DNA of 64,000 nucleotides from Roseomonas sp. (lineage in GTDB: Bacteria; Pseudomonadota; Alphaproteobacteria; Acetobacterales; Acetobacteraceae). This document shows positions 1 through 64,000 of the stretch, in pieces. The translations under genes were made by a program, and so were the position numbers. Where the stretch lies: the NCBI GenBank assembly GCA_020249505.1, contig JADCFN010000051.1, positions 1 through 64,000 of the forward strand. Direction: 5' to 3'. The notes beneath the pieces are model-generated. The model searched no databases and was not told the DNA's origin. It saw only the letters and a list, made by a program, of their open reading frames with translations. Positions within the stretch are counted from its first letter, which is position 1; every line of letters begins with the position of its first letter.

Positions 1-409
1 CCGCCCCGGCCGCGCAGGACATGACCCAGCGTAGGGGATCGCGCGGCCACCCCTTGTCAGCGGAAGAGCGCGCGAAGAACGCCACCAAATCGCGCGTGCG
101 GGCTAAGGGTGAGCATCCGCTACTGATCATCAAGCGGATTTTTGGTTTCACCCATGACCGCTATCGGGGCTTGATGAAGAACGGGACGCGCTTTGAGGTT
201 CTCTGTGCGCTTGCCAATCTTTACATGAAGCGGCGTGTTTTTATGCGATACTGTCGCGCCTGACGGGTGAATTGCGCCTGAAAGGGGTCAAGGCGCGCAT
301 TTATTCCCCAAAAATAGCACTGGAAACGATCAACAATGGCTGAAATCAGGCCGGGATCTCCGTGATCAGGAAAAACCAATATACTTGCGCAGTTGATCAG
401 AGGTTCCCT
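1..409 (+). mobile_element. 3' part of an IS5-family insertion sequence (left end outside window)
   Basis: The window opens inside a transposase reading frame that ends at 263, followed by about 145 bp of non-coding DNA. I place the right end near 408-409 because 393-408 reads TTGATCAGAGGTTCCC, whose complement GGGAACCTCTGATCAA resembles an IS terminal inverted repeat. The left end lies before base 1, so the inverted-repeat match and target duplication cannot be tested here. The membership rests on the transposase C-terminus; the exact boundary is inference. Confidence 0.5.
3..263 (+). CDS. IS5-family transposase, C-terminal fragment
   Basis: The frame is open from the window edge to TGA at 261-263 and encodes the last ~87 residues of a DDE transposase. 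The pattern KSRVRAKGEHPLLIIKRIFGF, then YRGLMKNG and CALANLYMKRR, is the typical end of IS5/IS1182-like transposases, including the conserved E and K/R of the final DDE helix region. An internal ATG at 21 is not the true start; the gene begins upstream of the window. Whether the full gene is intact cannot be judged. It would catalyse cut-and-paste movement of the element. Confidence 0.75.
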   Translation, partial: APAAQDMTQRRGSRGHPLSAEERAKNATKSRVRAKGEHPLLIIKRIFGFTHDRYRGLMKNGTRFEVLCALANLYMKRRVFMRYCRA

Positions 410-416
410 AAAATTG

Positions 417-983
417 ATGCGAGATGCCGCCGATATCGCTGATTTCATCGCGCATCATCCGCGCATGATGCGCTGCCTTGCGGTGCTCGCCGCGCATGGA
501 CCTGCGGATGCTTGGATTGGTGCGGGTTTTGTGCGCAATGCCCTATGGGATCATCTGTCCGGGCAGGATACGGAAGCCCTGCCGCCCGCTGATTTGGATG
601 TCGTGTTTCATGATCCGGTCAATGCAACTGCGGAACAGGATGCAGCGTTCGAGGCAGCGCTGCACATCGCCGCGCCCGACCTTCCATGGTCCGTGCGCAA
701 CCAGGCGCGCATGTATGAAAGAAACGGGCATCGCCCTTATCGCGATGTAGCCGATGCCTTGGCGCATTGGCCGGAAACCGCAACCGCCATCGCCGCGCGT
801 CTTGGGCCAAAGGGCGTTGAGATCCTCGCACCCTTTGGCGTTGAGGATGTGCTGGAGATGATTATTCGCCCGACACCAGCCTTTTACACCAAGCCAGAAA
901 TTCCGTTGGCGCGGCTTGAAGCGAAGGGATGGCGCACGCGCTGGCCAAGGCTGCGCTTGGTTGGGCTTGGCGATTCCCCTTGA
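417..983 (+). CDS. Nucleotidyltransferase family protein (DUF925/COG3575 type)
   Basis: A 188-residue protein resembling the COG3575 family of predicted nucleotidyltransferases. It has an N-terminal HHPRMMRCLAVLAAHG segment, the motif WIGAGFVRNALWD, then DLDVVFHD which carries paired acidic residues expected to bind metal, and a C-terminal region with RLGPKGVEILAPFGVEDVLEMIIRPTP pattern. The start is taken at ATG 417 because the frame continues upstream only into the presumed IS end (a TTG at 393 lies in the terminal repeat). The family usually begins close to this point, so the protein may be intact, but its native promoter has probably been replaced by the IS. The substrate is unknown. Confidence 0.8.
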   Translation: MRDAADIADFIAHHPRMMRCLAVLAAHGPADAWIGAGFVRNALWDHLSGQDTEALPPADLDVVFHDPVNATAEQDAAFEAALHIAAPDLPWSVRNQARMYERNGHRPYRDVADALAHWPETATAIAARLGPKGVEILAPFGVEDVLEMIIRPTPAFYTKPEIPLARLEAKGWRTRWPRLRLVGLGDSP

Positions 984-1748
984 CCACTCCACCCCCAAAG
1001 AGGTGGATCAGCGGCACAATGTTTAGCGTTGATCTCCCCTTGCGGTAATCTTGGTATTTGCGTGGTCCGCTAAGAGGGCCTCCGCCAACCCCGAATGAGA
1101 TCAGGCTTGCTTAAATCTCGGCGTAAATCTCGATGAGGTTACCATCAGGGTCACGGAAGAAAAGCGTTCGGTGGCCGAAGGAGTGGTTTGTTGGCGGCGA
1201 GATTATAGCTATGCTTCTTAGCGCCAACCACTCGGCGCAGCGGTCGACATCTGAGGGTGGAACGCGAAACGCAAGCTGGATGGACGCACTACCTTTCGGC
1301 GTTGCCGGCTCATAGGCTAGGCGCCTGGGGCGGGCAAGTACAAGGGTATTCGACCCCACGCGGTATTCGCGCCAATTCTCAGACAATTCTCGTACGAATA
1401 AGAATCCAAGTACGCCCTCATAAAATTGTCGCATAGCCTCCATATCTCGAACGAGAATGACGGTGTAATCAATGGCGCGGATGGATTGAAACGGAGACAT
1501 CACTTTTTCAATACCTGGGTTGAAGTATCGGTTGTGATCCATTTTTGCTTTGCGTTGCAAGCTCAATAGCCTGATTGTTGCAAATCGCGATGCTGATATT
1601 GCAGTATTTTCCTCGTCCATCTCATAAAATTGGAAGTCTATTGCCACTCTATTTCGTAAAATCTATGCGAATTCGGAACATTCTGGTGGGGGTTTTTGCC
1701 CGAGCCTGTCACTACCACCACCAACGCTTCCCCTTGACCACCCCACCC
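974..1748. repeat. 21-bp imperfect direct repeats bracketing the VOC gene
   Basis: Bases 974-994 and 1728-1748 are the same 21-mer with one mismatch (TTCCCCTTGACCAC, then T or C, then the last bases). The left copy contains the TGA stop of the nucleotidyltransferase gene. The 733-bp segment between them, with the VOC gene, has lower GC. This looks like a small insertion that duplicated the 3' end of the nucleotidyltransferase gene, with the original sequence leading straight into the RNase P RNA region. Confidence 0.6.
1111..1500 (-). CDS. VOC-family (glyoxalase/bleomycin-resistance fold) protein
   Basis: A 129-residue protein with two beta-alpha-beta-beta-beta modules typical of the vicinal oxygen chelate fold: IDYTVILVRDMEAMRQFYEGVLGF at the start and FFRDPDGNLIEIYAEI at the end. 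The usual first metal ligand (His in the first strand) is Tyr/Thr here and the second position is Gln, with only the C-terminal Glu retained, so metal-dependent catalysis is doubtful. ATG at 1500 gives the normal family length; the frame stays open upstream to 1647 with ATGs that would add an unrelated extension. The gene is visibly more AT-rich than its neighbours and sits between 21-bp direct repeats, which suggests acquisition. Confidence 0.75.
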   Translation of the reverse strand: MSPFQSIRAIDYTVILVRDMEAMRQFYEGVLGFLFVRELSENWREYRVGSNTLVLARPRRLAYEPATPKGSASIQLAFRVPPSDVDRCAEWLALRSIAIISPPTNHSFGHRTLFFRDPDGNLIEIYAEI

Positions 1749-1767
1749 GCCTAGCCCCAGATGCACC

Positions 1768-2177
1768 CAGCGTCAGACGGCCGGGCGGCCGCTGGTTCGT
1801 GAGGTAATCACGGGCTGGAGGAAAGTCCGGGCTCCACGGGAATAGGGTGCCGGTTAATGGCCGGCGGGGGCGACCTCAGGGAAAGTGCCACAGAAATCAA
1901 ACCGCCGCGGCGTGGTGACACCCCGCGGTAAGGGCGAAACGGTGCGGTAAGAGCGCACCGCGCCCCCAGCAATGGGGGTGGCAGGGTAAACCCCACCCGG
2001 AGCAAGGCCGAATAGGGGCGGACGGCGCGGCGCCGCAAAGCGCTGGCGCAGGGGCATTTCCGCCCTTCCGCCTGGGTTGGCCGCGCGAAGCCCGCAGTAA
2101 TGCGGGCTCCAGAGGAATGGCCGTCCATGCCCCGCAAGGGGCAAGACAGAACCCGGCTTACAGGCCGTCTGACGCTG
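1768..2177 (+). ncRNA. rnpB: RNase P RNA, bacterial type A
   Basis: Catalytic RNA that trims 5' leaders from precursor tRNAs. The closing helix P1 is explicit: CAGCGTCAGACGGCC at 1768-1782 pairs perfectly with GGCCGTCTGACGCTG at 2163-2177. Universal core elements follow in order: GAGGAAAGTCCGGGCTCC near 1819-1836, the GCCACAGAAAT segment near 1887, and AGACAGAACCCGGCTTACAG near 2144. The ~410-nt length is normal for alphaproteobacteria. The transcript ends just before a short T run at 2179-2182. ORFs overlapping it on either strand are spurious. Confidence 0.97.
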
Positions 2178-2317
2178 CTTTTCAGCCGCAACGCCATCGC
2201 AAAGCATCCGCCAGTGGCAAACCCCGGCGGAATTGCGAATTTATGAGTCAAATGCCTCCAGAAAGCCGTTTTTTGGCTTGTCGGCCCACACTCGCCCATG
2301 TTATCCCGCTTCATCCC

Positions 2318-2356
2318 ATGAAAAACCCCAATGCGCTCGGGGGGGCGAGCGGGGTT
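2318..2356. other. Hairpin in the rnpB-mraZ intergenic region
   Basis: AACCCC-AATG-CGCTCG and CGAGCG-GGGTT form a stem with a four-base bulge around a run of G. On the minus strand it is followed by TTTTT, so it could terminate a leftward transcript; on the plus strand no T run follows. The rest of 2178-2456 must contain the dcw promoter. Downstream of the hairpin, CGGG motifs repeat at short spacing (about 2367-2395), faintly like the tandem repeats bound by MraZ, but not convincing. Confidence 0.3.
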
Positions 2357-2456
2357 CACGCGGGATGGTCGGGCGAGCCGGCGGGGTCGGGGGGCCCCGT
2401 CGGCCGCTGAAAAGCCCGGTCTTTGGTAATGGCGCAAGGCAGGCGCGCGGGGGGCG

Positions 2457-2918
2457 ATGACCCAATTCCTGGGCACCCATATCGGCAAATTGGACCGCAA
2501 GGGGCGGATTTCCGTCCCTGCGCCCTTTCGTGCCGTGCTGGAACGCGGCGGCGCCGAGGATCTCGTGCTGCGCCCATCCCATCGCGCGCCCTGCATTGAA
2601 GCCTGGCCGATTGCCGCTTTTGAAGCGCTGGCCTCCGGCCTTGACCGGCTGGATGCCTTTTCCGATCAGGCGGATGATCTGGCCGCCGCGCTTTTCGCCG
2701 ATGCCCATCCCGCGCGCGCCGATAATGAAGGGCGCCTGGTGCTGCCCGAAGCGCTGATTGCCTATGCGGCGCTGACGGATGCCATTGCCTGTGTTGGCGT
2801 TGGGCGGATTTTCCAGATTTGGGAACCGGAAGCCGCGCGCCGGCGCACGGAAGAAGCGCGGCTGCGCGCACGCGAACGCGGCCTGACCCTGCCGGCAGCC
2901 TCGGGACGCGCGCCATGA
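2457..2918 (+). CDS. mraZ: Transcriptional regulator MraZ
   Basis: First gene of the division and cell-wall cluster, 153 residues, close to the family norm of about 145-155. MraZ is an AbrB-fold DNA-binding protein that forms ring oligomers and represses its own operon. The first repeat, [25 protein letters not shown], carries the DxKGRxxxPxxFR signature; the second half has a degenerate copy, [16 protein letters not shown]. The C-terminal tail is Arg/Ala-rich. The stop overlaps the rsmH start by ATGA. Start at ATG 2457 follows a G-rich stretch that can serve as ribosome-binding site. Confidence 0.95.
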
Positions 2919-3862
2919 CCGCCGAAGGCCATGTGCCGGTGATGCTGGCGGAAGTGCTGGCAACGCTCGGCCCCCAGGATGGCGCAACCTATCTGGATGC
3001 CACTTTTGGTGGTGGCGGCTATGCCCGCGCCATTCTGGAAGCCGCCCCCGGCTGCACGGTTTTCGCGATAGACCGCGACCCGGATGCGATTGCGCGCGGT
3101 GCGGCGCTCGCACAAGCTTTCGCCGGTCGGCTGCATCTGATGGAAGGCCGCTTCGGCGATATGCTTTCGCTGCTGCGCGATCGTGGCATCACCGCGCTTG
3201 ATGGCGTGGTGATGGATCTTGGTGTTTCATCCTTCCAACTGGATCAGGCAGAGCGCGGCTTTTCCTTCCGTGCCGATGGCCCGCTTGATATGCGCATGGA
3301 AAAATCCGGCCCCAGCGCGGCAGAGCTGGTGAATAGCCTGCCGGAACGCGAGCTGGCCGATATCATTTTCCGCTTTGGTGAGGAACGTTTCGCGCGCCGC
3401 ATTGCGCGCGCCATTGTCGCACGCCGCGCGGAAGCGCCCTTCACCACCACCGCTGATCTGGCGGCACTCGTGCGCCGCGCTGTCCCGCGTGATCCTTCCG
3501 GCATTGATGGCGCAACCCGCAGCTTCCAGGCGTTGCGCATCGCCGTGAATGACGAATTGGGTGAAGTGGAACGCGGCATCGCGGCTGCCATGGAATTACT
3601 GGCGCCGGGCGGCCGGCTTGTTGTTGTCGCCTTCCATTCCTTGGAAGATCGCATCGTGAAGCAGGCCATGGCTGCCGCATCAGGCCGGGTGGGTGCTTCG
3701 CGCCATGACCCTGCGGCGCTGTTCGGTCGCGCCAAACCTGCCTTTCATTTGCTGACACAACGCGCAATGCGTCCACAGGATGCGGAATGCAGTGCAAATC
3801 CGCGCGCGCGTTCAGCGCGCCTGCGTGGCATTGAACGCCTGGCGCTGGAGCATGCCGCATGA
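2915..3862 (+). CDS. rsmH: 16S rRNA (cytosine(1402)-N(4))-methyltransferase
   Basis: RsmH (MraW), 315 residues, uses S-adenosylmethionine to N4-methylate C1402 in the ribosomal P site. The N-terminus [15 protein letters not shown] and the SAM-binding loop [15 protein letters not shown] are family hallmarks, followed by [29 protein letters not shown] and the C-terminal [13 protein letters not shown]. The start at 2915 is chosen because ATGA overlaps the mraZ stop and places the HxPVML motif at the N-terminus; a longer in-frame start inside mraZ is not credible. It is translationally coupled to ftsL downstream, again by ATGA. Confidence 0.97.
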
Positions 3863-4530
3863 TCCGACCGCTTACCTTTGTCAGCCTGATCATCGCGGCC
3901 GGTGCGGGGTTGCATTTGTATCAGGTGAAGCACTCGGTCTCGATGCTTGATCGCGAATTGCGTGAAGTGAATCGCCAGACAGAAGTGGTGCGCGAACGCA
4001 CACAGATTTTGCGCGCCGAATGGGCGCTGTTGAACGAACCTGACCGGCTGCGGCAAGTGGCGCAGCGGCATTTGGCGTTGGAACCCATGGCGCCGGCACA
4101 ATTCATCCGGGATGCAGAGCTTGAACGCCGTCTGCCCGCGGCGCGGCCCTTTGCTGGTCCGCCATCGCTCTTCGGTCCGGTGGAAACCCCAGCGAAGCCG
4201 CCGGAAGCGTTGATGTTGCCAAGCCCGGTCGCGGCCGCCCCTGCGCCCTCAACGCCTGTCGCCACCCGGCCGGAACCGCCGCCGCGTCAGGCGCAGGCAG
4301 ATGCGCCGCCCCGATTGAGCGCGGCAGTGACCCCCCCGCCCGCGCCGCGCCCAGTGGCACCGCCACCCGCACCACCAAGGGTGACGCCCGCACTTCATGT
4401 CGCGCCCGCAGCACCGCCGCCGCCGGCGATGGTCGCCTCAGCGCTTGGCGGTGCCACTGGCGCGCTGCCGCCGCCTGTGCCCCTGCAACGCCCCGTACCG
4501 GTAGGAGCCCCGCAAGGGGCGATCCGTTGA
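3859..4530 (+). CDS. ftsL: Cell division protein FtsL with long Pro/Ala-rich tail
   Basis: A bitopic inner-membrane divisome protein that with FtsB and FtsQ activates FtsW-FtsI. Residues 4-22 form the single membrane helix ([20 protein letters not shown] region), followed by a coiled coil at about 25-60 ([26 protein letters not shown] pattern) and the typical [20 protein letters not shown] end of the FtsL domain. FtsL proteins normally stop at about 100-120 residues; here the frame continues to 223 residues with a low-complexity tail rich in Pro and Ala (about 90-223). Position between rsmH and ftsI supports the identity. Confidence 0.9.
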
Positions 4531-4546
4531 GTGAGTTGCGCCCAGC

Positions 4547-6460
4547 ATGAGCGAGGCCTCCCCCCCTAACCCGCGCCAGCCTTCGCCTGATGCGCCACCT
4601 GGCAATCGGCCGCGTGATGGTGCGGTAACGGAAAGCCAAAGCCGTGCCCTGGTGCGTGTGTCGCAGCCTGATCTGCTGCGCCACGCCCAGTTGGAAAAAT
4701 CGCGCGGTCGTCTGCTATTGGCGGCGTTCGGTTTCATGCTGCTGTTTGGCGCGGTCGCGGTGAAGCTATCGCTGGCAACAGTATTCGACCCGGCCGAGTC
4801 CAAGCGCGCGGCCATGCTGTCTCGGCCACCGGCACCGCCGGCGGAAACGCCGGTCTCTCGCGCAGCGGTGACGGATCGCAATGGTGAAGTGCTCGCGGTC
4901 TCCCTGCCCTTGACCGCGCTTTATGCCAATCCACGCCAGATTGATGATCCGACCGAAGCCGCTGATAAGCTCCGGCGCATTCTGCCGCAGCTTGATCGTG
5001 AAAGGCTGATTGCCCGCCTAACCGGCGAACGCCAATTCGCCTATATCGCCCGCGCGCTGACACCGCGTGAAATGCAGGCGGTCAATAATCTTGGCATTCC
5101 TGGCGTGTATTTTGAGGATGCGGAGCGTCGCTTCTTTCCACAGGGCCGCACCGCCGCGCATATCATCGGTGGCGTCGATGTGGACGGCAATGGCATTGCG
5201 GGGGTCGAGAAATATTTCGACGAAAGGCTACGTACACTTCGCCGTGAAACGCTCCGTCTTTCGTTGGATATCCGCGTGCAGTTGGCGTTGCGCGATGCGG
5301 TGCAGCACGCCATCACGGATTTTAACGGCATTGGCGGTGCTGGGGTCGTGATGGATGTGCATACGGGTGAAGTGCTCGCCATGGTGAGCCTGCCCGATTA
5401 TGACGCTAATGATGTTGGTGCTGCCACCGTTGATGAACGCTTCAATCGCGTGACGGTGGGAGTTTATGAGCCGGGGTCTACCTTCAAGCTGCTGACCGCC
5501 GCGATGGCGCTTGATTTAGGCACGGTTCAGACCTGGAGCGGTTATGACGCATCGCGGCCGATCCGCGTTGGTCGGCATGAAATCAATGACTATCGTGGCA
5601 AGAATCGCTGGCTCGCCGTGCCGGAAATCATGGCCTATTCGTCCAATCTTGCGTCCGCGCATATGGCCGCTGCGGTAGGGCCGGCGCGGCATCGTGAATT
5701 CATGCAACGCATGGGCATGACATCGCGGCTTAGTATCGAAATTCCCGAAACCGCGATGCCCCTGGTGCCGGGGCAGAAGACCTGGCGCGAATTGAACACC
5801 ATGACGATCGGCTTCGGCCATGGCATTTCCGTGACACCGTTACATGTGGCGACGGCGGGTGCCACCTTGGTGAATGGCGGCATTCTGCGCCAACCGACCA
5901 TTCTGGCGCAGCCACCGGGCGTTGAGCGCGAAGGGGTGCGCGTGATTGAACCGCGCACGTCGGAAACGCTCCGTCGGCTCATGCGGTTGGTGGTGACCGA
6001 TGGCTCCGGCAAGGGCGCTGAGGTGCCGGGCTATTTCGTTGGTGGCAAGACCGGCACAGCGCAAAAGACTGGGCCGCGCGGTGGTTATCTGGAGAACAAG
6101 CGTATCGCCGCCTTCATTGGCGCCTTCCCCATGCATGCGCCGCGCTATTCAATTTACGTGATGGTGGATGAACCAAAGCCCAATGCGCGCAGCCATGGTT
6201 TTGCGACGGCAGGTTGGGTGGCGGCACCTGCGGCGAATATGGTGATTGGCCGCATCGCGCCCATTCTTGGCATGTTGCCGGAACCCGCCACGCCCGAGAT
6301 TCAGCGCGCCATCGCCATGCCGATGAATGGTCGTGGTGTGCCAGGTGCGGCGCCGCCGCCCGCAACACCCACCGCCACTCGTCCGCCACAGCGCCAAACC
6401 ACCGAAACGCCGCCGCGCGCCCCTGTGACCCAGCGCGAGGCTGCTCTTGCGCCTCGGTGA
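4547..6460 (+). CDS. ftsI: Peptidoglycan D,D-transpeptidase FtsI (PBP3)
   Basis: Septal class B penicillin-binding protein, 637 residues, that crosslinks septal peptidoglycan with FtsW. A Pro-rich cytoplasmic N-terminus (1-50) precedes one membrane helix (53-73), the dimerisation/pedestal domain, and the transpeptidase domain with the three catalytic motifs S311-T-F-K314, S365-S-N367 and K501-T-G503. The C-terminus after about residue 565 is a Pro/Ala/Thr-rich tail. The 16-bp gap from ftsL is one of the few non-overlapping junctions in the cluster; the 3' end overlaps murE by 14 bp. Confidence 0.97.
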   Translation: MSEASPPNPRQPSPDAPPGNRPRDGAVTESQSRALVRVSQPDLLRHAQLEKSRGRLLLAAFGFMLLFGAVAVKLSLATVFDPAESKRAAMLSRPPAPPAETPVSRAAVTDRNGEVLAVSLPLTALYANPRQIDDPTEAADKLRRILPQLDRERLIARLTGERQFAYIARALTPREMQAVNNLGIPGVYFEDAERRFFPQGRTAAHIIGGVDVDGNGIAGVEKYFDERLRTLRRETLRLSLDIRVQLALRDAVQHAITDFNGIGGAGVVMDVHTGEVLAMVSLPDYDANDVGAATVDERFNRVTVGVYEPGSTFKLLTAAMALDLGTVQTWSGYDASRPIRVGRHEINDYRGKNRWLAVPEIMAYSSNLASAHMAAAVGPARHREFMQRMGMTSRLSIEIPETAMPLVPGQKTWRELNTMTIGFGHGISVTPLHVATAGATLVNGGILRQPTILAQPPGVEREGVRVIEPRTSETLRRLMRLVVTDGSGKGAEVPGYFVGGKTGTAQKTGPRGGYLENKRIAAFIGAFPMHAPRYSIYVMVDEPKPNARSHGFATAGWVAAPAANMVIGRIAPILGMLPEPATPEIQRAIAMPMNGRGVPGAAPPPATPTATRPPQRQTTETPPRAPVTQREAALAPR

Positions 6461-7907
6461 TCTCATGCGCGGCTGGGGTGGCGCTGGAGCTGATGCCGCG
6501 CTGGAAGTGACCGGCATCACGGCCGATAGCCGCGCCGTGCGTCCCGGTATGGTGTTTGCGGCTTTGCCCGGTGCGCGCGCTGATGGGCGCGGCTTCATAG
6601 CTGATGCGGTGGCACGCGGTGCTGCTGCCATTCTTGCCCCTGAAGGTACGGTCTGGCCCGCCGAAGCGCCGGTGCGCCCACTTGTTACCAGCCCTGATCC
6701 ACGCCGCGCCTTAGCGCTGATGGCAGCGGCATTTTATGGCGCGCAGCCGGAATGGGTGGTGGCCATTACAGGCACCAATGGCAAGACGAGCAGCGTGGAT
6801 TTCCTGCGTCAGATTTGGCGCGATGCTGGCCGCAAGGCTGCCTCACTCGGCACGCTGGGCTTGATTGCGGAGGGCGCGCCGCCAGGGCCATCACTGACCA
6901 CGCCTGATCCCGTGGCGCTGCATGAAAACCTTGCGCGCCTTGCGCGTGATGGTGTGGCGGCGCTGGCGATGGAAGCATCCTCGCACGGGATTGATCAGCG
7001 CCGGCTGGATGGTGTTGCGCTGGCGGCGGCGGGGTTCACCAATCTGACGCGCGATCATCTGGATTATCACGGCACCATGGCCGCCTATCGCGCGGCCAAG
7101 CTGCGGTTGTTTGATACGCTTTTGCCGGCGGGCGCGCCTGCCATCGCCATGGCCGATATGGAAGCGGAGACTCTCACTGCGCTGCGCGATATCGCTGCAC
7201 AGCGCCGGCTTGATCTGCGCCTAGTTGGCATGGGTGGTGATGCGCTGGCCTTGGAAGCGACGCGACCCTTGCCGGAAGGGCAGCATTTGAGTTTCTGCCT
7301 TGCGGGCGCGCGGCATGAAATGCTGCTGCCTTTGCCTGGGCGGTTTCAGGCCGACAATGCCCTACTGGCGCTGATGTTGGCACTGGCAACAGGCGTTGAC
7401 GAACACGCCACGCTCGCCGCCTTGGCGCGTTTGCAGGGTGTGCGCGGGCGTATGGAACGCGCTGCGGTGCTGCCGAATGGCGCCGCGATTTATGTGGATT
7501 ACGCGCATACGCCTGATGCGTTGACGCGGCTTTTGGCCGCGCTGCGCCCCCATGTCGCCGGGCGCTTGCATGTGTTGTTCGGTGCGGGAGGGGATCGCGA
7601 TCCCGGCAAACGTCCGTTGATGGGGCGTGCGGCGGCGGAAGCCGCGGATCGCGTGTGGATCACGGATGACAATCCACGCAGCGAAAACCCCGCGGCTATC
7701 CGCACCGCTGTCATGGCCGGTTGCCCCGAAGCGATTGATGCTGGCGCGCGCGAAGACGCCATTGCGAAGGCGATGGGCGCGCTCGGTCCCGGCGATGTGC
7801 TGGCGGTCGCCGGGAAGGGGCATGAAAGCGGCCAGGAAATCGCTGGCATTATGCATCCCTTCGATGATGTCGCGGTGGTGCGCAAGCTTGCGGGCTTGAT
7901 GCCATGA
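6447..7907 (+). CDS. murE: UDP-MurNAc-L-Ala-D-Glu:meso-diaminopimelate ligase
   Basis: Cytoplasmic Mur ligase, 486 residues, adding meso-diaminopimelate to the UDP-MurNAc dipeptide at the cost of ATP. The ATP loop GTNGKTS lies at 109-115, and the DNPR motif at 408-411 is the signature of ligases that select meso-Dap rather than lysine. The predicted start is TTG at 6447 inside the end of ftsI, giving the usual MurE N-terminus MRLGDLM; the next ATG (6465) would remove part of the first strand. MurF follows with an ATGA overlap. Confidence 0.96.
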   Translation: MRLGDLMRGWGGAGADAALEVTGITADSRAVRPGMVFAALPGARADGRGFIADAVARGAAAILAPEGTVWPAEAPVRPLVTSPDPRRALALMAAAFYGAQPEWVVAITGTNGKTSSVDFLRQIWRDAGRKAASLGTLGLIAEGAPPGPSLTTPDPVALHENLARLARDGVAALAMEASSHGIDQRRLDGVALAAAGFTNLTRDHLDYHGTMAAYRAAKLRLFDTLLPAGAPAIAMADMEAETLTALRDIAAQRRLDLRLVGMGGDALALEATRPLPEGQHLSFCLAGARHEMLLPLPGRFQADNALLALMLALATGVDEHATLAALARLQGVRGRMERAAVLPNGAAIYVDYAHTPDALTRLLAALRPHVAGRLHVLFGAGGDRDPGKRPLMGRAAAEAADRVWITDDNPRSENPAAIRTAVMAGCPEAIDAGAREDAIAKAMGALGPGDVLAVAGKGHESGQEIAGIMHPFDDVAVVRKLAGLMP

Positions 7908-9286
7908 CGCCGCTTTGGTCCAGCGCCGAATTGCGCGCGGCAACCAGTGGCGCACTGTCGGCTGACGTTGCCGTTAGCGGCGTTTCGATTGATAGCCGCA
8001 GCGTTACTGTGGGCGATATTTTCATCGCGCTGCGAGATCAGCGCGATGGGCATGAATTTGTTGTGGATGCGCTTGCCCGCGGTGCGGCGCTGGCCATGGT
8101 GGATCATACGCCGTCTGGGGCAGTGGATGCGGCGAAGCTGCTCAGCGTAGCCGATACGCTCGCGGGCCTCACGGCGCTGGGTGCGGCGGGGCGTGCGCGT
8201 GCCGTGGCGCGTGTGGTGGGTGTCACGGGTAGTGTCGGTAAGACCACCACCAAGGAAATGCTGCGTGTGGCATTGAGTGCTTTTGGCATAACCCACGCCT
8301 CCGCCGCGTCCCATAATAATCATTGGGGTGTGCCGCTGACACTGGCGCGGCTGCCGCGAGATGTCACCTTCGCCGTAATTGAAATGGGCATGAATAATCG
8401 TGGTGAAATCGCGCCACTCACACGTCTTGCCCGGCCTGATGTTGGTATCATCACCTCGATCGGTACGGCGCATATTGGCAATTTGGGCAGCCAGGCAGCC
8501 ATTGCGGCCGAGAAGGGCGACATCATTGTGGGTATCGCGCACGGAGGCACCGCGATTCTGCCCGCCGACAGCACTTTTTTACCCGAACTGATCACGCGCG
8601 CACGTGATGCGGGGCTGCATGTACTGACCCATGGCGAGGCTGCGGGCGCTGATGCCCGGCTGCTGGCTTATCAGCCATCACCCGAAGGCGGTGTTGCAAC
8701 AATCGCGCTTGGGGAAAACAGGCTTGAATTGCGCCTCGCGACGCCCGGCCGCCATGTTGCGCTAAATGCCTGCGCTGTGCTTGCGGCCGTCAAGGCGCTT
8801 GGTCTTGCGCCCGATGTTGCGGCACGCGCGCTTGGCGATTTCACCGCCGGTGCCGGCCGGGGCGCACTGCGCCGCATCAGCGTTCCCGGTGGTGAGGCCT
8901 TGCTGATTGATGATTCCTACAATGCCTCGGTCGCCTCCGTACGCGCTGGGCTGGCGGTACTGGCAGCGCAACCAGCGAAGCGCCGCGTTTTTGCCTTTGG
9001 CGATATGCTGGAATTGGGCGCGGAAGGCCCGGCGCAACATGCCGCCTTGGCAGCAGACGCACGAAAGACTTGTGATCTGGTCTTCTGCTGCGGCCCGCTT
9101 TCGATGCATTTGTTTCAAGCCCTGCCAGCGCAACAGCGTGGCGGGCATTTTCCGGATTCAACCAGTCTCGCTACTGCACTGCGTGATGCGCTCAAGCCTG
9201 GGGATGCGGTGCTGGTGAAGGGCTCGCTTGGCTCGCGCATGGGCGTGATCATCAAGGAATTGACGGCAGGAGAGCAAGTTTCGTGA
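7904..9286 (+). CDS. murF: UDP-MurNAc-tripeptide:D-alanyl-D-alanine ligase
   Basis: MurF, 460 residues, completes the UDP-MurNAc pentapeptide by adding D-Ala-D-Ala, the product of the ddl gene in the same cluster. The N-terminal domain has [19 protein letters not shown], the ATP loop is [12 protein letters not shown], and the segments [26 protein letters not shown] and [15 protein letters not shown] are MurF-specific. Starts with ATG overlapping the murE stop and ends overlapping the GTG of mraY. Confidence 0.97.
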
Positions 9287-10371
9287 TCTATAATCTTCTG
9301 CTGCCTTTCGCTGAGGAATATGCGCTGGCCAATCTGGCGCGCTATCACACGTTTCGTGCCGGTGCAGCATGCCTGACAGCGCTGTTGATCAGCCTGGTTT
9401 TCGGTTCCTCGATCATCCGTTGGTTGCGTGGCTTTCAGCGCGGCGGTCAGCCGATCCGTGAAGACGGTCCGGCGCGGCACATCATTGAGAAAAAGGGCAC
9501 GCCAACCATGGGCGGCGTGCTGATCCTGCTTGGGATGGTCGGCTCAACCCTGCTTTGGGCGGATTTGCGCAATGGCTTCGTCTGGGCAGTGCTTTTCATC
9601 ACCTGTGGTTATGGCGCGCTGGGCTTTGCCGATGATTGGCTGAAAGTCACCAAGCGCAACACCAAGGGCGTCTCCAGCCGCATGAAGCTTGTGGTGCAGG
9701 CGGGCTTGGGGCTTATCGCGGCCATCTGGATCACCTGGCTGATGCCGGGCGCACTTTCCGATAAGCTCGCTTTCCCGATCTTCAAGGAATTGCTGCTGCC
9801 GCTTGGAATATTGTTTCCGCTCCTGGCGGCGCTGGTGATGATGGGCGCTTCCAATGCAGTCAATCTGACCGATGGTTTGGATGGGCTTGCCATAGTGCCG
9901 GTGATGATCGCAGCCAGCGTCTTCGCGCTGATTGCCTATTTGGTCGGCAATCGCGTCTTCGCTGATTACCTGCAACTGCATTACGTGCCCGGCACGGGTG
10001 AGCTTGCGGTGTTTTGCGCGGCCTTGGTTGGTGCTGCGCTTGGCTTCCTGTGGTTCAACGCGCCACCGGCGGCGGTCTTCATGGGGGATACGGGGTCGCT
10101 TTCACTGGGCGGCGCGCTGGGTGGGCTCGCGGTTGCGACCAAGCATGAAATTGTGCTCGCGATTGTGGGCGGGCTTTTTGTGGTGGAAACCGTTTCCGTT
10201 ATCATCCAAGTGTTCTGGTTCAAGCGTACCGGCCGACGCGTCTTTCTGATGGCGCCGCTGCATCACCATTTTGAGAAAAAAGGCTGGGCTGAGGCCACCA
10301 TCGTCATCCGCTTCTGGATCATTGCCATGATCCTGGCACTCGTTGGGCTTTCGACGTTGAAGATCAGATGA
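9283..10371 (+). CDS. mraY: Phospho-N-acetylmuramoyl-pentapeptide transferase
   Basis: Integral inner-membrane enzyme, 362 residues with about ten membrane segments, that transfers phospho-MurNAc-pentapeptide to undecaprenyl phosphate to make lipid I. Motifs visible: KKGTPTMGG near the N-terminus, FADDWLK with the catalytic Asp pair, [20 protein letters not shown] and the [11 protein letters not shown] loop near the C-terminus. The start is GTG, overlapping the murF stop (GTGA), which suits translational coupling. Confidence 0.97.
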
Positions 10372-11759
10372 CAGCGCCAAGCCCCCCCTTCACCCCCTTT
10401 CCCGGCGCGCGCATCGCCGTGGTGGGCCTCGGCCGTGCCGGGCTGCCGGCCGCGCGGCGCCTCGCTGCCTGGGGCGCCGAGGTCACGGTCTGGGATGACA
10501 AGCCCGATGCCCGCGCGGCGGCGGAAGCCGCGGGGCTTACCGTGCAGGACCCCACTGCCGGCCCCTTCCGTGCCGATGCGCTGCTGCTTTCGCCTGGCAT
10601 TCCGCATCACCTGCCCACGCCCCATCCGGCGGCGCAGGCAGCGGCGGCAGCCGGCGCGCCGATCCTGTGTGATGTGGAATTCTTGTATCGTGCGGTGCTG
10701 GCGAGCCATTCCAAGGCGCGCTTCGTGGGCGTGACCGGCACCAATGGCAAATCCACCACGACGGCGCTGATCCACCACATTTTGCGGGGCGCCGGCATGG
10801 CCTGTGAAGTGGGGGGGAATCTGGGTCCCGCGGCGCTCGATCTCAATATCTTGGGGTCCGAAGGGGTCTATACCCTCGAAATGTCGTCTTACATGTTGGA
10901 GCGAATCGCAACTCTGCGCTTCAACGTAGCTGTTATGTTGAACCTCAGCCCCGATCACCTGGACCGCCATGGGAACATGGACGGCTATGCCGCTGCGAAG
11001 GCTCGACTCTTCGGGTGGCAGGGGGCCAATGACGTCGCGGTGCTGGGCCAGGATGATGCGATGACCGCGCAAATGGGTGCCGGTTTGGCGGCGCGGATGG
11101 TGCCGATTTCGGGTTCTACCCCCCAGCCGGGTGGGGTTTGGGCCGAAGGGCGGATGCTGCGCGATGATACGGGGCCGATCCTTGATCTTGCCGACGCAGC
11201 GGCGCTGCCCGGGGCGCATAACGCGCAAAACGCCGCAGCGGCTGCGGCGGCCTGCATGGCGCTGGGCGTTGCGCGTTCGGCGATTGCGGATGGCATCGTA
11301 AGCTACCCTGGCTTGCCGCATCGCCAGGAAATCGTTGCCGAGGCCAATGGCATTGTCTTCGTTAATGACAGTAAGGCAACGAATGCAGATAGCGCGGCGC
11401 GGGCGCTCGCCTCCTATGACCGCGTGGTGTGGATTGCGGGCGGGATAGCGAAGGAAGGCGGCATTGCGCCTTTGGCACCCTTGTTTGCACGCATCGCGAA
11501 AGCCTTCCTAATCGGGCGCGATGCGCCTGCCATGGCGGCGACATTGCGCGAAGCCGGTGTGGCGCACGAGATCATCGGCAGCCTGGAAGCGGCTGTGCCG
11601 GCGGCAGCGCAAGCAGCTTTTGCTGGTGCGGCGCCGGTTGTGTTGCTCTCACCGGCTGCGGCTTCCTTCGATCAATTTTCTGGCTTTGATGCGCGCGGCG
11701 ATCGTTTCCGTGATCTGGCGCGCGCATTGGTCGCTGGACAGCAAAGGAGGGCAAGCTGA
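10368..11759 (+). CDS. murD: UDP-MurNAc-L-alanine:D-glutamate ligase
   Basis: MurD, 463 residues, adds D-glutamate to UDP-MurNAc-L-Ala. The N-terminal Rossmann-like domain starts [21 protein letters not shown]; the ATP loop is [14 protein letters not shown]; later motifs are [16 protein letters not shown] and the C-terminal [14 protein letters not shown] with RGDRFRDL. It overlaps mraY by ATGA, and its own stop overlaps the ftsW ATG by one base; a strong AAAGGAGG ribosome-binding site for ftsW lies at its 3' end (about 11742-11749). Confidence 0.97.
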
Positions 11760-12928
11760 TGGCGCTCTCCCGCGCGGATAATTCCATTTTGGGGCGTTGG
11801 TGGTGGACAGTGGATCGCTGGACGCTCGCCGCACTCATGATCCTGATCGGCTTTGGCTATGTGATGATGCTGGCGGCATCGCCTGCAGTAGCCGAGCGTA
11901 TCGGCGCATCATCGCGCCACATGTTCTTCCTGAAGCAGGTTTTCTATCTGGGCATGGCAGCGGCGGTGATGGTGGTGGTTTCGCTACTCTCACCGCGCGG
12001 CGTGCGGCGCTTTGCCTTGCTTGGTTGTGCGGGTGCCTTGGTGCTGACGGCGGCGACGCTGGTGGTTGGCGTTGAAATCAAGGGCGCGCGGCGCTGGTTG
12101 CCGATCCCTGGACTTTCCTTGCAGCCGTCTGAATTCCTAAAACCCTTCTTCGCCGTTGTCGCCGCTTGGTTGATCGCGGAGGGCATGGCGCCGGGTTCGC
12201 GCTTCTGGGGGCGCGCCATCGCGATTGGCCTGTTTGCGGTGATCGCGGTGATCATGAAAAGCCAGCCCGATATTGGCATGTTGTTGGTGATGACGGCGGT
12301 ACTTTTCGCGCAATTCGTTGTGGCTGGCCTGAATTTTTTCATTGTAGGAGGGCTGGCAGGTCTTGGCGTGGGTGTAGGCGTTCTGGCCTATCTGCTGTTC
12401 CCGCATGTGCAATCACGCGTGCATCGCTTTCTTGATCCAAGCTCAGGCGATTCCTATCAGGTGAGTGTCGCCATGGAAGCATTCGCCAATGGCGGGCTTA
12501 TGGGGCGCGGGCCGGGTGAGGGGCGCGTGAAGAATGTGCTGCCCGATGCGCATGCCGATTTCGTCTTTGCCGTGGCCGGTGAGGAATTCGGCATGGTGGT
12601 GTGCCTGTTGATCCTGGCACTTTTCGCCTTTGTTGTTTTGCGCGGCTTGATGCGCTTGCTGGCGGAGACCGATTTCTTCGTGGTGCTGGCCGCGACGGGG
12701 CTGCTGACGCAATTCGGCTTGCAGGCTTTCGTGAATATGGCCTCCACGCTGCATTTGATCCCCACCAAGGGCATGACGCTGCCTTTCGTTTCCTATGGCG
12801 GTTCTTCCGTGCTTGCCATCGCGCTTGGTATGGGGATGTTGCTGGCACTCACGCGCAAGCGTATCGGTGAACGCGCCGCCGGCACTGGCCTGCCAAGCGG
12901 TGCGCTCGCCGCAGGCGGCGCGCGGTGA
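11759..12928 (+). CDS. ftsW: Peptidoglycan glycosyltransferase FtsW
   Basis: SEDS-family polytopic membrane protein, 389 residues, that polymerises septal glycan strands from lipid II in complex with FtsI. About ten hydrophobic segments are visible; diagnostic segments are WLPIPGLSLQPSEFLKP, KSQPDIGMLLVMTAVLFAQF, GRGPGEGRVKNVLPDAHADFVFAVAGEEFG and PTKGMTLPFVSYGGSS. The preceding AAAGGAGG is one of the strongest ribosome-binding sites in the cluster. Its end overlaps the GTG of murG. Confidence 0.97.
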   Translation: MALSRADNSILGRWWWTVDRWTLAALMILIGFGYVMMLAASPAVAERIGASSRHMFFLKQVFYLGMAAAVMVVVSLLSPRGVRRFALLGCAGALVLTAATLVVGVEIKGARRWLPIPGLSLQPSEFLKPFFAVVAAWLIAEGMAPGSRFWGRAIAIGLFAVIAVIMKSQPDIGMLLVMTAVLFAQFVVAGLNFFIVGGLAGLGVGVGVLAYLLFPHVQSRVHRFLDPSSGDSYQVSVAMEAFANGGLMGRGPGEGRVKNVLPDAHADFVFAVAGEEFGMVVCLLILALFAFVVLRGLMRLLAETDFFVVLAATGLLTQFGLQAFVNMASTLHLIPTKGMTLPFVSYGGSSVLAIALGMGMLLALTRKRIGERAAGTGLPSGALAAGGAR

Positions 12929-14058
12929 GGGGCCCCATGGTGCAGCCCATCATCATCGCCGCGGGCGGCACGGGCGGGCATCTTTTTCCCGCCGAAGCGC
13001 TGGCGGCTGAGCTGATCCGGCGCGGTGAACGCGTGGCACTGATGACCGATGCGCGATCGGCCGCTTATGACAGCCCGGTTTTCGCAAATGCTGAGCGTTT
13101 TGTCTTGCAAGGTTCCGGGCTTTCCGGGCGTGGCTTGCGTCAGGCCCTGCGTGGGGCCTCGGCATTGTTGAAGGGCACGCTTGAAGCGCGCCGGCATATC
13201 CGCGATTTGTCGCCGAGTGCGATTGTTGGGTTTGGCGGCTATCCTTCATTCCCACCCTTGGCGGCGGCACGGTTGATGCGCGCATCACGCCGCCCTGCGC
13301 TGATTCTGCATGAGCAGAATGCCGTGCTGGGCCGCGCTAATCGGCTGATGGCGCGCGGCGCTGATCTTCTCGCACTTTCCTATGCCGATACGGCGATGGT
13401 CCCTGAAGGCGCAAGAAGCGCCGTAGTCGGCAATCCAGTACGGCCCGCACTCGCCGCCTTGGCGGGGCAGCCCTATCCGCTACCGGCGGAAGGCACAGTG
13501 CTGCGCGTACTCGTGTTGGGTGGATCACTCGGTGCGCGGATTTTCGCCGATGTCGTGCCGGCGGCGATCAGCGCCTTGCCTGAGGCGCTACGTGCGCGCC
13601 TGCTGGTGACGCAGCAATGCCGTGCCGAGGATTTGGCGCGCACACGCAGCGCTTATGAAGCCGCTGGCGTGCCGGCGGATCTGGCGCCGTTCTTTCCAGA
13701 TGTGGCGGGGCGGCTCGCTACCGCGCATCTGGTGATTGGTCGTGCCGGCGCTTCCACCGTGGCCGAGATCGCCTGCGCCGGCCGGCCTTCCATTCTGGTG
13801 CCGCTGCCATCCGCCATTGATGATCACCAGACCGCGAATGCACGCGCCTTGGCGGCCGCGGATGCAGCGAAGGTTTTCGCGCAAGCGGCCTTCACGCCGC
13901 CGGCGCTGACGGATGCGCTGGCATCCTTCCTGAATTTCCCCGCGTGCATGGCTTCTGCCGCTGCCGCTGCCGCTGCCTTGGCGCGCCCGCATGCGGCGCG
14001 AGAGCTCGCGGATCGTGTCATGGCGCTGGCGCGGCGCGATTTGGTGGGGGTTTCCTGA
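12925..14058 (+). CDS. murG: UDP-GlcNAc:lipid I GlcNAc transferase
   Basis: Membrane-associated GT-B glycosyltransferase, 377 residues, converting lipid I to lipid II on the cytoplasmic face. N-terminal [28 protein letters not shown] and [12 protein letters not shown] are MurG signatures, as is [36 protein letters not shown] in the donor-binding half. The GTG at 12925 overlaps the ftsW stop; ATG at 12937 is an alternative start only four residues in, directly before the first strand. It ends overlapping the murC ATG by one base. Confidence 0.96.
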
Positions 14059-15500
14059 TGCGCGCGCTTCCCATCAGTATCGGCGCTATTCACTTCGTCG
14101 GCATTGGCGGCATTGGCATGTCCGGCATTGCGGAAGTGCTGCACACACTCGGCTATCAGGTGCAGGGCAGCGATATCTCGGAAGGCGCCAATGTGGCGCG
14201 GCTGCGCGCTGCCGGCATTCCGGTGATGATCGGCCATGACGCTGCCAATCTTGGCAATGCGCAGGTGCTGGTGGTGTCCACCGCCGTGAAGCGCGACAAT
14301 CCTGAAGTGGCTGCGGCACGGCAGCGTTTGATCCCGATTGTGCGCCGCGCGGAAATGCTGGCCGAGCTCATGCGCCTCAAATGGTCCATCGCCATTGGCG
14401 GTACGCATGGCAAGACGACGACGACAAGTCTTGTGGCTGCTGTGCTGGAAGCGGCGCGGCTTGATCCCACCGTGATCAATGGCGGTATCATCAATGCCTA
14501 TGGCACCAATACGCGCATGGGCAGCGGCGAATGGATGGTGGTGGAAGCCGATGAAAGCGATGGGTCCTTCCTGAAACTTCCTGCCGTTGTTGCCGTGGTT
14601 ACGAATATGGACCCGGAACATCTGGACCATTGGGGCACGGAAGAAGCGATGAAGGAAGGCTATGCCCAATTCGTCGGCAATATCCCTTTTTATGGTTTCG
14701 CGGTGCTGTGCATTGATCATCCCGAAGTGCAGGCGATGATCCCGCGCCTTTCGGACCGCCGCATTGTGACTTACGGCTTTTCGCCGCAAGCCGATGTGCG
14801 CGCGGATCGCGTGATTACGGATCGCATGGGTGCCACCTTTGAAGTGACGGTGACGGATCGGCTGAGCGGGCGTGTGCGCAACATGAAGCCCTTCCGCTTG
14901 CCCATGTTGGGCCAGCACAATGTGCAGAACGCGCTGGCCGCTGTTGCCATCGCGGCCGAGATGGGTGTGGATGAGGTGACGATTCGCACCGCCCTTGCCG
15001 GCTTTAAGGGTGTGAAGCGGCGCTTCACGCGTACCGGTGAAGCGGGTGGCGTCACGGTGATTGATGATTACGGCCACCATCCGGTGGAAATCGCTGCCGT
15101 GTTGAAGGCCGCGCGGCAGGCTGGCGCGCGTGACGTGATTGCCGTGGTGCAGCCGCATCGCTACACGCGGCTCGCTTCCCTGTTCGAAGAATTCTGCGCT
15201 TGCATGAATGATGCGGGCACAGTGATTGTGGCCGATGTCTATGCTGCCGGCGAAGCGCCGATGGAAGGTGTGGACAAGGATGCGCTGGTGGAAGGGCTTC
15301 GCGCGCGCGGGCATCGTTCCGTCGTGCCGCTGCCCGGCCCCGATAGCCTGGCTGAGATGATCCACGCCATTGCGCGGCCTGGTGATTATGTTGTCTGCCT
15401 TGGCGCCGGCAGCATCACCAATTGGGCGCATGCGCTACCGACGCAATTGACGGAATTGCAGTCGCGCGCGCGCGGGCGCTTGGCGGGGGCGATGAAATGA
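14058..15500 (+). CDS. murC: UDP-MurNAc:L-alanine ligase
   Basis: MurC, 480 residues, first of the Mur ligases, adding L-Ala to UDP-MurNAc. [23 protein letters not shown] is the canonical N-terminus, [12 protein letters not shown] the ATP loop, and [19 protein letters not shown] and QPHRYTR are conserved downstream. The start at 14058 overlaps the murG stop and places the GxGGxGM motif correctly; longer in-frame starts lie inside murG and are rejected. The stop overlaps the murB start (ATGA). Confidence 0.97.
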
Positions 15501-16408
15501 TGCCTCAGCCCATCAGCCAAGCCGTGCTGCCACCGCTGCGCGGTCGCGTGGAACGTGATGCGCTGCTCGGTCCGGCGACGTGGTTCCGCGTGGGCGGACC
15601 AGCAGATGTGCTGGTCCGCCCCGCCGATCTTGATGATCTGTTGCTACTGCTGCGCGACATGCCTGCCGATATGCCGCTGACCATATTAGGTGCCGCTTCA
15701 AACCTGATCATTCGTGATGGTGGCATTGCAGGTGTGGTGCTGCGGCTTGCGCGCGGTTTTGGTGATGTTGTCGTGGAAGCCGATGGCATCATTGCTGGCG
15801 CCACTGCCTTGGATGTGACGGTGGCGGAAACCGCTGCCGCGGCCGGGCTGGCGGGGCTGGAATTTCTGGTCGGTATTCCAGGCAGTATCGGCGGCGCGGT
15901 GGCAATGAATGCTGGCGCTTACGGCACTGAGATCAAGGATGTTCTGGACTGGGCGGAAATCGCCACGCCTGAGGGATTGCTATGGTTCGATGCGGCTGCG
16001 CTGCACTTCGCCTATCGCCATGCGCAATTGCCCAAGCGCGGCGTTGTGGTGCGCGCCAAGCTGCGCGCCACGCCGGGTGATAAGGCAAAAATTGCGGCGC
16101 GGCTCGCGGAAATCCGCACCGCGCGCGAGGCAACGCAGCCCGTCCGCGCGCGTACCGGCGGTTCCACCTTCAAGAATCCTCCTGGCGACCGCAAGGCCTG
16201 GGAATTGATTGATGCCGCCGGCTGCCGTGGCCTGACACGCGGGGCAGCGCAGGTCAGCGAAAAGCACTGTAATTTCCTGCTCAATCTGGGTGGCGCTTCC
16301 GCCGCTGATATCGAAGCGCTGGGTGAGGAAGTACGCGCGCGCGTGCTGGCGCATTCCGGCATTGCGCTGGAATGGGAAATCCGCCGCATTGGAAGGGCGC
16401 AGCCATGA
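15497..16408 (+). CDS. murB: UDP-N-acetylenolpyruvoylglucosamine reductase
   Basis: FAD-dependent enzyme, 303 residues, reducing the enolpyruvyl group to give UDP-MurNAc with NADPH. Features: [21 protein letters not shown] at the start of the FAD domain, [32 protein letters not shown] with the flavin-binding glycines, and [27 protein letters not shown] in the C-terminal domain. There are two adjacent ATGs (15497 and 15500); the first overlaps the murC stop. It overlaps ddl by ATGA at its end. Confidence 0.97.
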
Positions 16409-17331
16409 AGACGCGCGTGGCAGTCCTTTATGGTGGGCGTTCCGCCGAACGCGAGGTATCACTTTCTTCTGGCCGCCAGGTGATTGCCGCGCTGCAAGAA
16501 GCCGGTTTTGCCGTGACGCCTATTGATGTCGGTGATGATCTGGCCGCCGTGATCCAAGCGTTGAGCGATCCGCGGCCCGATGTTGTCTTCAATGCGCTGC
16601 ATGGACGCTTTGGTGAGGATGGTTGCATCCAGGGCATGCTGGATTGGCTTGGTTTGCCTTACACGCATTCGGGCCTGCGTGCCTCGGCTCTTGCGATGGA
16701 TAAGGCGGCGGCCAAGGCGATTTTTCGTGCGGCGGGCCTTCCGGTTGCGGATGATCGCGTGGTCACGCGCGCTGAATTGGAAGCGGCGGACCCGCTACCG
16801 CGCCCCTTTGTGGTGAAGCCAGTGAATGAAGGTTCTTCCGTTGGCGTCACCATTTTGCATGAAGGTGACAATCGCCGCGCCACCATTGCGCGGGGTTGGA
16901 CGCATGGCGATGCCATTATGGTGGAAAGCTTCGTCCCCGGCCGCGAATTAACCGTTGGCGTGATGGGGGATCGCGCGCTGGCGGTGACGGATATTCTGGC
17001 CGATGCCGGGCAATTCTATGATTATGAAAGCAAATACGCCGCTGGCGGTTCGCGCCATATCCTGCCCGCACGCATGGCGCCGGATGCTTATGCGCAGGCG
17101 ATGGATATCGCGTTGCGGGCGCATCACGCGCTTGGCTGCCGCGGCGCATCACGCACGGATTTCCGTTATGATGAAACGCAAGGTGAGCCAGGCCGGCTGA
17201 TCCTGCTTGAAGTGAATACGCAGCCGGGCCTGACGCCCACATCGCTGCTACCGGAACAGGCAGCGCATTGCGGCATGTCTTTCCCCGCGCTTTGCGCCTG
17301 GATGGTGGAGCAAGCCCGCCATGGCGCGTGA
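16405..17331 (+). CDS. ddl: D-alanine--D-alanine ligase
   Basis: ATP-grasp enzyme, 308 residues, joining two D-Ala for MurF. Motifs: [20 protein letters not shown] at the N-terminus with the catalytic Glu, [45 protein letters not shown] in the ATP site and [20 protein letters not shown] with the metal ligands. The start at 16405 overlaps the murB stop. The length and position after murB match the DdlB type of dcw clusters. Confidence 0.96.
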
Positions 17332-18199
17332 ACGCTTGGTCACCACCTCTGTGCGGAAGAAGAAGGAACAGGGCAGACCCTCTGCGCTGCGCATCGCGCT
17401 CCGTCGTTCCCGTGGGTTTGCACGGCCCGCGCTTTATGGCGTGCTAATCCTTTGCGGCTTTGGCGCGATTGCCTATGGCATCGCAATGGTGGACCCGGCA
17501 GGTCAGGCGCGGCGCATGCTGGATCAGGTTGCGATGATTGGTCCAGATCGCAGCATGACAGTGCAGGCGGTGATCGTGGATGGGCGCCAGAACACGCCGC
17601 TGCCATTGATTCGCGAAGCACTTGGTGTCTCGCGCGGTGATTCCATGCTGGAATTCTCGCCAGAGGCTGCAAGGCAAAGATTGGAATCGATCCCCTGGGT
17701 GGCACGCGCGCATGTGGAACGCCATTTGCCTGGCACCATTGTGTTGCGCCTGGAAGAACGCCGCCCCTTCGCCATTTGGCAAAACCAGGGCCGCTTCGTG
17801 ATTGTGGACCGCGACGGTAAAACGGTGGCAACAGATGGGCTTGATCAATTTGGTCCTCTGCCGCTGATTGTCGGGCCCGGCGCGGATCGCGCCGCCGCAC
17901 AGCTTTATGATCTTCTGGCGGCCGAAGCGGCAGTGGCGGAACGCGTACAGGCCATGGTGCGCATTGGCGAAAGGCGCTGGAATCTGCGCCTGCATAGCGG
18001 CACGGATGTGCTGCTGCCTGAAGCCGCGGAAGCTGCTGCCATCAAACGTCTTGCGGAATTGCAGCAGGAAGCGAAGCTTTTGGATCGCCCGCTGGCGGCG
18101 ATTGATCTGCGCCTGCCGGATCGGCTGGTGGTGCGCACCAATCGTGAAACACCTGAAAACCAGCCGGCGCGCCCGGTCGCGCGAAGGGAACGCGGATGA
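17321..18199 (+). CDS. ftsQ: Cell division protein FtsQ
   Basis: Bitopic membrane protein, 292 residues, linking early and late divisome proteins. A basic cytoplasmic N-terminus (1-35) precedes a membrane helix (about 38-57, [20 protein letters not shown]). The POTRA domain follows, around residues 80-150 ([28 protein letters not shown]), then the FtsQ beta domain with [19 protein letters not shown] and VDRDGKTVA. Overlaps ddl by 11 bp and ftsA by 4 bp. Confidence 0.94.
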
Positions 18200-19494
18200 A
18201 CCAGCTCACCCGCCTACCCGGCGCTTTCGAACCCGCCGCCGCACCTCCGCGCCGTCGCCGGCAGGCGCGCAGCGGTGTGTTTGGCGTGCTGGATATCGGT
18301 TCCACCAAAGTGGTCTGCCTGATCGCGCGCATTGAAAGCGATGGCAGCCCGCGCGTGCTTGGTTTTGGCTGGCAGCGTGGGCGCGGTGTGAAGGGTGGTT
18401 CCATTGTTGATCTGGAAGAAGCGGAACGCGCCATTCGCGCCGCTGTGGGTCAGGCCGAGGAAATGGCCGACACAAGACTTTCCGGCGCGATCGTCAATCT
18501 CTCCTGTGGGCAGCCAGATAGCCGCCCCCTGCATCTGCAATGGGACATTTCCGGCCGCGCCGTGACCGAAGCCGATCTGCGCGCCATTCTGCATGATGGG
18601 CGCCGGCGTACCGCCGAAGAAGGCCGCGAAACGGTTCACGCCATTCCGCTTGGCTTCACCGTGGATGCGACACCTGGTGTTGATGACCCGCGCGGCATGA
18701 TTTGCGATGTGCTGGGCGCGCGGCTGCATATGGTCTCGGCGGCTGAGGCATCGCTCCGCAATCTTGGCGCCTGCCTGATGCGGTGTGATCTGGAAGTGGA
18801 AGAATTGGTCTCCGCCCCCTTCGCTTCGGGCCTTGCGACGCTGGTGGAAGATGAAAAGCAGCTTGGCGCCACGGTGATTGATATGGGCGGCGGCACCACA
18901 AGCCTTGCGGTCTTCAGCGAAGGGCATCTGGTGCATACCGCGCAAATCCCAGTGGGTGGCGGGCAGGTGACGAATGATCTGGCGACAATCCTCTCCACGC
19001 CGGTTGCTCATGCGGAACGGATGAAGACGCTGCATGGTGCTGTACATGGCGGCGCGGATGATGAACGCGAATATCTGCCCGTGCCGCTATTGGGTGAGGA
19101 TGAACACCATATCGCACGCATCCCGCGCGCCATGGTGGTGGGCATCATCAAGCCGCGGCTTGAAGAAACCTTCGAACTGCTCAAGGACAAGCTCGACCAA
19201 AGCGGGCTTGGCAAGGAAGGCGGCGCGCGCGTGGTGCTGACCGGCGGTGCGTCACAGCTTGTTGGCGTGCGTGAAATGGCCGCGCGCATCCTGGACCGCC
19301 AGGTGCGCCTAGGCCGCCCGCAACCCCTGCGCGGTTTGGCTGAAGCCGCCTCTGGCCCCGCTTTTGCGGGCGCAGTTGGGCTTTTGATGTGGGGCGCTGG
19401 TGAAGGCCGCCCCGTTCTGGATATCGCGCCCGGCCCGGTGAAGACCGGCGGTGCGTTTCGTCGTTTGATTCATTGGCTGAAGGATCGCGTGTGA
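18196..19494 (+). CDS. ftsA: Cell division protein FtsA
   Basis: Actin-fold ATPase, 432 residues, tethering FtsZ filaments to the membrane. FGVLDIGSTKVVCLIAR is the phosphate-1 loop, the 1C domain follows (GGSIVDLEEAERAIRAAVGQAEEM), then VIDMGGGTTSLAVFSEGHLVHTAQIPVGGGQVTNDLA and VVLTGGASQLVGVREMA. The C-terminus RRLIHWLKDRV is a short amphipathic membrane-targeting helix as expected. Sits between ftsQ (ATGA overlap) and ftsZ (64-bp gap). Confidence 0.97.
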   Translation: MNQLTRLPGAFEPAAAPPRRRRQARSGVFGVLDIGSTKVVCLIARIESDGSPRVLGFGWQRGRGVKGGSIVDLEEAERAIRAAVGQAEEMADTRLSGAIVNLSCGQPDSRPLHLQWDISGRAVTEADLRAILHDGRRRTAEEGRETVHAIPLGFTVDATPGVDDPRGMICDVLGARLHMVSAAEASLRNLGACLMRCDLEVEELVSAPFASGLATLVEDEKQLGATVIDMGGGTTSLAVFSEGHLVHTAQIPVGGGQVTNDLATILSTPVAHAERMKTLHGAVHGGADDEREYLPVPLLGEDEHHIARIPRAMVVGIIKPRLEETFELLKDKLDQSGLGKEGGARVVLTGGASQLVGVREMAARILDRQVRLGRPQPLRGLAEAASGPAFAGAVGLLMWGAGEGRPVLDIAPGPVKTGGAFRRLIHWLKDRV

Positions 19495-19558
19495 TGCCCG
19501 CACCTTCCGCCACCCCTGCCAACCCAAGCTGCCCATCACTGCGTGAGGAGGAAATGCC

Positions 19559-21091
19559 ATGACCCTGAACCTGACGATTCCGCAAAATCAACATACGGAT
19601 TTCACGCCGCGGATTACAGTAGTGGGCGTTGGTGGCGGTGGCACCAATGCTGTCAACAACATGATTTCCATGGGCCTGGATGGCGTGGAATTCCTGGTGG
19701 CGAATACGGATGCGCAATCGCTGATCCATTCCCGCGCTGATCGCCGTGTGCAGCTTGGCCCGCATCTGACGCAAGGTCTTGGCGCTGGTGCCAAGCCCGA
19801 AATCGGCCGCGCAGCCGCCGAAGAAGCGACTGAAGAACTGGCCCGCCACATTGAAGGCATGCACATGATCTTCATCACCGCCGGCATGGGTGGTGGCACC
19901 GGTACGGGGGCAGCGCCGGTGATTGCGCGCATGGCGCAGGAACGCGGCATTCTGACGGTTGGCGTGGTGACGAAACCTTTCGATTTCGAAGGCCCCAAGC
20001 GGCGCAAATCCGCTGAACAGGGGATCGAGGAATTGCAGCAATGCGTGGATACGCTGATCATCATCCCGAACCAGAACCTGTTCCGTCTGGCGAATGAACG
20101 CACAACCTTCCAGGAAGCCTTCAAGATGGCCGATAACGTCCTGTATATGGGCGTACGCGGTGTGACGGACCTGATGATCAATCCTGGCATCGTCAATCTG
20201 GACTTCGCTGATATTCGCACCATCATGGCCGAAATGGGCAAGGCCATGATGGGCACCGGCGAAGCTGATGGCGAAGACCGTGCGCGCCGCGCTGCCGAAT
20301 CCGCGATCAGCAACCCGCTACTGGAAGATATCTCCATGCGCGGCGCCAAGGGCGTGCTGATCAACATTACCGGCGGCTATGACATGACGCTGTTTGAAGT
20401 GGATGGCGCCGTAAACCGCATTCGCGAAGAAGTGGAAGAAGACGCCAATATCATCTTCGGCACATCGGTGGATGAAACCATGAATGGGCGCATCCGGGTT
20501 TCCGTGGTTGCCACTGGAATTGATGTGGCCGGCCAGCGCGAAGCGGAAAAGCCGAAGCTGGTGGCGATGGGCGGTGGTGCCGCGCAACCTGTCAATGCTG
20601 TTGCGAACCAAGCGATCGGCGCAGCACCTACCGGTCCTGGGCTGCCATTCATGCGTCGGGCCGTGCAGGCCGCGCCGGCGCTGCGCCCGGCCATTGTGGA
20701 TACTGCGCCAGTACCCGAACCCGAAGTGGTACCAAGCCCGGCGCAGGTTGCGGAAGCGCCGGTGATGCTGGCGCCAGCACCCGCTTTTCAGCCGGAAGCG
20801 CCGCAGCTTCGCGTACCAGTTGCGGAACCTGTCGAGGCACAAATGCCGCAATCTGCGCCGCGCACCGCTGGACTGCGTGGCCTTTTCGGCAAGGTTACCG
20901 GCATGGGTGGCATGATGAAGCGCAACCTCTCCCCTGCGGAGGGAATGCAAGGCCCGGCGCCTGAAATGTCGCAGCCACCGCGGGTGGAACCTGCACCCGC
21001 GCCAGCACCACGCTTCGAGCAAGCGCGGCCGACGCAGCAGGATGAAATGAGCCTGGAGATCCCGGCTTTCCTGCGGCGTCAGCGGAGTTGA
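19559..21091 (+). CDS. ftsZ: Cell division GTPase FtsZ
   Basis: Tubulin-like GTPase, 510 residues, forming the cytokinetic ring. The GTP-binding core carries [13 protein letters not shown], the tubulin signature [16 protein letters not shown] and the T7 loop [11 protein letters not shown]. After about residue 335 a long Pro/Ala-rich linker follows, with the conserved C-terminal peptide [10 protein letters not shown] at the end that binds FtsA and other partners. The 64-bp spacer after ftsA includes a GAGGAGG ribosome-binding site close to the ATG. Confidence 0.98.
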
Positions 21092-21128
21092 GAGACCGAC
21101 GAAAGTTTTATCCGCTCACGAGCAACCT

Positions 21129-21160
21129 GCGGCGCTATCGATCTAAACAGGTAGCGCCGC
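21129..21160 (+). terminator. Hairpin downstream of ftsZ, possible end of dcw operon
   Basis: GCGGCGCTA (21129-21137) and TAGCGCCGC (21152-21160) form a perfect 9-bp stem with a 14-base loop, 38 bp after the ftsZ stop and before the convergent azlD gene. No T run follows, so it is not a classical intrinsic terminator; it could end transcription with Rho or protect the 3' end. Confidence 0.4.
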
Positions 21161-21188
21161 TGGGGGCGAATGGCTTGCTGATGAACCG

Positions 21189-21515
21189 TTAAGAGGGGAT
21201 CAGCGAACGCAACACCAGCATCGCTATCAGCCCTGCCAAAAGCGCCGGCAGCAGATTGCGCCCAAAGGCAAGGCACACCGCAACGCCAACCCCAAGCCCG
21301 AAAAGCCGCGCGGCCAAAGGCACATCGGCCAGTGCCCCGGTTGGCGCGATAATCGCCAGCATGACAAAGGCCGCGAGCGTTGCCTGCGCAATCGCCGTCG
21401 CCCAGGCAATGACGGGATGATCCGCGCCAAGCCCGCCCGCCAGCCACACGCCGGCACTCCGCAGCAATAGACAAGCAAGGGCCGTCAGCGCGAGGGCGAT
21501 ATCAGCGGCTTCCAC
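21189..21515 (-). CDS. azlD: AzlD family branched-chain amino acid exporter subunit
   Basis: Small hydrophobic protein of about 108 residues with three to four membrane segments, typical of AzlD, the small partner of AzlC in branched-chain amino acid and amino-acid analogue export. GTG at 21515 is chosen: it has a GGGGGC ribosome-binding stretch six bases upstream and overlaps azlC by 14 bp; a longer frame to 21551 lies further within azlC. The LFGLGVGVAVCLAFGRNLLPALLAGL segment near the C-terminus matches the family. Confidence 0.8.
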   Translation of the reverse strand: MEAADIALALTALACLLLRSAGVWLAGGLGADHPVIAWATAIAQATLAAFVMLAIIAPTGALADVPLAARLFGLGVGVAVCLAFGRNLLPALLAGLIAMLVLRSLIPS

Positions 21516-22215
21516 GCTTGCGCCCCCACAAAAAAGCGATGGTCCCACCAATAATCCCCGCCGCCAAAAGCCCCATGGAGGACGGCAGGATGAAGGTCAG
21601 CCCCGCCGCCGCTGCACCGCATAGAATGGCGCGGCGCGGTGCGGGCTTGTTGACATCGGCGGCCAGCAGCAGCGCGTAATAGAGCGGATTGACGAATAGC
21701 AGCGCCGCGCGCGCGTGATCATCCAACATGCCCGCCACGTAAAACCCCGCGAGTGCGGCAAGCCCCGCCACCACCCAGCTTGTCAGGCCAAAGCCCAAAA
21801 ACCAGGAAAGCCTGACGGAGGAAGCGATTTCGGGAAAGGCGCGCATCGCCGCCGCCCAAGGGGTCACCGCAATGAAGGGAATGGCCGGGATCAGGCGCTT
21901 GCGCTCAGTCACGCCGAAAAGCGGCGTGATGGCAATTGCCATGGGCAGGAAGCGCGCATTCACTGCAATCGCACCCATCACCGCGGGCGCGATGCCGCTG
22001 ACAAAACCCGTGCTGGCTGCCTGCACCAATACTAATTGCCCGGGCATGCCATAAATCGCCCAGCAGGCCACCAAAGCCCAGCCTGGCGGCAGCCCTGCTT
22101 CGCGCACTGCCGCCCCGAAGGCGAGGAAGGTGGCCGCCATGGCGACCCCCGCCGCCCCAACCGCATCACGCGCGCCAAACAGCGCCGCACTGCGCGATGA
22201 GGTAACGCTACCCAT
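21502..22215 (-). CDS. azlC: AzlC family branched-chain amino acid permease
   Basis: Integral membrane protein, 237 residues, the large subunit of an AzlCD exporter. Motifs: GVAMAATFLAFGAAVREAGLPPGWALVACWAIYGMPGQLVLVQ and ALVLNARFLPMAI-like VNARFLPMAIAITPLFG, then a further series of hydrophobic helices ending in a basic GRKRGSR tail. It overlaps azlD, forming a two-gene unit, and lies 46 bp downstream of the DUF4011 helicase on the same strand, so it may be cotranscribed with it by chance. Confidence 0.88.
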   Translation of the reverse strand: MGSVTSSRSAALFGARDAVGAAGVAMAATFLAFGAAVREAGLPPGWALVACWAIYGMPGQLVLVQAASTGFVSGIAPAVMGAIAVNARFLPMAIAITPLFGVTERKRLIPAIPFIAVTPWAAAMRAFPEIASSVRLSWFLGFGLTSWVVAGLAALAGFYVAGMLDDHARAALLFVNPLYYALLLAADVNKPAPRRAILCGAAAAGLTFILPSSMGLLAAGIIGGTIAFLWGRKRGSR

Positions 22216-22261
22216 CCTTGCGCGGATGCATGACAGCGTAGGGCGAAGCAGCCTGCATGCG

Positions 22262-25200
22262 CTAAAGCTTCACCACCCCAGCACCGATCAAGCCTGCAAG
22301 CCGCGCCGCGATGGCGGTTTGCGCATTGGCATCCAGCCCCAGCAGGCGATGAATACCGGCGGCGAGTTCCGCTTCCGTCGTCGCCGGGCGCAGCGCCGAG
22401 AGTTTTTCAGCCGCAACAGCGATTTCGCGTGGCGATACGGCAGCAGCGCGGCGCAAATGCGCGCCCGCAGCGCGGCGATCCCTCGGCACAATCGTGGCAC
22501 CATCGGCCAAAAGAAAACCCTGTTCTTCCTTCACGCCATGCAATTGTCGCGCAAGCGCCAAAGCCTGGCGCAAGGCATCGCGCGATGGCGTGGGCAGCGC
22601 TTCCAGCCCCCATAACAACCGCACACGTTCGGCAAGGCTTTCGGTGGTGATCGGCGATTCAATTGTAATGACTTCAGCAAGAATGCCAGCGAGTGTGGCG
22701 AAGGGAACATCGGCAATGGCGATATCTTTCGGCACCTCCGGCACCGCTTCGCGGTAAGGCTCAGCGAGGCCAGTTTCTGGTGCGGATACTGCGGTTTCAA
22801 CGCTTGCTGCGGCAGGTGCGGCGCCAAGCAAGGCAGCGATACGCTGAGCCTCAGCTTCTGGCCTGCCATACCAGGAAAGCGACCAGGCACGCGCGAGCTT
22901 CCAGCCCATGGCCTGCAGCGCGCTGCCGCGGCCCCTTTCGCGATCCCGCGCGCAGCGCAGCGCGGCCCAATCCCCCGCATCGGCTTCAATGCCCAACACG
23001 TAATTTCCCGCCTCACGCGCGGCGACATCCAAAAATAATCCTGCCATGCCAACGCGCGGCACAGCTTCCTTGCCCGCGGCTTCTATGGCCTTGCCAATAG
23101 CCACCGCGATTGGTGCGGCCTGGGTTTTCGCTGTCGCGGCGCGCGGTGCATCCCCGGCGGCGGCGAAGGCAAGGAAGGCTTTGAGAGTGGCCACCCCACG
23201 CCCTGAGGCGCGGGCCAAGTCAATGTCATCCGCACCAATGGAGGAAAACACAATGCAGCGCTTCTTGGCGCGCGTGATCAGTACATTCAGCCGGCGTTCG
23301 CCGCCATCGGCGGAAAGCGGGCCGAAGCGCATGGCAAGCTTGCCATCAGCGCCCCGCCCATAGCCCACCGAAATCATGATCGAATCGCGTTCATCGCCCT
23401 GCACGTTTTCTAGGTTTTTGACGAAAAACGGCTCATCAGGATGTGCGCTGAAAAACGCTTCTGTATCCGGGTTATCGCGCCGCGCCGCTTCAACGGCGTT
23501 CAGGATCGCATCACGCTGGCGGATGGAGAACGCCGCAATGCCCAGGGTATCGCCCGGCGTCTCCCGCGCATGGGCGATCACCGCTTCCGCCACGGCACGG
23601 GCTTCTTCCGCATTGGTGCCCGTGCCGCCCGTATCAAACCGCCCTTCAACGCGGCGGAGTGAAAGCCCAAGCGCGGCCGAACGCGCACGCGGCGATGGCA
23701 GGATGAAAAGCCGATTATCGTAGAATTCCGCGTTGGATGTCGCGATCAGGCTTTCATGCCGGCTGCGATAATGCCAACGCAGCATGGCCGATGGCAGGCC
23801 GCGCGCATTGCAAAGCCCCAGAATGCTTTCCACATCGCGCGCCGCGACAACATCGTGCGTATCTTCGGCGGCTTCCTCGCCTTCCTCACCGGTCATGCGC
23901 TGGAAGAAGCGCGTGGGCGGCATTTGCTTGTCATCACCCACCACCACCACCTGCCGGCAACGCGCAATAGCGCCGAGTGCATCCACAGGTTCCACCTGGC
24001 TCGCTTCATCAATCACCAGCAGGTCGAAGGAAAGCCCAGGCTTCAGCCCATGCGGGGGGGCGAGGAATTGCGCCACCGAAAGCGGGCTCATCATGAAAAT
24101 TGGTTTGGCCTTTTGCACCGCCTGGGAAGCGCGCAGCAGCAATTCGCGCACCGGCAAATGGCCGCGCTTCTTTTCCATCTCACCGCGCAGCACCGCCATG
24201 CCCGGCGCGCCATCGCGCACTTCCTTGACGCGCAGCGCATGGGCATAGGCGGCTTCCGCGCGCGTCAGCGTAATGCGCGCGCGATCAGCTTCGCGGAAAT
24301 CCTCAACCAGCCGATCCGCCGCCGCGCCGTCAAACGCCGCCAATTCGGGGTGCGGCGCCATGGCCGCGCGGAGCAAGCCTTCATGCAGCGCGAAGGAAAA
24401 CACATCCTCCGCCGCTTCGGGCGCGACACGCCCATCAGTCAGGCGCTCCAGCAAGGGCTCCAGCCCCGCAGCCGAAGCAGCGGCGCGGCGCCAGCCAAGC
24501 CAGGCATCAAGCGCTTCCGGCGCCGCCGCCCAATCGCCAAGCCGCGCGGCCAGGGTAGCGAAGGAAGGCTCATCGCTGCCAAAAGCGACACGCGCATCAA
24601 GCTGTGTTGCCTGCTGCAATTCCTGAAAAGCATCGAGTGCGGCTTGCAGCGGCGCGGCCTCGGCCGGCTTGGCGCCATTCGCGAGCGCCGCCACCGCCGC
24701 CGCGCCATGGGTTTTGCGCCACGCAAGCAAGGCGGTCAGCGGCGCGGGATCACTGGCTTCCCCCTGCCAAAGCGTGCCAAAGGCCCCGCGGCCCAAAGCA
24801 TCGCCTTGGCGCAATGCTTCGCGCGCGGCCTGCCCGGCCAGCGCGGCATCAAGCGCCGGCAGCGGGTTTTCCGCATCGCGCGCAATGCGCGCCGCGAGCG
24901 TTTTAGCATCGCGCCGTGCGCCAGAAAGAAAACCGAAAACCCCACCTGCTTCGGCAAGCGTAGCGCGCGCTTCGACAATGTCAGCAACATCCAAAGCACC
25001 CGGCAAAAGCTGCGGATCAGCCTTGGCTTTTTGCAAAGCGCCCAGCGCCTGCACCAAAGCTTCCAGCGGTGCCACATCCCCAGCCCAGGCTTCGTGCTTC
25101 AGCGTCGCCGCATCATGTGCCGGCGCCGATAGCAAAGCCGGGCGTAAGGCAAGCGCGCTTTCCGCTGCCTTCGGTCCAGCCTCTACGCCAAGCGCCGCAC

Positions 25201-26776
25201 CTGCCGCGGCAAAGGCGCGAATCCAACCGGGCAGCCGCCCCAGCAGGCGATCCGCATCGGCGGGGCCGATATCGGCCATCACGCCGCGCCAGGGGCTTTG
25301 CGCGCCGCCTTCTGCCGCATAGCCGGCCAGCAGCTTGATCGCATCGCGGCGCGCTTCAATCGCCGCCGCGTCCCATTCCGTGACATTCACGGAAAAATCC
25401 GGCGCCGCAATACCGCGCTGCCGCAAGCCAACCAGCGCGCCTATCACCTGATGCAGCGCAAGGCCCGAAGCGCCAACCGTTCCGCGCATCGCCGCCGCAT
25501 GGCGATTGATCCGCCCGCGCAGCGACCCAAGGCGACGCACCACCGCATCACGTTCCGGCTTGGGCGGCATGGGCAGGGAAAGTGTTGCGCGCAATTCATC
25601 CAGCACTGCGCGCTTCGATTGCTTTTCCGAATGCAATTCCAGGCAGGCGGCGCCAAGGCCAATACACTCCAGCCGGCGCTTCACCACTTCCAGCGCGGCG
25701 AGCTTTTCGGCCACGAACAAAACGCTTCGCCCATCCAGCACGGCCTGGGCGATGATATTGCTGATGGTCTGGCTTTTGCCGGTGCCGGGCGGGCCCTGGA
25801 TCACGACATGCCCGCCGCGCCGGACGGCTTCCGCCGCAAGCGCCTGGCTGCCATCCACATCCATCACGTGATCCAGGCGTTCCACCGGGATTTCTGCATC
25901 TACATCGGCTTCATCGGCAAAAACCGGCGGGATGGAAAGCGCCTCACCGCCCACCAGCGCGCGCACTATGGGGTGATCGGCCAGGCCCGGATTTTTCTCA
26001 GGCCCTAGGTCCCGCCACATCAGGAATTTAGCGAAGGAGAATAGCCCAATCGCCAGCGCATCCGCCTCCACGCGCCAATTGGCGCGCTCTGCCACCAGCG
26101 CTGCGATGGCTTCCCCCCAGGCGGTCGGCGTATAGGCCTCAGCATCGAAATCCGGCAGCGCGGTCTTGAAATTCACCTTGAGCATTTCGCGGAGGGACAA
26201 ATTCTCTGCGATATCACCCACCGCCCCGCGCAGCTTGAAATTCTGCGAAACCCCTTCGCGTTCCAGCGCCACCGGCAGCAGCGCCAAAGGGGCGCGACGT
26301 TCGGTCTCAGGCGTCGCGGGATCGCGCCAGACCAGCGCGCCAAGAGCCAGATAAAGTGTCGGCACGCCCGTTTCTTCGCGGGCCGTGCGCGCATCCTGCA
26401 TGATATCGCGCAGCCGGCGCACAAGGTCTGTCGGCGGCAATTGCACACGCAGCTTGTCATCGCGTTGATAGTCTTCCCGCGCTGCGTCGGCTTTAGCGGT
26501 GCCAACACCTTCCACCTTTACCTTCACGCTGCGTGCGCGGCGCGGCTTGCCGGGGGTTGCTTCCTCAGGCATGGTTTCGGGCGTGGCGGCCGAAGCTTCA
26601 AAGCCGAAGGCACGGCCCGCCTGCAATGCGCCAAGGACAAAATCCGCATCCTCATCATCAATGATGATGACACCGCGTGAAGCACCCGGCTTGGGCAGGG
26701 ATAGCAGCCGGTTGCGCGTGGAAAGATCCAGTAAGCCCCGGCGGGCTTCTTCCAATGCGGCGCGAAGATCCGTCAT
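22262..26776 (-). CDS. DUF4011 / SF1 helicase / Vsr-like / DUF3320 multidomain protein
   Basis: A 1504-residue protein. The N-terminus (1-250) starts LRAALEEARRGLLDLSTRNRLLSL, the signature of DUF4011. A superfamily 1 helicase core follows: Walker A GPPGTGKSQTISNII near residue 330, Walker B region VIDEASQVEP near 922 after a long Ala-rich insert, and the C-terminal lobe with NVLITRAKKRCIVFS near 1170. A region around 1230-1310 with VLGIEADAG and RDRERGRGSALQAMGWKLARAWSLSW looks like the Vsr/DUF559-type nuclease fold, and 1355-1410 resembles DUF3320. Proteins with this architecture are widespread and often found near phage-defence genes; the function here is inference. ATG at 26776 has a GGAA site upstream; a TTG at 26800 is the alternative. 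The insert between helicase motifs is unusually Ala-rich. Confidence 0.85.
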   Translation of the reverse strand: MTDLRAALEEARRGLLDLSTRNRLLSLPKPGASRGVIIIDDEDADFVLGALQAGRAFGFEASAATPETMPEEATPGKPRRARSVKVKVEGVGTAKADAAREDYQRDDKLRVQLPPTDLVRRLRDIMQDARTAREETGVPTLYLALGALVWRDPATPETERRAPLALLPVALEREGVSQNFKLRGAVGDIAENLSLREMLKVNFKTALPDFDAEAYTPTAWGEAIAALVAERANWRVEADALAIGLFSFAKFLMWRDLGPEKNPGLADHPIVRALVGGEALSIPPVFADEADVDAEIPVERLDHVMDVDGSQALAAEAVRRGGHVVIQGPPGTGKSQTISNIIAQAVLDGRSVLFVAEKLAALEVVKRRLECIGLGAACLELHSEKQSKRAVLDELRATLSLPMPPKPERDAVVRRLGSLRGRINRHAAAMRGTVGASGLALHQVIGALVGLRQRGIAAPDFSVNVTEWDAAAIEARRDAIKLLAGYAAEGGAQSPWRGVMADIGPADADRLLGRLPGWIRAFAAAGAALGVEAGPKAAESALALRPALLSAPAHDAATLKHEAWAGDVAPLEALVQALGALQKAKADPQLLPGALDVADIVEARATLAEAGGVFGFLSGARRDAKTLAARIARDAENPLPALDAALAGQAAREALRQGDALGRGAFGTLWQGEASDPAPLTALLAWRKTHGAAAVAALANGAKPAEAAPLQAALDAFQELQQATQLDARVAFGSDEPSFATLAARLGDWAAAPEALDAWLGWRRAAASAAGLEPLLERLTDGRVAPEAAEDVFSFALHEGLLRAAMAPHPELAAFDGAAADRLVEDFREADRARITLTRAEAAYAHALRVKEVRDGAPGMAVLRGEMEKKRGHLPVRELLLRASQAVQKAKPIFMMSPLSVAQFLAPPHGLKPGLSFDLLVIDEASQVEPVDALGAIARCRQVVVVGDDKQMPPTRFFQRMTGEEGEEAAEDTHDVVAARDVESILGLCNARGLPSAMLRWHYRSRHESLIATSNAEFYDNRLFILPSPRARSAALGLSLRRVEGRFDTGGTGTNAEEARAVAEAVIAHARETPGDTLGIAAFSIRQRDAILNAVEAARRDNPDTEAFFSAHPDEPFFVKNLENVQGDERDSIMISVGYGRGADGKLAMRFGPLSADGGERRLNVLITRAKKRCIVFSSIGADDIDLARASGRGVATLKAFLAFAAAGDAPRAATAKTQAAPIAVAIGKAIEAAGKEAVPRVGMAGLFLDVAAREAGNYVLGIEADAGDWAALRCARDRERGRGSALQAMGWKLARAWSLSWYGRPEAEAQRIAALLGAAPAAASVETAVSAPETGLAEPYREAVPEVPKDIAIADVPFATLAGILAEVITIESPITTESLAERVRLLWGLEALPTPSRDALRQALALARQLHGVKEEQGFLLADGATIVPRDRRAAGAHLRRAAAVSPREIAVAAEKLSALRPATTEAELAAGIHRLLGLDANAQTAIAARLAGLIGAGVVKL

Positions 26777-26780
26777 GCGA

Positions 26781-26942
26781 TTATTTTTTCCGGAAGGCAA
26801 AGGTGATCAGCAGCACGCAGCCAACCAGCGCCAGAATGGCCAGCATGCCCTGCACAACTTCGAAATTCGGGGAGTCGCGATGGATGAAGATGGATGCGGC
26901 CGCCGCGCCCATCTTCATCAGGGTTTGCAGTATCCATTCCAT
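26781..26942 (-). CDS. Small single-pass membrane protein, 53 residues
   Basis: Short frame beginning MEWILQTLMKMGAAAASIFI, with a hydrophilic middle (HRDSPNFEVVQG) and a strongly hydrophobic helix MLAILALVGCVLLITFAF followed by a basic RKK end. It has an AGAGG ribosome-binding site seven bases before ATG 26942 and stops four bases before the start of the DUF4011 helicase, so the two are probably cotranscribed. I recognise no family. It could be an inner-membrane microprotein; a link to the helicase is inference from spacing only. Confidence 0.6.
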   Translation of the reverse strand: MEWILQTLMKMGAAAASIFIHRDSPNFEVVQGMLAILALVGCVLLITFAFRKK

Positions 26943-27028
26943 TGAAACGCCTCTCATCCTTCGGCTGTAGTCGTCTCGCCATTATGGAACAGTCTTGCAC
27001 ATCCCCCGCGGCAGTCGAAGGGTGATTT

Positions 27029-27550
27029 TCAGGGCGGCGGTGGGCCGGGCAGCATACGGTTCTCCAATGCCTCGATACGGGAAAGGGAAGCCTTAAGCAG
27101 CGAAATCAGCTCCGCCACTTGCTGTTCGCGCAGCAGGTCCAGCTTTTCATGCAGCAGGCTGATTTCGGCCTCGGCGCGGATATTCACTTGGTAATCGGCG
27201 ATGGACCGGATGCGATCTATATGGGCTTGGCGGTTCTGGCTCATCATGATGATGGGCGCTGTATAGGCCGCCTGGAAGGACAGCATCAGGTTCAGCAGGA
27301 TGAAGGGATAGGGGTCCCAGGCATTGCCGCCAAAGGCCGCATTGGCAATCAGCCAGGCCAGCAATAGCCCGGACTGGATCAGGATAAAGCGCCAGGACCC
27401 GACCGTTGCCGCCACCAGATCGGAAAGCCTCTCACCAAGGGTCAGGTCAGGCGCAGGCCCTTCACCGCGCCGCCTTTGCCGAGCGCGCGACAGGGCGGTA
27501 CGCAAATGGATGTGGCGGCGGTGATGATGAGGTTCGGGATGCTCGGCCAT
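27029..27550 (-). CDS. DUF1003 membrane protein
   Basis: A 173-residue protein with the DUF1003 core: two membrane helices (WRFILIQSGLLLAWLIANAAF and PYPFILLNLMLSFQAAYTAPIIMMSQNRQ), then a conserved cytoplasmic segment AHIDRIRSIADYQVNIRAEAEI and a coiled-coil C-terminus (LLHEKLDLLREQQVAELISLLKAS). The N-terminus is His/Arg-rich. Start at ATG 27550 follows AGGGGGAA. The family is widespread but of unknown function. It lies upstream of the small membrane protein on the same strand with an 86-bp gap. Confidence 0.88.
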   Translation of the reverse strand: MAEHPEPHHHRRHIHLRTALSRARQRRRGEGPAPDLTLGERLSDLVAATVGSWRFILIQSGLLLAWLIANAAFGGNAWDPYPFILLNLMLSFQAAYTAPIIMMSQNRQAHIDRIRSIADYQVNIRAEAEISLLHEKLDLLREQQVAELISLLKASLSRIEALENRMLPGPPPP

Positions 27551-27613
27551 GCAGAATTCCCCCTGCAAAGCGCGCAAGTTGCACCATTCACCCCGGCAGG
27601 AACATGATAAAAA

Positions 27614-29035
27614 TCAACTCCGGCCGTAAGTATCCTCAAAGCGCACGATGTCATCCTCGCCAAGGTAGGAGCCGGATTGCACCTCAATCAGCGTCAGCGG
27701 GATCTTGCCGGGGTTTTCCATGCGATGGATGCAGCCCAGCGGCAGATAGACGCTTTCATTCTCCCGCAGCATGATTTCCTCACCATCGCGGCGCACAATG
27801 GCAGTGCCGGAAACCACCACCCAATGCTCGGCACGATGAAAATGCTTTTGCAGGGAAAGCTTGGCGCCGGGGCGGACTTCGATCGTCTTGACCTGGAAAC
27901 GCTCCCCCATGATCAGGCCCTCATAATGGCCCCAGGGGCGATAGGCGCGGCGGTGTTCGGTGGCTTCCTTGGCGCCGCGCGCCTTCAACTGATCCACCAG
28001 CTTTTTCACATCCTGCGCGTGGTCCCGATGCATGGCGAGCACGGCATCATCGGTCACCACCACCACGACGTCTTCCAGCCCGATCACGCCGGTGAGGATG
28101 CCTTCACTGCGCACATAGCAATTCTTGGCATCCACCAATTCCACCGGGCCTAGCACGGCATTGCCGGCCGCATCCTTCGGCTGAATCTCCCACAGCGCGG
28201 CCCAGGAACCGATATCCGACCAGCCAATGGCAGCCGGCACCACAGCAGCTTTTTGCGTACGTTCCATCACCGCATAGTCAATGCTGATCGATGGTGTCGT
28301 GGAGAAAGCCGCGGCTTCCAGGCGGATAAAATCCCCATCGCGCGCGGCACCGGCAACCGCAGCGCGCACACCCTTCAGCACCTCTGGCGCGTAGGTTTCA
28401 AGCTCGGCCAACATGGTCGCGGCGGTGGCGACAAACATGCCGGAATTCCACAAATGCCGGCCGGTTTTGAGAAACTCTGCCGCGCGGGCCGCATCAGGCT
28501 TTTCCACAAAGCGCGCGATGCGCTTCACGCCATCGCTGCCCGGCAAGGCATCACCGGCTTCGATATAGCCATAGCCCGTTTCAGGCGCGGTAGGCTGCAT
28601 GCCGAAGGTGACAATCGCCCCCGCTTGCGCCGCCGCAGCGGCCTTGGTGAGCGCGGTTTGCAGCGCCGCAACATCGCCAATTGCTGCATCTGCGGCCATG
28701 AACCACAGCACCGCGCCGGGCGCCGTTTCCTCAGCGAGCAAAGCCGCGGCGGCGATGGCGGGCGCGCTATTGCGGCCAATCGGTTCCAGCACGATGGCCG
28801 CACCCTTGTCGCGCAATTGCTCGGCCACCAGGAAGCGATGCGCTTCATTGCAAACAACCATAGGCGGCAGGAAGCCCGCGCCGGAACCCCGCGCGGCGGT
28901 TTCCGCCAGCATGGTCTTGTCGGAAGCGAGCGGCCAGAACTGCTTGGGGTAGCTTTCGCGGGATAGCGGCCATAGCCGCGTGCCGGTGCCGCCGGAAAGG
29001 ATCACGGGCAGGATCAGGGGGGAATTGGCGTTCAT
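27614..29035 (-). CDS. manC: Mannose-1-phosphate guanylyltransferase / mannose-6-phosphate isomerase
   Basis: A bifunctional enzyme of 473 residues that makes GDP-mannose for exopolysaccharide, LPS or other glycans. The N-terminal nucleotidyltransferase starts VILSGGTGTRLWPLSRESYPKQF with the GGxGTRLxPLSR pyrophosphorylase motif, followed by FVEKPDAARAAEFL. The C-terminal cupin domain (about 365-470) has the type II phosphomannose isomerase motif LSLQKHFHRAEHWVVVSGTA and QSGSYLGEDDIVRFEDTYGR at the end. ATG 29035 is preferred over a TTG two codons upstream. No other polysaccharide genes lie nearby. Confidence 0.93.
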   Translation of the reverse strand: MNANSPLILPVILSGGTGTRLWPLSRESYPKQFWPLASDKTMLAETAARGSGAGFLPPMVVCNEAHRFLVAEQLRDKGAAIVLEPIGRNSAPAIAAAALLAEETAPGAVLWFMAADAAIGDVAALQTALTKAAAAAQAGAIVTFGMQPTAPETGYGYIEAGDALPGSDGVKRIARFVEKPDAARAAEFLKTGRHLWNSGMFVATAATMLAELETYAPEVLKGVRAAVAGAARDGDFIRLEAAAFSTTPSISIDYAVMERTQKAAVVPAAIGWSDIGSWAALWEIQPKDAAGNAVLGPVELVDAKNCYVRSEGILTGVIGLEDVVVVVTDDAVLAMHRDHAQDVKKLVDQLKARGAKEATEHRRAYRPWGHYEGLIMGERFQVKTIEVRPGAKLSLQKHFHRAEHWVVVSGTAIVRRDGEEIMLRENESVYLPLGCIHRMENPGKIPLTLIEVQSGSYLGEDDIVRFEDTYGRS

Positions 29036-29170
29036 GGTCAATCATCGCTCCGCATCGCGCGGGGCTTAGGGATAAATCGGGGCAAAGCCAAGGCAGAGGC
29101 TTCGGGCGTTTCCCCGGGCGGGCTTCCAGTATAGAGCTTTCCGCCCCATCCAGCCTGAAAGCCGCCTGCC

Positions 29171-29608
29171 TTGGATAACCCTGTTGCCCCCGCCGTTCCG
29201 GAAGGCTTCGTGCCCCGCCCTGCCGGGGGGCCGTTTCTGGAACCCATCGGCCCCATCATGATCCGGCGGGATCACGGGCCGCTTGCCTTTGGGCTTCGGA
29301 TCGAAAAGCGCCATTGCAACAGCAAGGACATGGCCCATGGGGGCATGTTGGCGACTTTTGCTGATCTCGCGCTCGGGATTGGTGGCTTCAACCTGGCCGG
29401 GGTGACGGGGTTCTTCACCACCATCAGCCTAAATTCGGATTATCTGGCGCCTGCGCTGCTTGGCACCTGGCTGCAATGCGAACCGGTGCTGCTGCGCCGC
29501 ACCCGCACGCTGGTTTTCGCGCAAGGCGTCTGCATGGCGGATGGCAAGCCTGTGCTGCGCGCCAGCGGGGTTTTCGCCCTGCCGCGGGAGCCCACGGCAG
29601 GCGCGTGA
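29171..29608 (+). CDS. PaaI-type hotdog-fold thioesterase
   Basis: A 145-residue protein with a single hotdog domain: GPFLEPIGPIMIRRDHGPLAFGLRIEKRHCN, then DMAHGGMLATFADLALG, in which HGG and the downstream D are the usual catalytic region of the PaaI/4-hydroxybenzoyl-CoA thioesterase group, and TISLNSDYLAPALLGTWLQCE. It probably hydrolyses an acyl-CoA. The predicted start is TTG 29171, since the next ATG (residue 30) would cut into the first strand; the start is the least certain part. It is divergent from manC and convergent with the SDR gene. Confidence 0.85.
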   Translation: MDNPVAPAVPEGFVPRPAGGPFLEPIGPIMIRRDHGPLAFGLRIEKRHCNSKDMAHGGMLATFADLALGIGGFNLAGVTGFFTTISLNSDYLAPALLGTWLQCEPVLLRRTRTLVFAQGVCMADGKPVLRASGVFALPREPTAGA

Positions 29609-29617
29609 CAGGTCCGC

Positions 29618-30403
29618 TTATACCACCGGGCTTTTGCCGCCATCCACATTGATGGCAGTGCCGCTGATGAAGCCGCCCTGTTCGCTAGCGAGCAGCAAAG
29701 CCATGGCGGCGAATTCCTCGGCCTTGCCGATACGGCCGAGGGGGACAGCCTTGCCTTGTTCGGCCTTCCAATCTTCCCAGGTGATGTTGCGCTTTTCCGA
29801 TGCATGCCGGCGCACCCATTGGTCGCTTTCAATAATGCCGACCAGCATGGCATTCACCAGCACATTATGGGGCGCGAATTCATTCGCCATGGCCTTGGTG
29901 AGCGCCATGCCGGCAGCGCGCGAGACTGATGTAGGCGTTGAACCCCCAAGCGGTGCCTTGGCGCCGATATTGAGCACATTGATGATGCGGCCCCATTTGC
30001 GATCCCGCATGGCAGGCAGCGCCAGGCGGCACAGCCGGATGGCCGCAAACAACTTCAGGTCCAGATCATCCTGCCAAAGCGCATCGGTTACTTCCAGGAA
30101 GCCACCGCGCTGGGAAGTGCCGGCATTATTGATCAGGATATCCACCTGGCCGAGGCCCTTCACCGCCGCGGCATAGGCAGCTTCGCAGCCTTCAGCGGTG
30201 CGGATATCAGCGGCAATGGCGGCAACCTTGGCGCTGGGCGCAGCGGCGCGGATTTCCGCTTCCGCCTTGGCAAGGCTTTCCGCCCCGCGCGCCACAATGG
30301 CGACATGCCCGCCCGATTCAGCAAACATTTTCGCCATGGCAAGGCCGAGGCCCTTGGACCCGCCGGTAATAAGCGCGGCGCGCCCGTTCAAGGTGATATT
30401 CAT
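29618..30403 (-). CDS. SDR-family protein lacking the catalytic triad
   Basis: A 261-residue Rossmann-fold protein of the short-chain dehydrogenase/reductase superfamily: cofactor loop TGGSKGLG (13-20), NNAG (92-95), and the C-terminal GGFISGTAINVDGG. The catalytic positions are altered: in the strand where Ser is expected the sequence is INVLNIG (Asn145), and the YxxxK motif reads T158-S-V-S-R162. This looks like a recognisable SDR subgroup rather than a random mutation. Activity as a classical oxidoreductase is therefore doubtful; it may bind NAD(P) or act with a different mechanism. ATG 30403 follows GGGGGAG. Confidence 0.88.
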   Translation of the reverse strand: MNITLNGRAALITGGSKGLGLAMAKMFAESGGHVAIVARGAESLAKAEAEIRAAAPSAKVAAIAADIRTAEGCEAAYAAAVKGLGQVDILINNAGTSQRGGFLEVTDALWQDDLDLKLFAAIRLCRLALPAMRDRKWGRIINVLNIGAKAPLGGSTPTSVSRAAGMALTKAMANEFAPHNVLVNAMLVGIIESDQWVRRHASEKRNITWEDWKAEQGKAVPLGRIGKAEEFAAMALLLASEQGGFISGTAINVDGGKSPVV

Positions 30404-30471
30404 GGATCGCTCCCCCAAATGATGGGGGCCATCCTGCCGGAAGTGGGGCGGGACGCAAGCGTTGGGGGGAG

Positions 30472-30546
30472 TGGAGCGGGCGGGGGGAATCGAACCCCCG
30501 ACATTCAGCTTGGGAAGCTGACGTTCTACCTCTGAACTACGCCCGC
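30472..30546 (-). tRNA. tRNA-Gly (anticodon CCC)
   Basis: Reading the minus strand from 30546, the acceptor GCGGGCG pairs with CGCCCGC, the D-stem GTTC/GAAC is intact, the anticodon arm is TCAGC-TTCCCAA-GCTGA with anticodon CCC, and the T-arm is GGGGGTTCGATTCCCCC. CCA is genomically encoded at 30474-30472. Its 5' half, from the anticodon loop outwards, is repeated at 34428-34468, so the gene is the left border of a probable inserted cassette that reconstitutes it. Confidence 0.97.
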
Positions 30547-30577
30547 GCCGGACAACCCCTTTGTATCCGCAGGGGCC

Positions 30578-30859
30578 TCAGCGGGCAAGTCGGCCGCGCA
30601 TTCCATAACGGGCCAGCCCCGTTCGGACGTTGTGCTGCCCCTCGGCAGCGGACCATTGGCGGCCGATGACCTCGAATGAGCCGTTCGCCTCGTGCTGGAA
30701 AGGTAGCGCCGCGTGAATGCACATCAGAAGCAGCTTGGTGGAGAGCGTGTACAACCCGGTTGATGAGGTCGAGCACGCGCCCTCCAACGGCGCCGCTTCT
30801 GCGCTGATGCAAGCGTCTACGCGGCAGTTGCTGATCGGCCTGTCCTGCGAGGCGGCCAA
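30578..30859 (-). CDS. Hypothetical protein, 93 residues
   Basis: The frame starts at ATG 30859 and encodes a 93-residue protein with no family I recognise. The middle is moderately hydrophobic (TGLYTLSTKLLLMCIHAALPF) followed by a polar part, FEVIGRQWSAAEGQHNVRTG, and a basic end. Codon third positions are GC-rich as in real genes of this genome, and it is on the same strand as, and 84 bp downstream of, the DUF2290 gene. A longer overlapping frame at 30537-30947 looks less protein-like. It may be a third cassette gene or a remnant; confidence is low. Confidence 0.3.
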   Translation of the reverse strand: MAASQDRPISNCRVDACISAEAAPLEGACSTSSTGLYTLSTKLLLMCIHAALPFQHEANGSFEVIGRQWSAAEGQHNVRTGLARYGMRGRLAR

Positions 30860-30943
30860 GAAGTTGCAGATGTTGTTCTAAGTCGACGCTGCGCTCAGGA
30901 AGGCATTTCACGAAGGCTGAGGAGGATGGCGTAGCCGCTCTGC

Positions 30944-31618
30944 TCAAGGATGCCAGTGTATGTGCATCGACGTGAGGTCAACCTCGGTGATGCAGGTGTT
31001 GTGGCGGCTATCCCCGATAGCGTGTAAGCACATCTCGCTTTCCCAAAGCGATGGGTAGAAATTAGAAAATATAAATCGCACAAAGCCGCGTAGCTGTAGC
31101 GGCGCTCGGACCGGGATACGACAGCAGGCTCTATTCAAAGTGGCGTGTGATGCCGGGTGCTGAGGTCCTGCCTTGAGGGGATCGTAGTCAAAGCGGATAG
31201 CCGACTGCAACGAAATTCTTTGCAAGATATCGGCAGGGCTGAGAGCCGCGATGAAGTCTGACAGAACGACGCCCTCCATTTCTTCCAACGAAAAGATTAC
31301 CGGACAAGGAATAAAGGCTAATCGATGCCAAACAACTTCGTGGCCCTTCAGGCGATATGAGGCCTGCAACAGGGCGCCGTCGTTGAGAACCAAGGAAAAT
31401 TGCCGGTGGTCGAGAAAAAAGAGGTATTCTTCCATTGTGGCGAACTGGTCGTGCGGAAATGCCGCGTCGTTGGGGAGCGGTGTGGACCAAGTCACAAGTG
31501 TCGTCCGAGCAGCCCCGTCTGGAACCGCTTTATGCGTTTGCGCATCCATCGCGTGCCCACCTTCAAGCAAGGCGGTGGATAGTTGCGTAAGTTGCTGAGC
31601 GAGATGGCTGGCGGTCAC
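30944..31618 (-). CDS. DUF2290 family protein
   Basis: A 224-residue protein whose C-terminal half matches what I know of DUF2290: IRFDYDP (141-147), HPASHATL (154-161), CRIPVRAPLQL (166-176) and FVRFIFSNFYP (179-189). The N-terminal half includes EEYLFFLDHRQFSLVLNDGALLQASY, which fits the family too. Function is unknown. The start is GTG at 31618, 15 bases after the helicase stop, so the two are almost certainly cotranscribed. I know of DUF2290 proteins only as uncharacterised and commonly linked to helicase-like genes; the pairing supports a joint role, plausibly phage defence. Codon use matches the helicase and not the flanking core genes. Confidence 0.8.
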   Translation of the reverse strand: MTASHLAQQLTQLSTALLEGGHAMDAQTHKAVPDGAARTTLVTWSTPLPNDAAFPHDQFATMEEYLFFLDHRQFSLVLNDGALLQASYRLKGHEVVWHRLAFIPCPVIFSLEEMEGVVLSDFIAALSPADILQRISLQSAIRFDYDPLKAGPQHPASHATLNRACCRIPVRAPLQLRGFVRFIFSNFYPSLWESEMCLHAIGDSRHNTCITEVDLTSMHIHWHP

Positions 31619-31633
31619 CGCGATCAGTCCGAG

Positions 31634-33757
31634 CTAATTGCGAAGGCCGGATCTTAGAATGGCTTGAATTTTCTCTGGGAGAGACTCTAGCGCGATTTCT
31701 CCCGCGTCGATCATATGGATTAGACGTTCGAAGCTCTCCACATCTTTCTTTATGGAGGCGACCTCATTGTCCGAACGATCCCGGTGAATTCTTTTGAGCT
31801 TATTGATTTCGTCCTCGGTTGGATATGTGAACTGCAATTGGAAGCCGCTTGTCTCGACAGCCCCTACCTCCGCTACGAGCTTCTCCATGTTGGAGCCAAC
31901 TCCAGAGATGCGGACCCATGCGCGGGAGCGCGTAATGGCGGTGAAGATTATGTTCCGCTTTCGGCTAAGGTCCCAACCACCAAAACATGCCTCGGCACCA
32001 ACCACGTAGACCATCGGTGCCTCATTACCCTTTGCTCGATGAATACTGGTGATCGCCACCGAGTCGTCTTGAAATATGAGGTCGCGACTTGACGTAATTC
32101 CCGCAATATGCGCGCCCATTCCATGTTTCTGAAGTGTCCGCATCAATGCTGCTCCGCGAGACCTAACGGCGAGGAGGTCAGCAATAATAACAAGGATGTC
32201 GTCTGCCTCGAGCTCATCATGCTCAAGATTCCTGCATATCTCCTGTGCGACCCACTCATTTTCCCGCTCGGCATTATCGAACAGACTGAGCCTAAGAGCA
32301 TCGGTAGGATTGAGCAGACTTGAGAAGAACTCCGGAGATGCGTCTTTACTGCGACTCAACTTGACCTGCCGACCTAGCTGTAGCGCCCCATCAACCGCCT
32401 CGTAGCCGATCTCTGTCCAAAGGCCCACATCGTCAAACATCTGCACTAGCCCTTCGGGCCGGTAGATGCCAAATCCGAGCGCGTGCGCTGCTGTTAGCGA
32501 CCAAGGTGTGTTGCGGTAGCAGACCCTCAAGATGATATCCTGCTGCGGATGGTCCTGTAGGTTCCGCAGACTAACTCTCGGCCGACCAGATGGGTCCCGC
32601 CCAAAAATCGTCTCGGCGGGCGGCATCGTGTAGTCGCCAAGGTTTTGTAACTCATCGTATGCCCAAACAATGCGCTTGGGTTGCTTTACGGCGCCATAAG
32701 CAATCTGGAAGAATTCTTGCGGAAGGTCCTGCGCCTCATCAATTATTATGAGGTCGTAAATCTGGACTGCCTGCTCGATCGAGACCTCCGACAGAAGTTC
32801 TTTGCAAACCCCGCTGAACGCTAGACCAGATCCAAACTTCTCTTTAGCGTAGCCGAAATCACGCGCAGCCTTACCGTTCGCGCGCGCGATCTCGGAGTAG
32901 ACTCCCGCTGTAGACGCACTGCCCCAAGCGTGCATCACGCGCAACTTTGTCCAGTCCGGATCATCTCTAGCGATCTCGAAATGAAATCTCTGTATGAGGG
33001 CTCGAAATTGTTGATATAAAGATCGCGTATTGAACGTCACGACGATCTGCCAATCTGGATGCTTTGCGTGTAAAAGTGCTGCTTTTTGCGCCAAGACAAT
33101 TGTCTTCCCCGAACCCGCAAGTCCGCGTATGCGCTGTGGCCCTTCAGGATACTCGATTGCCGCCTTCTTTTGCCAGCGATCCAGGTTAGCAATCTGCTTT
33201 TCAATCTCCTTGACAATCGCGCCCTTGGACTGTTTTCCGGTTACGTTGGCTCGCTTCTTGCGCGGCTTCATGGTTGACGTTGTTTGGATGGCAGCATTTA
33301 CATATTGGAGGAGACTCCGTTCTAGCGGCGCCCCCTTGCTCAAGATGCCAAGCAGTGAGCCCGGAGTGACCACGATCACATCCTCGGGCAGAGCACAATC
33401 AGGGAGCCTTGGAGCGAGTGTCACGGTTCGAATCTCAAAGGCGAGGTTTCGCCCCTTCCGAAGCTCGCGGTGTTCCTTGAGCTTGGTTTCTAGGCCGACG
33501 AACATGTCATTGTGCAGACGGCTTAGCGAGTCGATCCAACCCTGTTGAGGCTGTTCTCCCTGCCCGGATAGATCGAATGCTACGACTCCAAACTCTTCAC
33601 ACGTCAGGAGAGCATCTATTTGGAGGCGCCCATCAGCGGCGCTGAGTAACGGATACCCGATGTAGAGAGTGCCGGTTGGATTGACCTCACGCAGCTTGCT
33701 CAGCAACTCGGTCGCTTCGCGTGTTTGATTGGCCTCACCGAACGCAACATCGAGCAT
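31634..33757 (-). CDS. SF1 helicase with N-terminal nuclease-like region
   Basis: A 707-residue UvrD/Rep-like superfamily 1 protein (numbers below count from a TTG start seven residues upstream at 33778). The N-terminal 170 residues carry RLQIDALLTCEEFGVVAFDLSG (51-72), reminiscent of the NERD/PD-(D/E)xK core but with Asp-Leu-Ser where E-x-K is expected, so nuclease activity is doubtful. Helicase motifs: Walker A GLAGSGKT (219-226), DEAQDL (347-352), YDELQ (374-378), SIHRAKGNEAPMVYVVG (578-594) and FTAITRSRAWVRI (612-624). The start is ambiguous between ATG 33757 and TTG 33778. It precedes the DUF2290 gene by 15 bp and follows an 11-bp palindrome. Confidence 0.85.
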   Translation of the reverse strand: MLDVAFGEANQTREATELLSKLREVNPTGTLYIGYPLLSAADGRLQIDALLTCEEFGVVAFDLSGQGEQPQQGWIDSLSRLHNDMFVGLETKLKEHRELRKGRNLAFEIRTVTLAPRLPDCALPEDVIVVTPGSLLGILSKGAPLERSLLQYVNAAIQTTSTMKPRKKRANVTGKQSKGAIVKEIEKQIANLDRWQKKAAIEYPEGPQRIRGLAGSGKTIVLAQKAALLHAKHPDWQIVVTFNTRSLYQQFRALIQRFHFEIARDDPDWTKLRVMHAWGSASTAGVYSEIARANGKAARDFGYAKEKFGSGLAFSGVCKELLSEVSIEQAVQIYDLIIIDEAQDLPQEFFQIAYGAVKQPKRIVWAYDELQNLGDYTMPPAETIFGRDPSGRPRVSLRNLQDHPQQDIILRVCYRNTPWSLTAAHALGFGIYRPEGLVQMFDDVGLWTEIGYEAVDGALQLGRQVKLSRSKDASPEFFSSLLNPTDALRLSLFDNAERENEWVAQEICRNLEHDELEADDILVIIADLLAVRSRGAALMRTLQKHGMGAHIAGITSSRDLIFQDDSVAITSIHRAKGNEAPMVYVVGAEACFGGWDLSRKRNIIFTAITRSRAWVRISGVGSNMEKLVAEVGAVETSGFQLQFTYPTEDEINKLKRIHRDRSDNEVASIKKDVESFERLIHMIDAGEIALESLPEKIQAILRSGLRN

Positions 33758-33832
33758 GAGTCTGAGTTTCCCGTCCAAATTTGGTCGTAACGCGCTGGCG
33801 CTGCTTCCCGAGGGCGAGCGGGCGTTACATCA

Positions 33833-33861
33833 CCAATGTGACCCGACTCAGGTCACATTGG
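33833..33861. promoter_or_regulatory. Perfect 11-bp inverted repeat, candidate operator of the cassette
   Basis: CCAATGTGACC (33833-33843) and GGTCACATTGG (33851-33861) are exact complements around CGACTCA. The site lies 76-104 bp upstream of the helicase ATG on the minus strand. No T run follows on either side, so a dimeric repressor site is more likely than a terminator. No regulator gene is visible in the cassette. Confidence 0.55.
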
Positions 33862-34427
33862 AAGGTTGTCGGGCGAGTTCCCTTGGGGCGGCTCAGCAAA
33901 GGATGGGACACGGACTGGCCGGACGGCGCTGCGCAGGGGGGGGCTTCGACTCGTTCTGGTGTGCTGACCGCTCCTATGCCTGGTCCTGAAGCCCTCTCGC
34001 CCGGTCCGAGGTCGTGAACTGGGCAATGAGGTGGCCTCGCCGAGCCGTGGCGGCGGATGCCCAGCCAAATGGGAAGAGGCGCGCGAGGCAGCGCCTGCTA
34101 CAAAAGGGCTGTAAGCCGACACCCTGACCATCATCGGCAATCGGCCTCGATACCGGGCCCGGTGAAGGTCAATACGGCAGCCCGCAGCCCGCAGCGCGCG
34201 GTCTTCCATCGTGCGGCCGCAGCATCGGTGCCGCGGCAGGAACCGGCTCATGTCCCGGTTGCTAAACGGTCACGGCTCAGAGGCGGGGCACGGCCCAGCC
34301 GCCGAACGGAACCAGCACGGCATCCTGTGACCTTACCTGGCCTCTCTTCCGGGCCGGGCTGATAACCGCGCCAATCGTCCGGCCTAGGCAAGGACCACCT
34401 AGCCGAGCCGAACGTCTCGGTCTCGAA
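33862..34427. other. 566 bp without recognisable gene, right arm of the cassette
   Basis: Between the palindrome and the tRNA fragment I find no convincing gene on either strand. The sequence is GC-rich with open frames on both strands but no family motif and no good start signals. It may be decayed coding DNA. A weak hairpin (CCGAG/CTCGG at 34403-34420) lies near the right border. Confidence 0.5.
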
Positions 34428-34468
34428 TTGGGAAGCTGACGTGCTACCTCTGAACTACGCCCGCGCCG
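34428..34468 (-). repeat. Partial tRNA-Gly copy (5' half), right border repeat
   Basis: Forty of 41 bases equal 30510-30550: the anticodon loop TTCCCAA, the 5' anticodon strand, the D-arm and the acceptor 5' strand of tRNA-Gly. The single difference (30525 T versus 34443 G) breaks a D-stem pair in this copy. The 3' half is absent and the sequence diverges abruptly after the anticodon loop. This fits an attachment-site remnant left by integration at the anticodon loop of the tRNA. Confidence 0.8.
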
Positions 34469-34507
34469 CTCACGGGATATACCCGCCAGGGCAGGGGTCA
34501 GGCAAGC

Positions 34508-34969
34508 TCAACCTCTCGAAGCTGCGTCCCGCGCCACCGTCGCCAGCGCATCGGCGCGTTCATTCATGGGGTCCCCGGCATGGCCGCGCACCCAGCGCCA
34601 TTCAATCTCATGCGGTTTGGCGGCGGCCAGAATGGCCTGCCATAAATCAAGGTTCTTCACCGGCTCCTTCGCCGCATTGCGCCAATTGGCGCGGACCCAG
34701 CCATGGATCCAGCGGCTGATGCCGTTGCGCAGATATTCGCTATCGGTATGCAACGCCACGCGGCAGGGTTTTTTCAGCGCCTCAAGCGCTTTCAGCGCCG
34801 CGGTCAATTCCATGCGGTTATTGGTGGTCTCGGCCTCACCGCCCGATAACTCGCGCTCATGCTCGCCAAAGCGCAGAATGGCCGCCCAGCCGCCGGGGCC
34901 GGGGTTGGGTTTGCAGCCGCCATCGGTCCAAATCTGGACCAAGGGGCGCGGGTCTGCGCTGCCGGTCAC
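34508..34969 (-). CDS. rnhA: Ribonuclease HI
   Basis: Degrades the RNA strand of RNA-DNA hybrids. The 153-residue protein shows [20 protein letters not shown] with the first catalytic Asp, [13 protein letters not shown] with Glu, HTDSEYL with the second Asp and [18 protein letters not shown] with the His and final Asp. The start is GTG 34969, overlapping the thrB stop, so it is coupled to thrB and ispH upstream. The end lies only 39 bp from the tRNA-derived repeat that marks the cassette border. Confidence 0.97.
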
Positions 34970-35946
34970 AGGCCAAAGGCCGCAAGGGTTTCGGCGCCGC
35001 TGAAGAACCTGAGTTTTCGCAAATATTCCACCGGGTCCTTCCGCGTCACCAACGCGCCTTCGGGCGTATGGGTCCAGTCATAGAGCCGGGTCAGCAGAAA
35101 GCGCAGCGCCGCGCCGCGGCACAGCACCGGCAGCGCGGCCAATTCAGCCTCATTCATTGGGCGCATGGCGCGATAGGCGCCCAGCATGGCGCGCGCGCGC
35201 GTCACGTTGAAGGAATAATCCGCCTCAAAGCACCAGGCATTTAGGCAAACCGCGATGTCATAGGCGAAAAGATCCGTGCAGGCGAAATAGAAATCAATCA
35301 CGCCGGAAACACGCGGCTGGCCATCGGCACCCGGCAGGAAAAACGCATTATCGGGGAAAAGATCGGCGTGGATTTGCCCAACCGGCAGGCTGCCCTCGTT
35401 GGGCCAGGCGGCGAGAATGCCGGAAAGTGCCGCATCAAGCTCCGCGATCAGGCCGGGCTGCACCTCATCTCCCCGCGCGCGGCAGCCATCCAGCAGGGGT
35501 GCCCAGCCCTTGGGGCCAAGCGCATTGGGCCGGCTGAGCGCAAACCCCGCCCCGGCCAAATGCATTTCTGCCAAGGCCTTGCCGAGTGGCGCGCAATGCT
35601 CTGGCCGCACGCGGCGCGGCCAGACGCCGGGCAGAAAGGTGACAATCGCCGCCGGCCGCCCCGCCAATTCCCGCAAGGCCGCGCCATCCCGCCCATGCAC
35701 CGGCGTGGGGCAGGCCATGCCGCGCGCGGCCAAGTGTTCCATCAGGCCGAGGAAATACGGCAATTCCGCCGGGTCGACGCGCTTTTCATAGAGCGTCAGG
35801 ATGAAATCGCCTGCTTCGGTTTTCAGCGCGTAGTTGGAATTCTCCACACCCTCCGCAATGCCACGAAAAGCGAGCAATTCACCCAGCGCGTACTCGGCCA
35901 GGAAGGCGCGCAACGCCTCATCCGAAACCTCCGTATAGACAGCCAT
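34966..35946 (-). CDS. thrB: Homoserine kinase, type II (ThrB, APH-like)
   Basis: Phosphorylates homoserine on the threonine pathway. The 326-residue protein has the aminoglycoside phosphotransferase-like fold used by alphaproteobacterial Thr[42 protein letters not shown] at the N-terminus, catalytic loop [14 protein letters not shown] and [25 protein letters not shown] with the DFx metal-binding motif. It overlaps rnhA (GTGA) and abuts ispH at 35946 by one base, forming a three-gene unit also seen in other alphaproteobacteria. Confidence 0.95.
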
Positions 35947-36917
35947 TATTCGGCGGCGAGTCCGCGCGGCAGGCGGAAGGTGATTTGTTCTACCGCCACC
36001 ACCACTTCTTCGATTTCCAGCGCATAGGCTTCACCAAGCCGGGCAAGCACTTCTTCCACCAGCACTTCGGGCGCGCTGGCGCCGGCAGTCACCCCCACGG
36101 TCTTGCAGCCCTGCACCAGCGCAAGATCAAGATCCGCGCCGCGCTGCACCATCACGGCGCGGCGTGCGCCGCTGCGCTCCGCCACTTCGCGTAGGCGCTG
36201 GCTGTTCGATGAATTGGGCGCGCCCACCACCACCACCAGATCGGACCGTGCGGCAATCGCCTTCACCGCCGCCTGGCGATTGGTGGTGGCGTAGCAGATA
36301 TCTTCCTTGGCCGGGCCGCGAATATCCGGAAAGCGCCGTTGCAGGATGCTGATGATTTCCGCCGTATCATCCACGGAAAGCGTGGTTTGGGTTGTGTAGG
36401 CGAGTGTAGCGCCTTCGGGCGAAGCAACATTTTCCGCATCCGCCGCATCCTGCACCAGGGTCACGGCACCTTCGGGCAATTGGCCCATGGTGCCGATCAC
36501 CTCCGGATGGCCGGCATGGCCAATCAGGAAAAGATGGCGGCCATGTTCATGATGGCGTTCGGCTTCGCGATGTACCTTGCTCACCAGCGGGCAAGTGGCG
36601 TCGAGTGCGAACATCATGCGCTGCGCTGCCTCGGCCGGGACGGATTTCGGCACGCCATGGGCGGAAAACACCACGGGCTGGCCGTCATCGGGGATTTCAC
36701 TCAGTTCTTCGACGAAAACCGCGCCCTGCTTTTCCAGGCTTTCGACGACGAAGCGGTTATGGACGATTTCATGCCGCACATAAACCGGGGCGCCATGGCG
36801 TTTCAGCGCTTCCTCCACAATCTTAATGGCGCGGTCCACGCCGGCGCAAAAGCCTCGCGGGCCAGCGAGCAGAAGGTTCAGGGGCGGCTTGGCAGAGGCC
36901 ATGGGCGCAGGGTCCAT
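35946..36917 (-). CDS. ispH: 4-hydroxy-3-methylbut-2-enyl diphosphate reductase
   Basis: IspH, 323 residues, a [4Fe-4S] enzyme making IPP and DMAPP in the last step of the MEP isoprenoid pathway. The three cluster cysteines are visible: [27 protein letters not shown] and [12 protein letters not shown]. Other conserved parts are [15 protein letters not shown] and [18 protein letters not shown] 36917 or 36905 may be the start. First gene of the ispH-thrB-rnhA unit, divergent from the lipoprotein gene. Confidence 0.97.
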
Positions 36918-37002
36918 CCAGGGGGCCGGCCACGGGTTGCGGCGCGACGCGAAGAATGGTCAGAGTAGCCCGCAGCCCGTTCGGGTCAAAGGGGGTTTCG
37001 GC

Positions 37003-37524
37003 ATGTGGCGCTTCGGGGTTCTGGTTCTGGCGGGGCTGGTCGCGGCTTGCGGTTCGTCCACCAAGGAGCAGGTGCTGGCACCTTGCCCAAGGGTGACGAT
37101 CCTGGCGGATGGCGCGGATGTGACCCGCTTCCGGCCCGGCGCGCCGCCGGATTTGGCCGCGATGCTGGTGGATGGCCGCATCGCGGGGGTGAATGCTTCT
37201 TGTGATTACGTCCGGGGCGGCGGGGTCGAGGTGAAGGTCTCGGTCCTGATGGATGTGGAACGCGGCCCCGCCACGCGCGGCAATCGGGCCGAACTCCCCT
37301 GGTTCCTGGCGGTGACCAGCGGCGATGACAGCCAATTGGTCCAGCGCAAGGACGCACTGCTTTTGGTGAGTTTTGAGGGCAATCAGACCCGCGCCCGGGT
37401 AGCCACCGCCCCCGAGGCCATCCTTTTCCCAGCCGGCCGCAACCCAGCGGAATTCCGCGTGCGGGTTTCCTTCGCCCTGACCGCCGAGGAGCTGGACCGC
37501 AACCGCCGTCGCGGGCCGCGCTAA
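37003..37524 (+). CDS. Putative lipoprotein of unknown function
   Basis: A 173-residue protein with a type II signal peptide: MWRFGVLVLAGLVAACGSS, in which LVAAC is a lipobox and Cys16 would be acylated. The mature part is beta-rich with alternating hydrophobic residues and no motif I recognise: CPRVTILADGADVTRFRPG, then SCDYVRGGGVEVKVSVLMDVERGPA, and LTAEELDRNRRRGPR at the end. Start at 37003 is fixed by the signal peptide. Probably anchored in an envelope membrane; similar small lipoproteins are common in Acetobacteraceae. Confidence 0.8.
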   Translation: MWRFGVLVLAGLVAACGSSTKEQVLAPCPRVTILADGADVTRFRPGAPPDLAAMLVDGRIAGVNASCDYVRGGGVEVKVSVLMDVERGPATRGNRAELPWFLAVTSGDDSQLVQRKDALLLVSFEGNQTRARVATAPEAILFPAGRNPAEFRVRVSFALTAEELDRNRRRGPR

Positions 37525-37550
37525 ATTTTAGACAGAAGGCGTCGGGGCAT

Positions 37551-37579
37551 CTTGTCTCACCCCGCGCTGTTACATACAT
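37551..37579 (+). promoter_or_regulatory. Candidate sigma-32 (RpoH) promoter of dnaKJ
   Basis: CTTG at 37551-37554 and CATACAT at 37573-37579, separated by 18 bases, resemble alphaproteobacterial heat-shock promoters (CTTG, 17-18 bases, C-[CT]-TATNT). The -10 half is an imperfect match. It lies about 140 bp upstream of the dnaK ATG in a 195-bp gap with no other gene. Confidence 0.45.
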
Positions 37580-37719
37580 CCTGCTCGTGAACGCCGCGCC
37601 CCTTCGGGAGCGGCTTCCTGCAACCCCATCCGCGGTGGCGATTGGCCATCGTTTTAGCATTAGGGGGTCGCCGTGGTGCCATTCTGGGCCGCCGCGATCC
37701 GCCGTAGAGGAGAACTCGG

Positions 37720-39636
37720 ATGAGTAAGGTTATCGGTATCGACCTTGGCACCACCAATTCCTGCGTCGCCATTCTTGAAGGCAAGGATGTGCGCGTGATT
37801 GAAAACGCCGAAGGTGCGCGCACCACGCCTTCCATGATCGCGTTTGCGAAGAATGGCGAAAGGCTGGTCGGGCAATCGGCCAAGCGCCAGGCCGTCACCA
37901 ACCCCATGGGCACGCTTTATGCGGTGAAGCGCCTGATTGGCCGCCGCTTTGATGACCCGATGGTGCAAAAGGATATCGGGCTTGCCCCCTTCAAGATCAC
38001 CAAGGCGCCCAATGGCGACGCCTGGGTTGAGGTTGATGGCAAAACCTACGCGCCGCAGCAGATCAGCGCCATGGTGCTGACCAAGATGAAGGAAACCGCC
38101 GAAGCCCATTTGGGTGAGAAGGTTTCGCAGGCCGTGATTACCGTTCCGGCCTATTTCAATGACGCCCAGCGCCAAGCCACCAAGGAAGCCGGCACGGTTG
38201 CCGGGCTTGAAGTGCTGCGCATCATCAATGAACCGACCGCCGCCGCGCTGGCCTACGGTATGGAACAGAAAAAGGGCGGCACCATCGCGGTTTATGACCT
38301 TGGTGGCGGCACCTTCGACGTTTCCGTGCTGGAAATCGGCGATGGCGTGTTTGAAGTGAAATCCACCAATGGCGACACCTTCCTGGGTGGTGAGGATTTC
38401 GACCAGCGCATCATTGATTATCTGGCCGATGAATTCCGCAAGGAACAGGGCATTGACCTGCGTGGCGATAAGCTTGCGCTGCAACGCCTGAAGGAAGCGG
38501 CAGAAAAGGCAAAGATCGAGCTTTCCTCTTCCAAGGAAACCGAGGTCAACCTGCCCTTCATCACCGCCGATGCCTCTGGCCCCAAGCATTTGGTGATGAA
38601 GGTCACCCGTTCAAAGCTGGAAGCCCTGGTGGATGATCTGATCACCCGCACCATGGAACCCTGTCGCCAGGCGCTGAAGGATGCCGGCCTTGCGGCCAAT
38701 GAAGTGGATGAGGTGATCCTTGTCGGCGGCATGACCCGCATGCCGAAAGTGGTGGAAGCCGTTCGCCAATTCTTTGGCAAGGAACCCGCGCGCAACGTCA
38801 ACCCCGATGAAGTCGTCGCCATTGGCGCGGCCATTCAGGGCGGCGTGCTGAAAGGCGATGTCAAGGATGTGCTGCTGCTGGATGTGACGCCGCTCAGCCT
38901 TGGTATTGAAACGCTCGGCGGTGTCTTCACGCGGCTGATTGATCGCAACACGACGATCCCGACGAAGAAGAGCCAGACCTTCTCCACCGCCGATGACAAT
39001 CAAACCGCGGTCACCATCAAGGTCTATCAGGGCGAACGTGAAATGGCTGCCGACAATAAGCAGCTTGGCACTTTCGACCTGACGGGCATTCCCCCCGCGC
39101 CGCGTGGCGTGCCTCAGGTGGAAGTGACCTTTGACATTGACGCGAACGGTATTGTCAGTGTCAGCGCGAAGGACAAGGCAACTGGCAAGGAACAGCAGAT
39201 TCGCATCCAGGCGAAATCGGGCCTTTCGGACGCCGATATTGAACGCATGGTGAAGGATGCCGAAGCCAATTCGGAAGCTGACCGCAAGCGGCGTGAAGCG
39301 GTGGAAGCGCGCAACCAGCTTGATGCGCTGGTGCATTCCACTGACAAGACTCTGAAGGAAAGCGGCGACAAGGTACCGCCGGCTGAAAAGGTGGAAGTGG
39401 AATCGGCGCTGGCCGCTGCCCGCACCGCCATGGAAGGCCAGGATGCCGATGCGATCCGCGAGGCTTCTGAGAAACTGTCCCAGGCCGCGATGAAAATGGG
39501 TGAGGCGCTGTACAAGGCCGAACAGGCCGCGCCAAAGCCTGAAGAACCGGCTGCCGGTGCGGCTGGTGCTTCCAAGGACAAGGTGGTTGACGCCGAGTTC
39601 GAGGAAGTCGACCCGAACAAGAAGAAGCCTTCCTGA
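37720..39636 (+). CDS. dnaK: Molecular chaperone DnaK (Hsp70)
   Basis: ATP-dependent chaperone, 638 residues. The start [55 protein letters not shown] and [21 protein letters not shown] are actin-fold nucleotide motifs; [16 protein letters not shown]-like [16 protein letters not shown] marks the substrate-binding domain, and the tail ends with the [11 protein letters not shown] type. The AGAGGAGA ribosome-binding site precedes ATG 37720. It is followed by dnaJ after 92 bp, with a strong hairpin between them. Confidence 0.99.
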
Positions 39637-39672
39637 TCCCTTCGGGGTGATAGCGCCTTTGACCAAGAATCC

Positions 39673-39698
39673 TCCCTGGTGCCTATCGGCGCCAGGGA
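39673..39698 (+). terminator. Hairpin between dnaK and dnaJ (attenuator or RNA processing site)
   Basis: TCCCTGGTGCC (39673-39683) and GGCGCCAGGGA (39688-39698) form an 11-bp stem with one G-T pair and a TATC loop. No long T run follows. Such a structure between the two genes could reduce dnaJ expression relative to dnaK or mark an RNase cleavage site. Confidence 0.5.
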
Positions 39699-39728
39699 AT
39701 GTCTTGTGTCCGAAACGGTAGCCCGATC

Positions 39729-40874
39729 ATGGCAAAACGCGATTATTACGAGGTTCTGGGCGTCGCGCGCGATGCGGGCGAGGATGACCTCAAGAAAACC
39801 TACCGCAAGCTCGCGATGCAATGGCACCCTGATCGCAATCAGGGCAATGCGGAAGCGGAAGCCAAATTCAAGGAATTGAATGAGGCTTACGATGTGCTGA
39901 AGGATGCCGAAAAGCGCGCGGCTTATGACCGCTTCGGCCATGCAGCCTTTGAACAGGGCGGGCCTGGCGGTGGTGGCGGCGGCGGTCCCTTCGGTGGCGG
40001 CGGGTTCGAGGATATTTTTGAGGAAATGTTCGGCCGCTTCGGCGGCGGTGGGCGTGGTCAGCGCGCGGCGGCGGGCCGAGGTGCAGATTTGCGCACGCAG
40101 GTAGAGGTTTCTCTGGAAGAAGCCTTTGCGGGTGCCAAGAAAAACATCCGCTTCGCGACAAGCGTTTCCTGCGAAGCCTGCAAGGGTGTTGGCGCGGAAG
40201 GTGGCGCGGCTTCCGGCGCACAGACCTGCGGTACCTGTCAGGGTAGCGGCAAGGTCAGGGCGCAGCAGGGGTTTTTCCTGGTGGAGCGTACCTGCCCCAC
40301 CTGCGGCGGCCAGGGCCGCATCATCAAGAACCCTTGCAAGATTTGCCGTGGTGCCGGGCGTGTGCAGCGCGAACGCAACCTGAATGTCTCGGTTCCTGCC
40401 GGCGTTGATGATGGCACGCGTATCCGCCTGACCGGTGAGGGTGAGGCCGGGCAGCGCGGCGCGCCGGCGGGTGATTTGTATGTGGATATCGCGGTCAGGC
40501 CGCATCCGATTTTCCAGCGCGATGGCGCGAATATTCTGGTGCGCGTGCCGCTGCGCATGACGCAGGCAGCCCTTGGTGGGCATGTGGAAGTACCCAGCAT
40601 TGATGGCGGGCGTTCAAAAGTGACAATCCCCGCCGGCACACAGACGGGCGATCAATTCCGCCTGCGCGGCAAGGGGTTTTCGGTGCTGCGGTCAGCCGCG
40701 CGCGGCGATATGTATGTGCAGGTCATGGTGGAAACGCCGCAGAACCTCTCGCCCAAGCAGCGCGAATTGCTGGAACATTTCGAAACCGAGGCGGAGAAGG
40801 GCGGTCGCACCAGCCCGGAAAGCGAAGGCTTCTTCGCCAAGGTCAAGGAATTCTGGGACGGGCTTGGCAGGTAA
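39729..40874 (+). CDS. dnaJ: Chaperone protein DnaJ
   Basis: Type I J-protein, 381 residues, stimulating DnaK ATPase. The J-domain has [35 protein letters not shown] with HPD; a Gly/Phe-rich linker follows (about 75-115), then four zinc-binding repeats [24 protein letters not shown] and CKICRGAG, and the two beta-rich substrate domains. The start at 39729 gives the standard N-terminus MAKRDYYE; an in-frame ATG 30 bp upstream is not supported. Convergent with the zinc-operon GTPase. Confidence 0.98.
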
Positions 40875-40903
40875 CTGCTCAGCGTCGTAACCCGCGAGCG
40901 GTT

Positions 40904-42106
40904 TCAGCCCTCGCGCCAGGTCGGGAATGGGTCGGGCAGGCGCGCCCAGGTGCGTGGCCCGGCGCGCCATTCCTCATCGGTCAAAAGCGTGTTCTGCAAT
41001 GCCGCGCGCAGCCCTGCCTCATCCATGCCGATGCCGATAAAGACGATTTCCTGACGCCGGTCGCCATGGGGTTCCTGCCAATTCGCCTCGATTGTGGCGC
41101 GCCAATCGGGATCATCCGGCCAACGAGAGGCAGGCTGCGCGGCCCACCAGAATCCTGCCGCTTCATGCCGGCCAATGGCGCCGGCCAATTGCCATTCCCC
41201 CGCCCAGGGCATGCGCGTCGCCAGCCAGAAAAACCCCTTGGCGCGCACCACGCCCGGAAGATCACCTTCAATGAAGCGCTTGAAGCGTTCCGGATGTACC
41301 GGGCGGCGTGCCCGCCAGACAAAGCTGGTGATGCCGAATTCAACGCTTTCCGGCAAATGCTCGCCTGAAAGCGCCTTGATCCAACCAGCGGAACGGCGCG
41401 CCGCATCAAAATCAAAGCGCCCGGTATGAAGAATATGGCCAAGTGGCACCGCCCCCTTAGTGCAGCCGAGGATTTCCGCATTGGGGTTGAAGGTGGCCAG
41501 CAGCGCGGCCAGGCGGCGCAATTCCGCCTCGCTCACCAAATCCTGCTTGTTGACGATGATGACATCGGCAAATTCAATCTGTTCGATTAGTAAATCCACC
41601 AGCAGGCGAGTATCTTCGGGGCCGGCGCTTTCACCCCGCGCGGCTAGGCGGTCGGCGCTGCCGTAATCGCGCAGGAAGCTTTGCGCATCCACCACCGTCA
41701 CCATGGTATCAAGGCGCGCAACATCGCCAAGGCAGAAGCCGTCTTCGGTGCGGAAATCAAAGGTCGCAGCCACGGGCATGGGTTCGCTGATGCCCGTACT
41801 TTCAATCAGCAAGGCATCGAAGCGCCCTTCGGCTGCAAGCTTGGTCACTTCCTGCATCAAATCCTCACGCAGGGTGCAGCAGATGCAGCCATTGGACATT
41901 TCAACCAGTTTTTCTTCGGTGCGCGAAAGCGCGCCCGCATTGCCGACCAGGGCTGCGTCTATATTCACCTCACTCATGTCATTCACAATGACCGCCACGC
42001 GCTTGCCTTCGCGATTGGCCAGGACGTGGTTGAGCAGCGTGGTCTTGCCCGCGCCCAGAAAGCCCGACAGCACCGTGACCGGCAGTCTTTTATCCAATGC
42101 ATTCAT
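40904..42106 (-). CDS. COG0523-family GTPase, ZigA-type zinc chaperone
   Basis: A 400-residue CobW/COG0523 GTPase. [25 protein letters not shown] is the P-loop, [13 protein letters not shown] carries the CxCC metal-binding motif, VNKQDLV is the GTPase specificity motif, and the C-terminal CobW_C domain is present. Members under Zur control are thought to move zinc to client metalloproteins when zinc is scarce. As last gene of the Zur-boxed unit, ATG 42106 overlaps the DUF1826 stop, which supports the zinc assignment over cobalamin or nitrile hydratase roles. Confidence 0.9.
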
Positions 42107-42735
42107 GGCAGAAATCCCGGTTCATCAATACAAAACAGCAATCGGCCCCGGCGGTTTTCCGACAAATGGGAAACGGGCGGGGAGCGGTGCAAGCAGGCAT
42201 CGCCAAGCGCCGCCGGATGGGCGCGGCCTTTTACCAGCGCCACGGCGCAGCTTGGGATTTGGTGCGGCGCGCGGCATTGCGGCCCACACATGGTAAATTG
42301 CGTGCCCGGACCATGATAAGTGCAAAGCAGGCGCAGCCTGACCGCATCGCAGTGAAAGCGTCGGCAGGAATCATCATTCACACCCGCAAGGCTCGCACGG
42401 ATTTCCGATTTTTGCGTGATGGTGGCAAAGAAGCGACCCAGCAGCAGCATATCTGACAGCAGCGCCGCAGAGGCAGGCGCGGGAAGTTCCTGCACAATCT
42501 GGTCCACCGCATCTTCCGGACTGCCGCGGCCAATGGCGCCAAAGGGCAGGTGCTGCAACAAGGTACCGATTTCAGCCTTCCAATTGGAAGGCATTGGCCT
42601 CAGCCAAATCGCCAGCGCCACATCGGGGCGGAAAATCTCGAACAAGACATTTTCATCGCGACTGCTGATGGCGCTTGGGCAAATCGGGCTCAGCGCATCG
42701 GCTTCTGGCGGGAAGACCTCACAGACGAAGCTCAT
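42103..42735 (-). CDS. DUF1826 domain protein (zinc regulon associated)
   Basis: A 210-residue protein with the DUF1826 pattern: [25 protein letters not shown]-like N-terminus, [26 protein letters not shown] in the centre, and a Cys/His-rich segment near the C-terminus ([45 protein letters not shown]). These Cys and His residues could bind metal. Function unknown, but DUF1826 genes are known to accompany COG0523 GTPases in Zur-regulated loci. ATG 42735 is chosen; the frame extends upstream into the porin gene. Overlaps ZigA by ATGA. Confidence 0.85.
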
Positions 42736-42748
42736 GCTGCGGCTTTCC

Positions 42749-43945
42749 TCAAAACCCGCCGCGCCAGGAAAGCCGCGCCAGCACCGCATGCGTGGTTCCG
42801 AGCTGGCCGGAATCCTCGATCAACTGCCGTCCATATTGGTAGCCCACATCAAGCCCGAAGCCATGGCCGATATCGCGCCCGATGGAAGCTTCCAGGTAGT
42901 TTTCCGTGGGCAGCGTATCCAGGCTGCGCTTGCGCTGGTCACGCTGCCAGGCAAGCGTGCCGCGCCAATCATCTATGCGATGCTGCGCGCCGAGGGTCGT
43001 GAAATTGCGCCGCTCAGCGATGGTGGTTTCCTCACCTTCATCGGTCTCGAAACGCGGGCGGCCTTCGGCGTTGCGGAACTGCACAGCCTCGGCAAAGAAC
43101 AGCGTGCGATGCGCCGCTGACCAGCGCTGTTCATAACGCAGCGCGGCGGAATAACCCCATTCGCGTGCCGTGCCATCTTCCTTGCCCGCGGCGCGGGAAA
43201 CCAGCGATAGCTGATAGGAAAGCCCGGGCGCAAAATCGAATTTATCGCCATCCAAGGACAGGGCGAAATTATCCATCTGCCCGTTATTGGAAGGCCCGCC
43301 CTGCTGTTCGGTATTTCGGTTGTAGCGTTCATAACGCTCATCACAGCAGCGCCGGCGTGTCAGCCAGGTTGAGGACAGAAAGGTGCGATCAAGCGTGAAG
43401 GCGGCGGCGGAAATGTCATGCTCGCCAAAGCGTGGATCAGCCAGGAAATTCCAGGTGCCGCCCACACCCATGGCATCGCCAATCATCTGCACTTCATGGG
43501 CGCGGATGCGGGTCAGGATCCCGGGGAAATCATGATGGCCGCGGCCGAAGGGGGCGACAAAGCGCCCGCCATAAAGCGTGAGGGCATCATCCGGTTTCCA
43601 TTCCGCGAAAAACGCTTCCAGGAAGGCGGATTGGCGGCGAAAGCCGATCACGCCATCCATCGGGAAGCCGCCCAAAGCATCGCCTTCGCCGATCGGTTCA
43701 AACGCCACCACGGTTTGCAGCGAAAGCCCGGGCGCGATGTGAAAGCCGGTGGCGACTTCACCGAAAAGATAAAGGCTCGTGCCGCGCCGGGCGGAATCCT
43801 TGGCGTTGAAGGTTGAAACGCCATAGAGGCCGAGATCAGCCTCGCCCGAAACATGCGGGGTGAAGCCCTGGGCCTGGGCGGTGGTCAGGGCGCCAAGGCT
43901 TGCAATCGCGCCAAAGGCCAGGTTGCGAAGGCTGGTCATGATCAT
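42749..43945 (-). CDS. Outer-membrane beta-barrel protein of the zinc operon
   Basis: A 398-residue protein with a cleavable signal peptide (MIMTSLRNLAFGAIASLGALTTAQAQ) and alternating amphipathic strands rich in aromatic residues, ending in a C-terminal strand LARLSWRGGF whose final Phe is the usual outer-membrane insertion signal. Patterns such as LGLYGVSTFNAKDS, LYLFGEVATGFHIAPGLSLQTVVAFEPIG and LTLYGGRFVAPFGR are porin-like. In this position it is likely to be a zinc-responsive porin. The ATG overlaps the znuA stop; the next gene starts 13 bp downstream. Confidence 0.8.
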   Translation of the reverse strand: MIMTSLRNLAFGAIASLGALTTAQAQGFTPHVSGEADLGLYGVSTFNAKDSARRGTSLYLFGEVATGFHIAPGLSLQTVVAFEPIGEGDALGGFPMDGVIGFRRQSAFLEAFFAEWKPDDALTLYGGRFVAPFGRGHHDFPGILTRIRAHEVQMIGDAMGVGGTWNFLADPRFGEHDISAAAFTLDRTFLSSTWLTRRRCCDERYERYNRNTEQQGGPSNNGQMDNFALSLDGDKFDFAPGLSYQLSLVSRAAGKEDGTAREWGYSAALRYEQRWSAAHRTLFFAEAVQFRNAEGRPRFETDEGEETTIAERRNFTTLGAQHRIDDWRGTLAWQRDQRKRSLDTLPTENYLEASIGRDIGHGFGLDVGYQYGRQLIEDSGQLGTTHAVLARLSWRGGF

Positions 43946-44889
43946 GCGGCGTCCCCCCGCATTGCAGGCACCATCAGGGAAAGATTGTGCCGGAACATCG
44001 CTTCATAGGTTGGCGCCGGGCCGGCCTCGGCGGAAAGCGCATCGGCAAAAAGCCGCCCGCGCACACGCAAGCCGGTTTCCTGCGCGATGCGTTGCAGCGT
44101 TGCAGGATTGCTCATGTTTTCCATGAAAAGCGCGGTGATACTCTCAGCCTTGATCTGGCGGATCAGCCGCCCGACTTCGGCGGCTGAGGGCTCGGCCTCT
44201 GTGGAAACACCCTGGGGGGCCAGGAAGCGCACGCCATAGGCATCACCGAAATAGCCAAAGGCGTCGTGGCTGGTGACAATCTTGCGCCGCGCTGCGGGGA
44301 CTTTGGCGATTTCCGCGCGCACCCATTGGTCCAGCGCGGCAAGGCGTGCGGCATAGGCTTCGGCATTACGGCGATACAGCGCCTCGCCACCCGGATCGGC
44401 GGCGACCAGCCCACCAGTGATGTTGCGAATGTAGTGCTGCGCCAGGCCTAAATCCTGCCAGGCATGCGGGTCCGGCACCTGGCGCGGCCCGACTGAATGG
44501 TTGTGCCGCCGCCCCGCCCCGCCATGGTCATGCCCGTGATGCGCATGGGCTTCCATCATGCGCGGGGTGATGCCCTCGGTCGTTGTGACCAACCGCCCTT
44601 TGAAGCCAGAGGAACGGATCATGCGATCCAGCCAGCCTTCAAAGCCGAGGCCATTGCGGATCATGACCGCGGCATTGGTGAGTGCGGCGGCGTCAGATGG
44701 CTTGGGCTGAAAGCCATGCGCATCCTGATCCGCCCCGGCAATGGCACGGAGCGTGATGCGATCCCCGCCGATCTGGCGCGTCATATCCGCAAGGATGGAA
44801 AAGGACGCGACGACCGAAAGCCTTTGTTGGGCCAGGGCGGGCCTGACCAGCAACAAGGCGGGGGAGCAAAGCAGGGCGCGACGAAGCAT
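43942..44889 (-). CDS. znuA: Zinc ABC transporter substrate-binding protein ZnuA
   Basis: Periplasmic metal-binding lipocalin-independent protein of the ZnuA/TroA cluster 9 family, 315 residues. The start MLRRALLCSPALLLVRPALAQ is a signal peptide. The His-rich loop HAHHGHDHGGAGRRHNHS (around 125-145) is a hallmark of zinc-specific members, and the motif DPHAWQDLGLAQHYIRNI carries a metal-ligand His. The permease and ATPase genes (znuB, znuC) are not in this window. ATG 44889 is chosen because it gives the signal peptide; longer frames do not. Confidence 0.93.
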   Translation of the reverse strand: MLRRALLCSPALLLVRPALAQQRLSVVASFSILADMTRQIGGDRITLRAIAGADQDAHGFQPKPSDAAALTNAAVMIRNGLGFEGWLDRMIRSSGFKGRLVTTTEGITPRMMEAHAHHGHDHGGAGRRHNHSVGPRQVPDPHAWQDLGLAQHYIRNITGGLVAADPGGEALYRRNAEAYAARLAALDQWVRAEIAKVPAARRKIVTSHDAFGYFGDAYGVRFLAPQGVSTEAEPSAAEVGRLIRQIKAESITALFMENMSNPATLQRIAQETGLRVRGRLFADALSAEAGPAPTYEAMFRHNLSLMVPAMRGDAA

Positions 44890-44918
44890 GGGCAAGGGCC
44901 TTCGGGGTGGGTCTGGAA

Positions 44919-44950
44919 TGTTATAATGTAACACTTTCTGCCCCTGTCAA
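44919..44950 (-). promoter_or_regulatory. Zur-like box overlapping the -10 of the znuA promoter
   Basis: TGTTATAATGTAACA at 44919-44933 is a dyad with the AATGTTATA core typical of Zur operators in Gram-negative bacteria. On the minus strand a perfect TTGACA -35 (44950-44945) is followed after 16-18 bases by CATTAT/TTATAA within the dyad, so Zur binding would block transcription of znuA-porin-DUF1826-ZigA. The box also lies 60 bp upstream of the divergent ArsR-family gene. Confidence 0.8.
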
Positions 44951-44992
44951 GCCGCCATGGTCCTGCCGCGCGCAACGGTTTAGGTTGCCTGT

Positions 44993-45358
44993 ATGAGCGA
45001 CCTGTTGAGCCCCCCACGCGAAGCGGATGATGCGGCGCGGCTTGCCGAAAATGCTGCGCTGGCGGCGCGGCTTTTGCGTGCCTTGGCCAATGAGAGGCGG
45101 CTTTTGGTGCTGTGTGACCTGGTCGCGGCGGGCGAGAAATCAGTCAATGACCTCGCCGCTAGTGTCGGGCTGTCCCAATCCGCGCTGTCGCAGCATTTGG
45201 CGCTTTTGCGCGATGAAGGATTGGTCGCTACCCGGCGCGCGGGCACGGTGATCTATTATCGCTTGGCGGACCCGAAGGCCGAGGCGGTGCTGCACACGCT
45301 GCACCGCCTATTTTGCGAAGCGCCCAATCAGTCGGGCGGGGTTTCCTCGGGCGGGTAG
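44993..45358 (+). CDS. ArsR-family regulator with SqrR/BigR-like cysteines
   Basis: A 121-residue winged-helix protein: LLRALANERRLLVLCDLVAAGEKSVNDLAASVGLSQSALSQHLALLRDEGLVATRRAGTVIYYRL. It has exactly two cysteines, Cys41 in helix 2/3 and Cys108 in the C-terminal helix, the positions used by persulfide sensors SqrR and BigR rather than the CxC pair of arsenic or cadmium sensors. A role in reactive-sulfur sensing is therefore inferred; a metal role is also possible because it is divergent from the zinc operon. Its 3' end overlaps the convergent VOC gene by 31 bp. Confidence 0.85.
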   Translation: MSDLLSPPREADDAARLAENAALAARLLRALANERRLLVLCDLVAAGEKSVNDLAASVGLSQSALSQHLALLRDEGLVATRRAGTVIYYRLADPKAEAVLHTLHRLFCEAPNQSGGVSSGG

Positions 45359-45732
45359 TTCAATTCCACCGCGACGCCATTCGGGTCATGCAGGAAGATT
45401 TGCGTCTGCCGATCGCGCGGAATGACGCGTGCCGTATAGGTGACCTTGTGCTTGTCCAGATGCGCGCGCATGGCGGCAAGCCCGGTGCAAGAAAAGGCGA
45501 TGTGATCCACAAGGCCCGTGTGGCCAACCTTGCGCTCGGGTAGCCCTTCCTCACCCTGGCGGTCGCCGATCAGATGCACGGTCGGGTTGTCACCGCAATA
45601 AAGCCAATAGCCGGGGAAGGTCAGTGGCGGGCGATAGCCCAATTCAAGCCCGAGGATTTTCTCATAAAAATCCTTGGTGGCTTCCAGATCCACCGGGCGA
45701 AGCGTGTAATGGTTCAGACCTTGCAAGCCCAT
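45328..45732 (-). CDS. VOC-family protein with metal-binding residues
   Basis: A 134-residue vicinal-oxygen-chelate protein. GLNHYTLRPVDLEATKDFYEKILGLELG, HTGLVDHIAFSCTGLAAM and IFLHDPNGVAVELNYPPEE provide the expected metal ligands His8, His77 and Glu123, as in glyoxalase or extradiol-type enzymes. Substrate unknown. ATG 45732 starts the first strand; the frame runs on upstream without protein-like sequence. It lies 22 bp downstream of the acyl-CoA dehydrogenase-like gene on the same strand and may be cotranscribed with it. Confidence 0.88.
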   Translation of the reverse strand: MGLQGLNHYTLRPVDLEATKDFYEKILGLELGYRPPLTFPGYWLYCGDNPTVHLIGDRQGEEGLPERKVGHTGLVDHIAFSCTGLAAMRAHLDKHKVTYTARVIPRDRQTQIFLHDPNGVAVELNYPPEETPPD

Positions 45733-45754
45733 GTCGTTTTCCTCCGTGCCGTTC

Positions 45755-46957
45755 TTAAAGGAATCGCGCATGCGGCGTCTGGCCCAGCAGATGCTGACCC
45801 ACCGCTTCGAAATGCGCGCTGCGGCCTTGCACCTGTTGGCTGACCGCATGAATGTCGCGGAAGCGCCGTTCAAAAGGATTGTCTTCGAAAATCGCGGTGG
45901 AGCCGGCTTCCTGATAGACGGTTTCCACCACTTCACGCGACGTCTGAATGGCGAAGGTGGACGCAAGGCGGATGGAAACCCGCTCATCATTCGTCATCTC
46001 AAGCCCCGCTTCGGCACGCGGCCAGCACTCGCGCAGCGTTTCAAGCAACAGGCTGCGCGCCGAACGCCAGCGCGCTTCGCAGCGCGCGACCAGACTTTGA
46101 ATGACATGGCTGTCGCGCATCGGGCGCGTTGTAGCGGCCGGGGTCTTGTCTGACGCCAGCTTGATGAATTCATCCAGCATCCCGCGACAAATCCCAAGCG
46201 CCACACCGGCAAAGCCGGCCGCATAGGCATGCGTGGTCGTGAAATGATACAGCGTGCCGGCGGTTTGCCGATTGGCCGGCAAATCACGCTGCACCGTGTA
46301 ATCATCCGGCACGAAAAGATCCGTCACCTCATAAGTGTCGCTGCCGGTGCCGCGCAGGCCCATGACGCGCCAATTATCGGTGATCTTCGGCACCTCGCGC
46401 TTGAACAGCATGGTGCGATCAATCGGGTTGCCTTCCGCATCGGCGCGCAAGGACCCATCGCGTTCGACAACCTTGCAATGCCCGCCAAGCCAGGTGCAGT
46501 GCCGGCTGCCGCTGGCGAAATGCCATTTGCCGGTCACGCGATAGCCGCCATCCACCACTACAGCGCGGGACTGCGGCCCCATGCCCCAGGCGAGAACGGC
46601 GCGCGGATCGGCGCCCCAAATCTCATAGGCGATTTCGGGCTTGAGATAGGCCGCCGCCATGGAACAGCCGGAAGCCTGGCCGACGCACCAGGCGGTGCTG
46701 GCATCGGCGGCGGCAATCACGATCTGCATTTGCACAAAATCATGCAACGGCACTTCTTCACCGCGGAAGGCCTGCGGCAGCAGGGTGCGGAACAGCGCCG
46801 CGCCATGCAGCGCATCAAGCAATTCCTTCGGCAAGGCGCGGTCGCGTTCGATTTGGTTGGCATGGGCCGCGATGATGGGCGCGATGCGCTTGGCGCGTTC
46901 TGCCGGGGCTTCACCGCCAAAATAGCGGGATTGGGTGATTTCCTGCGCTGCGCTCAT
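45755..46957 (-). CDS. Acyl-CoA dehydrogenase-like flavin-dependent monooxygenase
   Basis: A 400-residue protein of the acyl-CoA dehydrogenase fold whose sequence fits the group of two-component flavin monooxygenases (HpaB/DszC-like, C-terminal Acyl-CoA_dh_2) better than true dehydrogenases: IVIAAADASTAWCVGQASG, RAVLAWGMGPQSRAVVVDGGYRVTGKWHFASGSRHCTWLGGHC, NWRVMGLRGTGSDTYEVTDLFVPDDYT and YQEAGSTAIFEDNPFERRFRDIHAVSQQVQGR. Substrate unknown, perhaps aromatic. ATG 46957 follows GGAGGAAGCC. Divergent from a TetR gene with shared operators. Confidence 0.85.
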   Translation of the reverse strand: MSAAQEITQSRYFGGEAPAERAKRIAPIIAAHANQIERDRALPKELLDALHGAALFRTLLPQAFRGEEVPLHDFVQMQIVIAAADASTAWCVGQASGCSMAAAYLKPEIAYEIWGADPRAVLAWGMGPQSRAVVVDGGYRVTGKWHFASGSRHCTWLGGHCKVVERDGSLRADAEGNPIDRTMLFKREVPKITDNWRVMGLRGTGSDTYEVTDLFVPDDYTVQRDLPANRQTAGTLYHFTTTHAYAAGFAGVALGICRGMLDEFIKLASDKTPAATTRPMRDSHVIQSLVARCEARWRSARSLLLETLRECWPRAEAGLEMTNDERVSIRLASTFAIQTSREVVETVYQEAGSTAIFEDNPFERRFRDIHAVSQQVQGRSAHFEAVGQHLLGQTPHARFL

Positions 46958-47028
46958 GAGGCTTCCTCCAGCTTTCGGGCCGGCAGCCGCCATTGGGTCA
47001 AGGCGCTGTCACAGCCCCGTGTAAATCA

Positions 47029-47042
47029 GTCGCCTGACCAAA
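47029..47042. promoter_or_regulatory. Candidate TetR operator, copy 1
   Basis: GTCGCCTGACCAAA, identical to the copy at 47121-47134, 72 bp upstream of the monooxygenase-like gene on the minus strand. The sequence contains the half-sites GTC and GAC around GCCT. Two such copies between divergent genes suggest binding by the adjacent TetR protein. Confidence 0.6.
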
Positions 47043-47120
47043 TACCGCGCTGGGTGATTTTCGTCAATTTCCAGCCTCCTGGTTGCCCTGGCGGCGAATC
47101 GGCCTAGATTGCCCTTATCG

Positions 47121-47134
47121 GTCGCCTGACCAAA
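47121..47134. promoter_or_regulatory. Candidate TetR operator, copy 2
   Basis: GTCGCCTGACCAAA. With the preceding G, GGTC-GCCT-GACC is a symmetric site. It ends 12 bp before the tetR-like ATG at 47147, where binding would block its transcription or translation and allow autoregulation. Confidence 0.6.
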
Positions 47135-47146
47135 AGCCCGGAGCCC

Positions 47147-47833
47147 ATGACCAGCCTGCTTGCCCCGATTGACCCATCAGCCAGTGTGCGCGACCGGATT
47201 TTGGATGTCGCGCAAATGCTCTTTGCCGATCATGGCTATACGGGCGCCTCCACCCGCGCCATTGCGCTCGCCGCCGGGGTCAATCTCGCGCAGCTCCATT
47301 ATTACTTCGGGTCCAAGCGGGATTTGTTTCGCGCCGCCTATATGCGCGGGGCGGAACAAGTCACGGCAGCGCGGCGCCGCGCTTTGGAAGGGGCCAAGGC
47401 GACCTGGCCTGATGGCCGCGTGCCGCTTGAAGTGCTGGTCCGCGCCTTCGTCACCCCCTTCATGCTGAATGGCAAAACCCCGGAAGGCCGCGCGACCATG
47501 CGCATGCATGCCCGGCTGAACACGGAACCTGATGATATTTCGCGGGAAGTGCTGAGCACGGTCTATGACGACACGACGCTCGCTTACGTGGAAGCCTTCC
47601 GGCAAGTGCTGCCCCACCTGCCGCCGGAGGCCCTTTACTGGAGGCTCTATTTCATGATGGGGGCTTATCGCTACACCCTGCTGCGGTCTGGTCGGCTTGA
47701 GATGATGTCTGGCGGGGTTTGCGATTCGGGCGATTTCGACATGGCGGTGGAACAGATTCTGCCCTTTCTCTGCGCCGGGCTTTCCGCCCCGGCGCCGGCC
47801 GAACCTGTCCCGCCTTTCCCAGCAAAACCCTGA
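47147..47833 (+). CDS. TetR/AcrR-family transcriptional regulator
   Basis: A 228-residue protein. The N-terminal helix-turn-helix reads RDRILDVAQMLFADHGYTGASTRAIALAAGVNLAQLHYYFGSKRDLF (about 15-60), typical of TetR. The C-terminal ligand domain (70-210) is not specific to a ligand I can name; a Pro-rich tail ends the protein. It is divergent from the flavin monooxygenase-like gene, and identical 14-bp operator-like repeats lie in the intergenic region. Confidence 0.93.
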   Translation: MTSLLAPIDPSASVRDRILDVAQMLFADHGYTGASTRAIALAAGVNLAQLHYYFGSKRDLFRAAYMRGAEQVTAARRRALEGAKATWPDGRVPLEVLVRAFVTPFMLNGKTPEGRATMRMHARLNTEPDDISREVLSTVYDDTTLAYVEAFRQVLPHLPPEALYWRLYFMMGAYRYTLLRSGRLEMMSGGVCDSGDFDMAVEQILPFLCAGLSAPAPAEPVPPFPAKP

Positions 47834-47835
47834 TT

Positions 47836-48813
47836 TTACTGAACGCTTATCTTCGAGACCTGGATCACTTCGCGCCAGATCGGGACTTCGCGGGCAACAC
47901 GGGCGCGCAGTTCCTCAGGCCCACCACCCACCACCGGGGCGCCGGCTTCTCGGTAGCGCTGCTGAACATCGGGCCGTTGGAGGGCCTTCACCACCTCTCG
48001 CGCCAGCAGGGCCTGGATTGGGGCCGGGGTGGCGGCGGGGGCGAAAAGCGCCAGAAAAGTATCGGAATTGGCATCCTTGATGCCCAATTCTTCCTGGGTT
48101 GGAACATCGGGCAGATCAATCGCGCGCTTGGCGCCAGTTTGCACAATGGCGCGCAATTCGCCTGACCGAAGCTGCGCCATGACCGAACCTTGCGCCGCGC
48201 TGATCACCTGGGTGGTGCCGGCCAGGGCCGCTTGCGTTGCGGGTCCGGCGCCGCTGAAGGGCACATGCTGCATTTCAAACCCGGCGCGAAGCTTCAGCAA
48301 TTCGCCGGCCAGATGCGGCGTGGTGCCGATCCCGGGGCTGGCATAGTTGAACTTATCGGGGCTGGCCTTGGCCTGGGTGATCAGGTCCTGCAGAGAGGCG
48401 ATGCCGCCATTCGGGCGCACCGCCAGCACATTGGGCGAAGCGCCAAGCGTGCTGATGGGCGCGAAATCCCGGAAGGGGTCATAGGGTGGGTTGCGATAAA
48501 GGCTGGGGTTCACCACGAAGGCGCTGGAGGTTACCAGCAGCGTATAACCATCAGGCGCCGCGCGGGCGACATGGCCAATGCCGATATTGGCCCCGGCGCC
48601 GCCACGGTTTTCGATCACGACCGGCTTGCCCAAAGCCTCACTGAGTGGGGGGGCCAGGATTCGGGCCAGGATATCGGTGGCACCGCCCGGCGGAAAACTC
48701 ACCGTCAGCGTGATGGCGCGTTCGGGAAAGGCAGCATGGGCAGGGCGGAGCGGCAGCAGCGCAGCGGTGGCGCCGGCCAAAAGCGCCGTGCGGCGGGTCA
48801 TGTTGTGCGTCAT
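47836..48813 (-). CDS. Bug-family tripartite tricarboxylate transporter binding protein
   Basis: A 325-residue periplasmic solute-binding protein of the TctC/Bug family. Signal peptide with Arg pair MTRRTALLAGATAALLPLRPAHA; mature start AFPERAITLTVSFPPGGATDILARIL with the PPGG loop; then PVVIENRGGAGANIGIGHVARAAPDGYTLLV, the Bug signature. Usually binds carboxylates or aromatic acids. The partner TctA/TctB genes are not here, as is common for orphan Bug proteins. The gene stops two bases after the convergent tetR-like gene ends. Confidence 0.93.
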   Translation of the reverse strand: MTHNMTRRTALLAGATAALLPLRPAHAAFPERAITLTVSFPPGGATDILARILAPPLSEALGKPVVIENRGGAGANIGIGHVARAAPDGYTLLVTSSAFVVNPSLYRNPPYDPFRDFAPISTLGASPNVLAVRPNGGIASLQDLITQAKASPDKFNYASPGIGTTPHLAGELLKLRAGFEMQHVPFSGAGPATQAALAGTTQVISAAQGSVMAQLRSGELRAIVQTGAKRAIDLPDVPTQEELGIKDANSDTFLALFAPAATPAPIQALLAREVVKALQRPDVQQRYREAGAPVVGGGPEELRARVAREVPIWREVIQVSKISVQ

Positions 48814-48840
48814 GGGCCGGATGTTTCCTTTTGTCGTTTG

Positions 48841-48867
48841 GGCTTGAAACCCTTGGCTTGAAACCCT
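48841..48867. repeat. Two tandem 13-bp repeats
   Basis: GGCTTGAAACCCT occurs at 48841-48853 and 48855-48867, a 14-bp period, upstream of the Bug gene and ahead of the ATP synthase operon. The spacing suggests a binding site or slippage; nothing else supports either. The rest of the 240-bp gap to atpH holds no gene that I see. Confidence 0.45.
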
Positions 48868-49055
48868 GCGTGTGGCGGGGAAGCACTGTCAAGCAGGTCA
48901 AGGCAAAAGGAATTTGTGCAATTCGTTCGAAAGCGGGCGGAAAATGACGCGCGCTCGGTTGCGGTGCGGTAAACCCTATGGTAACGCCCGGCCGCGTTCG
49001 GGAGGCTCTCCCGGCCCCTCGTCAATATCGCGCAAGAACAGGACCGGGATCACCC

Positions 49056-49661
49056 GTGGCTGCCACAGATCAAACCCTTGATAAGGCCTCGCCTTCGGCG
49101 CCAAGCGCTGTGGGCGTTTCCGCGCGCTACGCCAAGGCGCTGCTAGACCTTGCTGATGACAAGCGCGCGACCGATCCCGGCGCGGTGGACCGTATCGGCA
49201 CGGAGCTTGAAGCCCTTTTCGCGCTCTGCCGCGACAATGCCGATATGCATGGCTTCATCGCCGATCCGCGCTTCAATACCGCGATCCAGCGGGAGCGCAT
49301 GTTCAAGGTGCTGGAAAGCGCCGGCATCACCGGTGAGGTGCGGAATCTGGTTGGCGTATTGATCGCCAATCGGCGCCTTTCGGCCCTGCCCGCCGTGGCG
49401 CAAGCCTTTGGTGCCCTGATTGCTGCCCGCCGCGGCCAGCAAACGGCTGAAGTCACCACCGCCCATGCGCTGACCGATACGCAGCGCGCTCAGATTGCAG
49501 CGCGGCTGACGGAAGCGGGCTATTCCAATGTTCGCCTGTCTGAGACAGTGGACAAATCCATCCTGGGTGGGCTGATCGTTCGGATCGGTTCCCGCCTTTA
49601 CGACAATTCCATCAAATCCAAGTTGCAACGTTTGCAATACGCCATGAAGGGGGCTGCCTGA
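49056..49661 (+). CDS. atpH: F1 ATP synthase subunit delta
   Basis: Peripheral stalk subunit, 201 residues, joining F1 to the b subunits. Conserved parts: [16 protein letters not shown] at the N-terminus, [20 protein letters not shown], and the C-terminal [29 protein letters not shown]-type sequence ([19 protein letters not shown]). The GTG at 49056 follows GGACCGGGA and is preferred; an upstream ATG at 48978 would add an atypical basic extension. First gene of the five-gene F1 operon; the F0 genes are elsewhere, as is usual for alphaproteobacteria. Confidence 0.93.
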
Positions 49662-49663
49662 CC

Positions 49664-51196
49664 ATGGAAATCCGTCCGGCTGAAATTTCGGAAATCCTCA
49701 AGCAGCAGATCGCTGGCTTTGACGCTGAAGCGAATGTCGCTGAGGTCGGCACTGTGCTGACCGTGGGCGATGGCATCGCCCGGGTCTATGGCCTGCAGAA
49801 TGTCATGGCCGGTGAGCTGGTGGATTTCCCAGCTTCCGGCGTGAAGGGCATGGCGCTGAACCTTGAAACCGACAATGTCGGCGTGGTGATTTTCGGCTCT
49901 GACCTTACGGTGCGCGAAGGCGATACGGTCAGCCGTACCGGTGACATTGTTGACGTGCCCGTGGGCAAGGGCCTGCTGGGCCGCGTTGTGGATGGCCTTG
50001 GCAACCCCATTGACGGCAAGGGCCCGCTGACCGACGTGGTGCGCATGCGCGCTGAGGTGAAGGCGCCTGGCATCATTCCGCGCAAGTCCGTGCATGAACC
50101 GATGCAGACCGGCATCAAGGCGATTGACGCGCTGATCCCGATTGGCCGTGGCCAGCGTGAACTGATCATCGGTGACCGCCAGACCGGCAAGACCGCCGTT
50201 ATCGTGGACACCATCATCAACCAGAAGACCATCAATGCTGGTGATGATGAATCGAAGAAGCTTTATTGCATCTACGTCGCCATCGGTCAGAAGCGCTCCA
50301 CTGTCGCCCAGTTGGTGAAGACGCTGGAAGAACAGGGCGCGCTGCAATATTCCATCATTGTCGCCGCTACCGCTTCCGATCCGGCGCCGATGCAGTTCCT
50401 GGCCCCCTATACGGGCTGCGCCATGGGTGAGTATTTCCGCGACAATGGCATGCATGCGGTCATTTTCTATGATGACCTTTCCAAGCAGGCGGTTGCCTAT
50501 CGTCAGATGTCGCTGCTGCTGCGTCGTCCGCCAGGCCGCGAAGCCTATCCGGGTGACGTCTTCTATCTGCATTCGCGCCTGTTGGAGCGTGCGGCGAAGA
50601 TGGGCGATGATGCCGGCAATGGTTCATTGACCGCGCTGCCCGTCATTGAAACCCAGGCGGGTGACGTTTCAGCCTATATTCCGACGAATGTGATTTCGAT
50701 CACGGATGGTCAGATCTTCCTGGAAACGGAATTGTTCTTCAAGGGCATCCGCCCTGCCGTGAACGTTGGTCTTTCGGTGTCCCGCGTTGGTTCCGCCGCG
50801 CAGATCAAGGCGATGAAGCAGGTGGCCGGCAAGATCAAGTTGGAACTGGCGCAGTACCGCGAAATGGCGGCATTCGCTCAGTTCTCCTCGGATCTGGACG
50901 CTTCCACCCAGGCGCTGCTGGCGCGCGGCGCGCGTTTGACTGAGCTGCTGAAGCAGCCGCAGTTCAAGCCGGTTGCGGTTGAAGAACAGGTCATTGCGAT
51001 TTTCGCTGGTACCCGTGGTTATCTGGATCGCCTGCCCTTGAACAAGGTGGGTGAATTCGAAAGCCGCCTGCTTGGTGAATTGAAGGCGACCGCGCCGGAT
51101 ATCGTGACCAGCATCCGCAATGATCGTGAGATCAAAAAGGATACGGAAGCGAAGCTCGTTGCCTTCCTTGACAGCTTCGCCAAGTCCTTCGCCTGA
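49664..51196 (+). CDS. atpA: F1 ATP synthase subunit alpha
   Basis: Regulatory, non-catalytic nucleotide-binding subunit, 510 residues. [20 protein letters not shown] at the start, the P-loop [10 protein letters not shown] and [22 protein letters not shown] near the C-terminal domain are characteristic. Starts two bases after the atpH stop, consistent with coupling. Confidence 0.99.
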
Positions 51197-51221
51197 ATCG
51201 GGGCCTTCGGGAGAGTAATCA

Positions 51222-52094
51222 ATGCCCAGCCTGAAGAGCCTCCGCCTGCGGATCAATAGCGTGAAATCCACGCGCAAGATCACGCAGGCGATGAAGATGG
51301 TGGCGGCGGCCAAGCTGCGCCGGGCGCAAAGCCAGGCTGAAGCTGCACGCCCCTATGCTGATCGCATGGAGCGGATGCTGGCATCCCTTGGTGCCTCGGT
51401 CGCTGGTTCGCCGGATGCGCCGAAGCTGCTGGTCGGTACCGGCGCGGATAAGGTGCATTTGCTGGTGGTGGTAACGGCCGAGCGCGGTCTTTGCGGTGGC
51501 TTCAACACCAATGTCGGCCGCTTCGCCCGCGCCCAGGTGCGCGCGCTGGAAGCCGAAGGCAAGACGGTGAAGATCATCACGGTTGGCCGTAAGGGTGCGG
51601 TCTATCTGAAGCGTGACTTCGCCAGTCGTTTCGTGATGGAATTCAGCTTCGCCAATAAGAAGCGTATCGGTTACGAAGATGCTTCCGAGGTCGCGGCCAA
51701 GATCAGCGAAATGCTGGATGCCGGCCAGTTCGATGTCTGCACGCTGATCTATAACCGCTTCCGGAATGTGATCAGCCAAACGCCGGTGGGCCAACAGCTT
51801 ATCCCCGCGCCGCTGCCCGAAGTTTCGGCTGAAGGCGGCGCGCAATATGAATTCGAACCGGCTGAGGAAGAAATTCTCGCGCGGCTCTTGCCGCAGAACC
51901 TCGCCATTCAGATCTATCGTGCCCTGCTCGACAATGCGGCCGGCTTCTATGGCAGCCAGATGACTGCCATGGACAATGCCACGCGCAATGCGGGCGAGAT
52001 GATCAATAAGCTTACGCTGAATTACAACCGCACACGTCAAGCGAACATCACCCGAGAGCTGATTGAAATCATCTCCGGCGCTGAAGCGCTTTAA
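51222..52094 (+). CDS. atpG: F1 ATP synthase subunit gamma
   Basis: Central rotor shaft, 290 residues. [35 protein letters not shown] is the typical N-terminal helix, [19 protein letters not shown] follows, and the C-terminal helix [40 protein letters not shown] completes the coiled coil that turns inside the alpha-beta hexamer. 25 bp after atpA. Confidence 0.99.
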
Positions 52095-53537
<1,443 letters not shown>

Positions 53538-53542
53538 TCACC

Positions 53543-53953
53543 ATGGCGAGTTTCCAACTCGAACTCGTATCGCCGGAAAAGCTGCTGCTCTCCCGCGCGG
53601 TGGAGATGGTGGTATTCCCGGCAGCGGAAGGCGAAATGGGCGTGCTGGCTGGCCATGCGCCCATGATCGTGGCACTGCGCGGCGGCGTGATTTCTGTCCG
53701 TGAGGGCGGCAAGGTGACGGAACAGCTTTTCGTGGCCGGTGGGTTTGCGGAAGTGGCTGCGGATCGCGTGACGATCCTTGCGGATGAGGCAACGCCGCTT
53801 GCCTCGCTATCCAAATCCGATGCTGAGGCTCGATTGGCGGAGGCTGAGGCGGCCTTTACTTCCGCTGCAAATGAAACGCCGGAAAAGCGCGAAGTTGCCA
53901 TGGAGCGGTTGCTTGCCGCACGGGTGATGGTTGAAGCGGCGATGGCGGCCTGA
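53543..53953 (+). CDS. atpC: F1 ATP synthase subunit epsilon
   Basis: Rotor subunit that can inhibit ATP hydrolysis, 136 residues. The beta-sandwich FQLELVSPEKLLLSRAVEMVVFPAAEGEMGVLAGHAPMIVALRGGVI is typical; the C-terminal helical hairpin has the Ala/Glu-rich segments SDAEARLAEAEAAFTSAANETPEKREVAMERLLAARVMVEAA. Five bases after atpD and followed by a terminator. Confidence 0.97.
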   Translation: MASFQLELVSPEKLLLSRAVEMVVFPAAEGEMGVLAGHAPMIVALRGGVISVREGGKVTEQLFVAGGFAEVAADRVTILADEATPLASLSKSDAEARLAEAEAAFTSAANETPEKREVAMERLLAARVMVEAAMAA

Positions 53954-53978
53954 AGGCCAACGCATTGTGACGTTTCGG

Positions 53979-54010
53979 CGGGCGGGTCTTGGATCCGCCC
54001 GTTTCTTTTT
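53979..54010 (+). terminator. Intrinsic terminator of the atp operon
   Basis: CGGGCGG (53979-53985) and CCGCCCG (53995-54001) form a 7-bp stem with a nine-base loop, followed by TTTCTTTTT. It lies 26 bp after the atpC stop and ends the F1 operon. Confidence 0.85.
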
Positions 54011-54118
54011 GGGGTAGGTTTCGTGCAACCCTGCCTTGAAACCGCCGCATCTTGGCACAAGAACATAGTCTGAATGGGTCGTTAAGGCCCCTCATGGCAA
54101 GGCGCTCGGGGTAGGTTC

Positions 54119-54979
54119 ATGAAGCATTGGCATATTGATGAGCTTGGTTGGGATCGCTTCGACCCTTCCAAGGTTGATCCTGAAATCGTGCCGCTGATCA
54201 AGGCTGCCGCGATGGTGGAACGCAATGCGGCGGATTACGTGACCTACCTCACGCGCGTTTTCGCCGATGATCCGGATTTCATCGCGGCTGTCGAACATTG
54301 GGGCGTGGAAGAAACCCAGCATGGCGATGCGCTGGGCCGTTGGGGCATGTTGGCTGATCCTGCTTGGGATTTCACGGCCGCGTTTGAACGCTATCGCGCT
54401 GGCTATAAAATTCAATTGGATGCGGAAGCTTCCATTCGTGGCAGCCGTACAGGCGAATTGATCGCGCGTTGCATGGTGGAAACCGGCACCAGCAGCTATT
54501 ACACCGCCCTTGGTGAAGCCACCGAAGAACCCGCGCTGAAGCAGGTCTGCCGGCTGATCGCGGCCGATGAATACCGCCACTTCAAGCTGTTTTATGATCA
54601 TATGAAGCGCTATCTGGCGCGCGAGAATCTCTCCTTCTCCAAGCGCCTGCGCGTGGCCTTGGGCCGCATTGGGGAGACAGAGGATGATGAACTCGCCTTC
54701 GCCTTCCACAGCGCCAATGAAGCTGAGGGCACGCCTTACGACCATGAACGCTCCACCACCGCCTATATGGGGCGCGCGATTGGGTTTTATCGCTTTAACC
54801 ATATCGAACGCGGCATGGGGATGATCTTCAAGACCATCGGGCTTGCTCCGCGTGGGCGGATTTCTGACATGGCGGCCAAGGCTTCCTGGCGGCTGCTGCA
54901 ATGGCGGCGGGACAAGTATCGCGCGGCGCTGGCGAAATACGCCGATGAAAACACGGTGCCTTTCAAGCGGGCGGCCTGA
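54119..54979 (+). CDS. Ferritin-like diiron protein
   Basis: A 286-residue protein with the two-motif carboxylate diiron pattern of the ferritin-like superfamily: a first helix with E (AAAMVERNAADYVTYL) and the motif EETQH (61-65 region), then a second pair with MVETGTSSYY and ADEYRHFKLFYDHM. The first half is close to acyl-ACP desaturase or rubrerythrin-type folds. I cannot name the substrate. It is a stand-alone gene between the atp operon and ilvC, and a similar protein is common in Acetobacteraceae. C-terminus is basic. Confidence 0.8.
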   Translation: MKHWHIDELGWDRFDPSKVDPEIVPLIKAAAMVERNAADYVTYLTRVFADDPDFIAAVEHWGVEETQHGDALGRWGMLADPAWDFTAAFERYRAGYKIQLDAEASIRGSRTGELIARCMVETGTSSYYTALGEATEEPALKQVCRLIAADEYRHFKLFYDHMKRYLARENLSFSKRLRVALGRIGETEDDELAFAFHSANEAEGTPYDHERSTTAYMGRAIGFYRFNHIERGMGMIFKTIGLAPRGRISDMAAKASWRLLQWRRDKYRAALAKYADENTVPFKRAA

Positions 54980-55050
54980 CCTGCTGGCAATTCCGGCAGA
55001 TAAAACGCGCGGCTGATGCATTCAGCATCTTGTCGGCAAGCGCAAAATAA

Positions 55051-56178
<1,128 letters not shown>

Positions 56179-56211
56179 AGCAGGCTTTGCGTTTTGGATC
56201 AGGTTTGATCG

Positions 56212-56245
56212 GGGCCGCCTGGGCATTCGGGCGGCCCTTTTTCTT
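56212..56245 (+). terminator. Intrinsic terminator of ilvC
   Basis: GGGCCGCC (56212-56219) and GGCGGCCC (56230-56237) form an 8-bp GC stem followed by TTTTTCTT, 33 bp after the ilvC stop and just before the SMR gene start. Confidence 0.9.
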
Positions 56246-56256
56246 GGATGGAACAA

Positions 56257-56574
56257 ATGGCCTGGGCTTATCTTTTTCTCGCGGGGCTATGTGAAATCGG
56301 CTGGCCGATTGGCCTCAAGCTTGGGTGGGCTGCAGGCGGGCTGCGCTACGGTTGGCTCGCCTTCGCCATTGCCTGCATTGTCGCGAGTGGCGGGTTGTTG
56401 CTGCTGGCGCTGCGGGAAATTCCTGTCGGTACCGCCTATGCCGTTTGGACTGGCATTGGCGCGGTGGGCGCCTTTCTGGTGGGCATTACGCTATTCGGCG
56501 ATGCAAATACTGCGCTACGCTGGGCTTCCGTGGCGCTGATCACCGCGGGCATTATCGGGTTGAAATTGGCGTGA
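56257..56574 (+). CDS. SMR-family transporter, SugE/Gdx type
   Basis: A 105-residue four-helix membrane protein: MAWAYLFLAGLCEIGWPIGLKLGW with the membrane Glu of the SMR family, then LALREIPVGTAYAVWTGIGAVGAFLVGITLFGD and SVALITAGIIGLKLA. The pattern LALREIPVGTAYAVWTGIG and W-P-I-G-L-K fit SugE-like members, which export guanidinium or quaternary ammonium. ATG 56257 gives the family N-terminus and length; an ATG three codons upstream is alternative. It sits directly after the ilvC terminator, so a promoter must lie within the terminator or readthrough drives it. Confidence 0.88.
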   Translation: MAWAYLFLAGLCEIGWPIGLKLGWAAGGLRYGWLAFAIACIVASGGLLLLALREIPVGTAYAVWTGIGAVGAFLVGITLFGDANTALRWASVALITAGIIGLKLA

Positions 56575-56644
56575 GGAGCATGTCTGAGCCAAGTGGCTTC
56601 ACTTGGCGACTCGGGACATGCGACCAACTAAAGGAGAAGGCGAT

Positions 56645-57586
56645 ATGACCGATACTTCCCATATGATGGCTGCGGATACGGATTATCCGCGCGATTTCCT
56701 GGGCTATGGCGCCAATCCGCCCGACCCGAAATGGCCGAATGGCGCGAAGCTCGCGCTTTCCTTTGTACTGAATTACGAGGAAGGCGGAGAGAATACCGTG
56801 CTGAACGGCGATGCCGGCAGCGAATTGTATTTGCATGAAGTGCCGGGCGGGTCGCCCATATTGGGTGAACGTAATCGTACCGTGGAAAGCCAATTCGATT
56901 ACGGCGCGCGCTCTGGTGTGTGGCGCATTCTGCGTGCCTTTGCTGCGCGCAAGCTGCCATTGACCGTCTATGGTGTGGGCCGCGCGCTGGAATTGAACCC
57001 AACGGTCACGCGCGCCTTCGCCGATGCGGGGCATGAGGTCGCATCCCATGCCTGGCGCTGGATTGATTATCACAGCGTGGATGAAGCGACGGAGCGGGCG
57101 GAAATCGCGCGTTGCGTTGAAGTGATTGAACGCCTGACAGGAACGCGCCCGGTTGGTTGGTATACGGGGCGCATCAGCCCGAATACACGCCGCCTGGTCG
57201 CGGAACATGGTGGGTTCTTGTATGACTCGGATTCATATGCGGATGATCTGCCGTTTTACGTGACGGCAGCCGGCAAGCCGATGCTGATCATTCCCTACAC
57301 GCTCGACAATAACGATATGAAATATGCGGTGCCGCCTGGCTTCACTGCGCCCGATGGCTGGGAACAATATGTCACGGATTCGTTCGAGACCTTGCTCGCG
57401 GAAGGTCGCGCCGGGGCGCCCAAAATGATGTCGGTTGGCTTGCATTGCCGGCTGATCGGCCGGCCAGGGCGTGCGGCGGCGCTGGCGCGGTTTCTGGATC
57501 GCGTGGCGGCGACACCGGATGTTTGGGTGTGTCGTCGCGCCGATATTGCGCGCCATTGGTGGGCGCAGCATCCGCCAAAAGCGTGA
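56645..57586 (+). CDS. puuE: PuuE-type polysaccharide deacetylase (putative allantoinase)
   Basis: A 313-residue NodB-fold protein of the PuuE allantoinase group. The start of the mature pattern, YPRDFLGYGANPPDPKWPNGAKLALSFVLNYEEGGENTVLNGDAGSELYLHEV, and GERNRTVESQFDYGARSGVWRILR, AGHEVASHAWRWIDYHSVDEATERAEI and GWYTGRISPNTRRLVAEHGGFLYDSDSYADDLPFYV match that family. It would hydrolyse allantoin or a related cyclic amide. Preceded by AAAGGAGAAGG. It forms a unit with the cupin and Bug genes downstream. Confidence 0.88.
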   Translation: MTDTSHMMAADTDYPRDFLGYGANPPDPKWPNGAKLALSFVLNYEEGGENTVLNGDAGSELYLHEVPGGSPILGERNRTVESQFDYGARSGVWRILRAFAARKLPLTVYGVGRALELNPTVTRAFADAGHEVASHAWRWIDYHSVDEATERAEIARCVEVIERLTGTRPVGWYTGRISPNTRRLVAEHGGFLYDSDSYADDLPFYVTAAGKPMLIIPYTLDNNDMKYAVPPGFTAPDGWEQYVTDSFETLLAEGRAGAPKMMSVGLHCRLIGRPGRAAALARFLDRVAATPDVWVCRRADIARHWWAQHPPKA

Positions 57587-57597
57587 AGGGAAACGCC

Positions 57598-57915
57598 ATG
57601 TCCTATCCTTTGGAAAAGCGCGAATTGATCGCCGAAGCGCCGGGGCTTCGCATGCAGATCCTCACTTTGGCGGCTGGGCAGGAAGTGCCTTGGCATTGGC
57701 ATAGCGAAGTGACGGATACCTTCTGGTGCATGGATGGACCGATGGTGATTGAAATGCGCGCGCCGCGTGAAAGCGTGGAATTGGCGCCGGGCCAGATGCA
57801 TGCGGTGCCTGCCAAACGCGCGCATCGCGTAACGGGGAAGGATGGTGGGCGCTGCCGCTTTGCCATTCTGCAAGGGGTTGGCACCTATGATTTTCAGCCC
57901 GTAGGTGGTGTGTGA
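57598..57915 (+). CDS. Single-domain cupin protein
   Basis: A 105-residue cupin with LAAGQEVPWHWHSEVTDTFWCMDGPMVIEM, in which HWH and the acidic residue form a likely metal site, and the second motif LAPGQMHAVPAKRAHRVTGKDGG. It begins 12 bases after the puuE-like stop. Could be a small isomerase, dioxygenase or ligand-binding partner of the allantoin pathway; substrate unknown. The start at 57598 is set by the first strand of the barrel. Confidence 0.88.
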   Translation: MSYPLEKRELIAEAPGLRMQILTLAAGQEVPWHWHSEVTDTFWCMDGPMVIEMRAPRESVELAPGQMHAVPAKRAHRVTGKDGGRCRFAILQGVGTYDFQPVGGV

Positions 57916-57944
57916 ATTTCAGACATAGAAGAAGGAAAAATCCC

Positions 57945-58910
57945 ATGTTGCAACGTCGTGCCCTATTCGCGCTGGCCGGAAGCGCGCTGGCTGCCCCTGC
58001 CCTGGCGCAAAGCCGTTATCCCTCGCGGCCCATTCGCGTGATTGTACCCTTCGCCGTCGGTGGCGTGATTGATGTGGTGGCGCGCATCGTGGCGGAGCCT
58101 CTGCCGCGCACCCTGGGCCAGCCTGTGGTTGTGGAAAATCAACCAGGTGCGGGCAGCACCATCGGTGCGCGGGCTGTCGCGCGCGCCGCGCCGGATGGGC
58201 ATACGCTGTTGCTGAATGGTGCCGCGCATAGCGTCATTCCTGCGCTTTATCCTGATGCCGGTTTCGATTCGATCAATGATTTCATTCCGATTTCAACGCT
58301 GGGCGATCAAAGCTTTCTGGTGGCGGTGCATCCATCGCTGCCAGTGCGTGATGTACCGCAGCTATTGGCATGGCTGCGTGACAAGCGCGGAGAAGCAACC
58401 TTCGCCACCACGGGTATTGGCGCTGCTTCACATCTGGCGGGCGAATTGCTGAAGAAGCTCGCCGGTGTGGATTTCACCATTGTGCAATATCGCGGTACGC
58501 CAGCGGCGGTGACAGATTTCATGGCCGGACGCGTGGATTTTATGATTGATAGCCAAACCCTGCTGGCGCCGCTGGTGCGTGATGGCAAGGCGCGCGGCCT
58601 GGCGGTGACAACGCCGCGGCGTTCGCAATTGCTGCCGGAATTCCCGACACTTCAGGAAGCCGGCGTGGCAGGCTACGCGGCTTCATCCTGGCAGGCGCTT
58701 TATGCGCCGGCAGGCACACCAGCCGAGATCATCACCACACTTTCAACGGCAGTAATGGCAGCGCTGAATGATCCCGCCATTCGCCAGCGCTTCGCCGATG
58801 CCGGTATTGATCCCATGCCGAATGATCCCGCTGCCTCCGCGCGCTTCATTCGGGCCGAGACCGACAAATGGGTGCCGATCCTGCGCGCGACAGGCGCGAA
58901 GCCTGGGTGA
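57945..58910 (+). CDS. Bug-family periplasmic substrate-binding protein
   Basis: A 321-residue TctC/Bug binding protein. Signal peptide MLQRRALFALAGSALAAPALAQ; then YPSRPIRVIVPFAVGGVIDVVARI and QPVVVENQPGAGSTIGARAVARAAPDGHTLLL. The start at 57945 is fixed by the signal peptide and GAAGGAAAAA upstream. Third gene of the puuE-cupin-Bug unit, suggesting uptake of the substrate of the deacetylase. No TctAB subunits follow; the next gene is convergent. Confidence 0.93.
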   Translation: MLQRRALFALAGSALAAPALAQSRYPSRPIRVIVPFAVGGVIDVVARIVAEPLPRTLGQPVVVENQPGAGSTIGARAVARAAPDGHTLLLNGAAHSVIPALYPDAGFDSINDFIPISTLGDQSFLVAVHPSLPVRDVPQLLAWLRDKRGEATFATTGIGAASHLAGELLKKLAGVDFTIVQYRGTPAAVTDFMAGRVDFMIDSQTLLAPLVRDGKARGLAVTTPRRSQLLPEFPTLQEAGVAGYAASSWQALYAPAGTPAEIITTLSTAVMAALNDPAIRQRFADAGIDPMPNDPAASARFIRAETDKWVPILRATGAKPG

Positions 58911-58912
58911 AT

Positions 58913-60910
58913 TCAGTCGGTTTCAGCGGCGGCGAATTGAATCAGGATTTGCCCTTCGCGCACTGTTTCACCAACGCGGCAGGAAATGGTTGCAATTCTA
59001 CCGGCGCGTGGGGCGGTGAGGCGAAAGACAGTCTTCATCGCCTCCAGCACCACAAGCACATCGCCGCGTGCGACTTCCTGGCCTTCGCTTGCCATTAGCT
59101 GCGTCACCTGACCGGGCAAGGGTGCCAGCAGCCGGTCATCGCCGCCTTCTTCCTCACCAGCGCGGGTGATCGGATCAGGCAAGCGGAAGCGCCAGCTTTG
59201 CCCAGCGTGGCGTAGGCTGATGGTCTCACTATCACGATGGATGGAAGCGGAAAGCCGCATGCCATCCAGTAGCGCGTGAAGGCGCCCATCTTCAAGCTTG
59301 GTGTGCCGTGCGGCGATTTCCATATCGCCTGTGGTGATGCGCCAACCATCAGCCGTTGGCATTAGTGTAACGGCATGTACTTCATCTTCAAGGTGAAAAT
59401 CAAACACGCGTGCCGGGCGCGTATTCATCCACCAATGATCCGTCGCATGCCAGGGTGAATGCGGATCGGCGCTGTTGGCCGCCTGGGTGCGCGCGGCATC
59501 GTCTTCCAGGGCGAGCACACCTAGCGCGGCAAGGGCCAGCGCTTCAGGCGAAGGTTGCAGCTTGGGCGTCAGCAGCGCTTCCGCATGGCGCCCAATGAAG
59601 CCAGTATCAATGCCTCCCGCAGCAAAATCCAGATGGGCCAGAATGCGGTCAAGCATATCCAGATTATGCGCAACACCAATGATATCCGAATGCGCCAGGC
59701 CAGCGCGCAGCCGCGCAATCGCCTCTGCCCGGCTAGGTGCATGGGCAATCATTTTCGCGACCATCGCATCGTAATGGATGCTAATACGATCACCCGCGAC
59801 AAAGCCGCTATCAATGCGCAAGCCTTGATCGGAAAGTCGGAAGACCTGAAGCGCGCCAATGGAAGGCGCGAAATCCCGTGCCGGGTCTTCGGCGTAAAGG
59901 CGGAGTTCCATCGCATGGCCCTGGGCGCAGATATCCTTCTGCTGCACTGGCAGCGTTTCGCCAGCCGCCACGCGCAATTGCCATTCAACCAGATCAAAGC
60001 CGGTAATGGCTTCCGTCACCGGATGTTCCACCTGCAGGCGCGTATTCATCTCCAGAAAATAGAAGCCGCCATCCTGCGCGATGAATTCCACCGTGCCGGC
60101 GCCCTGATATTGCACGGCCTTGGCGGCGGCTACGGCGGCGGCGCCCATGGCGTCGCGCATTTCAGCGCTAATGCCAGGTGCGGGGGCTTCCTCGATCACC
60201 TTCTGGTGACGGCGCTGGGCGGAGCAATCGCGTTCAAACAAATGCACCGCATTGCCATGGCTATCGCCGAACACCTGCACTTCAATATGCCGCGGGCGTT
60301 CCAGATAGCGTTCGATCAGCACGCGATCATCGCCAAAGGCCGAGGCGCCTTCCTGCCGTGCAGCGCGCAGCGCATCTGGGAAATCGGCCGAAGCGCGCAC
60401 CAGGCGCATGCCGCGCCCGCCACCGCCGGCGACAGCCTTGATCACCAGCGGGAAGCCGATGTGCCTCGCCGCATCGGCAAGAAATGACGCATCCTGTTCT
60501 GCGCCGTGATAGCCAGGCAAAAGCGGCACGCCAGCCTTTTCCATAAGCGCCTTGGCCGAGCCCTTGGAGCCCATGGCGCGCATAGCGGCGGCGCTTGGGC
60601 CTACGAAGATGATCCCCGCCGCTGCACAGGCTTCCGCAAAGGCTGGGTTTTCAGACAGAAAACCATAGCCCGGATGAATCGCATCCGCCCCCGTACGCTT
60701 CGCAGCGGCGATGATGGCAGGGATGTTCAGATAACTCTCCCGCGCGGGCGCGGCGCCGATGTGAATCGCCTCATCGGCCATCTGCACATGCTGCGCGGCT
60801 TCATCGGCGTCCGAGAATACCGAGATGCTGCGCAGCCCCATGCGGCGGGCGGTGCGGATAATGCGGCAGGCGATTTCACCACGATTGGCGATCAGCAGAT
60901 TCTGGAACAT
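58913..60910 (-). CDS. mccA: Methylcrotonyl-CoA carboxylase, biotin-carrying alpha subunit
   Basis: A 665-residue protein with biotin carboxylase (MFQNLLIANRGEIACRIIRTARRMG, GYGFLSENPAFAEACAAAGI, VIKAVAGGGGRGMRLV, ERDCSAQRRHQKVIEEAPAP, FLEMNTRLQVEHPVTEAITGFDLVEWQ) and a C-terminal biotinyl domain with the biotinylated lysine at 626. The motif is EAMKT rather than the usual EAMKM. It takes part in leucine breakdown with the beta subunit and isovaleryl-CoA dehydrogenase encoded upstream on the same strand. Assigned to methylcrotonyl-CoA by this context. Confidence 0.9.
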   Translation of the reverse strand: MFQNLLIANRGEIACRIIRTARRMGLRSISVFSDADEAAQHVQMADEAIHIGAAPARESYLNIPAIIAAAKRTGADAIHPGYGFLSENPAFAEACAAAGIIFVGPSAAAMRAMGSKGSAKALMEKAGVPLLPGYHGAEQDASFLADAARHIGFPLVIKAVAGGGGRGMRLVRASADFPDALRAARQEGASAFGDDRVLIERYLERPRHIEVQVFGDSHGNAVHLFERDCSAQRRHQKVIEEAPAPGISAEMRDAMGAAAVAAAKAVQYQGAGTVEFIAQDGGFYFLEMNTRLQVEHPVTEAITGFDLVEWQLRVAAGETLPVQQKDICAQGHAMELRLYAEDPARDFAPSIGALQVFRLSDQGLRIDSGFVAGDRISIHYDAMVAKMIAHAPSRAEAIARLRAGLAHSDIIGVAHNLDMLDRILAHLDFAAGGIDTGFIGRHAEALLTPKLQPSPEALALAALGVLALEDDAARTQAANSADPHSPWHATDHWWMNTRPARVFDFHLEDEVHAVTLMPTADGWRITTGDMEIAARHTKLEDGRLHALLDGMRLSASIHRDSETISLRHAGQSWRFRLPDPITRAGEEEGGDDRLLAPLPGQVTQLMASEGQEVARGDVLVVLEAMKTVFRLTAPRAGRIATISCRVGETVREGQILIQFAAAETD

Positions 60911-60919
60911 GGCCGCCCC

Positions 60920-62527
60920 CTACATCCGGAACACGCCGAAGCGTGTCTGTTCAATGGGTGCATTGCAGGCAATCGCGAGCGACAACCCCAAAATGCGTCG
61001 AGTGTCAGCAGGGTTGATGATGCCATCATCCCAAAGCCGCGCGCTGGCGTAATAGGGATGGCCTTCAGTTTCATATTTTGTGCGGATCGGGGCCTTGAAG
61101 GCTTCTTCCTCCTCAGCCGGCCATGGCTTGCCCTGCGCTTCCATATTGTCGCGCCGGAGTTGCGCCAACACGCTGGCTGCCTGTTCGCCGCCCATGACGG
61201 AAATGCGCGCATTGGGCCACATGAACATGAAGCGCGGATCATAAGCGCGACCACACATGCCGTAATTGCCAGCGCCGTAACTACCGCCAATCACTACGGT
61301 GAATTTCGGCACGCCCGCGGTCGCAACCGCCGTCACCAGCTTCGCGCCATCCCGCGCAATGCCGCCCGCTTCATATTTACGCCCCACCATGAAGCCTGAG
61401 ATATTCTGCAAGAACAGCAGCGGAATGCCGCGCTGGCAGCAAAGTTCAATGAAATGCGCGCCCTTCAGCGCGGATTCGGAAAACAGAATGCCATTATTGG
61501 CGAGGATACCGATGGGATAGCCATGGATATGCGCGAAACCGCAAACCAAGGTTGTGCCATACAGACGCTTGAATTCATCAAACTCGCTACCGTCAACCAG
61601 GCGCGCGATCACTTCCCGCACATCATAGGGTGCCCGGATATCAGCGGGCACGACGCCGAGCAATTCGTGCTCATCATACAGCGGCGCGCGCGGCGCGCGC
61701 AGCGCCAATTGCGGCGCGATACGCGGCCCAAGCCCCGCTACAATGCGCCGACAAATCGCCAAAGCATGACGATCATCCTGCGCGTAGTGATCAACCACAC
61801 CGGATTGGCGCGCATGCACATCAGCGCCGCCCAATTCCTCGGCGGTGACTACCTCACCGGTTGCGGCACGTACCAAGGGTGGGCCACCCAGAAAGATGGT
61901 GCCTTGTTGGCGCACGATAATGCTTTCATCAGACATGGCGGGCACATAGGCGCCGCCCGCGGTGCAACTGCCCATCACCACCGCGATTTGCGGAATGCCT
62001 TCCGCCGACATATTCGCCTGATTGAAGAAGATGCGGCCGAAATGCTCACGGTCCGGGAAAATCTCATCCTGTTGCGGCAGGAAGGCGCCGCCGGAATCCA
62101 CAAGATAAATGCAGGGCAGGCGATTGGCGCGGGCGATTTCCTGCGCGCGCACATGCTTCTTCACTGTTATCGGGAAATAGGTGCCACCCTTCACCGTGGC
62201 ATCATTGGCGATGATCACGCATTCACGCCCCGACACACGCCCAATGCCGGAAATAATGCCGGCGCAAGGCACTTCCCCAGCATAAAGCCCATGGGCGGCA
62301 AGCTGCGATAATTCCAGAAAAGGCGAGCCCGGATCAATCAGCGCGCGCACGCGTTCGCGCGGCAGCAGCTTATTGCGCGCCAAGTGCTTGTCCCGCGCAG
62401 TCTTGCCGCCGCCCTGTTCCGCTGCGACGATGGTTTTTTCCAAATCCTCGACCAGCGCCGCCATGGCAGCGGCATTGGCGGTGAAGCTTTCGCTGCCCGT
62501 ATCGAGCGTACTGCGCAGAATGCTCAT
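60920..62527 (-). CDS. mccB: Methylcrotonyl-CoA carboxylase, carboxyltransferase beta subunit
   Basis: A 535-residue crotonase-fold carboxyltransferase. [38 protein letters not shown], then [81 protein letters not shown] and [36 protein letters not shown] are MCC beta signatures; the GGxYG-like loop binds CoA. ATG 62527 overlaps the isovaleryl-CoA dehydrogenase stop. The alpha subunit starts 9 bases downstream. Confidence 0.96.
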
Positions 62528-63702
62528 GCGGTTTCGCGGAACAATTCCCGCCCAATCAACATACGTCGGATTTCAGAAGTGCCGGCGCCGATCTCATACA
62601 GCTTGGCATCGCGCAGCAGCCGGCCCGTTGCGTAATCATTGATATAGCCATTGCCGCCCAGGCACTGAATGGCTTCCAGCGTCATCCATGTGGCCTTCTC
62701 GGCAGCGTATAAAATGGCTCCGGCAGCATCCTTGCGTGTGGTCTGGCCGCGATCACACGCCTTGGCCACCGTGTAGATATAGGATTTCGCAGCGTTCATG
62801 GTGGTGTACATATCGGCGATCTTGGCTTGCATGATCTGGAATTCGCCAATCGCCTGACCGAATTGCTTGCGTTCATGCACATAGGGCAGCACGATATCCA
62901 TGCAGGCTTGCATGATGCCAAGCGGCCCGGCGGCGAGCACGGCGCGTTCATAATCAAGCCCGCTCATCAACACACGCACGCCACCATTGATTTCGCCGAG
63001 CACATTTTCCGCCGGCACTTCGCAATCCTGGAATACCAATTCGCCAGTATTGGAACCACGCATCCCAAGCTTGTCGAGCTTTTGGGCACAGGAAAAACCG
63101 GGGAAGTTTTTCTCTACCAGGAAGGCCGTGATGCCCTTGGGGCCGGCAGCAGGATCAGTCTTTGCGTAGATCACCAGCACATCGGCATCCGGGCCATTGG
63201 TGATCCACATTTTCGTGCCGTTCAGCACATAGCGATCACCGCGCTTTTCAGCGCGCAGACGCATGGAAACCACATCTGAACCGGCGCCTGGTTCGCTCAT
63301 CGCCAGCGCGCCCACATGCTCACCGGAAATCAACTTTGACAAATAGCGCCGCTTCTGATCCTCGTTCCCATTGCGGGAGATTTGATTGACGCAAAGATTG
63401 GAATGCGCGCCATAGGAAAGCCCGACGGAAGCTGATGCGCGGGAGATTTCCTCCATCGCCACCACATGTTCCAAATAACCCATGCCGGCGCCGCCATATT
63501 CCTCCTCAACCGTGATGCCAAGTACGCCAAGGTCACCAAATTTACGCCAAAGATCAGCGGGGAAATCATTGGTCTTGTCTATATCCGCAGCGCGCGGCGC
63601 GATTTCAGCGGCCGAGAAAGCTGCCACCTGATCGCGCAGCATATCGGCAGTCTCGCCGAGATCAAAATCAAGCCCCGGAAGGCGGTTTGAAATACTGGCC
63701 AT
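62524..63702 (-). CDS. ivd: Isovaleryl-CoA dehydrogenase
   Basis: FAD enzyme, 392 residues, oxidising isovaleryl-CoA to 3-methylcrotonyl-CoA in leucine degradation. [20 protein letters not shown] at the N-terminus, [96 protein letters not shown] and [41 protein letters not shown] are typical. The catalytic Glu of IVDs is expected in the ERAVLAAGP region ([16 protein letters not shown]). First gene of the ivd-mccB-mccA unit. Confidence 0.95.
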
Positions 63703-63829
63703 GCTCAACCTGTCGCGTTGATCGTCATTCTTGCACCTAGAATAGGCGCAGGCGCTATCCAGGCCAAGCAAATATTGCAAACTTGTCCCTATCCCGCCAA
63801 GAATGGGTCAATGCCCAGGGAGAATAGGA

Positions 63830-64000
63830 ATGAGCAGCCCAGCGCTTAGCTATGTAACAGGCCAAAGCACACAAGCCCTGATCGGTGAGACCATTGGCCT
63901 GAATTTCGACCGGACCGTCGCCCAATGGGGTGATCGCCCGGGCTTGATCGTACGCCAGCAGGGCATTCGCTGGAGCTATGCGGAATTGGGCGCGAAGGTG
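63830..64000 (+). CDS. AMP-binding acyl-CoA synthetase, 5' end only
   Basis: The first 57 residues of a gene continuing beyond the window: MSSPALSYVTGQSTQALIGE, then FDRTVAQWGDRPGLIVRQQG and IRWSYAELGAKV, which is the typical N-terminus of fatty-acyl-CoA or short-chain acyl-CoA synthetases (ANL superfamily). Starts after AGGGAGAATAGGA. Divergent from ivd across a 127-bp gap, as often seen in leucine/isovalerate utilisation clusters, so it may activate a branched or aliphatic acid for that pathway. Confidence 0.85.
   Translation, partial: MSSPALSYVTGQSTQALIGETIGLNFDRTVAQWGDRPGLIVRQQGIRWSYAELGAKV

Follow-up and report, generated by a model that had tools for sequence, protein, structure and literature searches.

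The window, by which we mean the whole stretch of 64,000 nucleotides of Roseomonas sp. DNA analysed here, contains a helicase gene and a DUF2290 gene on the minus strand, 15 bp apart (Table 1). They lie in a cassette of 3,918 bp between an intact tRNA-Gly(CCC), the sole tRNA gene that ARAGORN finds in the window, and a copy of the 5' half of this tRNA; the intact tRNA and its cognate fragment have the same orientation and bracket the insert, as in a tRNA-targeting integrative island. The 41-bp direct repeat at the two borders is identical at 40/41 positions, to be compared with a best value of 24/41 among 200 shuffles of positions 30548-36000, and at E <= 1e-9 the genome of the window (G000) contains a single occurrence of the repeat fragment. 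The pair has a GC content of 53.9%; 1,109 overlapping 2.85-kb slices from elsewhere in the window average 62.1% and go no lower than 57.7%. The core gene on the far side of the cassette is presumably rnhA, a name that we assigned from its protein.

Two stretches of the cassette hold no recognised gene. Their four ORFs give no Pfam match at E <= 0.01, and DNA similar to either stretch is absent from the plasmid collection; outside G000, the only matches to the 649-bp stretch are of at most 42 bases, in 3/385 genomes of the class. Neither the ORF list, Pfam nor tblastn recognised an integrase ORF or a remnant of one in the cassette. A first-pass annotation had described a two-gene cassette, AT-richer than the rest of the window, between tRNA-Gly and a partial copy of it, with closely spaced genes on the minus strand and no further cargo, and this description is borne out in full.

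Table 1. Features of the cassette and its borders, in window coordinates
Feature	Position	Strand	Remarks
Intact tRNA-Gly(CCC), integration target	30472..30546	-	ARAGORN; 5' half now on cassette side
Left copy of the 41-bp direct repeat	30510..30550		From 4 bp upstream of the tRNA into its anticodon loop
Cassette DNA without recognised gene, 393 bp	30551..30943		Two ORFs without Pfam match; no similar plasmid DNA
Promoter-like sequence borne by the cassette for the tRNA	30560..30588	-	TTGCCC at -42, TACAAA at -19 from tRNA 5' end
DUF2290 protein, second gene of the pair	30944..31618	-	224 aa, GTG start; PF10053, PADLOC
SF1 (UvrD/Rep-like) helicase	31634..33778	-	714 aa from TTG; PADLOC, PF13538, PF00580, alignments, structure model
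Cassette DNA without recognised gene, 649 bp	33779..34427		Two ORFs without Pfam match; no similar plasmid DNA
Right copy of the repeat	34428..34468		Displaced tRNA-Gly 5' half, one mismatch (40/41)
Original tRNA promoter (putative), stranded	34476..34505	-	TTGCC at -41, TATATC at -17; beside the displaced fragment
rnhA-like core gene, far side of cassette	34508..34969	-	Near the tRNA in relatives without the cassette

Family membership and distribution of the pair

Judged by its proteins and gene order, the pair is a member of the published Helicase+DUF2290 anti-phage system (Rousset et al. 2022, PMC9122126). A helicase of the family and a DUF2290 partner are adjacent on one strand with the helicase first; the helicase scores 771.9 bits against the PADLOC Helicase model PDLC03002 over residues 8-712 of 714, and the DUF2290 protein 102.6 bits against PF10053 (cut-off 25) and 114.8 bits against PADLOC PDLC02998. 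The true start of the helicase is probably the ATG at 33757, where its homologues begin. A DrmB match of the DUF2290 protein, of 16 bits, was taken as chance.

Among look-alike systems, Gabija also has a UvrD-like helicase, GajB, and PADLOC scores the window helicase weakly there, at 34 bits or less. The Gabija partner GajA is an OLD/TOPRIM nuclease, whereas the partner in the window matches DUF2290 and has no GajA match, so the pair is not Gabija. Hachiman (HamAB, PMC12278908) likewise combines a helicase with a small partner in two genes and follows the sensor-effector logic proposed below. It differs in that neither of its proteins, the HamB-type helicase and HamA (DUF1837), is matched by the window proteins at E up to 0.1, and the DUF2290 model matches no PDB chain at E <= 0.001.

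According to the 2022 report, Helicase+DUF2290 inhibits phage T7 and is found in satellites and prophage hotspots (PMC9122126). The pair in the window has both proteins, with the helicase matching along its whole length, the gene order of its relatives and a mobile DNA carrier in common with the published system (PMC9122126), but it lies in a small integrase-less tRNA cassette instead of a P4-like satellite or prophage hotspot. The published anti-phage effect concerns T7 only and another member of the family, and protection by the copy in the window is predicted from its sequence. Since the system was published in 2022 (PMC9122126), has PADLOC models and is named in later papers (e.g. PMC10952713, PMC12278908), the statement in the first-pass annotation that no system with exactly this pair had been described is wrong. 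Its interpretation is right in kind and not new: the feature is one ordinary example of a known system, found in a setting that is instructive.

The pair recurs well beyond this genome. DUF2290 lies directly downstream of the helicase in 79/80 genome loci, these being the best 80 of 508 helicase relatives; since the alignment used for the search was built only from helicases beside DUF2290, the 80 loci are biased towards the paired clade. In 73 of the 79 the distance, measured between ORF ends, is -100 to +500 bp, and the six that overlap further do so because the longest possible start was used. The exception among the 80 is a helicase in a Caldilineaceae MAG (L065, 7989-10136), beside which the broader model does not find DUF2290 either. 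The helicase stands beside DUF2290 in all 16 plasmid records with a DUF2290 match, and the pair is present in 14/18 loci of viral contigs, the other four ending in or just after the helicase. Only 4/385 genomes of the class sample have DUF2290, and the helicase is present in 4/4 of them. Two more distant plasmid helicases, from Agrobacterium and Exiguobacterium, have an annotated DUF2290 neighbour. The deposited phage records gave no helicase match at E <= 1e-10.

The same survey does not support tRNA-flanked hot spots as a mark of the pair. A tRNA lies within 1 kb of 3/80 pairs and any tRNA is found in 10/80 loci, and five loci that were checked have no strong tRNA-fragment repeat. A general tRNA association was rejected on these counts, and the tRNA site therefore belongs to this genome and not to the system. 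Of the joint immune function that had been suggested, the known defence pair and the mobile-looking, tRNA-bounded cassette stand, but the tRNA setting is not system-wide.

Domains of the two proteins and their proposed roles

The helicase motifs are intact (QRIRGLAGSGKT, DEAQD), and approximately residues 10-121 form a degenerate NERD-like N-terminal domain. Here the segment IDALL...GVVAFDLS aligns with PDFVL...GLIVIECK of three plasmid NERD-helicases, in two of which Pfam recognises NERD. These NERD-UvrD helicases (PADLOC C3a187, 57 bits; L156-L158) have the same N-terminal domain and SF1 helicase at 29-30% identity, but PD...E-x-K is retained in them, and a plasmid gene table that is incomplete annotates no DUF2290 beside them. 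Across 40 aligned sequences, that of the window included, E is found at position 69 in none, K at position 71 in one and both in none, while D55 is kept in 37/40. This loss of E-x-K suggests that the N-terminus is very probably a nuclease fold without catalysis. The description of the N-terminus as nuclease-like thus holds for its alignment with NERD domains, but it probably does not cut.

In the structure model the N-terminus has the element order helix, five strands, helix, strand, which we take to resemble a PD-(D/E)XK domain. In the PDB, the helicase model is matched best by chains of human Schlafen-11 (E 7e-16), with PcrA at E 4e-13. Kinship with Schlafen-11 was not adopted, as these chains come only somewhat ahead of PcrA and UvrD.

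The DUF2290 protein was modelled by AlphaFold2 from 56 sequences with a mean pLDDT of 94.2, and Foldseek of the model against the PDB and viral models found nothing at E <= 0.001. Residues D80, P104, R142, H158, R167 and F179 are invariant in 56/56 sequences, H154 is kept in 54/56 and D144 in 53/56. As there is no structural relative at this threshold, conserved polar residues are the one argument for an effector role.

A search of the open-access literature found no mechanism for Helicase+DUF2290. In Hachiman, a sensor helicase holds a nuclease (PMC12278908), and by analogy the helicase would be the sensor and the DUF2290 protein the effector. The SF1 helicase might sense and move along abnormal DNA such as phage replication forks, ends or foreign plasmid replication, and its NERD-like domain, lacking E-x-K, would more probably bind DNA or a partner than act as a nuclease. 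DUF2290 is the likely effector, with a compact, unmatched fold, invariant D80, R142, H158 and R167 and near-invariant D144 and H154, and the helicase may hold and activate it as HamB does HamA. Overall, we favour, with a probability of about 0.6, a known anti-phage pair in a small, integrase-less cassette bracketed by tRNA halves, in which the helicase is the sensor and DUF2290 the effector.

It is rather unlikely that the helicase itself is the effector, either because its N-terminus cuts with unusual residues or because its motor disrupts phage replication, with DUF2290 only as a regulator. The modelled element order, which is like that of PD-(D/E)XK domains, the retention of D55 and the existence of NERD-helicases with no annotated DUF2290 neighbour are in line with such a role, but E-x-K is absent in 40/40 sequences, DUF2290 is missing in just one of the best 80 of 508 loci, and four polar residues of DUF2290 (D80, R142, H158, R167) are invariant in 56/56. 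On this evidence, any cutting would be the work of DUF2290 rather than of the helicase. On the preferred assignment of sensor and effector, we tentatively consider, as somewhat doubtful, that DUF2290 is a new enzyme fold and the effector of a complex, and that the helicase gave up its NERD nuclease and is now sensor and scaffold. If so, the job of cutting would have passed in this family from a nuclease domain fused to the helicase to a separate partner protein. The conserved residues of DUF2290 and the helicase form a short list for mutational testing.

The tRNA-Gly site and its changing cargo

The tRNA-Gly gene is rebuilt: its 5' half and upstream region have been replaced by cassette DNA. 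The insert belongs to the less common class with a 5' fragment, and it supplies the 5' half of the tRNA anew together with a promoter-like sequence. Among the 3,919 islands of the Islander catalogue, 3,760 have a 3' fragment and 159 a 5' fragment (PMC4383910), and a rebuilt bacterial tRNA keeps its original promoter with very few exceptions according to a review (PMC8371274). An insertion on the 5' side that re-supplies the upstream region is an uncommon arrangement. The Islander 5'-fragment islands resemble the cassette in the fragment and in the anticodon-loop site, but the catalogue requires an integrase (PMC4383910) and none is recognised in the cassette.

TTGCC at -41 and TATA at -17 are found in 8/8 relatives where the tRNA adjoins rnhA, and the promoter-like elements of the cassette, at -42 and -19, lie close to these conserved positions. 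A strict sigma-70 consensus scan gave no promoter in 30380-30700 and also missed the stranded element at 34476-34505; since it finds neither, we only infer their promoter function.

The cassette was inserted at a point in the anticodon loop, on the 5' side of tRNA-Gly(CCC). That the tRNA-half repeat instead arose by homologous recombination or duplication, and not by a site-specific integrase, is unlikely. Such an origin is in line with the lack of a recognised integrase in the cassette, where no ORF matches and the tyrosine integrase of a more distant genome of the genus (G001) gives a best tblastn hit of E 1.9, and with the absence of a match to that integrase in G000 at E <= 1e-20. However, the repeat stops in the anticodon loop, which is among the places where tyrosine integrases that target tRNA genes usually cross over (PMC4383910, PMC8371274), a different cassette is bracketed likewise in G013 and G015, and in G001 16 nt separate the end of the tyrosine integrase gene (PF00589; L030:4969-6138) from the 5' end of tRNA-Gly(CCC). 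Within 12 kb, G001 shows no distal repeat of the tRNA half, and its integrase has no match at E <= 1e-20 in any of the other 34 genomes, G000 included.

The tRNA-Gly(CCC) locus is found at 96-100% identity in 28/35 genomes of the genus (L126-L153). With the flanks of the window fused at the repeat (position 550 being the joint), the resulting sequence aligns unbroken, with one gap opening in each case, to G005 (1-591, 93.6%) and to G418 (1-589, 92.4%), and an uninterrupted site is thus seen from both flanks in two congeneric genomes. In G005 a different insert starts 41 bp past the joint, and in G418 the contig sequence ends there. In seven further genomes (G018, G412, G414, G407, G009, G008 and G002) one continuous match of 631-636 columns, containing 0-7 gap openings, begins at the tRNA and extends into the rnhA side, and in G411 this match is interrupted by about 77 nt. 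The 3' side of the tRNA in these eight has no match to 20001-30471 of the window, and they therefore give the right-hand junction only and not a two-sided empty site. The 3' sides of tRNA-Gly(CCC) in L126, L127, L136, L139 and L141-L144 are unlike that of the window and mostly unlike each other, and the eight genomes may have ordinary 3'-side islands or rearrangements there.

Of the genomes in which the tRNA adjoins the rnhA side, eight have an excess of at most about 77 nt and four, namely the window, G005, G013 and G015, are occupied; this count leaves out G415 and G416, with an rnhA match of only 87-89 bp, and G418, where the contig ends. The cargo of G013 and G015 is a small nucleotidyltransferase gene (NTP_transf_2; PADLOC PDC-S09, 36-37 bits), at whose far side the tRNA half and promoter recur as a decayed copy (90% and 76% matches), and since the tRNA and this copy bracket the cargo, the cassette is placed like that of the window. 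The inserts (L023:1740-2633 in G013, L027:6561-7600 in G015) consist of the minimal nucleotidyltransferase and a short ORF without family match.

In G005, CBASS genes lie between the tRNA-Gly promoter and rnhA (L020:5993-8469), near the position of the window's cassette. The effector is a phospholipase (395 bits), and the cyclase is divided between two reading frames (139 and 380 bits). The insert lies beyond the tRNA promoter and has no tRNA-half repeat, and therefore did not come in through the same att point. The helicase is present in G000, while the other 34 genomes of the genus have a sole match at E <= 0.001, of 93 residues in G003 (E 4e-5). One tRNA-Gly site in a genus thus takes different small cassettes.

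Foreign replicons and neighbouring genes

PA1372 and PA1371 of P. aeruginosa have been named a Helicase+DUF2290 system (PMC11637435), and in an earlier report a plasmid rep gene is expressed less and the plasmid loses its cost when PA1372 is inactivated (PMC4410645). This result shows that the system touches foreign replicons, and it is hard to square with an effector that simply destroys plasmids. It is quite improbable that plasmids or other replicons, and not phages, are the main target of the pair: loss-of-function mutations that compensate for a costly plasmid arise in PA1372 (PMC4410645, PMC11637435), but plasmids (16 records) and viral contigs themselves carry the pair, inhibition of T7 is published (PMC9122126), and plasmid rep expression fell and did not rise in the PA1372 mutants (PMC4410645).

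A scan for defence genes beside the pair covered 105/106 of the nearest ORFs, from 53/80 loci, and among the matches listed (25 of 157 overlapping families) are type I restriction, type IV restriction and HamB models; with this fraction listed and no control set, we claim no rate of defence neighbours. Four of nine annotated plasmid neighbourhoods contain BREX (L037), type I restriction (L038, L041) or an abortive-infection gene (L044). In the Thioflavicoccus plasmid pTHIMO01 (L037:1-14142) the BREX cluster encloses the pair: brxC and a DNA methyltransferase gene precede it, and a PglZ gene follows with three genes between.
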